From an uncultured Actinomycetes bacterium (GTDB lineage: Bacteria; Actinomycetota; Acidimicrobiia; Acidimicrobiales; RAAP-2): 34,171 nucleotides of DNA. Positions 1 to 34,171 of this stretch are shown here, piece by piece; within the stretch, counting starts at the first letter, position 1, and each line of letters begins with the position of its first letter. The DNA is taken from assembly GCA_903870905.1 (NCBI GenBank), contig CAIQEU010000050.1, positions 1 through 34,171 of the forward strand, written 5' to 3'. The position numbers and the translations under genes are program-made. Under the pieces are notes generated by a model. It saw only the letters and a list, made by a program, of their open reading frames with translations. It was not told where the DNA came from and made no database searches.

Positions 1-5
1 AAGTG

Positions 6-38
6 CGTTGTCCCCCCCACCGCGTCGGGGGCACAACG
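6..38 (-). terminator. Hairpin just after tRNA-Tyr, possible terminator
   Basis: Positions 6-11 pair with 33-38, and an inner C-run at 13-17 faces the G-run at 27-31. The hairpin begins 2 nt beyond the encoded CCA of the tRNA on the minus strand. There is no U-tract in the few bases left before the window edge, so the terminator role is inferred from position. Confidence 0.45.
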
Positions 39-40
39 AG

Positions 41-125
41 TGGTGGGCCGGGAGGGATTCGAACCCACGTAGGCAGAGCCGACGGGTTTACAGCCCGTTT
101 CCTTTGGCCACTCGGACACCGACCC
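41..125 (-). tRNA. tRNA-Tyr (anticodon GTA)
   Basis: On the minus strand the 7-bp acceptor stem is formed by GGGTCGG (125-119) and CCGGCCC (51-45). The discriminator base A is followed by an encoded CCA at 43-41. The anticodon GTA lies at 91-89 inside a CGGGCTGTAAACCCG anticodon arm. A long variable arm, as expected of class II tRNA-Tyr in bacteria, and a canonical GGTTCGAATCC T-arm are visible. It decodes tyrosine codons. The -10-like box directly upstream suggests that the primary transcript starts at or very near the mature 5' end. Confidence 0.97.
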
Positions 126-132
126 GCTCTCA

Positions 133-138
133 ACCTTA
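133..138 (-). promoter_or_regulatory. -10 box (TAAGGT) of tRNA-Tyr
   Basis: TAAGGT on the minus strand ends 7 nt before the mature 5' end of the tRNA at 125. That places the expected transcription start on the first tRNA base, leaving little or no 5' leader for RNase P. No good -35 match is seen. Confidence 0.45.
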
Positions 139-241
139 GCCGGTCGCTCAACGGTGCATGGTCGGACAGTGCTGCACAGCATTGCGAGCGACACCCCCCT
201 AGGAGCCACTTCGGAGGCTTGAAGAGTTCACGAATGGGGCG

Positions 242-642
242 ATGCAGTCCCCCACTCGCCTCGCCCTCGGCGCAGCGCTCCTCGCGACGAGAGCCGACAC
301 CGCGCTGAGCGTCGGCCTTTCATCGAAATCCCCCACCGCCATCGTTTGATGCTGCGACAACGGCGCACGCACCGACGTCGAAGGAGGCGGCAGCGTGAGG
401 TGTTCGGCTCGATCGCCGCAGGTCACCTGAAGCGCAGTCGGGACTCCAGGGTCGAGTGGACCATTGGGCGCAGCGGGACCTCGAGGTCAGCGAGGGCTCC
501 GTGGGGCAACGGGACCGGCCCGACCAATCGGCAGGGCTGCACCGCCCGCATCTCCGGCGCCAACCGCACAAGATGCGACCTCTCACATGGTGACGTCGCG
601 CGTGGCGACGTCGTGGGTGACCGCTCCGCCGCGGACCCCTGA
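242..642 (+). pseudogene. Decayed secreted collagen-like / pentapeptide-repeat protein
   Basis: No intact gene fills 126-704, but one reading frame holds clear remains. From ATG 242 it reads MQSPTRLALGAALLAT, a signal-peptide-like start, and runs to a TGA at 347. The same frame continues to a second TGA at 428. Then at 440-520 come nine uninterrupted Gly-X-Y triplets (GTP GSS GPL GAA GPR GQR GLR GAT GPA). After a shift of one frame, 544-621 gives five pentapeptide-like units (ARISG ANRTR CDLSH GDVAR GDVVG) before a TGA at 640. Signal peptide, collagen-like stretch and pentapeptide repeats in this order suggest one former secreted surface protein inactivated by two nonsense codons and at least one frameshift. 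Both stops are one base from TGG (Trp). The collagen signal is strong; the pentapeptide part is more tentative. Confidence 0.5.
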
Positions 643-691
643 CGCGATGCACCGGGACTGAGGGAACCATTGCCCACCACGGCGTGCCCAC

Positions 692-697
692 TATCCT
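692..697 (+). promoter_or_regulatory. -10 box (TATCCT), leaderless yajQ
   Basis: TATCCT ends 7 nt before ATG 705 and no Shine-Dalgarno is present. This matches the leaderless pattern seen in many genes of the window and supports the choice of start. Confidence 0.5.
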
Positions 698-704
698 CAA
701 GCAC

Positions 705-1193
705 ATGCCGACCTTCGACATCGTCTCCGAAGTTGACCTCCAAGAAGTTCGCAACGCCGTCGATCAGGCGAATCGCGAAGCCGCGACCCGCTTCGACTTC
801 AAGAACACCGATTCGACGATCACCATTGCCGACCTCGAGTTGACCCTTTCCTCGTCGACCGAGGACCGCCTCCGTGCCCTCTACCAAGTGCTCGAAGAGA
901 AGCTGGTGAAGCGGCAGGTGTCGCTCAAATCCCTCGACCCCGGCAAGATTGAAGAAGCCTCTCGAGGTGCCGCTCGTCAGAAGATCACCTTGAAGGCTGG
1001 GCTCTCCTCAGATCTCGCCAAACAGGTGAACCGGTTCTTGAAAGAGAAGGGACCGAAGGGTCTCAACAGCCAGACCCAAGGTGACCAGATTCGCGTCACG
1101 GCGAAGAAGCGCGACGACCTCCAAGACGCCATTGCCCTCTTGAAGGCTGAGGACTTCGGCGTCCCGCTGCAGTTCACGAACTTCCGAGACTGA
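705..1193 (+). CDS. yajQ: YajQ-family nucleotide/c-di-GMP-binding protein
   Basis: The 162-residue product opens with MPTFDIVSEVD, the diagnostic N-terminus of the YajQ/DUF520 family, and the whole length fits (family about 160 aa). It contains the expected FKNTDSTI and KRQVSLKSLDPG segments of the double ferredoxin-like fold. Family members bind nucleotides, and some Gram-negative homologues bind cyclic di-GMP; the role in actinobacteria is unknown. ATG 705 was preferred to a GTG 21 bases upstream because it gives the family N-terminus and sits 7 nt from a -10 box. The gene is convergent with gtrA, with 7 nt between the stop codons. Confidence 0.93.
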   Translation: MPTFDIVSEVDLQEVRNAVDQANREAATRFDFKNTDSTITIADLELTLSSSTEDRLRALYQVLEEKLVKRQVSLKSLDPGKIEEASRGAARQKITLKAGLSSDLAKQVNRFLKEKGPKGLNSQTQGDQIRVTAKKRDDLQDAIALLKAEDFGVPLQFTNFRD

Positions 1194-1200
1194 GCCTCGG

Positions 1201-1707
1201 TCAGTGCTGCGCGGCCTCCTCGGCCGTCAAGTGCTCGTCGAATTCCTCGAGCTCGTTCACGCGGAAAATCTTGTTGAACAGCACGAGTTTGAGCACCCAG
1301 AAGATGCCGAAGGACACGAGGTTGGCCGCCGCCAGCAAGATGGCCGTCACGTTGTGGCTCACGTGGTGGCTGTGGGTGTAGGACTTGACGAACGCCGCGC
1401 CAATGATGGAGAAGGCGCTCCCGAGGAGCGCCATCGACCAGAACGGCACCACTTCACGGCGCCAGTGCGACCGACCAGTCTTTCCCCAGGCCCACCGACG
1501 ATTGAGGTTGTAGCTCGGGAAACTCGCGATCAAGTTCCCCACGACCGTGGCGGCAATTTGTGCGTCGATGATCCGAAATCCATAGAGGACGAGAATAGAG
1601 ATCTGGCTGATGACCGTCGAGATCACCGAGACCGAGGTGAACCGAATGAGCTTGCGCCCTTGGTGACTGCGGCTCCACGCGAGGAGCTCGTGGAGACGAG
1701 TGCGCAT
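1201..1707 (-). CDS. GtrA-like four-TM membrane protein
   Basis: The product has 168 residues and about four hydrophobic segments: near residues 20-40 (RFTSVSVISTVISQISILVL), 45-65, 85-105 and 125-145. Charged loops include NLNRRWAWG, a motif typical of the GtrA family (PF04138), whose members are implicated in moving lipid-linked sugars across the membrane for cell-surface glycosylation. No glycosyltransferase gene is adjacent, so the substrate cannot be inferred. The C-terminus is acidic (ELEEFDEHLTAEE). ATG 1707 was chosen because a TAGGCT box ends 7 nt before it and because the longer upstream reading frame is low-complexity and overlaps the next gene region. Confidence 0.85.
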   Translation of the reverse strand: MRTRLHELLAWSRSHQGRKLIRFTSVSVISTVISQISILVLYGFRIIDAQIAATVVGNLIASFPSYNLNRRWAWGKTGRSHWRREVVPFWSMALLGSAFSIIGAAFVKSYTHSHHVSHNVTAILLAAANLVSFGIFWVLKLVLFNKIFRVNELEEFDEHLTAEEAAQH

Positions 1708-1714
1708 GGCTGCC

Positions 1715-1720
1715 AGCCTA
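1715..1720 (-). promoter_or_regulatory. -10 box (TAGGCT), leaderless gtrA-like gene
   Basis: TAGGCT on the minus strand ends 7 nt before ATG 1707, with no ribosome binding site in between. Confidence 0.5.
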
Positions 1721-1888
1721 GTCAACGGCCTCCCCATCCCTCGTGCAGCGAGGCCACCGCACTCGGGCCATGGCCAGTGGCGGTGGGGACGGTCGAGTGC
1801 GGTAGTCAGTCGACGACCCAGGCCACCTCTCTCTCCGCTCGGCGCACCGGCTGTTTGGACCCGACCCCATTCCTGCGAGAATGACGAG

Positions 1889-2749
1889 GTGAGCGTTTCG
1901 TTGGATTTCCTCGTCAACCTTCTCGACCTCGAGCCAATTGAGGTCAACATCTTCCGTGGCATCCAACCCAATGAGGAGCGCCAACGGGTCTTCGGCGGTC
2001 AAGTGCTCGCCCAGGCACTCGTCGCAGCAGGGCGCACGGTGGAGACCGGGACGGTGCACTCCCTCCACGCCTACTTCCTCCGACCCGGCGACCCGAACGT
2101 CCCGATCCTCTACGAGGTCGATCGCATTCGAGATGGCAAGTCCTTCACCACCCGGCGAGTTGTCGCCATCCAACATGGGCGCGCCATCTTCAACATGCAG
2201 ACCTCGTTCCACGTTGCAGAGCCCGGGTTCGAGCACCAGCGACCGATGCCTGACGTCCCTCGCCCAGAGGAACTGGCCTCCATGCGCGAGCGCCTGGCGA
2301 AGTTCCCTGGGGCCGTTGAGGAATTCGACGCCCGGCCACACCCCATCGCCCAGCGAATCATTGGAGAGTTGCCCTGGATTGGCCGGACGGTCCGGGAGCC
2401 CGTGCAGCAGTTGTGGATCAAGGCCGATGGCACCTTGCCCGCCGACCCGCTCCTCCACGCTGCCGTCGTGACCTACGCCAGCGACATGTCGCTCTTCGAC
2501 ACCATCCTCGGACCCCACGCCGTCAACTGGGATGACCCGGAGTTCATGGGAGCGAGCTTGGACCACTGCATGTGGTTCCACCGGCCGTTCAACGCCGACT
2601 CCTGGCTCCTCTACGACACCGACTCGCCAGTCGCGTCAGGGTCGCGTGGACTCGCTCGAGGATTCCTCTACGACGAAACCGGACGACTCGTGGTCTCTAT
2701 GGTCCAAGAAGGACTGACGAGGATCATCGACCCCGCCAAGGACCACTAG
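1889..2749 (+). CDS. tesB: Acyl-CoA thioesterase II (TesB family)
   Basis: The 286-residue protein has the double-hotdog architecture of TesB, which hydrolyses acyl-CoA to free acid and CoA. The N-terminal hotdog carries LLDLEPIEVNIFRG and the family signature QRVFGGQVLAQAL. Later come VHSLHAYFLRPGDP, the TFHV-like strand at QTSFHVAEPG, and the C-terminal hotdog with SLDHCMWFHRPF and ASGSRGLARGFLYD. GTG 1889 was preferred because the upstream extension is unlike the family; a GAGAAT box lies 6 nt before it. The stop codon overlaps that of citrate synthase on the other strand through a shared CTAG. In a CoA-rich window it may recycle CoA from acyl esters. Confidence 0.92.
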   Translation: MSVSLDFLVNLLDLEPIEVNIFRGIQPNEERQRVFGGQVLAQALVAAGRTVETGTVHSLHAYFLRPGDPNVPILYEVDRIRDGKSFTTRRVVAIQHGRAIFNMQTSFHVAEPGFEHQRPMPDVPRPEELASMRERLAKFPGAVEEFDARPHPIAQRIIGELPWIGRTVREPVQQLWIKADGTLPADPLLHAAVVTYASDMSLFDTILGPHAVNWDDPEFMGASLDHCMWFHRPFNADSWLLYDTDSPVASGSRGLARGFLYDETGRLVVSMVQEGLTRIIDPAKDH

Positions 2750-4017
2750 CCCCGGGCAGCCGTCGGCACGTAGTCACGCGCATCCACACCAGTGTAGAGC
2801 TGGCGAGGACGGGCGATCTTGGCGTCTTGCTCCAAGAGCTCCTTGAAGTGCGCGAGCCATCCGGCCATTCGAGGAATGGCGAAGAGCACCGTGAACATCT
2901 CCATGGGGAAGCCCATGGCTTGGTAGATGAGTCCGGAGTAGAAGTCGACGTTCGGGTAGAGACGACGTGAGACGAAGTACTCATCGCTCAGCGCAACCTC
3001 TTCAAGCTTGAGCGCGATATCGAGGAGCGGGTTCTTCCCCGTGACCTCGAAGACGTCGTCAGCAGTCTTCTTGATGATCTTGGCCCGTGGGTCGTAGCTC
3101 TTGTAGACGCGGTGGCCGAAACCCTGGAGGACGACTTCGCCACGCTTCACCCGCTCGATGTAGGCAGGAACGTTGTCGATCGAACCAATCTCAGTGAGCA
3201 TCTTGATGACGGCTTCGTTGGCGCCACCGTGGCGTGGCCCGTAGAGGGCAGCGGTCGCTGCTGCGGCTGCGGAGTAGGGATCGGCGTGCGCCGAGCCGAC
3301 GACCCGCATGGCCGTCGTGCCGCAGTTCTGCTCGTGGTCGGCGTGGAGGATGAAGAGCACGTCGAGTGCCTTGGCGAGAACGGGGTTCGCTTCGTAGCGG
3401 GGCTCGGCGACCTTGCGCATCATCGACAGGAAGTTCGACGTGAAGTCGAGCGAGTTGTCGGGGTACACGAACGGCATCCCAACGCTGAAGCGGTGCGCCG
3501 CTGCAGCGAGCGTCGGCATCTTGGCGATCAAGCGGATGATCTGCTTGTGGAGGGACTCAGGGTTGTGGATGTCCTTGGCGTCGGCGTAGAAGGTCGACAA
3601 CGCAGCAACGGCCGAGACCATCATCCCCATGGGGTGAGCGTCGTAGTGGAAGCCCTCGAGGAAGCGCTTGCGCACGTTCTCGTGGATGAAGGTGTGGTAC
3701 GTGATCTCGTGACTCCACGCCGCGAACTCGTCTGCAGTCGGGAGCTCACCGTTGATGAGGAGGTATGCCACTTCCAAGTAGTTCGACTGCTCGGCGAGTT
3801 GCTCGATCGGGTAGCCGCGGTACCGCAGGATTCCGGCCTCGCCGTCCAAGTAGGTAACGGCGCTCTGGCAGGCAGCGGTTGACATGAAGGCCGGGTCGTA
3901 GAACCACACGCCGGGGAGCAACTTGGACCATGCTGTGGCGGCCACGCCACCATCGACGATCGGCACCTCGACGGATTGACCAGTGCGGTTATCGGTGATG
4001 GTGATGGACTCAGCCAC
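2746..4017 (-). CDS. gltA: Citrate synthase, type II
   Basis: The 423-residue enzyme condenses acetyl-CoA with oxaloacetate to citrate, the entry step of the TCA cycle. The three catalytic residues are recognisable: His in GPRHGGAN, His in GFGHRVYKSYDPRAK, and Asp in NVDFYSGL. The segment ILHADHEQNCGTTAMR and the N-terminal LRYRGYPIEQLAEQS are typical of the long hexameric bacterial type. The start is GTG 4017, giving MAESITITDN, preceded by an AGAGGG ribosome binding site and a leader of roughly 36 nt from a TAGAAT -10 box. It is convergent with tesB and overlaps its stop codon. The product competes for acetyl-CoA with the ethylmalonyl-CoA genes further along. Confidence 0.97.
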   Translation of the reverse strand: MAESITITDNRTGQSVEVPIVDGGVAATAWSKLLPGVWFYDPAFMSTAACQSAVTYLDGEAGILRYRGYPIEQLAEQSNYLEVAYLLINGELPTADEFAAWSHEITYHTFIHENVRKRFLEGFHYDAHPMGMMVSAVAALSTFYADAKDIHNPESLHKQIIRLIAKMPTLAAAAHRFSVGMPFVYPDNSLDFTSNFLSMMRKVAEPRYEANPVLAKALDVLFILHADHEQNCGTTAMRVVGSAHADPYSAAAAATAALYGPRHGGANEAVIKMLTEIGSIDNVPAYIERVKRGEVVLQGFGHRVYKSYDPRAKIIKKTADDVFEVTGKNPLLDIALKLEEVALSDEYFVSRRLYPNVDFYSGLIYQAMGFPMEMFTVLFAIPRMAGWLAHFKELLEQDAKIARPRQLYTGVDARDYVPTAARG

Positions 4018-4054
4018 GTGGTGTTCCCTCTCTGGTTGCTGCACAGACAGCCCT

Positions 4055-4060
4055 ATTCTA
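4055..4060 (-). promoter_or_regulatory. -10 box (TAGAAT) of gltA
   Basis: TAGAAT on the minus strand lies 37 nt before GTG 4017. Unlike most genes here, gltA has a leader with an AGAGGG Shine-Dalgarno. The -35 region is weak. Confidence 0.5.
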
Positions 4061-4092
4061 CGACCCACGGGCGGGACCGAGCACATCTGCGC

Positions 4093-5154
4093 TCAACCAG
4101 CGGCCACGGTGATGGAGATCGCCCGTGAAACGCCTGTCGCAATGGGATCGCTCGGGGGCGCGAGGACTGAGATGACGAGTCGGTAGTGGTGCCCGGGGTG
4201 CACGACGAACGTGTCGTGTTGCACGGCCACCGAGGTCCCGGGGCCAATCGAGACGTGATCGGTGATCTGTCGGACACCGGTTCCATCGAGTGGTTCCAAG
4301 TTGGTGACGATGGCCACTGGCGCCTCCGCCACGTTGCCCTGGTTGGCGACGACCACCCCAACTCCAATCGTCGACGTCGGCAAAAGCACCGCCGTCCCGC
4401 TGGTGGATTGGAGCGGAAGAGCAGGAGGGTTGAGCGAGACCACCCGAATGGCGAGCTGGTGAACGGCGGCCAGCGTTGGTGCCGTGGCGAGTGCGTGGAG
4501 GAAGGTCGTTTGACCCGTCGGAGAGAGGAGCGCCTCGGTCTTCGACCACGGCGGCACGTCGAGGGATAACCGGGGGCTCTGGCGCCGAAGTGCAGCAGCG
4601 GCGTCCGCGAAGGATTGCTCCGCACGGGTGAAGGACACCGCGGCAGCGCTCAAGAGTGCTGAAGCGTCGCGCTCACTGAGGGGGGAAATCGCAGGCGGTG
4701 CAGCGGTCACGTTCGGCACCGCCACCGACGTCATCTCGAGCAGCCCATCGATACTGGCCCGCAGATCAGCAACCCCGGTTGCTCGCTGACGGAGGCCCCG
4801 GACGAAATCCGTTGCTGCGGTGCCGGCGGGGCCAGGCAACACGGTGCTCGCCGCCACCGCCGCTTGGCGCTGCGTGCTCTGGTCCAGTCCATCGAGATCA
4901 GCCTGGAGGGGCTGGCGCTGCACCGTCGGCCCGGCGACGAGCACTGCCGTCAAGGCATCGTCGATCTGACTCGATTCCACAGCGAGAATTGACGCCTTCC
5001 GGAAGAACGAGTGGTCGATGAGCGATCGATACCCCGCGTTGCTCCGGGCGCCGTGGTAGAGCCCCGAGGCCGTCATCAGCACGATCACGGTGACGAGGGC
5101 AACGACGAGGATGCGGCGGCGGACCGTGGCCAGGGTCCTGCGACGTCGCGCCAT
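4093..5154 (-). CDS. Membrane-anchored extracytoplasmic protein of unknown function
   Basis: I do not recognise a named family. The 353-residue product begins with a strongly basic stretch (ARRRRTLATVRRR) followed by one hydrophobic segment (ILVVALVTVIVLMTASGLY), so it is probably anchored with the rest outside. Residues about 40-215 are Ala/Gln-rich and look helical. The C-terminal third reads as a beta-sandwich (GVGVVVANQGNVAEAPVAIV, then VHPGHHYRLVISVLAPP), reminiscent of CARDB-type adhesion modules. ATG 5154 is chosen because the TM segment follows directly. An in-frame GTG at 5217 is the alternative. A TACAGT box at 5253-5258 and a six-codon upstream ORF (MSLTAG, 5241-5221) precede it. 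It lies downstream of rmuC. Confidence 0.75.
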   Translation of the reverse strand: MARRRRTLATVRRRILVVALVTVIVLMTASGLYHGARSNAGYRSLIDHSFFRKASILAVESSQIDDALTAVLVAGPTVQRQPLQADLDGLDQSTQRQAAVAASTVLPGPAGTAATDFVRGLRQRATGVADLRASIDGLLEMTSVAVPNVTAAPPAISPLSERDASALLSAAAVSFTRAEQSFADAAAALRRQSPRLSLDVPPWSKTEALLSPTGQTTFLHALATAPTLAAVHQLAIRVVSLNPPALPLQSTSGTAVLLPTSTIGVGVVVANQGNVAEAPVAIVTNLEPLDGTGVRQITDHVSIGPGTSVAVQHDTFVVHPGHHYRLVISVLAPPSDPIATGVSRAISITVAAG

Positions 5155-5252
5155 CACGACACCGCAGCGAGATCCTGGTCTCGCCACCCTCTCGATGCCA
5201 CCACGTTGACTCCTCACCCCTCACCCAGCGGTGAGCGACATCACCGCTCGCC

Positions 5253-5258
5253 ACTGTA
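5253..5258 (-). promoter_or_regulatory. -10 box (TACAGT) upstream of the unknown membrane protein
   Basis: TACAGT on the minus strand lies in the gap after rmuC. It would start a short leader that carries the six-codon ORF MSLTAG before the main gene. Whether that peptide is translated cannot be told from sequence. Confidence 0.35.
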
Positions 5259-5268
5259 GCCAAGCGCC

Positions 5269-6570
5269 TCAGGAATCTTCGAGTGGCGTCGTCAGCGCGG
5301 GAGCTTGCGCTCGACGAGGCATGAGCTCGATCCCTTGCGGGCTCACGATCGGCGCAGCAGCAGTTCCCGCCATGTTGGTGTCGTGCAACGTCCGGGCAGT
5401 CACGAGCAGGCGGCTCTCGACTGATCCGAGCAAGGCGTTGTAGGAGTCAACGGTCTTCGTGAGGGACTTGCGCATCTGGTCGAGGTGGCCGCTCACGGTG
5501 CGGAGCCGGTCGTAGAGCTCGGTGCCGAGGTCGATGATGGCTTTCGCCTTCTGCTCGATGTCCTCGTAGCGCCAGTTATGGGCAACGGTCTTGAGCAAGG
5601 TCACGAGATTGGTCGGCGTTGCGGGGATGACGTTGAGCTTCAGCGCGTCCTCCATGAGGGAGGGATCCTGCTCGAACGCGGCATTGGCCAGTGGCTCTCC
5701 GGGTATGAAGCACACCACGTAGTCCGGAGCGGTCGGGAACTGCTTCCAGTACTCCTTGGAGCCGAGTTGGGTGATATGGGTGCGGAGTTGACTGGCGTGG
5801 CGCGCGAGCGCGGTCGCGCGCTCGGCTTCAGTGGTCGCGTCGTTGGCGTCGAGGAATGCCTGGAGGGGAACTTTCGAATCGACGACGATGGTCCCTCCAC
5901 CGGGCAGGTTGATCACCATGTCAGGACGGAGTTTTCCCGACTCGCCATCGGTGCTCACCTGCTCAATGAAGTCGACCTTGTTGACCATGCCCGCCAACTC
6001 CACCACTCGACGAAGCTGGAGCTCCCCCCAGCGCCCACGGGTTTGTGGGGCGCGAAGCGACTGGACGAGTCGGGCAGTCTCGTGCCGGAGGTCCTGGCCG
6101 AGTTTCGCCAACGAGTCCACCCGCTCGACGAGGAGCCGATACGCATCGGTCCGCTTGTTCTCGATCTCCGCCACCGCCGTGCTGTATCGCTCGAGCTGCG
6201 CCCCGAGGGGTTCGAGGATCTGCTGCACCGAGTCCGTCCGGCGATCGAGCTCCACTGCCGCTGCGTCGCGCGCCGCACCGAGGCGAGTTTCGGCCAACTG
6301 CAAGAACTGCTCGGCGTTGACCGTCAAGGCCTCCTGGCTCACCTTCGCGAAGAGGCCCCGGAGCCGTTCTTCGTCAGTCCCCTTCGCAGCTTCGAGCTCC
6401 CGCAGTCGCTCGGATGACCGAGCGGCGTCGGCCGTCGCTCCGAGGAGGTCCTCGTGGAGGCGAGCGTTGCGCCGCGAGACGACCCGGGCCCATCCCCCAA
6501 GGGCTAGGGCAGTCACTGCTGCGCCAATGAGCGCACCGACGAGTGCGGCGAGGATGAGCGATGACGACAT
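5269..6570 (-). CDS. rmuC: RmuC-family DNA recombination protein
   Basis: The 433-residue product has an N-terminal TM segment (about residues 5-25), a coiled-coil region to about residue 170, and then the conserved RmuC nuclease-like domain. Recognisable parts are RGRWGELQLRRVVELAGM, LRPDMVINLPGGGTIVVDSK (with the D...DSK motif of the PD-(D/E)XK-like fold) and CFIPGEPLANAA. RmuC limits recombination at inverted repeats in E. coli. ATG 6570 is preceded by a strong GGAGGT ribosome binding site at 4 nt spacing. The gene is divergent from phoU with 76 nt between the start codons. Confidence 0.94.
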   Translation of the reverse strand: MSSSLILAALVGALIGAAVTALALGGWARVVSRRNARLHEDLLGATADAARSSERLRELEAAKGTDEERLRGLFAKVSQEALTVNAEQFLQLAETRLGAARDAAAVELDRRTDSVQQILEPLGAQLERYSTAVAEIENKRTDAYRLLVERVDSLAKLGQDLRHETARLVQSLRAPQTRGRWGELQLRRVVELAGMVNKVDFIEQVSTDGESGKLRPDMVINLPGGGTIVVDSKVPLQAFLDANDATTEAERATALARHASQLRTHITQLGSKEYWKQFPTAPDYVVCFIPGEPLANAAFEQDPSLMEDALKLNVIPATPTNLVTLLKTVAHNWRYEDIEQKAKAIIDLGTELYDRLRTVSGHLDQMRKSLTKTVDSYNALLGSVESRLLVTARTLHDTNMAGTAAAPIVSPQGIELMPRRAQAPALTTPLEDS

Positions 6571-6633
6571 GGCAACCTCCGAGTCTCAGGTGATCGGCAC
6601 GCTACAGCGAGGCCGTGACGGCGGGTTCCTCAG

Positions 6634-6639
6634 TAGTGT
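6634..6639 (+). promoter_or_regulatory. -10 box (TAGTGT), leaderless phoU
   Basis: TAGTGT ends 7 nt before GTG 6647 and no ribosome binding site is seen, which fixes the phoU start. Confidence 0.5.
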
Positions 6640-6646
6640 GCAGAGG

Positions 6647-7342
6647 GTGCCCCGTCGTTCACTGTTCTTCCAACACGCCGAACTCACGCCTCCACCTTCG
6701 ACGCCAACTTCAGCGCAGGCAACCATTGACTCGACGAATCACCGGTTCATCCAGGTCTTCGCCCTCGTTGGCGAGGGGATCGCTGGGGCCACCCACGCGC
6801 TCCTCTCTGGAGATCGTGAAGTGGCGAAACGCCTCGTCGACCAAGACGAACTCGTCGACCAACTCACCAAAGAGATCGCCCGTGAAGTACTCGACGCGCT
6901 CGCGTGCGGGATTGGAACGGTGGATGAACGCCACATCCTCCTCGCCACGCTGCGCATGCTCCCCGACCTCGAGCGCAACGGCGACCTCGCAGAGCACATC
7001 GCCCGCAGAGCAGTGCGGGGACTTGGGGCCGAGATGTCCCCACGGAGCAGAGGGCTCGTTGAGCGCATGGGCGAAGTAGCCACCACGATCTGGCGGGCAA
7101 CCGGCGATCTCTTGGCCGACGGCATCGGCACCCCGAACTCCATTGAGGACCTCGACGACGAGCTCGACGACCTCCACGTCACGTTGACAGCCGAAGTCGG
7201 GTCAGGCTCCATGGCCCTCCCCGTCGCCATTGAACTCGCCATGGTTGCTCGCTTCTACGAGCGCTTCGGCGACCACGCTGTGAACTTGGCTCGCCGGATG
7301 GCGAACCCGCCAGCCGCCCATCGATCCGCCGGGGCGGACTGA
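6647..7342 (+). CDS. phoU: PhoU-like phosphate signalling/transport regulator
   Basis: The 231-residue protein has two PhoU three-helix repeats. The first includes LVDQDELVDQLTKEIAREVLDAL and the second ends in ARFYERFGDHAVNLARRM, the metal-binding E-R-x-x-D-H signature of the family. PhoU proteins mediate between the Pst phosphate transporter and the PhoR kinase to hold the Pho regulon off when phosphate is plentiful. No pst or phoR genes lie nearby. The start codon GTG 6647 is set by a -10 box 7 nt upstream. The stop codon is separated from that of asd by one base. Confidence 0.9.
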   Translation: MPRRSLFFQHAELTPPPSTPTSAQATIDSTNHRFIQVFALVGEGIAGATHALLSGDREVAKRLVDQDELVDQLTKEIAREVLDALACGIGTVDERHILLATLRMLPDLERNGDLAEHIARRAVRGLGAEMSPRSRGLVERMGEVATTIWRATGDLLADGIGTPNSIEDLDDELDDLHVTLTAEVGSGSMALPVAIELAMVARFYERFGDHAVNLARRMANPPAAHRSAGAD

Positions 7343-7343
7343 C

Positions 7344-9615
<2,272 letters not shown>

Positions 9616-9622
9616 GAGTGCC

Positions 9623-9628
9623 ATGGTA
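9623..9628 (-). promoter_or_regulatory. -10 box (TACCAT), leaderless lysC-asd operon
   Basis: TACCAT on the minus strand ends 7 nt before GTG 9615. It overlaps the alternative ATG 9624, which would therefore be untranscribed. Confidence 0.5.
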
Positions 9629-9673
9629 GTCGGACGCTTCTGCGGGCTCCGTCGGCCATCTCGGTGCTGCGGG

Positions 9674-9679
9674 TAGGGT
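9674..9679 (+). promoter_or_regulatory. -10 box (TAGGGT), leaderless cyclophilin gene
   Basis: TAGGGT ends 7 nt before ATG 9687 and no ribosome binding site is visible. Confidence 0.5.
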
Positions 9680-9686
9680 GGTCGCC

Positions 9687-10538
9687 ATGCCGAGTGACAA
9701 GCGCGCCCGCCAGCGGGCTCAACGAGATGCAAAGCGCGCCGCCGCCCAAAAGGCTGCGCAGCGCCAGAAGGTCATCCGTCGTGTGGCCACGATCGCCGTC
9801 GTTGCTGTGGTGCTGATTGGGAGTGGATGGCTCCTCTTCGGTCGGTCATCGTCGCCTGCGCCGACCACGACCACGACCACGACCACCACGGCACCGTTGC
9901 CGTCGACGACCACGACGACGCTGAGCCCGACCTACGCCACAGCCCAGACTGCGGCCAACGCCAAGGCCGTGGCTGCAGGGTGCCCAGCAAGCCCAACGGC
10001 TCGCGCCAACAACCTGAGCTGGACAACGGAGCCGCCGATCACCATCGACACGGCGAAGACCTACTACGCCACCGTCAAGACCACCGTTGGTTCGTTCACG
10101 ATCGCCCTCGATCCAAAGCAGGCGCCCCACAACGTCAACAACTTCATCTTCTTGGCGCATCACGGCTTCTACAACTGCGTCACGTTCCACCGGGTGATCC
10201 CGAACTTCGTCATCCAAGGTGGCGACCCCACCGGAACTGGCACCGGTGGGCCGGGCTACCAAGTCACCGAGAACGAGTACCCGGCCAAGGCTGCGAACGC
10301 GGCCCTGCAGTACCCCGTTGGATCGGTGGCGATGGCCAACAGCGGGTCGGGAACGAACGGCAGTCAGTTCTTCGTCGTCACCGGCGTCAACGGTGAGGGC
10401 CTCCCGAACCAGTACACCCTGCTCGGCAAGGTCGTCTCTGGAATCGACGTGGTCCAGACCATCTCGAACTACGGCACCCCTGCTGGCGTACCACCGAACG
10501 TCATCGAGCGCATGCTCTCGGTGACGGTCACCCCCTAG
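9687..10538 (+). CDS. Membrane-anchored extracytoplasmic cyclophilin-type peptidyl-prolyl isomerase
   Basis: The 283-residue protein starts with a highly basic Ala/Arg/Lys/Gln helix (residues 1-32). One TM segment follows (about 33-51, [18 protein letters not shown]), then a Thr-rich linker (60-80), then a cyclophilin domain that would lie outside the cytoplasm. The isomerase core has [20 protein letters not shown] with the catalytic Arg, and [10 protein letters not shown]. Such enzymes help fold secreted proteins. The Thr linker is encoded by an ACCACG-type DNA repeat near 9860-9925. It is followed after 26 nt by a second cyclophilin gene, probably co-transcribed. Confidence 0.93.
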
Positions 10539-10564
10539 TCACCACCACCCCGAAGGAGAATCCC

Positions 10565-11122
10565 ATGGCCACCCCCGACGCGCCTGCCCTCGACGGCTCG
10601 AGCCCGAAGACCCAGAGTTTCAGCGGCGAGCCGCCAATGGTCATCGACCCGGCCAAGCGCTACAGCGCAGAGATGGTGACCTCCAAGGGCACCATGACCA
10701 TCGCGCTCGACCCCATCGCCGCCCCGAAGACCGTCAACAGTTTCGTCTTCCTCGCCCGCTACCACTACTTCGAGGGCATCGTCTTCCACCGAGTGATCCC
10801 GGGCTTCGTGCTCCAAGGTGGCGACCCCACCGGAACTGGCATGGGCGGACCGGGCTACAAGTTCGCTGACGAGCTCCCGAAGGCCGGACGCTACGAGCTC
10901 GGTTCGCTGGCCATGGCCAATGCTGGGCCCAACACCAACGGCAGCCAGTTCTTCATCATCTGCGGCCCCTCAGGCGTTGGCCTGCCCCCGCTCTACTCCC
11001 TCTTCGGCAAGGTCATCTCCGGCATGGACGTGGTCTCGACGATTGAAGCGGTGGGGACCCAATCCGGCAAGCCGACCGAACTCGTGGAGATCCACTCGGT
11101 CACCATCACCGAGCAGGACTGA
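10565..11122 (+). CDS. Cytosolic cyclophilin-type peptidyl-prolyl isomerase
   Basis: The 185-residue product has no signal or TM segment, so it is probably cytoplasmic. The cyclophilin core is complete: [20 protein letters not shown] (Arg76 catalytic), NTNGSQFFIICG and LYSLFGKVISGMDVV. ATG 10565 has an AAGGAG ribosome binding site at 6 nt. It closely resembles the preceding anchored cyclophilin, including a DNA stretch of over 20 identical bases around GGDPTGTG, so the pair looks like a duplication with one copy gaining an anchor. The acetyltransferase gene overlaps its stop codon. Confidence 0.95.
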   Translation: MATPDAPALDGSSPKTQSFSGEPPMVIDPAKRYSAEMVTSKGTMTIALDPIAAPKTVNSFVFLARYHYFEGIVFHRVIPGFVLQGGDPTGTGMGGPGYKFADELPKAGRYELGSLAMANAGPNTNGSQFFIICGPSGVGLPPLYSLFGKVISGMDVVSTIEAVGTQSGKPTELVEIHSVTITEQD

Positions 11123-11613
11123 CGCTGTCGACGCCACGTCCTGCGACGGTCGCTGACGTTGCGGAGATCTTCGACATGGTGTGCGGTCTCGCCGAATTCG
11201 AGCGCGCCCGTGACCAGGTCACGTCATCCCCGGAGATGCTCGAACAGCTGCTCTTCGGTCGCGGGTCGACACCGAACGGGGCGCCAGCGGCCTACGCGCA
11301 CGTCGTTGACGATGGACCAGGGTCACCATTCGCTCTCGCTGGCTTCGCGCTCTGGGGCGTGCGTGCTTCGACGTGGACCGGCCGCTACAGCCTCTACTTA
11401 GAGGACCTCTACGTCCGCCCTGAGCGACGCGGATCCGGCCACGGCACAGCCCTCCTTGAGGCGCTGGCGCAGGTGTGCTTGGAGCGCGGCTACCCACGCT
11501 TCGAGTGGTCCGTCCTCGATTGGAATGAGCCCGCCAACGTCTTCTACCGAGCCTTCGGTGCGGAGCCCCTCCCCGAGTGGGTGCTCTGGAGGCGGACCTT
11601 CGACGGCTCGTGA
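11119..11613 (+). CDS. GNAT-family N-acetyltransferase
   Basis: The protein is a small acetyl-CoA-dependent acetyltransferase. The acetyl-CoA binding motif A is LEDLYVRPERRGSGHGTALL, followed by FEWSVLDWNEPANVFYRAFGA. The N-terminal strand and helix STPRPATVADVAEIFDMVCG and LAEFERARDQV are typical of the spermidine/diamine acetyltransferase-like branch. This segment lies upstream of the first ATG (11176), so translation should begin earlier. No ATG, GTG or TTG is available there, and CTG at 11119 (overlapping the previous TGA as CTGA) or 11125 is the likely start, giving about 164 residues. The substrate is unknown. It is convergent with the next gene, with 4 nt between them. Confidence 0.85.
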   Translation: MTLSTPRPATVADVAEIFDMVCGLAEFERARDQVTSSPEMLEQLLFGRGSTPNGAPAAYAHVVDDGPGSPFALAGFALWGVRASTWTGRYSLYLEDLYVRPERRGSGHGTALLEALAQVCLERGYPRFEWSVLDWNEPANVFYRAFGAEPLPEWVLWRRTFDGS

Positions 11614-11617
11614 GTCG

Positions 11618-12280
11618 CTAGACCTCGTCGAGTTCGATGCGCTGTCCGCCTCGGTAGATCCGGACGCCGCCGGACCCGAGGGTCGCAACGATGGCTCCAT
11701 CACGGATGCAGACGCCGGCGTCAGGGTCGAGGTCAACGACGACCACCTCGGGTGGCGCCATGGCCACCGTTCTGGCCAGTCGGGCGCCCTCAGGGTCGCT
11801 GCCGTCATGGGTGACGACCGCCAAACCGCGCTCGAGGCCGAGGCCCAGGGTCAGCGCACCGCCACGAGGATCCACCATCGGCTCGACGATGGCCGACGCT
11901 GCAGCCCCACTGGCCACCACGGTGGCACCGTGGCCGTACGCGAGCATGAGCGCATCAAGCGCAGCTGAGTTGGCCAGCACACTGCGCAGGTGCAGGGCGT
12001 TGCCGCCAGTGAACCAGACTGTCGATGCTCTCCGAATCCGATCAGCGATCTCTTGCTCCCCGGCCTCGCGGTGGCTGAGCACCATGAGCGCTTCGAGACG
12101 GACGCCGAAGGGATCGAGGGCTTCAGCCATCTCCACGACGAGGCGCTCCGGGTGGAGGTAGGCAGCAGCTGTTGGCAGCACCAGCACGTCCATCGAGGTG
12201 AACGTGCTCACCACCGCTCCATCGAGCAGGGGCGAGGTTCCAACGGGGGCACCACCGAGGAGCACGAGGGTTTGCGGCAT
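11618..12280 (-). CDS. Peptidase S51 / cyanophycinase-like protein, probably inactive
   Basis: The 220-residue product has the flavodoxin-like layout of the S51 family: LVLLGG at the start, VLVLPTAAAY, and the conserved VWFTGGNALHL (residues 88-98), which corresponds to the F-T-G-G-D/N motif. The nucleophile strand normally reads G-T-S-A-G-A; here it is VVASGAAASAIV (121-132), with Gly at the expected serine position. An adjacent Ser124 could substitute, but loss of peptidase activity is more likely. The family otherwise cleaves aspartyl dipeptides or cyanophycin. The role here is unknown. It is divergent from the hydroxyacyl-CoA dehydrogenase gene. Confidence 0.75.
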   Translation of the reverse strand: MPQTLVLLGGAPVGTSPLLDGAVVSTFTSMDVLVLPTAAAYLHPERLVVEMAEALDPFGVRLEALMVLSHREAGEQEIADRIRRASTVWFTGGNALHLRSVLANSAALDALMLAYGHGATVVASGAAASAIVEPMVDPRGGALTLGLGLERGLAVVTHDGSDPEGARLARTVAMAPPEVVVVDLDPDAGVCIRDGAIVATLGSGGVRIYRGGQRIELDEV

Positions 12281-12319
12281 GTGACCATCGTTGCACCTCG
12301 GGCGAGCGATGGTCAGGAG

Positions 12320-12348
12320 TTGGGCAGTTTGTCCCTGCCAACTAGCAT
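12320..12348 (+). promoter_or_regulatory. Promoter of the 3-hydroxyacyl-CoA dehydrogenase / ecm operon
   Basis: TTGGGC at 12320-12325 is followed by a 17-nt spacer and TAGCAT at 12343-12348. The start codon ATG 12356 begins 7 nt later. This is one of the few sites with both a -35 and a -10 element, and it predicts a leaderless mRNA. Confidence 0.55.
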
Positions 12349-12355
12349 TCGCACC

Positions 12356-13210
12356 ATGACTATCGAGAGCGTTGGCATCATCGGATCAGGAATCATGGGC
12401 TCGGGTATCGCCGAGGTGGCGGCCGCAGCCGGGCACACCGTGGTGCTGCGGAGTCGGAGCCAGGCATCTGCCGATGCCATGGTCGCCGGTCTCGCCAAGT
12501 CGCTCGCCAAGCAGGTCGAGCGAGGCAAGAAGACCCAAGAGGACGCTGACGCCATTCTCGGCCGCGTGAGTGCCACCACGGAGTTGTCCGCCCTCGCCAA
12601 CTGTGACCTCGTCATTGAGTCCGTCGTTGAGGACCTCGCGGTCAAGCTCGCCCTCTTCGCCGAGCTCGACGGCATTGTGAAGGAAGGGGCGATTATCGCC
12701 ACCAACACCTCCACGCTCCCCGTCGTTGAGATGGCGGTTGCCACCAATCGTCCAGAGCGGGTGTGCGGCGTCCACTTCTTCAACCCCGCCCCAGCCATGG
12801 CGCTCGTGGAGATCGTTCGGGCGCTCACGACCTCTGATGCCACCATTGCCGAGGTCACCGAATTCGCCGCTCGCTGCGGCAAGGACCCTGTTGAGGTCAC
12901 CGACCGCGCCGGCTTCATCGTCAACGCCCTGCTCTTCCCCTACCTCAACCACGCTGTGACCTTGATGGAGAACGGGGTGGCGACCAAAGAGGGGATCGAC
13001 GCCGCAATGAAGGGTGGCTGCGGGTTCCCCATGGGACCCTTCGCCCTCCTCGACCTCGTGGGACTCGACACCTCGGTGGCCATCTTGGATGCGCTCTACG
13101 CGGAGACCAAGAGCCCAGCAGCCAATGCTGCCCCGACCCTTCGCCGCATGCTCGCTGCCGGCCAACTCGGCCGCAAGTCCGGTAGCGGCTTCTACGACTA
13201 CAAGAGGTAG
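12356..13210 (+). CDS. hbd: 3-hydroxybutyryl-CoA dehydrogenase (3-hydroxyacyl-CoA dehydrogenase family)
   Basis: The 284-residue enzyme interconverts acetoacetyl-CoA and 3-hydroxybutyryl-CoA. The N-terminal Rossmann fold shows GIIGSGIMGSGIAEVAAAAG. The active-site region has GVHFFNPAPAMALVEI with the catalytic His, and the C-terminal domain has DRAGFIVNALLFPYLNHA and GCGFPMGPFALLDLVGLD. Beta strand 2 ends VVLRSRS, without the Asp that binds the NAD ribose, so NADP(H) use is likely. The ethylmalonyl-CoA mutase gene follows after 5 nt, so both are in one operon. Together with the thiolase and ccr it would form the acetyl-CoA to ethylmalonyl-CoA branch. Confidence 0.93.
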   Translation: MTIESVGIIGSGIMGSGIAEVAAAAGHTVVLRSRSQASADAMVAGLAKSLAKQVERGKKTQEDADAILGRVSATTELSALANCDLVIESVVEDLAVKLALFAELDGIVKEGAIIATNTSTLPVVEMAVATNRPERVCGVHFFNPAPAMALVEIVRALTTSDATIAEVTEFAARCGKDPVEVTDRAGFIVNALLFPYLNHAVTLMENGVATKEGIDAAMKGGCGFPMGPFALLDLVGLDTSVAILDALYAETKSPAANAAPTLRRMLAAGQLGRKSGSGFYDYKR

Positions 13211-13215
13211 GCACC

Positions 13216-15198
13216 ATGGCGTCATCCCCCGAGAAGCAGCGCTCGAACCCGTGGGTGATGCGCACCTACTCGGGGCACTCGACCGCCAAGGCCAGCAACG
13301 AGCTCTACCGGACGAACCTGGCCAAGGGCCAAACCGGCCTCTCCATCGCATTCGACCTGCCCACCCAAACCGGGTACGACCCTGACGACCCGCGGGCGAC
13401 GGGAGAAGTTGGCAAGGTCGGCGTGCCCGTTGCCCACTTGGGCCACATGCGGGAACTCTTCGACCAGATCCCCATCGCCGAGATGAACACCTCGATGACG
13501 ATCAACGCCACCGCGGCCTGGTTGCTCGGCCTCTACCTCGCCCACGCCACTGAGCAGGGTGCTGACCTCGCGCTCCTGCAGGGCACCACGCAGAACGACA
13601 TCGTGAAGGAGTACCTCTCTCGAGGAACCTTCATCTTCCCCCCACAGGCGTCGCTCCGACTCATCGTGGACATGATTGCGTTCACCGTGGTCAACGTTCC
13701 AAAGTGGAATCCCATCAACGTCTGCAGCTACCACCTCCAAGAAGCTGGAGCCACGCCAACCCAAGAAGTGGCCTACGCCTTAGCCACCGCGATTGGCGTG
13801 CTCGATGCTGTCCGAGATTCGGGGAAGATCGACCCAGAGTTGCTCCCAGAGGTGGTCGGTCGAATCTCGTTCTTCTGCAACGCCGGCATTCGCTTCGTCG
13901 AAGAGACCGCCAAGATGCGGGCGTTCACGAAGTTGTGGGAACAGATCTGTCTCGAGCGCTACGGCGTTACCGATCCCAAGCTGCGCCGCTTCCGCTACGG
14001 GGTGCAAGTCAACTCCCTCGGTCTCACCGAACAGCAGCCCGAGAACAACATCACCCGCATCGTCCTCGAATCCTTGGGCGTCACCTTGTCGGCAGATGCT
14101 CGGGCCCGTGCCCTGCAGCTGCCTGCGTGGAACGAAGCACTCGGACTCCCCCGACCATGGGATCAGCAGTGGAGCCTTCGCATCCAGCAAGTTCTGGCCT
14201 TTGAATCCGACCTCTTGGAGTACGGGGACCTCTTCGAGGGCTCCGTCGTCATGGAGCGGCTGACCACCGAGATCGCCGAAGCTGCAACCGCAGAGCTGCA
14301 GGAAATCTTGGACCTCGGTGGTGCGTTCAACGCTGTTGAGGAAATGAAGCGTCGCCTCGTCGCCTCCCAATCCGAGCGAGTGCGCCGAATTGAGACCGGC
14401 GAGCAGACCGTCATTGGGGTAAACCGCTTCACCGAAACGGCACCCTCGCCCCTCCAGAGCGACGAGCTCGAGGCCATCATGAAGGTCGACCCCGCCGTCG
14501 ACGCCCACGTGAAAGCCGACGTGGCCGCGTGGCGAGCGAGTCGAGATGACGCAGCGATCAGCGCAGCGCTCGTCGAACTCGAACGAGTTGCCCGGAGCAA
14601 CGCCCCAGAGGACAACATCATGGTGCCCACCATGGTGCTCGCCACGGCGGGAGGAACGACTGGGGAGTGGGCGACTACCTTGCGCATGGTCTTCGGTGAG
14701 TACCGAGCACCGACCGGCGTGGCCGGCGGCGTTGGACATCGTGGCCAGGAACTCTCGAGCATCGTGGCCCGGTCCAAGGCCATCACCGACGCCACTGGTC
14801 AGCCGCCGCGTCTCCTCGTGGCCAAGCCTGGACTCGACGGCCACTCCAACGGCGCCGAGCAAATCGCCGTCGCTGCTCGTGACGGGGGTTTCGAGGTCAT
14901 CTACCAGGGCATCCGCCTCACCCCAGCCGAGATCGTGGCTGCGGCAGTCGATGAAGACGTCGACGTCGTTGGCATTTCGATCCTCTCAGGTTCACACCTT
15001 CAACTCGTTCCCGAGATCGTGAAGGGACTCGAGGCAGCAGGATCGAACGCGGCGATCGTCGTCGGCGGCATCATTCCCGACGACGACGCAGCCACCCTGC
15101 TCGACCACGGGATCGACGCGGTCTTCACGCCGAAGGACTTCCGCTTCGAGCAGATCCTGTCTACCCTGCAAGATCTCGTTGAGGCTCGTCGGGCCTAG
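13216..15198 (+). CDS. ecm: Ethylmalonyl-CoA mutase (coenzyme B12-dependent)
   Basis: The 660-residue single chain combines the mutase barrel (about residues 10-520) with a C-terminal cobalamin-binding domain (530-660). Its base-off B12 motif is GLDGHSNGAEQIA, with Asp541, the lower-ligand His543 and Gly546. Segments such as RTYSGHSTAKASN, NTSMTINATAAWLLGLY, KWNPINVCSYHLQEAGATP and VNSLGLTEQQPENN match the ethylmalonyl-CoA mutase/MeaA group rather than the heterodimeric or 700-plus-residue methylmalonyl-CoA mutases. It converts (2R)-ethylmalonyl-CoA to methylsuccinyl-CoA. The ccr and epimerase genes 6-9 kb away support this. Methylmalonyl- or isobutyryl-CoA mutase activity is the alternative. 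It follows hbd after 5 nt with an AGAGGT ribosome binding site. Confidence 0.92.
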   Translation: MASSPEKQRSNPWVMRTYSGHSTAKASNELYRTNLAKGQTGLSIAFDLPTQTGYDPDDPRATGEVGKVGVPVAHLGHMRELFDQIPIAEMNTSMTINATAAWLLGLYLAHATEQGADLALLQGTTQNDIVKEYLSRGTFIFPPQASLRLIVDMIAFTVVNVPKWNPINVCSYHLQEAGATPTQEVAYALATAIGVLDAVRDSGKIDPELLPEVVGRISFFCNAGIRFVEETAKMRAFTKLWEQICLERYGVTDPKLRRFRYGVQVNSLGLTEQQPENNITRIVLESLGVTLSADARARALQLPAWNEALGLPRPWDQQWSLRIQQVLAFESDLLEYGDLFEGSVVMERLTTEIAEAATAELQEILDLGGAFNAVEEMKRRLVASQSERVRRIETGEQTVIGVNRFTETAPSPLQSDELEAIMKVDPAVDAHVKADVAAWRASRDDAAISAALVELERVARSNAPEDNIMVPTMVLATAGGTTGEWATTLRMVFGEYRAPTGVAGGVGHRGQELSSIVARSKAITDATGQPPRLLVAKPGLDGHSNGAEQIAVAARDGGFEVIYQGIRLTPAEIVAAAVDEDVDVVGISILSGSHLQLVPEIVKGLEAAGSNAAIVVGGIIPDDDAATLLDHGIDAVFTPKDFRFEQILSTLQDLVEARRA

Positions 15199-15199
15199 T

Positions 15200-15222
15200 C
15201 GCCCTTCGCTGCCCCAAGGGCG
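15200..15222 (+). terminator. Hairpin after ecm
   Basis: CGCCCTT (15200-15206) pairs perfectly with AAGGGCG (15216-15222), starting 2 nt after the ecm stop codon. No U-tract follows, so termination is only suggested by position. Confidence 0.35.
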
Positions 15223-15237
15223 CACCACATTCGCCAC

Positions 15238-15243
15238 TAGGCT
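15238..15243 (+). promoter_or_regulatory. -10 box (TAGGCT) of the solute-binding protein gene
   Basis: TAGGCT lies 60 nt before ATG 15304. This gives a leader of about 50 nt that carries a TGAGGAA ribosome binding site, unlike the leaderless genes around it. Confidence 0.45.
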
Positions 15244-15303
15244 CCCGAGCAGCGTCAAACTCGTATCGGCTTCATCCACCCCTGTACCCCTGAGGAATTC
15301 ACC

Positions 15304-16890
15304 ATGCCGCAACTCCCCTCCCGACGCTCCTCCCTGCGCCGACTCCGCACGCTCGCCGTTACCGCGGTGGCTGCTGGATCACTCGCCACGACCGCACTCG
15401 TCGCTGCACCAGCGAGCGCAACTGCCCCATCGGTTCGCATCGGCCTCGAGGGACCGATCACCGGGAGCCAGTCGAGCATCGGGCTCGGAATGCTCAACGC
15501 CGCCAAAATGGCAGCAGCCGACCTCAACGCCCACGGTGGCATTCTCGGGCGCCACGTGGTCATCGTTCCCATTGACGACCAGGCGAATCCCGCGATCGGC
15601 GTGGCAGCAGCCAAGGCGGCACTGGCTTCGGGCCTCGATGGGATCGTCGGTCCCTACAACTCGGGCGTCGGGGCCAAGACCCTTCCGCTCTACCGGGCCG
15701 CTGGACTGGTGCCGATCCGCCTCACCTCGGCGAATAGCACCCAGGGTTTCGGCGTCACCCTCCAGCCCATGACGAGCCAAATTGCGCCAGTGGCCACCAC
15801 GGCCATCACCAACTGGGAACATGCGACGCGGGTCGGCATCATCTACGACGGCACCCCTGGCTACACCGCATCTGCCAACACCGCGATGGTCACTGACCTC
15901 ACCAATGCCGGTGTCACGATCACGGCCGACACGGCGATCACGCCAGGCCAAGCCTCCTACGACGCTGCGGTGACCGCAGTCGATGGCACCACCCCTGACC
16001 TCATCTACGTCATCGCGTACTACCCCGAGGCTGGCAAGGTTGCTGCGTCAATGGCGAACCTCGCCTCACCCGCGAAGTGCTTCGCCGACTTCGGAGCCTA
16101 CGACAACGCCTTCGTCCAGACCGCAGGTGTCGATGCCGCGATGAAGTGTCCGGTCCTCGGCGTCCCCGCACCGAGCGACTACAACGGCGCATCGGCACAC
16201 CTCGCCGAGTACCGAGCGATGTTCCACAGCGCTCCAGGAACCTGGGGGCCCTATGCCTACGACTCGGTGAATCTCTTGGCGGCTGCAGCCACCTCAACCG
16301 GAGGATTTGGACACAATGCCTTGCTCTCCTACTTCCACACTGAGCGACACTGGTCGGGGTGGACGGGACCCGCGCGTTTTGACGTTGCAACCGGCAACCG
16401 AATCCCTTCACCTGTAGTGGTCACCTCGACCAACCTGAACGGCGCACTCCACACTGACCCGAGTTGGCAGGAATCGACGGGCGTCAAGCGAGGGAACTTC
16501 ACGTTCGACACCTTGCTGACCTCGAGCGGCACCACCCTCCACACCGTTGATGGCGTCAAGGTCTACGGGTGGAATGACCTCGTTGGCACGATTACCGCAG
16601 GTCCTCCCATCAGCGTGCAGATGCAGGGCAACGTCAACTACGTGAACGGCAGCGGAGCCTTCACTGGCTTCCTCACCTTCACCTTCGCCGACGGTGCGAC
16701 CATCGGACTGTCGATGAACGGTTCGGCAACACACCACGCCAATGGTTCGACCACCTTCGTCGCCCCACTGACGGTGATTGGTGGGACCGGACTCTACGCG
16801 AATGCTCGTGGCACCGGAACCTTCACCGGCAGCCGAACCGGAGCCCTTGGATCCCCCGTCACTATGGACGTGCAGCTCCACCTCAACTGA
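15304..16890 (+). CDS. Secreted branched-chain-amino-acid-type solute-binding protein with a C-terminal beta domain
   Basis: The 528-residue protein has a Sec signal peptide (basic start, hydrophobic 17-35, cleavage near ASA-TAP after residue 39). Residues about 44-395 form a type I periplasmic binding fold of the LivJ/amide-binding kind: RIGLEGPITGSQSSIGLGML, NAHGGILGRHVVIVPIDDQ, WGPYAYDSVNLLAAA. There is no lipobox Cys, so it may be free or wall-associated. Residues about 424-528 are an added Gly/Thr/Ser-rich beta domain ending VIGGTGLYANARGTGTFTGS, which resembles allene-oxide-cyclase/dirigent-type barrels. No ABC permease or ATPase genes are adjacent. The ligand is unknown. A TGAGGAA ribosome binding site precedes the ATG. 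Confidence 0.85.
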   Translation: MPQLPSRRSSLRRLRTLAVTAVAAGSLATTALVAAPASATAPSVRIGLEGPITGSQSSIGLGMLNAAKMAAADLNAHGGILGRHVVIVPIDDQANPAIGVAAAKAALASGLDGIVGPYNSGVGAKTLPLYRAAGLVPIRLTSANSTQGFGVTLQPMTSQIAPVATTAITNWEHATRVGIIYDGTPGYTASANTAMVTDLTNAGVTITADTAITPGQASYDAAVTAVDGTTPDLIYVIAYYPEAGKVAASMANLASPAKCFADFGAYDNAFVQTAGVDAAMKCPVLGVPAPSDYNGASAHLAEYRAMFHSAPGTWGPYAYDSVNLLAAAATSTGGFGHNALLSYFHTERHWSGWTGPARFDVATGNRIPSPVVVTSTNLNGALHTDPSWQESTGVKRGNFTFDTLLTSSGTTLHTVDGVKVYGWNDLVGTITAGPPISVQMQGNVNYVNGSGAFTGFLTFTFADGATIGLSMNGSATHHANGSTTFVAPLTVIGGTGLYANARGTGTFTGSRTGALGSPVTMDVQLHLN

Positions 16891-16916
16891 GCAGCACCCC
16901 AGTCGGAGACTGACCC

Positions 16917-16954
16917 TCGTGCCCCTGCAGCGACTCCTCGCTGTGGGGGCACGA
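16917..16954 (+). terminator. Strong bidirectional hairpin between convergent genes
   Basis: Positions 16917-16932 pair without mismatch (two G-U pairs) with 16939-16954 around a 6-nt loop, a 16-bp stem. It sits between the stop codons of the solute-binding protein and the methyltransferase and could serve both strands. The flanking sequence is pyrimidine-rich but lacks a true U-tract. Confidence 0.7.
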
Positions 16955-16964
16955 CTGTGTCTGT

Positions 16965-17708
16965 CTACTCTGGCTCGCTGATCACCAGCCGCAAACTTCC
17001 GTCGAAGGTGGGCTGGGTACGGAGGTGGCCGTAGCGTGCGTCCCACGAGCCATCGCTGAGGGACTGGTCGAGGCGATGAATGATGGCCGCTTCCTCCTCA
17101 GGGGAAACGAAGTTCCACGCAGACTGCGCGGCACGGACCTCTCGTTGCAGGAACGGCTCTGGGCGTCCGTAGAAGGCGGGCATGAACCCATCGGTGCAGG
17201 TGAGTGGCACCGGTACGGTTTCTATTCGCACCGTGCCACCGAGCCCAGCTGCGATGCGCTCGAGCTTCGGCATCCGGCCGGCTTCGTGGGTCCACAACTC
17301 TGGGGCGTAGTCGTTGAACCAGAAGGTCGGGAGATGACCCGGATCGAAGGTCATGATGACGACCGGGCCGCTGGCCACTCGGCGGATCTCAGCGAGCCCT
17401 GCTTCGAGGTCCGGCCACTGGTGGACCGTGATCGTGGCCATGGCTGCCTCGACCGCGTCGTCGCTGAGTGGAAGCCGCTCGGCAGTGGCGTCGATCGCTG
17501 CGGGATGGGTTGGGGGACGCTGGGCCCGCATGGTGGCGGAGGGTTCAACCGCGATCACGTCTCGATCGAGCGGCTCGTAGGAACCGGCACCCGCACCGAC
17601 GTTGACCACCGTGCGGGCACTGCCGAGGGCAGCCCAGATTGCCGCTTCAATCGTCGGATCGGGTTGGCGGATTCGGGCGTAGCCAGCACCACCTGCTTCG
17701 TAGTCCAC
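16965..17708 (-). CDS. SAM-dependent class I methyltransferase
   Basis: The 247-residue product has methyltransferase motif I at VVNVGAGAGSYEP (residues about 33-45), the acidic ribose-binding end of strand 2 at VIAVEPS, then DATAERLPLSDDAVEAAMA and the post-motif strand GPVVIMTFDPG. This is the UbiE/Methyltransf_11 layout. The substrate cannot be deduced. GTG 17708 (MDYEAGGAGYARIRQPDP) gives a typical start for this group, although no clear ribosome binding site or -10 box is seen. It is divergent from the GNAT gene at 17771. Confidence 0.87.
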   Translation of the reverse strand: MDYEAGGAGYARIRQPDPTIEAAIWAALGSARTVVNVGAGAGSYEPLDRDVIAVEPSATMRAQRPPTHPAAIDATAERLPLSDDAVEAAMATITVHQWPDLEAGLAEIRRVASGPVVIMTFDPGHLPTFWFNDYAPELWTHEAGRMPKLERIAAGLGGTVRIETVPVPLTCTDGFMPAFYGRPEPFLQREVRAAQSAWNFVSPEEEAAIIHRLDQSLSDGSWDARYGHLRTQPTFDGSLRLVISEPE

Positions 17709-17758
17709 GTCACCAGCGGGTCGTTCGCGCAGGTCCCCAGTGCACCCACAGTCCCTCG

Positions 17759-17764
17759 TAGGAT
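17759..17764 (+). promoter_or_regulatory. -10 box (TAGGAT), leaderless acetyltransferase gene
   Basis: TAGGAT ends 6 nt before GTG 17771 and no ribosome binding site is present. Confidence 0.45.
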
Positions 17765-17770
17765 TGCAGT

Positions 17771-18280
17771 GTGGCGCTCCTGCTTCGACCGTTCACGGCT
17801 GCCGACGAGGACGCTGCCCGAGCAGCAGATGAGGAGTCGATGGCGGAGCACCAGCGATTCTTGGTGGGACTCCGAGATGCCCAGACCTGGTCGTCCTACC
17901 TCGAGCGGCTCAGCGACCTCGCGGCGGGGAGGTACCTCGAACCCGGTCTCGTACCCTCCCTCAAGCTCGGTGCCTTCGTCGACGGCGTCCTCGTCGGCCG
18001 AAGCTCACTTCGGCTCGCACTGACCGGCGCGCTCGAACGGGGTCCAGGGCATCTTGGGTACCAGGTGATCCCTGCCCACCGGCGCCGTGGCTACGCCACC
18101 GAGATCCTGCGCCAGAGCCTCATCGTCATCCGGAGCCACGGCGTCGATGCCGTCCGGCTCAGCTGTGACATCGACAACGTGGGATCGGCGACGGTGATTG
18201 AGCGCTGCGGGGGCGTCCTCATCGACACCATTGCCTCGAGCCTCGACGGCAAACCCATCAAGCGCTACGTGATTGCTTGA
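17771..18280 (+). CDS. GNAT-family acetyltransferase (COG3981-like)
   Basis: The 169-residue protein shows LLLRPFTAADEDAARAA at the N-terminus, the strand pair LGAFVDGVLVGRSSLRLALT, and the acetyl-CoA motif HLGYQVIPAHRRRGYATEIL, followed by VRLSCDIDNVGSATVIERCG. This combination is typical of the predicted acetyltransferases of the COG3981 type, whose substrate is unknown. Its TGA stop abuts the TGA of the opposite thioesterase gene in a palindromic TGATCA with no spacer. Confidence 0.87.
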   Translation: MALLLRPFTAADEDAARAADEESMAEHQRFLVGLRDAQTWSSYLERLSDLAAGRYLEPGLVPSLKLGAFVDGVLVGRSSLRLALTGALERGPGHLGYQVIPAHRRRGYATEILRQSLIVIRSHGVDAVRLSCDIDNVGSATVIERCGGVLIDTIASSLDGKPIKRYVIA

Positions 18281-18694
18281 TCAGTCGCGCCTTGGTGGGA
18301 TGGAGTAGGTGACCTGCGCCTTGGCCACCAGCGTCTCCGGCGTCGAAATCGACGCGAGTGCCACATCAACCACAGCGAGTTGCTTACCCAACTTGAGCAG
18401 TGTGCCCACCGCAACGAGGTCTTCCATTGCTGGCTTGCGGAGGAAGTCAATGTGGAGACTGGTGGTCACCGCCAAGGCCACCGGACCGATCTGGGCAACG
18501 ACCGCCAACCACGCAGCGGTGTCGGCCATCGACATCATCGTGGGACCAGAAACGGTGCCACCAGGACGCTCGTTCTGGGCGGTCACGCGGTAGCGGAGGT
18601 TTACCCCTTCGGCACTGACTGCGGTGACCTCGTAGATCTGGGTCGAACCAGCGAAGGCTCGCTCCAAAAATGCGTGGAGTTCGTCGATGGTCAT
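18281..18694 (-). CDS. PaaI-like hotdog thioesterase
   Basis: The 137-residue product is a single hotdog domain. It has the SGPTMMSMADTAAWLAV helix, which carries the catalytic Asp of the PaaI/YbgC-like group, and the strand pair VTTSLHIDFLRKPAMEDLVAVG. Such enzymes hydrolyse acyl-CoA thioesters in small-acid catabolism. It starts at ATG 18694, 23 nt after the epsilon subunit gene, so it is the third gene of a carboxylase beta-epsilon-thioesterase operon. No Shine-Dalgarno is visible, and a GCCGG/CCGGC hairpin lies in the spacer. Confidence 0.85.
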   Translation of the reverse strand: MTIDELHAFLERAFAGSTQIYEVTAVSAEGVNLRYRVTAQNERPGGTVSGPTMMSMADTAAWLAVVAQIGPVALAVTTSLHIDFLRKPAMEDLVAVGTLLKLGKQLAVVDVALASISTPETLVAKAQVTYSIPPRRD

Positions 18695-18717
18695 CGCCGG
18701 CCGAGCCGGCTGCCCAC

Positions 18718-18915
18718 TCACCGAATGCGCCGAGGGTAGGAGACTGCCCGACCGGGGCCGAACGTCCGCCCCGAGAACCGCCACCGGCTGGTGGGTGGCA
18801 CCGATCCGCCGACGACGACCACCGGGGTGAGGAGCGCTTCAGCGGCAACGGTGACGAGGGCCACCACTTCTGCGGGGACCTCTGGTCGGGGCTCCAAGCC
18901 AAGCCGTGCGCTCAC
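18718..18915 (-). CDS. Acyl-CoA carboxylase epsilon subunit
   Basis: The 65-residue protein has an N-terminal [15 protein letters not shown] helix and a C-terminal basic tail with [10 protein letters not shown], which resembles the S-x-W ending of actinobacterial carboxylase epsilon subunits (AccE/PccE). These small proteins hold the alpha-beta carboxylase complex together and raise its activity. Its GTG start overlaps the TGA stop of the beta-subunit gene (GTGA), so translation is coupled. The recognition rests on position and the tail motif, because the family is poorly conserved. Confidence 0.75.
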
Positions 18916-20468
18916 AGCGGGATGTTCCCGTGCTTACGCTGCGGCAACTTCTCGCGCTTGGTGGACAGCATCTCCAAGCTGCGGGTCAGCACTCGACGGG
19001 TCTCCGACGGGGCGATGACATCGTCGACGTAACCACGCTCGGCGGCTTGGTAGGGGTTGGCGTAGCGCTCGGCGTACTCATCGGTCAGCTCTGCTCGACG
19101 AGCGACGGGGTCGTCGGCGCTGGCGAGCTCTCGGCGGTAGACGATCTCGACGGCACCAGCCGAACCCATGACCGCGAGTTCTGCCGACGGCCAGGCGAAG
19201 GCGAGGTCGCAGCCAATGGACTTGGAGTTCATGACGACGTAGGCGCCGCCGTAGGCCTTGCGGGTGATGACCTGAATCCGAGGAACCGTCGCTTCGCAGT
19301 AGGCGTAGAGCAACTTCGCACCGTGCTTGATGATCCCGTTGTACTCCTGGTCGGTTCCTGGCATGAAGCCAGGGACGTCCACGAAGGTGATGAGAGGGAT
19401 GTTGAAGGCGTCACAGGTCCGCACGAACCGAGCAGCCTTCTCCGAGGACTCGATGTCGAGCACGCCGGCGAGGACCGAGGGCTGGTTCCCGACAATGCCG
19501 ACCGGGCGGCCGTCGATCCGCGCGAATCCACAGGTGATCTGCGCAGCGAAGCGCTGGTGGACTTCTAAGTACTCGCCATCGTCGACCACCGAGGTGATGA
19601 CCGCCTTCATGTCGTAGGGCATGTTGGGCGATGCCGGCAGGATCGTGTCGAGTTCGGGGCAGAGTCGATCAGCATCATCGTCAGAGCGATCCCGAGGAGG
19701 CTCTTCGACGTTGTTGGACGGGAGGAACGACAACAGCGCCTTGACCTCATCGAGACAGGCATGTTCGTCGGGCAGCACGAAGTTGGCCACACCGGATTTG
19801 CTGGCGTGGCTCATTGCGCCACCGAGCTGCTCCAAGGTGACGTCTTCGCCAGTCACGGTCTTGACGACATCAGGGCCGGTGATGAACATGTGGCTGGTCT
19901 GATCCACCATGAAGATGAAGTCGGTCATCGCCGGGCTGTAGACCGCACCACCAGCACATGGCCCGAGGATCACCGAGATCTGCGGGATGACCCCAGAGGC
20001 CTCCACGTTGCGGCGGAAGATCCCACCATAGGAGTGGAGCGAGACCACGCCTTCTTGGATGCGAGCACCGGCACCGTCGTTGAGGCCGATCATGGGGACC
20101 CCGAGGCTGTTGGCCAAGTCCATGATCTTGTGGATCTTCTCGGCGAAGACCTCGCCGAGTGCGCCGCCGTAGACGGTGAAGTCTTGGGAGAACACGCAGA
20201 CCTTTCGGCCGTCAATGGTCCCAAATCCAGTGATCACGCCGTCGGTGTAGGGGCGGTAGTCCTCAAGGCCCATGCCATGTGCCCGGTGACGAGCGAGCAT
20301 GTCGAGCTCTTGGAAGGAGCCTTCATCGAGCAGGTAGTCGATGCGCTCGCGGGCCGTGAGCTTCCCCTTGGCATGCTGGCGCTCTATCGATGCTGGAGAT
20401 CCAGCAGCGAGGGCTTCTGCCTTTCGTTCTGCGAGGCCGGCGAGGAGCTGAGACATGGCGTGATCCAT
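18912..20468 (-). CDS. pccB: Acyl-CoA carboxylase beta (carboxyltransferase) subunit
   Basis: The 518-residue carboxyltransferase moves CO2 from carboxybiotin to an acyl-CoA. It has [19 protein letters not shown], the first crotonase half with [16 protein letters not shown] (169-184), [11 protein letters not shown], and the second half with [19 protein letters not shown] and [19 protein letters not shown]. The residue that sets substrate choice in Streptomyces PccB (Asp in GGAYDVM) is Val411 here, which suggests acetyl-CoA or a mixed range rather than propionyl-CoA alone. The biotin-carrying alpha subunit is not in the window. ATG 20468 lies 7 nt after a TAGTCT box. Confidence 0.93.
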
Positions 20469-20475
20469 GCTGTGC

Positions 20476-20481
20476 AGACTA
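20476..20481 (-). promoter_or_regulatory. -10 box (TAGTCT), leaderless carboxylase operon
   Basis: TAGTCT on the minus strand ends 7 nt before ATG 20468. It separates the carboxylase operon from the ccr-epimerase operon upstream on the same strand. Confidence 0.5.
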
Positions 20482-20537
20482 CAAGAGCAGGGAGGAACCC
20501 TCGCCTCGCTGCTCGCCCACCGAAGCCGCCGTGATCC

Positions 20538-20948
20538 CTACTCCTGGACGAGTTCGATCAACGTTCCGAACGAGGTCTTCGGGTGCACGAAGGCCACCGT
20601 CGTCCCACGCGATCCAGGACGCGGGGCCTCGTCGATGACCCGACCACCCATGGCCTTGATCGACTCGAGTGCCTCGGCGCAATTGGCCACTCGGTAGCCA
20701 ATGTGGTGGAGTCCTTCGCCCTTGTTGGCCAAGTACTTGGCAACCGGCGAGTCGTCTCGGGTCGGGGTGAGGAGCTGGACGTAGGAGTCGGCAACTTTGA
20801 GGAGGGCTTCTTCAACGCCATCGGACTCCACGCGCTCGCGGTGGTCCACGGTCGCTCCGAAGGCCTCCTGATACCACGCAATGGCGGCTTCTAAGTCGTT
20901 CACCGCGATGGCCACGTGGTCGATTTCAGTCAGGAGCAACTCGGTCAT
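20538..20948 (-). CDS. mce: Methylmalonyl-/ethylmalonyl-CoA epimerase
   Basis: The 136-residue protein is a vicinal-oxygen-chelate fold. The metal ligands are visible: His in IDHVAIAV, Gln in SYVQLLTP, His in GLHHIGYRV, and Glu in GTLIELVQE. It inverts C2 of methylmalonyl-CoA, and the same enzyme acts on ethylmalonyl-CoA in the ethylmalonyl-CoA pathway. It is 11 nt downstream of ccr with an AGAGGA ribosome binding site, so the two are co-transcribed. That favours ethylmalonyl-CoA, the product of Ccr, as a physiological substrate and links Ccr stereochemistry to the mutase. Confidence 0.94.
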   Translation of the reverse strand: MTELLLTEIDHVAIAVNDLEAAIAWYQEAFGATVDHRERVESDGVEEALLKVADSYVQLLTPTRDDSPVAKYLANKGEGLHHIGYRVANCAEALESIKAMGGRVIDEAPRPGSRGTTVAFVHPKTSFGTLIELVQE

Positions 20949-20959
20949 GTCGTTTCCTC

Positions 20960-22300
20960 TCAGGCGCCGTGTCGACGGAAGATGGTGAGGCGGTCCTCGC
21001 CGACCTGAGCGCGCAGCTCAGGGTTCGTGATCCCAAGTCCTGGGGCAGGAGCGGCACAGAGCACGCCGATCTTGCCCTCATGGAGGTTGTGGTGCACCTG
21101 GTAGGCAGCGTCACCGACGGTGGCCAAGGTCTCAACCGCAGACAGCGGTGGCACGATCTTGCCTTCGCAGATGAGCTGGTTGGCCGCCCACGCTTCTCGG
21201 TAGTTGGCGAAGTGGGAGCCAATGATGGACTTGAGCTTCATCCAGAGGTGGCGGTTGTCGTACTCGATCATGTAGCCAGACGTCGCAGCACAGGTCACGA
21301 TCTTTCCGGCCCGCTTGGTCACGAACACACTGGCGCCCATGGTGGAGCGACCGGGGTGCTCGAAGACCATGTCGACGTCGTCACCGACGAGGGCACGGAT
21401 GTCCTTGCCCAGTCGACGCCACTCCGACTCATCCTGGGTGTGCTCGTCCTTCCAGAACTTGTAGCCCTTCTCTCGACGATCGATGACGTGCTCCACGCCG
21501 AGGTCGTGCATGAGGGCCACCTTCTCTGGGCTCGACACGACGGCCACAGGGGTTCCCCCTCCGTTCAGCACGTACTGCACGCCGTAGGAGCCAATGCCGC
21601 CCGATGCACCCCAGACGAGCACCTTGTCACCTTGGGTCATGTGGCCGGCGTTCGGGGAGACGACCATGCGGTACGCCGTCGAGTTGCACAGCGCGTTCAC
21701 CGCTGCTTCTTCCCACGTCAGATGCGTGGGCTTCGGCATCAACTGGTTGGCCTTCACCACCGAGATATCGGCGAGACCGCCGAAATTGGTCTCAAAGCCC
21801 CAGATGCGCTGGTTGGCGGCGAGCATGGAGTCGTTGTGGGCCGAGGGGTCTTGGTCATCGACGTAGTTGCAGTGGACGGTGACTTGGTCCCCAACCTTCC
21901 AGTTGCGAACCGCTGAGCCCGTGCGGAGCACGACGCCCGAGGCATCGGAGCCGACCACGTGGTAGTCGAGAGCGTGGCGCTTGCCCCAGATGCTCTCCTT
22001 GCCGAGCCGGTCGAGGAAGCCGAACGTCGACAGCGGCTCGAAGATCGAGGTCCACACGGTGTTGAAGTTGATCGACGAGGCCATGACGGCGATGTAGCAC
22101 TCATCGGGTGCCAGTTCAGGAATCGCCACCTCGCCAACGTGCAGGCTCAAGCGGGGATCCTTCTCTTCGCTGGCAAGTCCAGCGAACATGTCCTGCTCAG
22201 AACGCAGCACGAATGCTGCACGGGTGGACTCCGGCATGGGGAGCGCTGCGAGCTCGTCGCCCGACGCCCCAGCCGCTGCGGCCTCAAGGATGGTGGTCAT
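20960..22300 (-). CDS. ccr: Crotonyl-CoA carboxylase/reductase
   Basis: The 446-residue medium-chain dehydrogenase-type enzyme reductively carboxylates crotonyl-CoA to ethylmalonyl-CoA with NADPH and CO2. The CO2-binding residues known from the Kitasatospora enzyme (Asn81, Phe170, Glu171, His365) correspond to Asn80, Phe169, Glu170 and His363 here, in SSINFNTVW, IWGFETNFGG and IIGSHFANY. This separates it from plain crotonyl-CoA reductases. The nucleotide motif is WGASGGIGSYG (230-240). ATG 22300 lies 7 nt after a TAGGGT box, so the TTG 6 bases upstream is not used. It is the key enzyme of the ethylmalonyl-CoA pathway. Confidence 0.97.
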   Translation of the reverse strand: MTTILEAAAAGASGDELAALPMPESTRAAFVLRSEQDMFAGLASEEKDPRLSLHVGEVAIPELAPDECYIAVMASSINFNTVWTSIFEPLSTFGFLDRLGKESIWGKRHALDYHVVGSDASGVVLRTGSAVRNWKVGDQVTVHCNYVDDQDPSAHNDSMLAANQRIWGFETNFGGLADISVVKANQLMPKPTHLTWEEAAVNALCNSTAYRMVVSPNAGHMTQGDKVLVWGASGGIGSYGVQYVLNGGGTPVAVVSSPEKVALMHDLGVEHVIDRREKGYKFWKDEHTQDESEWRRLGKDIRALVGDDVDMVFEHPGRSTMGASVFVTKRAGKIVTCAATSGYMIEYDNRHLWMKLKSIIGSHFANYREAWAANQLICEGKIVPPLSAVETLATVGDAAYQVHHNLHEGKIGVLCAAPAPGLGITNPELRAQVGEDRLTIFRRHGA

Positions 22301-22307
22301 GGCCAAA

Positions 22308-22313
22308 ACCCTA
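22308..22313 (-). promoter_or_regulatory. -10 box (TAGGGT), leaderless ccr operon
   Basis: TAGGGT on the minus strand ends 7 nt before ATG 22300. The thiolase promoter faces away from it about 45 bp further on, so both could answer to a shared regulator in 22301-22391. Confidence 0.5.
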
Positions 22314-22357
22314 GCGTTGGCGACCTGGCCGTGAGCGAGGGTGGATCAGGAGTGTCC

Positions 22358-22363
22358 TAGGCT
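22358..22363 (+). promoter_or_regulatory. -10 box (TAGGCT) of the thiolase gene
   Basis: TAGGCT lies 28 nt before ATG 22392. The short leader includes a strong AAGGAGG ribosome binding site at 22380-22386. Confidence 0.45.
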
Positions 22364-22391
22364 CTGAGCCGTTCCATAGAAGGAGGACCTC

Positions 22392-23573
22392 ATGGCCGGA
22401 ACCGTCATCGTCGCAGGTGCTCGCACCCCCATTGGCAAGCTGTCTGGCGCACTCGCCAGTTTCTCAGCTGCAGAGCTCGGTGGCTTCGCCATCGCCGAGG
22501 CGCTGAAGCGCGCCGGGATCACCGGTGACCAGGTCGACATGGTCATCATGGGCCACGTCATCGAGGCTGGAGCTGGTCAGATCACTGCCCGCCAAGCAGC
22601 CATTGCCGGTGGCATCCCGATGTCAGTTCCCGCCACCACCATCAACAAGGTCTGCCTCTCGGGCCTCAACGCCATCTACCTCGCCGACCTCATGATCAAC
22701 GCCGGCGAAGCCGACATCGTGGTCGCCGGCGGCATGGAGTCCATGACCAACGCCCCGTACCTGCTCCCCGGCGCTCGTGCTGGCTACCGAATCGGCGACA
22801 ACTCGGTGATCGACTCGATGATGTACGACGGGCTCACCTGTGCATTCGACGACTGCGCCATGGGCCTCGCCACCGATCGCTACAACCAGAAACTCGGCGT
22901 CACCCGTGAGCGCCAAGACCAATTCGCCGCTGCCAGCCACGCCAAGGCCGCAGCCGCCATTGCCGCTGGGAAGATGGCCGAGGAGATTGTTCCCGTGTCG
23001 GTGCCCCAGCGCAAGGGTGACCCGAAGATTGTGGACACCGACGAAGGCGTCCGCGCCGACACCACCTTCGACTCCCTCCAGGGCCTCCGCCCCGCCTTCG
23101 ACAAGGAGGGCACCATCACCGCTGGGAACGCCAGCCAGATCTCCGATGGTGGCGCAGCCGTCATCGTGATGTCCAAGGCCAAGGCTCAAGAACTCGGCAT
23201 CGCTCCCCTCGGCGAGCTCCTCGGATTCGGCGAAGTCGCTGGTCCCGATGCGTCGCTGCTCACCCAGCCCTCCCGTGCGATTCAGAAGGCGCTGGCCAAG
23301 GCGAACCTGACGGCCGCCGACATCGACCTGTTCGAAATGAACGAGGCCTTCGCCGCCGTTGGTTTGGCGTCGGCTGACGAGCTCGGCATCGACGAGGCCA
23401 AGGTCAACGTCAACGGTGGCGCCATCGCCCTCGGTCACCCGCTCGGCATGTCGGGAACCCGCGTGGCCCTCACCGCCCTCTACGAGCTGAAGCGTCGTGG
23501 CGGCGGCACGGCTGCGGTTGCGCTCTGCGGCGGTGGTGGCCAAGGCGACGCGGCGATCTTCCGCAGCCTCTAA
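22392..23573 (+). CDS. Acetyl-CoA C-acetyltransferase (thiolase)
   Basis: The 393-residue enzyme condenses two acetyl-CoA to acetoacetyl-CoA. The nucleophile Cys is in NKVCLSGLNAIYLA, the second active-site group in NEAFAAVGLA, and the C-terminal His and Cys in GGAIALGHPLGMSGTR and ALCGGGGQGDAA. This is the biosynthetic AtoB/PhaA type by length and motifs. It is divergent from ccr and would supply the C4 unit that the 3-hydroxybutyryl-CoA dehydrogenase and a crotonase turn into crotonyl-CoA. It has the best Shine-Dalgarno in the window and a strong terminator. Confidence 0.96.
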   Translation: MAGTVIVAGARTPIGKLSGALASFSAAELGGFAIAEALKRAGITGDQVDMVIMGHVIEAGAGQITARQAAIAGGIPMSVPATTINKVCLSGLNAIYLADLMINAGEADIVVAGGMESMTNAPYLLPGARAGYRIGDNSVIDSMMYDGLTCAFDDCAMGLATDRYNQKLGVTRERQDQFAAASHAKAAAAIAAGKMAEEIVPVSVPQRKGDPKIVDTDEGVRADTTFDSLQGLRPAFDKEGTITAGNASQISDGGAAVIVMSKAKAQELGIAPLGELLGFGEVAGPDASLLTQPSRAIQKALAKANLTAADIDLFEMNEAFAAVGLASADELGIDEAKVNVNGGAIALGHPLGMSGTRVALTALYELKRRGGGTAAVALCGGGGQGDAAIFRSL

Positions 23574-23592
23574 GCATCGAGCACCTCTGCTG

Positions 23593-23621
23593 GAGAACCC
23601 CCGCCGATGGCGGGGGTTCTC
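23593..23621 (+). terminator. Bidirectional terminator hairpin
   Basis: GAGAACCCCCGCC (23593-23605) pairs perfectly with 23609-23621 around a GAT loop, a 13-bp stem between the convergent thiolase and sixA genes. In the minus direction the arm ends in AGAACCCC-type sequence and no long U-tract is present on either side. Confidence 0.75.
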
Positions 23622-23633
23622 TGCGTTGGCGAC

Positions 23634-24152
23634 CTACTTCTTGGATTTGCCCCGAATGAACGCGACGAGGCGACCAGTCCCGGGAACAATCTCGCTGACC
23701 ACGTCAGCAGGGAACTCCACGATGGCCAAGGAGCAGACGGGAGTCTCACGCTCAGAGCGATACTTCTCCTTGAGGAGATCCTCTCGCAGGAGGCCGAGGT
23801 AGGGCTCATGCCCACACAGCAGCAGAGAACTCGTGTGGGGGTAGCCCGTCATGAGGTACCGCAGGCCATCGACGTCTGCGGTGTAGATCGTGTCGCTGTA
23901 CTCAATGCGTGGCCGTAGGCCACTGGCCGACACCACGGTCTGGAGGGTCTGCTGGCACCGCAGTGCCGTTGAGCACACCACGAGCTCGGGGAACTGCACG
24001 TCGTCGAGGACCGTTGGCGATGCGTCGATCCATTCACCGAGTGCCGTGGCCTGGCGAAGGCCCTTCTTCGTGAGTGGGCGGGACTTGTCCTCGGGGCCGC
24101 CTTGGTCGTCCTTGGTTGCCTTGGCATGTCGGAGCATCCAAATCGTCGCCAT
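23634..24152 (-). CDS. sixA: SixA-like phosphohistidine phosphatase
   Basis: The 172-residue histidine-phosphatase-superfamily protein has the RHG-type motif near the start as WMLRHAKATKDD, with SRPLTKKGLRQA after it, VVCSTALRCQQT, and the second catalytic His in LLCGHEPYLG. The short length and R-H-A-K motif point to the SixA group, which removes phosphate from phosphohistidine in signalling or phosphotransfer proteins. The target here is unknown. ATG 24152 has a GGAGG ribosome binding site. It is divergent from uppP. Confidence 0.9.
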   Translation of the reverse strand: MATIWMLRHAKATKDDQGGPEDKSRPLTKKGLRQATALGEWIDASPTVLDDVQFPELVVCSTALRCQQTLQTVVSASGLRPRIEYSDTIYTADVDGLRYLMTGYPHTSSLLLCGHEPYLGLLREDLLKEKYRSERETPVCSLAIVEFPADVVSEIVPGTGRLVAFIRGKSKK

Positions 24153-24205
24153 CGCTCCTCCGTTCTCATTCCGTCATCGAGCACTCGTGTGCTGTCATTC
24201 TCCCC

Positions 24206-24211
24206 TAGCCT
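24206..24211 (+). promoter_or_regulatory. -10 box (TAGCCT) of uppP
   Basis: TAGCCT lies 28 nt before GTG 24240, and the leader carries a GGAGGA ribosome binding site. Confidence 0.4.
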
Positions 24212-24239
24212 ACGGAGCGCCACACATTGGAGGAACCAC

Positions 24240-25133
24240 GTGTACTTGAGCGCCGTAGCGAACCACCTGACCTACGTCCAAGCCATCATCTTGGGAGTAC
24301 TCCAAGGCGTTACCGAGCTCTTCCCCGTCTCCTCCCTCGGCCACTCCGTGATCCTGCCCCAAATCTTCGGATGGACTGGCATCGTCGATGCCGAGTCCTC
24401 GCAGAGCACGTCGAATTTCCTCACCTTCTTGGTTGGACTCCACGTCGGCACGGCACTTGCGCTCATCGTCTTCTACTGGCGTGACTGGGGTCGCATCATC
24501 GCCGGACTGTGGTCCTCAACCAAAGCTCGAAAAGTCTCGACCTCCGCCGAGCACCTGGCCTGGCTCATCATCGTTGGCTCCGTTCCCGTTGGCATCGCCG
24601 GACTGGTCTTGGAGAAGCACCTGCGCTCGATCTTCGCCAAGCCCACGTGGGCTGCAGCGTTCCTCATGTTGAACGGCATCGTCTTGTTCATTGGCGAGCG
24701 AGTCCGCACCTCGCAGAAGGCTCGCCACGGACGGAGTTCGCGACGGTCGATGACGCTCAAATCTCTGTCGTATCGAGATGGCTTCATCGTGGGCGCCAGT
24801 CAAATTCTGGCGCTCTTCGCCGGATTCTCCCGATCGGGTGTGTCGATCGTCACCGGCCTCATCCGAGGACTCAACCACGACGACGCTGCGAAGTTCTCGT
24901 TCTTGCTGGCGACGCCCATCATCTTGGCGGCGGGGCTCTACAAGTTGCCGACGCTCTTCACGAGCTCCGGCAAGGAGATCCTCGGCCAGGTGGTCGTGGG
25001 AGCCATTGCCGCAGCCATCGCTGCCTACTTCTCGGTTCGGTTCCTCTCGAAGTGGTTCACCACGAAGACCCTGCTCCCCTTCGCCATCTACTGCGTGGGT
25101 GCGGGGGCAATCTTCATGGCCCTCGTCATCTGA
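24240..25133 (+). CDS. uppP: Undecaprenyl-diphosphate phosphatase
   Basis: The 297-residue integral membrane enzyme dephosphorylates undecaprenyl diphosphate to recycle the lipid carrier of peptidoglycan synthesis. Both family motifs are present: GVTELFPVSSLGHSVI (about residues 23-38) with the catalytic Glu and the S-x-G-H element, and GFSRSGVSIVTGL with the catalytic Arg. Seven to eight hydrophobic segments follow the BacA/UppP pattern. GTG 24240 has a GGAGGA site 5 nt upstream; longer in-frame extensions overlap the promoter. It is convergent with recR, with 8 nt between. Confidence 0.96.
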   Translation: MYLSAVANHLTYVQAIILGVLQGVTELFPVSSLGHSVILPQIFGWTGIVDAESSQSTSNFLTFLVGLHVGTALALIVFYWRDWGRIIAGLWSSTKARKVSTSAEHLAWLIIVGSVPVGIAGLVLEKHLRSIFAKPTWAAAFLMLNGIVLFIGERVRTSQKARHGRSSRRSMTLKSLSYRDGFIVGASQILALFAGFSRSGVSIVTGLIRGLNHDDAAKFSFLLATPIILAAGLYKLPTLFTSSGKEILGQVVVGAIAAAIAAYFSVRFLSKWFTTKTLLPFAIYCVGAGAIFMALVI

Positions 25134-25141
25134 GGATGACG

Positions 25142-25744
25142 TCAGGCCTCTAAGTCCCGACGACCTTCGAGGGCACGACCGAGCGTCATCTCATCGGCGT
25201 ACTCGAGGTCACCACCAACGGGAACCCCAGCGGCGATCTTCGTGACCTTGGCCACCTTCGGACGGAGCAGGCGAGAGAGGTAGAGCGCAGTGGTGTCGCC
25301 TTCAACGTTGGGGTTCGTGCAGAGGATGACCTCGGTAACGACGCCGTCTTGGACGCGAGCTTCGAGCTCTGCGATCTTCAACTGCTCCGGTCCAATTCCC
25401 TCCAAGGGACTGAGACCACCGTGGAGGACGTGGTAGCGACCAGCGAAGCTCCCTGATCGCTCCACCACCATCAGGTCTCTCGGGTCTTGCACCACGCAGA
25501 TCACCGATGGGTCGCGCCGGTCATCGGCACAGATCGGGCAGAGTTGTCCGCCCTCGGCAACAGAGCAGCAAATGGGGCAGAACGTCGTGCGCTCCTTCAT
25601 CTCTCGGATGGCACTCGAGAGTCGCTCGGCTTCGTCTCGAGGGGTCCGCAATAAGAAGAACGCCAGACGAGCCGCATTCTTCGGGCCAATGCCGGGAAGA
25701 CGGGCGAATTCGTCGATGAGGTTGCGCAGTGGTCCTGGATACAC
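25142..25744 (-). CDS. recR: Recombination protein RecR
   Basis: The 200-residue protein has all RecR parts: a helix-hairpin-helix (LPGIGPKNAARLAFFLL), a four-Cys zinc finger (Cys56, 59, 69, 72 in CPICC and CPIC), a Toprim domain (SVICVVQDPRDLMVVERSG, then VILCTNPNVEGDTTALYL), and a C-terminal GVPVGGDLEYADEMTLGRAL with the Walker-B-like element. It acts with RecO to load RecA on gapped DNA. Its GTG start is only 2 nt after the dnaX stop, so it is translationally coupled. The ybaB gene often found between these two is absent. Confidence 0.97.
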   Translation of the reverse strand: MYPGPLRNLIDEFARLPGIGPKNAARLAFFLLRTPRDEAERLSSAIREMKERTTFCPICCSVAEGGQLCPICADDRRDPSVICVVQDPRDLMVVERSGSFAGRYHVLHGGLSPLEGIGPEQLKIAELEARVQDGVVTEVILCTNPNVEGDTTALYLSRLLRPKVAKVTKIAAGVPVGGDLEYADEMTLGRALEGRRDLEA

Positions 25745-25746
25745 CG

Positions 25747-27630
25747 TTACTTCGTCTCCGCACCGGGGAAGAACTCTTGGATGAGGTGCTCGGCGATCGT
25801 CGCATGGTCACTGAGCTTCACCGAGCCCTCAGCCATCTCCTTGAAGGCTTGGACGTCATCCAACCCCGCTGGCGTATCCTTGGGAGTACAGACCTCTACG
25901 GAAGCAGGTGGATCCTCCGGATCACTGATACACGTGATCTGAAGTCGTTGGCCAATGCTCGCTTCGAGTGCGTCAACCATTGCTGGAACGCATTCCCTTG
26001 CCCGCAGTGCATGGGACTCGTTCGGAAGCACGAAGGTGGCCTGTCCCCCCTCGAGCGTGGTGAAGTTTCCAATCGCCAAGATGGCTTTCGGTCGAGCGGG
26101 CAACGTTCGGTGAATAGTCTCCCACGTTGAGCGCAGTGCCTCGAGAGTGAGCACCTGGTCAGCGCCAGCTGGGTGGCTGAGCGGTGCGGCCTCTGGAACG
26201 GCAGTGCTCACGACGTCTGGTGTTGGCGTCGATGGAGTGATGACCGGCGAAGTGGCCTCGGGAACTGCTTCTTGGGCCTTGGACCGACGGAGTGCTCCAA
26301 GGGTCGGCTTCGTTGCCGGTGAGGTCGCCGCCAGTGCTTCAGGTTGATCTGTCGGCGTCGGTGCAGGAGCACTCCGCTGAGCGGCGTCGTAGGCAGCACT
26401 GACCGCAGCGGCAGCGGCCGACGATGTGGCCCTTGGTTGGGGCTGCACCGGCGGAGCATCGACGGCGCGCGGCGCTGGTGCTCCCCCATCACGAAGCCGA
26501 GCTTCGACGTGGGCCAGTCGCTCTGATAACGCTGCCGGGCTGTCGTCTAAATCAATCCGAGCGGAGCGGACGAGCGCCAACTCCAAGACGACATGAGGTT
26601 CTGGCGCATCGCGCATCTGCACCTGTGCCCGCCCGATGGCCTCCATCGTTCGAACGATGCGGGCGAGACCAATCTCGCTCGCTTGCTTGCGTACTCGCTC
26701 AGCTTCGGCACCAGTGTGCTCGCTGAGGGAGGGAGCCAGGAGGGCCAAGAACCCTTGGCGGAGTTCAGCGACGATCTCGCTGGCGAGCTGCTGAGGGCCC
26801 CAGCCGTTCTCATGGAGTTCGGCGAGGGCCACCAAGATCCCCTGGGCATCGCTCTCCAAGATTCCGGTGATGACGCCGGTGAGATCGGCGGAAACCGACT
26901 CGGCAGAACCAGCCGCGGCGACCTGGTCGAGTGCCGAGAGTGCATCTCGTGCTGAACCCTTGGCTCGACGCACCACCGCCTCGAGGGAGGCGTCGTCGAC
27001 GCTCAACCCAGCCGAGGTCCGAACGTCCGAGAGCAACGAGGCCAGGGTGTCAGCAGCGAGGAGGCGGAACTCCAGGTGCTGGGTTCGGCTCCGAATGGTG
27101 GCCGGTACCTTCTGCGGGTCGGTGGTGGCCAGCACGAACACCACGTGGTTCGGGGGCTCCTCCAATGTCTTGAGTAGCGCGTTGGCCGCGGCGTTGGAGA
27201 GCATGTGGACTTCGTCGACGATGTAGACGCGCCGGCGTCCCGGGGTGCCGAGACTGGCGTGAGCAACGAGGTCACGCATGGCGTCGACACCGTTGTTCGA
27301 GGCCGCGTCGAGCTCAGTGACGTCGAGCGAGGTGCCTTTGGTGATCTCAATACAGCTCTGGCACACACCGCACGGCTCGCCATCAATGGGACTCGCACAG
27401 TTGAGTGCCTTGGCCAAGATACGAGCGGTCGAGGTCTTGCCGGTGCCACGCGGCCCGGAGAAGAGGTAGGCGTGGCCGACCTTGCCATCGGCAACGGCCC
27501 GGCGAAGGGCCATGACCACGTGGGGCTGGCCACGAAGGGCTCCAAAGGTTCCCGGCCGGTAGCGGCGGTACAGCGACACGAAGGAATCGTCGCCCTCGAG
27601 CACTGTTGGTGGTGTCGCGTCCTCAGCCAT
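25747..27630 (-). CDS. dnaX: DNA polymerase III subunit gamma/tau
   Basis: The 627-residue clamp-loader ATPase has Walker A GPRGTGKT (59-66), a zinc module with Cys78, 87, 90 and 93, Walker B VYIVDEVHML (135-144), the sensor 1 region ATTDPQK and the SRT arginine finger at 181-183. Domain III runs to about residue 375. An Ala/Pro/Thr-rich linker (about 385-500) leads to a C-terminal tau-type domain. No A-rich slippery sequence for a gamma frameshift is seen in the linker. ATG 27630 lies 6 nt after a TAGGCT box next to the SRP RNA gene. It forms an operon with recR. Confidence 0.97.
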   Translation of the reverse strand: MAEDATPPTVLEGDDSFVSLYRRYRPGTFGALRGQPHVVMALRRAVADGKVGHAYLFSGPRGTGKTSTARILAKALNCASPIDGEPCGVCQSCIEITKGTSLDVTELDAASNNGVDAMRDLVAHASLGTPGRRRVYIVDEVHMLSNAAANALLKTLEEPPNHVVFVLATTDPQKVPATIRSRTQHLEFRLLAADTLASLLSDVRTSAGLSVDDASLEAVVRRAKGSARDALSALDQVAAAGSAESVSADLTGVITGILESDAQGILVALAELHENGWGPQQLASEIVAELRQGFLALLAPSLSEHTGAEAERVRKQASEIGLARIVRTMEAIGRAQVQMRDAPEPHVVLELALVRSARIDLDDSPAALSERLAHVEARLRDGGAPAPRAVDAPPVQPQPRATSSAAAAAVSAAYDAAQRSAPAPTPTDQPEALAATSPATKPTLGALRRSKAQEAVPEATSPVITPSTPTPDVVSTAVPEAAPLSHPAGADQVLTLEALRSTWETIHRTLPARPKAILAIGNFTTLEGGQATFVLPNESHALRARECVPAMVDALEASIGQRLQITCISDPEDPPASVEVCTPKDTPAGLDDVQAFKEMAEGSVKLSDHATIAEHLIQEFFPGAETK

Positions 27631-27636
27631 GGTGTG

Positions 27637-27642
27637 AGCCTA
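27637..27642 (-). promoter_or_regulatory. -10 box (TAGGCT), leaderless dnaX-recR operon
   Basis: TAGGCT on the minus strand ends 6 nt before ATG 27630. It sits directly downstream of the SRP RNA gene on the same strand. Confidence 0.45.
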
Positions 27643-27669
27643 CCGGTGGGTGGTGCCACGACGAAGGGT

Positions 27670-27805
27670 TCGTCGACGTCCGGTGCGGCGGCCAGGCGAT
27701 CTGCGGCACACGGCGGCTCCCGCTGAGAGCTGCTGCCTTCCGACCCTGACTCGGTTCACGTGATGCCGTTGCGCAGGACCCAGCCACCGCACCCGACGTC
27801 GACGA
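27670..27805 (-). ncRNA. ffs: Signal recognition particle RNA (4.5S/SRP RNA) with long basal helix
   Basis: On the minus strand the conserved core reads GGGTCCTGCGCAACGG, TGAACCGAGTCAGGGTCGG, AAGGCAGCAG and then CCGTGTGCCGCAG. These are the symmetric and asymmetric loops and the GGAA tetraloop that bind Ffh. The ends close in a perfect 13-bp helix (27778-27790 with 27685-27697). Three more pairs, one mismatch and 11 further pairs (27795-27805 with 27670-27680) extend it. A TACGAT box at 27810-27815 predicts transcription from about 27803, so the extension should be in the RNA. The RNA targets ribosomes making membrane proteins. An SRP RNA gene next to dnaX is a known gene order. Confidence 0.92.
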
Positions 27806-27809
27806 CCTG

Positions 27810-27815
27810 ATCGTA
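27810..27815 (-). promoter_or_regulatory. -10 box (TACGAT) of the SRP RNA gene
   Basis: TACGAT on the minus strand is followed about 7 nt later by the 5' strand of the long SRP helix. TCGGCA at 27838-27833 is a possible -35 element at 17-nt spacing. It also contributes to an imperfectly palindromic TCGGCA/TGCCGA pair at 27817-27839. Confidence 0.45.
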
Positions 27816-27853
27816 CTCGGCATCGCTCTCGGTGCCGACCGGTCGGTTGTCAC

Positions 27854-28141
27854 TTACCCCGCAACGTGGACCGTGAGCGTGACGACGTCACCGAGGTGAA
27901 CGCCCTCTGCGTGACGGACCATTTGTTTGATCGGCACCAGGTAAGCGCCGTCTTTGGGCATGAGGGAGGTGGTCCACGTTGTGGCTCCGATGGTCACCTC
28001 GGCTGGGATGCAGCCCCAGCCATAGGAGAGTTCGGTCACGAACTCGGCCAGCGTCGCTGAGTCCTCCACGCTGAAGGCTACGAAGGTGAACGGCGCCGGT
28101 CCCCTCCACTCGAACATCGGACCGTGCACTGCAATCTCCAT
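27854..28141 (-). CDS. DUF1905-family small protein
   Basis: The 95-residue product is a compact beta-barrel-like protein of the DUF1905 family. It has FEWRGPAPFTFVAF near the start, GWGCIPAEVTIGATTWTTSL in the middle, and GAYLVPIKQMVRHAEGVHLGDVVTLTV at the end, which is the family signature order. The molecular role of this family is not established. ATG 28141 is placed by a TACAGT box 7 nt upstream; an in-frame codon 9 bases earlier would overlap that spacer. It is transcribed toward the SRP RNA and dnaX genes. Confidence 0.88.
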   Translation of the reverse strand: MEIAVHGPMFEWRGPAPFTFVAFSVEDSATLAEFVTELSYGWGCIPAEVTIGATTWTTSLMPKDGAYLVPIKQMVRHAEGVHLGDVVTLTVHVAG

Positions 28142-28148
28142 GAGCGCC

Positions 28149-28154
28149 ACTGTA
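28149..28154 (-). promoter_or_regulatory. -10 box (TACAGT), leaderless DUF1905 gene
   Basis: TACAGT on the minus strand ends 7 nt before ATG 28141. A perfect 7-bp inverted repeat CGAGGCG/CGCCTCG at 28167-28186 lies just upstream and could be an operator. Confidence 0.45.
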
Positions 28155-28211
28155 GGTTTCTGACAGCGAGGCGAACTGACGCCTCGTTGCAGACCACCCG
28201 GCGCGGCGAAG

Positions 28212-28217
28212 TAGCCT
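28212..28217 (+). promoter_or_regulatory. Probable -10 box (TAGCCT) of tRNA-Ser
   Basis: TAGCCT lies 43 nt before the tRNA 5' end. TTGCAG at 28187-28192 is a possible -35 element at 19-nt spacing. The tRNA would need RNase P cleavage of a leader of about 36 nt. Confidence 0.35.
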
Positions 28218-28260
28218 GTCGGTTCGGAGTTCTGCTCAGCCTCGTCGAGTAGCTCACCGT

Positions 28261-28348
28261 GGAGACGTGCGAGAGCGGCCGAATCGGCACGATTGGAAAT
28301 CGTGTGTGGGGAAACTCACCGTGGGTTCAAATCCCACCGTCTCCGCCA
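28261..28348 (+). tRNA. tRNA-Ser (anticodon GGA)
   Basis: The acceptor stem pairs GGAGACG (28261-28267) with CGTCTCC (28338-28344), followed by discriminator G and an encoded CCA (28346-28348). The anticodon loop TTGGAAA carries GGA at 28295-28297 between CACGA and TCGTG. A long variable arm with GTGTGGGGAAACTCAC and the T-arm GTGGGTTCAAATCCCAC are typical of class II tRNA-Ser. It decodes UCC and UCU. Confidence 0.97.
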
Positions 28349-28357
28349 AAGAGGTGC

Positions 28358-28378
28358 CCCTCCCTCTAGGAGGGAGGG
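28358..28378 (+). terminator. Hairpin shared by tRNA-Ser and the convergent esterase gene
   Basis: CCCTCCCT (28358-28365) pairs perfectly with AGGGAGGG (28371-28378) around CTAGG. The loop contains the TAG stop codon of the esterase gene on the minus strand (28366-28368), so the structure straddles the end of that gene and follows the tRNA by 9 nt. Confidence 0.6.
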
Positions 28379-29526
28379 AGCATCGCCTCGAGCGCGGTCG
28401 CCGCCTCCCGGCCAATGACTCGCTCCCCAACGTTGCTCAGGTGCACCCACGGCGACACTCGGGGAAGTCCAGCGCTGTCGACGAGCGCCACGTGGTTGAG
28501 CGAAGCCGCCAAGGCTGCATCAGCGCCTCGGACCTCGGCGTCGCTGGCCGCCTCGGCGTCGCACCCTTGCGGCAGGCACTGGTTCGCAGTGCGCTGCACG
28601 GCGATGTCGAGTGCTGAGGATTCCTCCAAGAGCACGAGGGGGAGCTCCGACCCGAAGGTTTGGCGGAGTCCAGCGGTGAAGGCGCTGAGGTCACGGCTGT
28701 AGTTCGGCGCCAGGTTTGGATCGAGAGCGTCGGACTCGCCTTGGAAGAACACCACGCCTCCGAGGACCGGCACGATTCCCCGCTCGATGAGGACGTGCTC
28801 GGCCGCACCCACCTGTCCGATGAGTGTCGGGAAGAGCCCCTGTGGCCGTGTCGGGAGCCACGCCGCAATGGTGGACCCGGGGTAGGTCACCTTCACGATC
28901 GTGAGGCGGAGGTGGCGATCAGCCATCAACCCACGAGCGAGTCCGATCTCTGGACCGAAGACCTGCTGGACGCCGAGCGGGGTCGCCATGCGTTGCGGGG
29001 TATCGAGGCCAGCGAATCCGGTTCCGAAGTGTGCAGCCGGTCCAAACTTCCAGAGCTCAATCCCATCCTTGGTATCGGCGGCGTTCGTGAAGGGGGAAGC
29101 GAAGGTCGACACCTTCGTGATGGGGTCAACGGCGTAGGACGCCTCGCCGGTGGCGTTGGACTGGCCAGCGACCACCACGACGAGTTCCGGGGTCACCACC
29201 GCCGAGGGGAGGGAGGTCACGCGACTGCCCGATGGTGCCGTCGCGGTCACGACGAATCGCTCGAGTCGAAGCGTTTGCATCGCTGCGGTGCAGGTGCGCT
29301 TCCCGAGCGCTGCACACGTCGGACCAGGTGGCGATGCGGTGACGGCGTAGGTCGTCGATGCCGTGGCCCACGGAGGAGGCGTCCACGAGAGCACCACCCC
29401 ACTCGGCACCGCTCGAGCCGAGAGGTTCGTTGGAGCAGCGAGTTGCGGAGGGGTCGCCCCGGCCGAACGGAGGGAGAGGAGGGGCCCGAGGAGTGCGACG
29501 ACGACCAGCAGGCGACCACGAGCCAT
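28366..29526 (-). CDS. Secreted fibronectin-III / SGNH-type carbohydrate esterase
   Basis: The 386-residue protein has a signal peptide (LLVVVALLGPLLSL, cleavage near SAGA-TPP), an Fn3-like domain at about 26-113 (PTNLSARAVPSGVVLSWTPPP), then a sialate O-acetylesterase/CE6-type domain. That domain starts with VVVVAGQSNATG (Ser123 nucleophile), has GGVVFFQGESDAL (block with Gly/Glu), and ends with WVHLSNVGERVIG, where the His would complete the triad. Such enzymes remove O-acetyl groups from glycans outside the cell. A pair of Cys at 71 and 79 may form a disulphide. ATG 29526 gives the signal peptide; a TAGGCT box lies 5 nt upstream. Confidence 0.85.
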   Translation of the reverse strand: MARGRLLVVVALLGPLLSLRSAGATPPQLAAPTNLSARAVPSGVVLSWTPPPWATASTTYAVTASPPGPTCAALGKRTCTAAMQTLRLERFVVTATAPSGSRVTSLPSAVVTPELVVVVAGQSNATGEASYAVDPITKVSTFASPFTNAADTKDGIELWKFGPAAHFGTGFAGLDTPQRMATPLGVQQVFGPEIGLARGLMADRHLRLTIVKVTYPGSTIAAWLPTRPQGLFPTLIGQVGAAEHVLIERGIVPVLGGVVFFQGESDALDPNLAPNYSRDLSAFTAGLRQTFGSELPLVLLEESSALDIAVQRTANQCLPQGCDAEAASDAEVRGADAALAASLNHVALVDSAGLPRVSPWVHLSNVGERVIGREAATALEAMLPPS

Positions 29527-29531
29527 ACCGC

Positions 29532-29537
29532 AGCCTA
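29532..29537 (-). promoter_or_regulatory. -10 box (TAGGCT) of the secreted esterase gene
   Basis: TAGGCT on the minus strand ends 5 nt before ATG 29526, slightly closer than in the other leaderless genes. Confidence 0.4.
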
Positions 29538-29579
29538 CGCAGTGGCGAGGGATGTGCCGAAGTCGCCACGCCATCTCAG

Positions 29580-29585
29580 TAGCGT
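29580..29585 (+). promoter_or_regulatory. -10 box (TAGCGT) of tadA
   Basis: TAGCGT ends 6 nt before ATG 29592. The spacer reads GGAGGC, which looks like a ribosome binding site but would lie upstream of the transcription start. Confidence 0.4.
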
Positions 29586-29591
29586 GGAGGC

Positions 29592-30044
29592 ATGGACGAC
29601 CTCGCAGCGATGGACCTCGCCCTCGACGCAGCGAACCTCGCTCGTGCCCACGGCGACGTCCCCGTTGGCGCGGTAGTGCTCTGCGGTGACCAAGTCATCG
29701 GCACCGGCGAGAACCGCCGTGAGCTCGACGGAGACCCCACGGCGCACGCCGAAATCGTGGCGATCCGAGCAGCCACGGCCGCTCTGGGATCGTGGCGCCT
29801 CGAGGACTGCACCTTGGTCGTCACCTTGGAGCCGTGTGTGATGTGTGCAGGCGCCATCCTCGCCGCCCGCATCCCCGTAGTGGTGATCGGCGCCGATGAT
29901 CCAAAGGCAGGGGCGATGGGTTCGCTCTACCACGTAGGTGACGATCCTCGCCTCAACCATCGAGTCGCCCTTCGCACCGGCGTTGCCGCCGAGGCCTGCA
30001 GCGAACTGCTCACCTCGTTCTTCGCCACCAAACGTCAGGGTTAG
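29592..30044 (+). CDS. tadA: tRNA-specific adenosine deaminase
   Basis: The 150-residue enzyme deaminates A34 to inosine in tRNA-Arg(ACG). The zinc site is complete: His52 with the proton-shuttling Glu54 in DPTAHAEIVAIR, and Cys82 and Cys85 in TLEPCVMCAGAI. VPVGAVVLCGDQVIGTGENRRE and ADDPKAGAMGSLYHV are also typical of TadA rather than of cytidine or guanine deaminases. The stop codon overlaps the stop of the convergent small membrane protein gene in a shared TTAG. Confidence 0.95.
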   Translation: MDDLAAMDLALDAANLARAHGDVPVGAVVLCGDQVIGTGENRRELDGDPTAHAEIVAIRAATAALGSWRLEDCTLVVTLEPCVMCAGAILAARIPVVVIGADDPKAGAMGSLYHVGDDPRLNHRVALRTGVAAEACSELLTSFFATKRQG

Positions 30045-30256
30045 TGGCGCGGGTAGTTCGATCCGCTACCACCGGATCGAGCGATACGCCACGTCGCAGC
30101 GGCGAAGCCGAGTGAGATCACTGCGAGGACGCAGTGAACCACCCGAAACCCCAGCCCATGGGTGTGGTCATGGACCATGTTCCACAGCAGCACCGCCCAG
30201 ACCCACAGCGCCCACAGCGCGGAGAGACGGAGGACCAGTCGTGCGGTTCTCGACAC
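30041..30256 (-). CDS. SCO4848-like small membrane protein
   Basis: The product of about 71 residues has two TM segments: LSALWALWVWAVLLWNMV and, after a His-rich loop (HDHTHG), VVHCVLAVISLGFAAATW, ending in WRIAR. Layout and motifs match the actinobacterial SCO4848 family, whose function is unknown. The start is uncertain: an AGGAGG sequence at 30266-30261 favours GTG 30256 (4-nt spacing) over ATG 30259 (1 nt) or ATG 30271, which lies inside the site. It is the last gene before the lower-GC islet. Confidence 0.7.
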   Translation of the reverse strand: MSRTARLVLRLSALWALWVWAVLLWNMVHDHTHGLGFRVVHCVLAVISLGFAAATWRIARSGGSGSNYPRH

Positions 30257-30301
30257 CATTCCTCCTCTCATCGGGCTCCTCTTCAGAGCGTATCGGGTGC
30301 C

Positions 30302-30325
30302 CCTGATGCCTCACGTCAAACCCTC
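30302..30325 (+). repeat. Direct repeat, left copy (24 bp)
   Basis: The bases CCTGATGCCTCACGTCAAA at 30302-30320, then C and CCTC, recur at 34031-34054 in the same orientation with a single mismatch (C30321/T34050). The two copies bracket the lower-GC segment with four genes. It may be an attachment site or an extragenic repeat. Confidence 0.75.
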
Positions 30326-30367
30326 AGCAGTCCCCTGTTCCTCGCCGCCGTGCCATACGGCGAGCCG

Positions 30368-30373
30368 TAATCT
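30368..30373 (+). promoter_or_regulatory. -10 box (TAATCT) of the TPR protein gene
   Basis: TAATCT lies 30 nt before ATG 30404, and AGGAAG precedes the start as ribosome binding site. A 6-bp hairpin CGCCGT/ACGGCG at 30346-30362 stands just upstream of the box. The rest of 30257-30403 holds the left direct repeat and no gene. Confidence 0.45.
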
Positions 30374-30403
30374 TTCTTCAGTTCAATCCGCACAGGAAGC
30401 ACC

Positions 30404-31714
30404 ATGGCTAAAGCTCGCCCAGTAGATCTCTATGGCCTCCAACTCAGCACGTCTCAAGACGCAGCTGAGCTTTATAACGACGCACTCGGTCGACTACTCC
30501 GGTTGGAGTCCGACCCGGAGGAACCACTACTTCGCGCCATTGCCGTAGACCCAGAGTTTGCCCTTGGATATGCAGCGCTTGCGGTCCTCAGTCATGAATT
30601 TGGGATTGATGACCACACTGCGCACTATCTCAACCAAGCGAACACGCTCCTCGGCAACACCTCAACTCGCGAGCGTGCATTCATTGCCGCCTATGAACGC
30701 CGAGTTGCCGGGGACTACTCGACACTGCTCTCCTATCTCCTCGACCATCCACGTGACGTCCTTGGCGTGAGTATTGCGATACCAACCATTGCGTTCTCCG
30801 GTGCCTACGACGTCGCCGACGATGCGTGGGTGGCGCTTGAGCAGATGGCCTCGCACTTCCAACACGACTGGTGGTATGACGGCATGCTCGCCTTTGCTCG
30901 CCAAGATCAAGGTCGAATGGCGGAAGCTCGAGACTTGGCGGAACGCTCGTTGACTGCCGAGCCTCGAGGTGGCAATGCCGCCCACGCGGCGGCGCATGTC
31001 TACTTAGAGACCGGTGAACACGAGTTGGGTCTTCGCTGGATTGATGACTGGATTGCCTCAGCTGGACAAGATGCCGCGCATCGATGTCACTTCTCGTGGC
31101 ATGCAGCTCTCTATGAACTCAGCCTCGATGACGTTGACAGCGTCGCACGCCGGTATGACCGTGAGCTTGATCCACGCATCGTGACCGGTCCACGTGCCCT
31201 CATTGATACCGCGTCGCTGCTGTTTCGAGGCCATGTCGAAGACTTCACGATTGCTTCGGCCGACCCAATGGCCGTCCTCGAGGCATCGGGCGTTGACCTC
31301 ACGCGTCCCGAAACCCCATTCATGGCCTTTCACTGTGGCCTTGGACTCGCCCTCACCCGGGACATTGCTCGTCTCGAGGAGCTGCGCAACACCTTGGGTG
31401 CAGCTACTGCATCACCGGTCAATTCGACCCTCAAGGACTTCATTGGCGCCCTCATTGCCTACTGCCAAGGAGATGATGACACCGCAGCTGATCTGCTGCT
31501 CGGCCTCCATCACCACCTCACCCCAATTGGCGGAAGCTACGCCCAGCGCAGTGTGGCCATTGACCTCGCCATCTCGTCACTGTGTCGAGCAGGTCGTGGA
31601 ACCGAAGCGGTTGCACTCCTCGAGGCACGCCTTGCACGAAGATCACGACCTCGAGATGAAGTCTTGCTCCGCCGAGCTCGAAATTCCCCCACGGATGCTT
31701 CGCCGCAGGTGTAG
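30404..31714 (+). CDS. TTC38-like tetratricopeptide-repeat protein
   Basis: The 436-residue soluble protein is all-helical with TPR-like pairs: EPLLRAIAVDPEFALGYAAL, WWYDGMLAFARQDQGRMAEA with LAERSLTAEPRGGNAAHAAA, and HVYLETGEHELGLRWIDDWI, followed by HFSWHAALYELSLDDVDSVA. The order Y-D-G-M-L-A-F-A, A-A-H-V-Y-L-E-T and F-S-W-H-A-A-L-Y is characteristic of the TTC38 family, which is found in bacteria and animals and has no settled function. Base use is visibly less GC-rich than in genes left of 30260. It is convergent with the transporter gene, with 4 nt between stops. Confidence 0.85.
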   Translation: MAKARPVDLYGLQLSTSQDAAELYNDALGRLLRLESDPEEPLLRAIAVDPEFALGYAALAVLSHEFGIDDHTAHYLNQANTLLGNTSTRERAFIAAYERRVAGDYSTLLSYLLDHPRDVLGVSIAIPTIAFSGAYDVADDAWVALEQMASHFQHDWWYDGMLAFARQDQGRMAEARDLAERSLTAEPRGGNAAHAAAHVYLETGEHELGLRWIDDWIASAGQDAAHRCHFSWHAALYELSLDDVDSVARRYDRELDPRIVTGPRALIDTASLLFRGHVEDFTIASADPMAVLEASGVDLTRPETPFMAFHCGLGLALTRDIARLEELRNTLGAATASPVNSTLKDFIGALIAYCQGDDDTAADLLLGLHHHLTPIGGSYAQRSVAIDLAISSLCRAGRGTEAVALLEARLARRSRPRDEVLLRRARNSPTDASPQV

Positions 31715-31718
31715 CGGT

Positions 31719-32441
31719 TTAACCAACGAGCGCAAAGAGCGCTTTGCCAAGCGCAACGGTGGCCACAAGGCCAATCGTGACCTCGGTCGTTGTTCGCGCT
31801 GAGGTTGCACTCATGAACCGACGGGCAAATCGACCAAGCAGGGTCCCCATCACAATGCAGCTGAACGCGGCCAGGAGCCAGATTGCCGAGACACTTGGTA
31901 GTCGGAGAAACGGCAGGCTGGCCAAATTCAGCAAGGCAAAGCAGGTCTGCAAGGTTCTGACGTAGTCGCCGTCTCTAAGGTCCAAGTGAATGAGATAGGA
32001 CGCGAGCGGCGGACCGCCGACGCCTCCGTAGGAATTCACCGTCCCACTCCAAAAAGCAGCCAACGTCGCACCAACCCCCTTGCCACTTGGCTTCCACCAA
32101 AGAAGAACACCGAGTGAGGAAAGCGACGATGCGGCCACCACAACGGGGCGCCACTGTTCTCCCATGAGCGACGAGAGCACGAGTCCGAGACACACGCCAC
32201 TAATGAGTCCCGGCAAGAGGCGCTTCACCAAGTTCCACTTGATCGCTCCCTCCACTCGCCAGAGCATGAGGGAGTTTTGACTGAGCGCCAACAGATTCAC
32301 GAGCCCGATGGCGCCTGCACCTGGGATGGCTTGTGTCAGCACCGGTGCCGCAATAAGCGAGAAGCCCACACCACTCATGCCCTGCACGAACGCTGAGGCC
32401 ACCAGTGCGACCGCGACGATCGCGGTGAAGTGAATCGTCAC
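31719..32441 (-). CDS. TauE/SafE-family (TSUP) membrane transporter
   Basis: The 240-residue polytopic protein has about seven to eight hydrophobic segments. It shows the inverted-repeat signatures of the sulfite exporter TauE family: SAFVQGMSGVGFSLIAAPVL near the N-terminus and FWSGTVNSYGGVGGPPLASY in the second half. Family members export sulfite or other small sulfur- or organo-anions, and the substrate here is unknown. GTG 32441 gives MTIHFTAIVAVALV; the upstream extension overlaps the thioesterase gene and is not credible. It starts 19 nt after that gene, so the two share an operon. Confidence 0.85.
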   Translation of the reverse strand: MTIHFTAIVAVALVASAFVQGMSGVGFSLIAAPVLTQAIPGAGAIGLVNLLALSQNSLMLWRVEGAIKWNLVKRLLPGLISGVCLGLVLSSLMGEQWRPVVVAASSLSSLGVLLWWKPSGKGVGATLAAFWSGTVNSYGGVGGPPLASYLIHLDLRDGDYVRTLQTCFALLNLASLPFLRLPSVSAIWLLAAFSCIVMGTLLGRFARRFMSATSARTTTEVTIGLVATVALGKALFALVG

Positions 32442-32460
32442 GCGGGTAAGACTTCGTGGC

Positions 32461-33267
32461 CTAGGCCACGTCTCCGGGCCACATCTTGATCGATAGGGAC
32501 TGGCTCGCAGTTGCGAGCAGTGTTCCTGACTCAGACCACATGAAGGCGGTTCCTTGGGCATAGCCACCAACGAGCGCATGCATGCGAATGTCGAGGAGCA
32601 CCCACTCAGTTGGTTCCAACTGCACAATGCGAATGGTGTTGTCGAGACTGCGGCCCATGATGCGGCGACCAAGTGGTTGCGCAACTGCCCCGGAGAGAAA
32701 TTCACCGAATACGGCCAACGTGCCAGCTGAAGGCTCTTGGTGGCCAGGCACCCGACACCAAAGCGCTGAGTTGGCTGACCCCAAGGTGCCATCTAACTGC
32801 TCAAAGGTGCGACCAATCGCCACGCGGGTCTCGACGAGCGAGAACACCGAGCGCTGAACTTCAACCGGAATGCGTCGAAGGGGGCAGTCTTGCGGCTTTG
32901 ACACCACCGGCATGTGTTCCCACACCCCGCCAAGTTCAAGCTCTGAAGTGCCAAGCGCAGCATTGACGGTCAAGATCTCGTTGTCGCCAACACGACCCAC
33001 CGCGCGCCCTTGGGTCACTCGCCCACCTTGAGCAGCCAAGGTGACTTCCAAGTCCAAGGTTGATGTTGTTTTCGCATGACTCAAGTACTGAGCCGTTGCC
33101 CAAATCGTTGGCCGACCCGAAGCTTCTTCCAAGGCAACGACTGCGGCACCAAGTCCGCAGCCACCAAAGAGGAAGTTTCCTGGGGTCACCAAGTGTTCTC
33201 CAACGGGCAGCGTCCAGTGGAAGTCATCCTCGCCGCGTTCTAAGCCCATAAACGTCTTTGCATCCAT
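32461..33267 (-). CDS. Double-hotdog acyl-CoA thioesterase-like protein
   Basis: The 268-residue product resembles the TesB-like double-hotdog families. The N-terminal half has GNFLFGGCGLGAAVVALEEA (the hot-dog helix with the G-G-C-G pattern) and TAQYLSHAKTTSTLDLEVTL. The C-terminal half has VFGEFLSGAVAQPLGRR and LDNTIRIVQLEPTEWVLLDI. Catalytic residues cannot be assigned with confidence. The third codon of the longer frame (ATG 33267) is chosen because a TACCGT box lies 7 nt before it. It stands 33 nt after the SGNH hydrolase gene and directly before the transporter gene. Confidence 0.8.
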   Translation of the reverse strand: MDAKTFMGLERGEDDFHWTLPVGEHLVTPGNFLFGGCGLGAAVVALEEASGRPTIWATAQYLSHAKTTSTLDLEVTLAAQGGRVTQGRAVGRVGDNEILTVNAALGTSELELGGVWEHMPVVSKPQDCPLRRIPVEVQRSVFSLVETRVAIGRTFEQLDGTLGSANSALWCRVPGHQEPSAGTLAVFGEFLSGAVAQPLGRRIMGRSLDNTIRIVQLEPTEWVLLDIRMHALVGGYAQGTAFMWSESGTLLATASQSLSIKMWPGDVA

Positions 33268-33274
33268 GGGCACA

Positions 33275-33280
33275 ACGGTA
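33275..33280 (-). promoter_or_regulatory. -10 box (TACCGT), leaderless thioesterase-transporter operon
   Basis: TACCGT on the minus strand ends 7 nt before ATG 33267. It shows that the islet genes use the same leaderless signal as the host genes. Confidence 0.5.
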
Positions 33281-33300
33281 ATCGGGCTACTGATGCCCCT

Positions 33301-33918
33301 TTAGCGGGCGGCGGCGACCGCCAGAAGTCCGGCGTAGGCCCGAGCACCTGCGCCATCAATCACCATGTGGATGCCATCGCTGTAGAACCAACCAGGATAC
33401 GGAGTCGAATACTTATCCCAGTCAGCAATTACGACATTTTTAAACCGAAGTGTTGCCGACTTCATAGAGCGGTTGTTATTGATCATGTAGGCGTAGCGAG
33501 CAGTCTTTGGACCGTGATTGGTGGCAAGGATTACCTTTCGGGCTCCAGCTAAGCGATTCATTGCCTCGTTCACCATGGGGTTGGTGATCGTGCCGTTCGT
33601 GCCAAGGGCAATGATGACCACTTGGCCGAGTTGACGATGTGCTCGAAGTTGCGCCAAGAGTCCAGACGGTCCAAGCAGCGAACTGAACTGCTGACTGGTC
33701 TGGGAAAAAATCAGCGCGTTTGGAATGCGTCGCTTGAGTGCAGGGGCGATATCAATCATCACCGAGTCGCCAATGGCGGTGACAATGTCTGGTCGAAGTG
33801 CCGGCGGTGCGACCACATGCGCGCTGCGGCTCGTTGCCGCTCCAGCGCCTGAGGCCAGCAGAACGGAGACCGCGACGGCAGAGAGGGTGAGCCCAACTCT
33901 GCTGCGAATCATTCCCAT
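33301..33918 (-). CDS. Secreted SGNH hydrolase
   Basis: The 205-residue protein has a signal peptide (IRSRVGLTLSAVAVSVLL, cleavage near GAGA-ATS) and a compact SGNH domain. Block I is VTAIGDSVMIDIAPAL with the Ser nucleophile, block III is VVIIALGTNGTI with the Asn, and block V is FYSDGIHMVIDGAGARAYAG with Asp and His. It resembles the SGNH domains attached to OafA-type acyltransferases, but stands alone. A role in adding or removing acyl groups on surface glycans is inference. ATG 33918 has a GGGAAGG ribosome binding site 7 nt upstream; ATG 33912 is the alternative. Base composition is the most AT-rich of the window. Confidence 0.82.
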   Translation of the reverse strand: MGMIRSRVGLTLSAVAVSVLLASGAGAATSRSAHVVAPPALRPDIVTAIGDSVMIDIAPALKRRIPNALIFSQTSQQFSSLLGPSGLLAQLRAHRQLGQVVIIALGTNGTITNPMVNEAMNRLAGARKVILATNHGPKTARYAYMINNNRSMKSATLRFKNVVIADWDKYSTPYPGWFYSDGIHMVIDGAGARAYAGLLAVAAAR

Positions 33919-34030
33919 TTCGCGGCCTTCCCTCAAGACTTGACCCAGCAAGTTCCACTCTTCCATAACCAAACAAATCATGAGTGGCATCTCGGCCAGA
34001 TTCCTGAGAGATTTCCCGACCTCGCTGCAT

Positions 34031-34054
34031 CCTGATGCCTCACGTCAAATCCTC
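34031..34054 (+). repeat. Direct repeat, right copy (24 bp)
   Basis: This copy matches 30302-30325 in 23 of 24 positions. It overlaps the last codons and stop of the partial gene at the window edge, whereas the left copy lies between genes. Confidence 0.75.
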
Positions 34055-34171
34055 CGCGAACGCTGATTCGTTGCCTCACCAAGAATCTCCGGATGAGGGT
34101 TTGCGTTGAATGACCGGTTCACCTTCACGGGCGGCTTGGTTTTCGGCTTGAAGGCATTGAGGTGCTCCAGC
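34045..34171 (-). CDS. 3' end of an unrecognised gene (partial)
   Basis: The minus strand is open from the window edge to a TGA at 34047-34045. It gives a 41-residue C-terminus that is basic and rich in Lys, Pro and Asn: LEHLNAFKPKTKPPVKVN, then FNANPHPEILGEATNQ and RSRRI. I recognise no family. Its coding status rests only on the open frame and plausible codon use. The final codons fall within the right direct repeat. Confidence 0.4.
   Translation of the reverse strand, partial: LEHLNAFKPKTKPPVKVNRSFNANPHPEILGEATNQRSRRI

Follow-up and report, generated by a model that had tools for sequence, protein, structure and literature searches.

A chromosomal segment apparently gained from a sister species beside an insertion sequence in a freshwater actinobacterium

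How did four genes of unusual base composition come to lie between two short direct repeats behind tadA in a freshwater actinobacterium? We analysed a whole stretch of 34,171 nucleotides (the window; contig C50) from a draft MAG, G000, together with four congeners (G001-G004; G001 is the sister species). These five genus genomes are compared throughout, and the genus is known here from draft metagenome genomes. A preliminary description of the window had proposed that the segment entered by site-specific recombination at the repeats.

The repeat pair and its insertion sequence tips

The repeats at 30302-30325 and 34031-34054 are identical at 23 of 24 positions (25 of 27 on extension), as first described, and 100 dinucleotide shuffles of the window gave at most 0 matches at up to three mismatches. 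The lower GC reported for the DNA between them was also found, at 0.583 for 30336-34030 against 0.641 for 1-30301. In 1-kb steps, the islet ranged from 0.564 to 0.602, and no step in the rest of the window fell below 0.603 (25001-26000). The GC content of G000 is 0.650 on contig C2 and 0.651 at the end of contig C14; it is uneven, with 0.604 for C14:1-12000, 0.61 for C43 and 0.628 for C33. Stretches of G001-G004 ranged from 0.525 to 0.582 and mostly from 0.56 to 0.58. The islet (58%) is thus closer to the sister species (mostly 56-58%) than to the stretches read from G000 (60-65%). The features of the locus are as follows.

28261-28348, plus strand: tRNA-Ser(GGA), native flank (ARAGORN)
29592-30044, plus strand: tadA (tRNA adenosine deaminase), native flank (NF008113, 156.8 bits, cut-off 150)
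30041-30271, minus strand: small ORF, native flank (read by eye as a membrane protein)
30297-30301: GTGCC, candidate target duplication (left copy), weak taken alone
30302-30320, plus strand: solo left tip of insertion sequence IS-1, CCTGATGCCTCACGTCAAA, identical to 34031-34049
30317-30334, plus strand: IS-2 tip (IS3 family); its overlap with the IS-1 tip is CAAA
30335-34030: apparent donor chromosome segment, 3,696 bp, 98.6-98.7% identity to G001
30404-31714, plus strand: TPR protein, 436 aa (ORF), 99.3% identity in G001
31719-32441, minus strand: TauE/SafE-type membrane protein, 240 aa (PF01925, 68.2 bits), 99.2% identity in G001
32461-33267, minus strand: double-hotdog acyl-CoA thioesterase, 268 aa (PF20789, 52.4 bits)
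33301-33990, minus strand: secreted SGNH-like protein (longest ORF; true start may be near 33915)
34031-34171, minus strand: IS-1 left end, including the transposase gene's 3' end (rve PF00665; 141-base identity with C2)

The right repeat copy is the left end of IS-1. It does overlap the 3' end of a gene, as the preliminary description had it, but that gene is the transposase of IS-1 itself. The final 141 bases of the window are the initial 141 bases of C2, where the remainder of the 1,378-bp element lies (C2:1-1378); because this overlap is identical, the third 24-mer copy, with which C2 begins, and the right copy are one and the same DNA. The IS-1 transposase matched rve (PF00665) with 37.2 bits (cut-off 32.6). 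It shares this domain and a weak similarity with the IS481 and IS3 families, but its scores of 34.3 bits to NF033577 (IS481, curated cut-off 224) and 23.8 bits to NF033516 (IS3, cut-off 160) are far below both cut-offs. OrfB of IS-2, taken from the G002 copy, scored 278.6 bits to NF033516, above the IS3 cut-off of 160. A two-tip remnant of IS-2 is carried by contig C43 of G000.

The first 19 bases of IS-1 occurred at 12 places in the five genus genomes at up to two mismatches, C50:34031 and C2:1 being one place counted twice through the contig overlap. Eleven of the 12 continue into an IS-1-type end; the sole exception is the solo tip at 30302. Scattered copies of the repeat, which the preliminary description had named as evidence against its own reading, were therefore found, in the form of an insertion sequence end.

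The left repeat copy is a 19-bp IS-1 tip fused to an IS-2 tip, and the match reaches 24 bases because the two tips chance to look alike. They overlap by 4 bp, or by up to CAAACCCTC (9 bp at most) if the IS-1 copy was a G002-type variant. Neither a right end of a left IS-1 at 30302-30340 nor any other solo tip (up to two mismatches, five genus genomes) was seen. The second GCCTCAC-type module of a full IS-1 end, a putative binding site, is also absent behind the solo tip.

Gene content and origin of the islet

All four genes named in the preliminary description are present. The TauE and thioesterase genes were identified by Pfam, and the three Pfam TPR matches of the TPR protein all fell under the curated cut-off. 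"SGNH" is a reading from the sequence, since no relevant Pfam or NCBIfam model matched that protein. None of the four proteins matched an integrase family, in agreement with the earlier statement that no integrase lies inside the segment; TadA, a SASA-domain protein and the NERD helicase of C2 are not integrases either.

Compared with G001, 2437 of 2468 bases (30335-32802) and 1358 of 1377 (32660-34036) were identical. By contrast with this, the ten longest matches between window 10001-30000 and the four congeners had 66-80% identity, background matches above 81% in that interval were each shorter than 100 bases, and TadA of G000 and G001 share 58% identity. The islet thioesterase was 97.8% identical to that of G004 and 82.3% identical to the native G000 copy on C43, and the SGNH-like protein, in its 206-aa reading, showed 99.5% identity in G001 and 47% to the C43 copy. 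An identity far above background was thus found together with divergent native paralogues, the thioesterase-SGNH locus of G000 sitting on C43. The islet therefore appears to be a recent gain from the chromosome of the sister species, with transfer probably directed from the sister species to G000.

The three minus-strand genes had been suggested to serve a joint acyl-transfer or export function, a proposal that the gene neighbourhoods did not support. Thioesterase and SGNH genes form a chromosomal pair in all five genus genomes (in G003 on two separate contigs), whereas the TPR and TauE genes stand tail-to-tail in all four loci recovered by a TPR scan of GTDB genomes (TPR identity 60-99%; G001 is one of the four), three of which had no thioesterase match in the DNA fetched. 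All three minus-strand genes were seen jointly only in the window and in G001. The order thioesterase, SGNH, membrane gene, SulP is kept in five of five genus genomes, including on C43 of G000, and in each it adjoins tRNA-Ile and/or tRNA-Ala; the origin of the islet is placed in the tRNA-Ile to tRNA-Ala interval of the sister species. The printed bases at the islet borders in G001 contain neither IS-1 nor IS-2. A tyrosine integrase is encoded on G001 contig C121, but its position, 3' of tRNA-Ile, is not part of the DNA that the window has in common with G001, and it was rejected as the mover. A phage vehicle was also rejected: in the viral contigs scanned, the 19-bp tip had no exact counterpart and the TPR protein no relative.

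The insertion site

The tRNA-Ser(GGA) gene upstream of tadA is also found in G001 and G004, and the small membrane-protein ORF has DNA matches behind tadA in all four congeners, where tRNA-Ser(CGA) and an aminotransferase gene follow tadA. One end of C14 consists of the right end of IS-1, with tRNA-Ser(CGA) and the aminotransferase directly behind it. The insertion appears to split a conserved order of tadA, small membrane gene, tRNA-Ser(CGA) and aminotransferase. The spacer is short and unbroken in two of the four congeners (G002 and G003), and those of G001 (1,338 bp) and G004 (914 bp) are too short for the islet, which bears out the earlier claim that the segment entered from outside. Near the insertion point the G002 and G003 spacers align poorly with the joined G000 flanks, and the exact empty site was not seen.

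We infer that on its right the islet's IS-1 adjoins C14, where IS-1 is followed by TGCCAAATTGCC and tRNA-Ser(CGA). The link between C50 and C14 is not assembled because IS-1 is a repeated sequence in a draft genome; among the assembled contigs, C50 overlaps C2. C2 was set aside as the right neighbour, since the gene order of all four congeners and a TGCC match favour C14. The NERD-helicase gene of C2 and tadA lie on separate contigs in G001 and G004, a weak observation in draft genomes. The two right flanks, C2 and C14, point to a second IS-1 copy in G000. After the right end of IS-1 on C14 stands TGCC (4 bp), or GTGCC (5 bp) if IS-1 stops one base sooner; this match to the GTGCC at 30297-30301 takes the right border of the insertion from C14, the presumed neighbour. 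Among six IS-1-type relatives examined, one had a target duplication and the other five had none of 4-6 bp.

Routes of entry and their meaning

Taken together, these results make it probable that an insertion sequence in the tadA to tRNA-Ser(CGA) spacer was the site at which a piece of the sister species' chromosome was captured. As to the route, we tentatively favour homology-facilitated illegitimate recombination as the likeliest. This process joins one side by homology and the other without homology, and adds foreign DNA with no integrase needed (PMC3240628). Here, the right side would offer IS-1 homology to the second G000 copy, and the left side only a 4-9 bp overlap. The G000 spacer would already have held IS-1, and the incoming linear donor DNA would have consisted of the IS-2 tip, the islet and IS-1. 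The common IS-1 would have allowed one homologous crossover, and the other donor end would have joined the tip of the recipient IS-1 through 4-9 bp of microhomology; such a pair of joints would leave behind exactly one additional short IS-1 tip, in direct repeat. On its own, the segment would lack mobility. The locus differs from the described process in that the homologous anchor would be an insertion sequence and the recipient, whose uptake of DNA is presumed, is known from a draft MAG only. Each break point falls no more than 20 bp from an insertion sequence tip; joining by microhomology alone would not predict this closeness, and it hints at processing of insertion sequence ends.

The main rival, which we consider possible but unlikely, is a decayed composite transposon or cointegrate. 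In composite transposons the cargo lies between insertion sequence ends. A donor segment between two direct full IS-1 copies would have moved, and a later deletion, starting in the left IS-1 near its base 19 and ending at the IS-2 tip, would have left the solo tip. Cargo between directly oriented IS-1 ends is indeed what the locus has, a 4-5-bp duplication candidate stands at the outer borders, and the IS-2 remnant on C43 is a hint that deletions leaving tips happen in G000. Nevertheless, two flanking copies were not found: the left one is a tip of only 19-24 bp, fused at base 19 to another insertion sequence tip, with no right end behind it. This course also requires two donor IS-1 copies, a transposition and a deletion, and G001 has IS-1 at neither islet border.

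Rather improbable is a second form of transposition, in which the tip served as a working left end and a unit of about 5.1 kb, made up of the tip, the four genes and IS-1, passed from one species to another. In ISEcp1-type one-ended capture, a complete insertion sequence adjoins captured chromosomal genes and the distal end is a degenerate surrogate. One complete element likewise adjoins captured chromosomal genes here; the distal end is instead a perfect 19-bp copy of the IS-1 tip, and mobility of the unit is presumed. The tip and the right end of IS-1 stand in the correct inverted relation, and the candidate duplication would bracket the insertion if C14 is the right flank, but the tip is without a second solo counterpart in the five genomes and without the second GCCTCAC-type module.

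A chimera of G000 and a G001-like organism from one sample, formed in assembly or library, seems quite improbable. Draft status and a repeated IS-1 in which contigs terminate would allow it, but the left junction shares only 4-9 bp, probably too short for de Bruijn assembly to join at usual k, and is internal to a single 34-kb contig with tadA on its left, and the islet diverges by 1.3-1.4% from G001. The right border adds nothing to this, its neighbour being presumed. Site-specific integration at 24-bp attachment repeats, to which the direct repeats, each about 24 bp long, the foreign composition and a right copy at a gene end had pointed, was dropped as very improbable because the right copy turned out to be an insertion sequence end, the match past base 19 belongs to IS-2, no segment protein is of an integrase family, the G001 islet has no bordering repeat, and no IS-1-independent copy of the 24-mer was seen at an empty site.

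A literature search yielded background only and, among the papers listed, no account of this element. The islet appears to reflect ordinary interspecies gene transfer rather than a new type of mobile element. It offers a well-resolved case of gene flow between actinobacterial species in which donor clade, borders and native paralogue are all visible, and it illustrates that a repeat pair resembling attachment sites can be two insertion sequence tips. If movement as a unit were true, a left end of no more than about 19-24 bp would be enough for IS-1 to transpose, and a stray tip would make the adjoining chromosome cargo, a simple rule for such genomes; fusions of tips, as between IS-1 and IS-2 here and in the IS-2 remnant of C43, would then be a recurrent source of mobile units.

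Repeat copies and insertion sequence ends

The window makes up the entire contig C50 of G000, a draft genome of 2.10 Mb in 81 contigs. A pair of 24-bp repeats framing a GC-poorer segment of four genes (TPR, TauE, thioesterase and SGNH-like; the islet) had been described here, and each of these observations was confirmed: the copies agree in 23 of 24 bases (25 of 27 when extended), no such match arose in any of 100 shuffles, GC is 0.583 in the segment versus 0.641 in window 1-30301, and all four genes were found. The elements concerned are as follows.

Window 30302-30325: left repeat copy
Window 34031-34054: right repeat copy
C2:1-1378, on another G000 contig: IS-1, the insertion sequence at the right copy

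Counted genome-wide with up to three mismatches, the 24-mer has three places in G000, two in the window and one at the first base of C2; because the final 141 bases of the window are the initial 141 bases of C2, as in overlapping assembler contigs, two of the three are one and the same.

The transposase gene of IS-1 (417 aa, rve domain) continues on C2. The element's terminal 13 bases, CCTGATGCCTCAC at the left and CGAGTTGACTCAC at the right, define its position there. C2 begins exactly at IS-1 base 1 (G000:C2:1-1378), so a further left flank of IS-1 probably exists outside the binned contigs. Transposase relatives were detected in 23 of 81 family genomes, one of them G000. Of the 280 plasmid records that also carry relatives, 279 showed less than 60% identity. 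The first 19 bases of IS-1 occur at 12 places in five genus genomes (≤2 mismatches), and an IS-1-type end continues from all of these except window 30302.

Beyond base 19 the left copy reads CCCTCAGCAGTCCC, which with CAAA makes up the end of another dispersed element, IS-2. Its 18-base end pattern (≤2 mismatches) was found at two places in G001, four in G002 and four in G000 (one in the window, one on C33 and the two facing ends of a short C43 remnant), with none in G003 or G004 and none for the reversed control pattern. On G002 contig C224, the IS-2 end runs into an OrfA/OrfB pair whose OrfB scores above the IS3 cut-off. The left copy therefore consists of an IS-1 tip joined to one of IS-2 across a 4-base overlap, which could reach 9 bases given a variant IS-1 end in G002 (CAAACCCTC). 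The alignment of window DNA with G001 begins at 30335. The C43 remnant (G000:C43:4251-4302, L048) consists of about 52 bp with two facing IS-2 tips and no interior, and the break in one of them falls at almost the same position as in the IS-2 tip of the window. Site-specific entry at attachment repeats, as first proposed, is wrong, since the right copy is an IS-1 end, the left copy is a tip fusion and 11 of the 12 places of the 19-mer lead into IS-1-type ends.

Origin of the segment

G001, one of the four congeners G001-G004, is a species of the genus distinct from G000 (TadA 58% identical), and it matches window 30335-32802 in 2437 of 2468 bases and window 32660-34036 in 1358 of 1377; the matching DNA is on two contigs with a 143-base overlap. 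As a control, window 10001-30000 was compared with the four congeners: its ten longest matches were 66-80% identical, while all matches above 81% in that stretch were shorter than 100 bases, and the 98% ones lay on the tRNA. Codons of the islet and G001 show 36 silent and 9 amino-acid differences (thioesterase counted as two overlapping parts); the genes are thus intact and seem to be constrained.

In G001 the segment is bounded by tRNA-Ile and tRNA-Ala. All five genus genomes have the thioesterase, SGNH and SulP genes and a membrane gene, spread over one or two contigs per genome; G000's own set lies on C43, whose copies share 82% (thioesterase) and 47% (SGNH) identity with the islet. tRNA-Ile lies beside this locus in every genome except G002, and tRNA-Ala in every one except G000, where C43 stops short of it. 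TPR and TauE were absent from the fetched loci of G002, G003, G004 and C43, and a whole-genome search with TPR matched one of the four congeners. GC of fetched stretches was 0.525-0.582 (mostly 0.56-0.58) in G001-G004 and 0.604-0.651 in G000, islet and IS-1 excluded. From this composition, the G001/G004-like thioesterase and the native paralogue in G000, we infer transfer from a G001-like donor to G000. In G001, a tyrosine integrase gene adjoins tRNA-Ile on the side opposite the islet genes (L043:1509-2907), and this tRNA may have served as an integration site.

Proposed insertion site and route of entry

tRNA-Ser(CGA) and an aminotransferase come after tadA in all four congeners; the spacing is 351 bp in G002 and G003, 914 in G004 and 1,338 in G001, where the spacer contains other small genes. 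The spacer between tadA and the tRNA (L059, L060) carries additional ORFs in G001 and G004 but is short in G002 and G003, and so may be an insertion hotspot. The G000 tRNA-Ser(CGA) and aminotransferase lie on C14, one end of which is an IS-1 right end followed by TGCCAAATT, and the left flank of the islet terminates in GTGCC at 30301. Gene order and this short GTGCC-type match suggest the join tadA-islet-IS-1-tRNA-Ser(CGA). As assembled, C50 overlaps C2, on which an IS-1 right end is followed by a different flank. C14 shares 134 bases of IS-1 with C2, after which one base differs inside IS-1, and past its end the two differ wholly. In each of four genus-level right ends (C2, C14, L056, L093) IS-1 has G as its last base, so the candidate target duplication is 4 bp, not 5; as this is short and a duplication is present in one of six IS-1-type relatives examined, it is weak evidence. 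The empty site was recovered as a short spacer in G002 and G003, but not base by base, as near the insertion point both match the joined flanks of G000 poorly.

The two borders differ, one having a complete IS-1 and the other a bare tip, and every proposed mechanism has to account for this. We tentatively favor homology-facilitated illegitimate recombination, treated in PMC3240628 in connection with E. coli conjugation: the recipient would already hold IS-1 in the spacer before donor DNA entered, and full IS-1 plus bare tip would arise in one step. However, this route does not predict the placing of the two break points, each of which is within 20 bp of an IS tip. Entry as a composite transposon or cointegrate with a later deletion is somewhat unlikely; its steps are of common kinds, but more of them are required. 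That tip, cargo and IS-1 transposed together as one unit seems improbable.

Gene content

The suggested acyl-transfer/export unit found no support, since TPR pairs with TauE, and thioesterase and SGNH belong to the genus chromosomal locus. TPR and TauE stood tail-to-tail in all four loci from a TPR scan of GTDB genomes, and a thioesterase match was absent from the fetched DNA of three. In one such locus from another actinobacterial MAG (L123:2055-2160; TPR 76%, TauE 85% identity), the C-terminal thioesterase residues KLWPGDVA can be read just upstream of TauE, as if a thioesterase gene had once stood there. TPR had no other match in G000. The event, whose borders are unusually easy to read, is an ordinary horizontal transfer of recent date, by which G000 gained second, divergent copies of thioesterase and SGNH together with a TPR gene.
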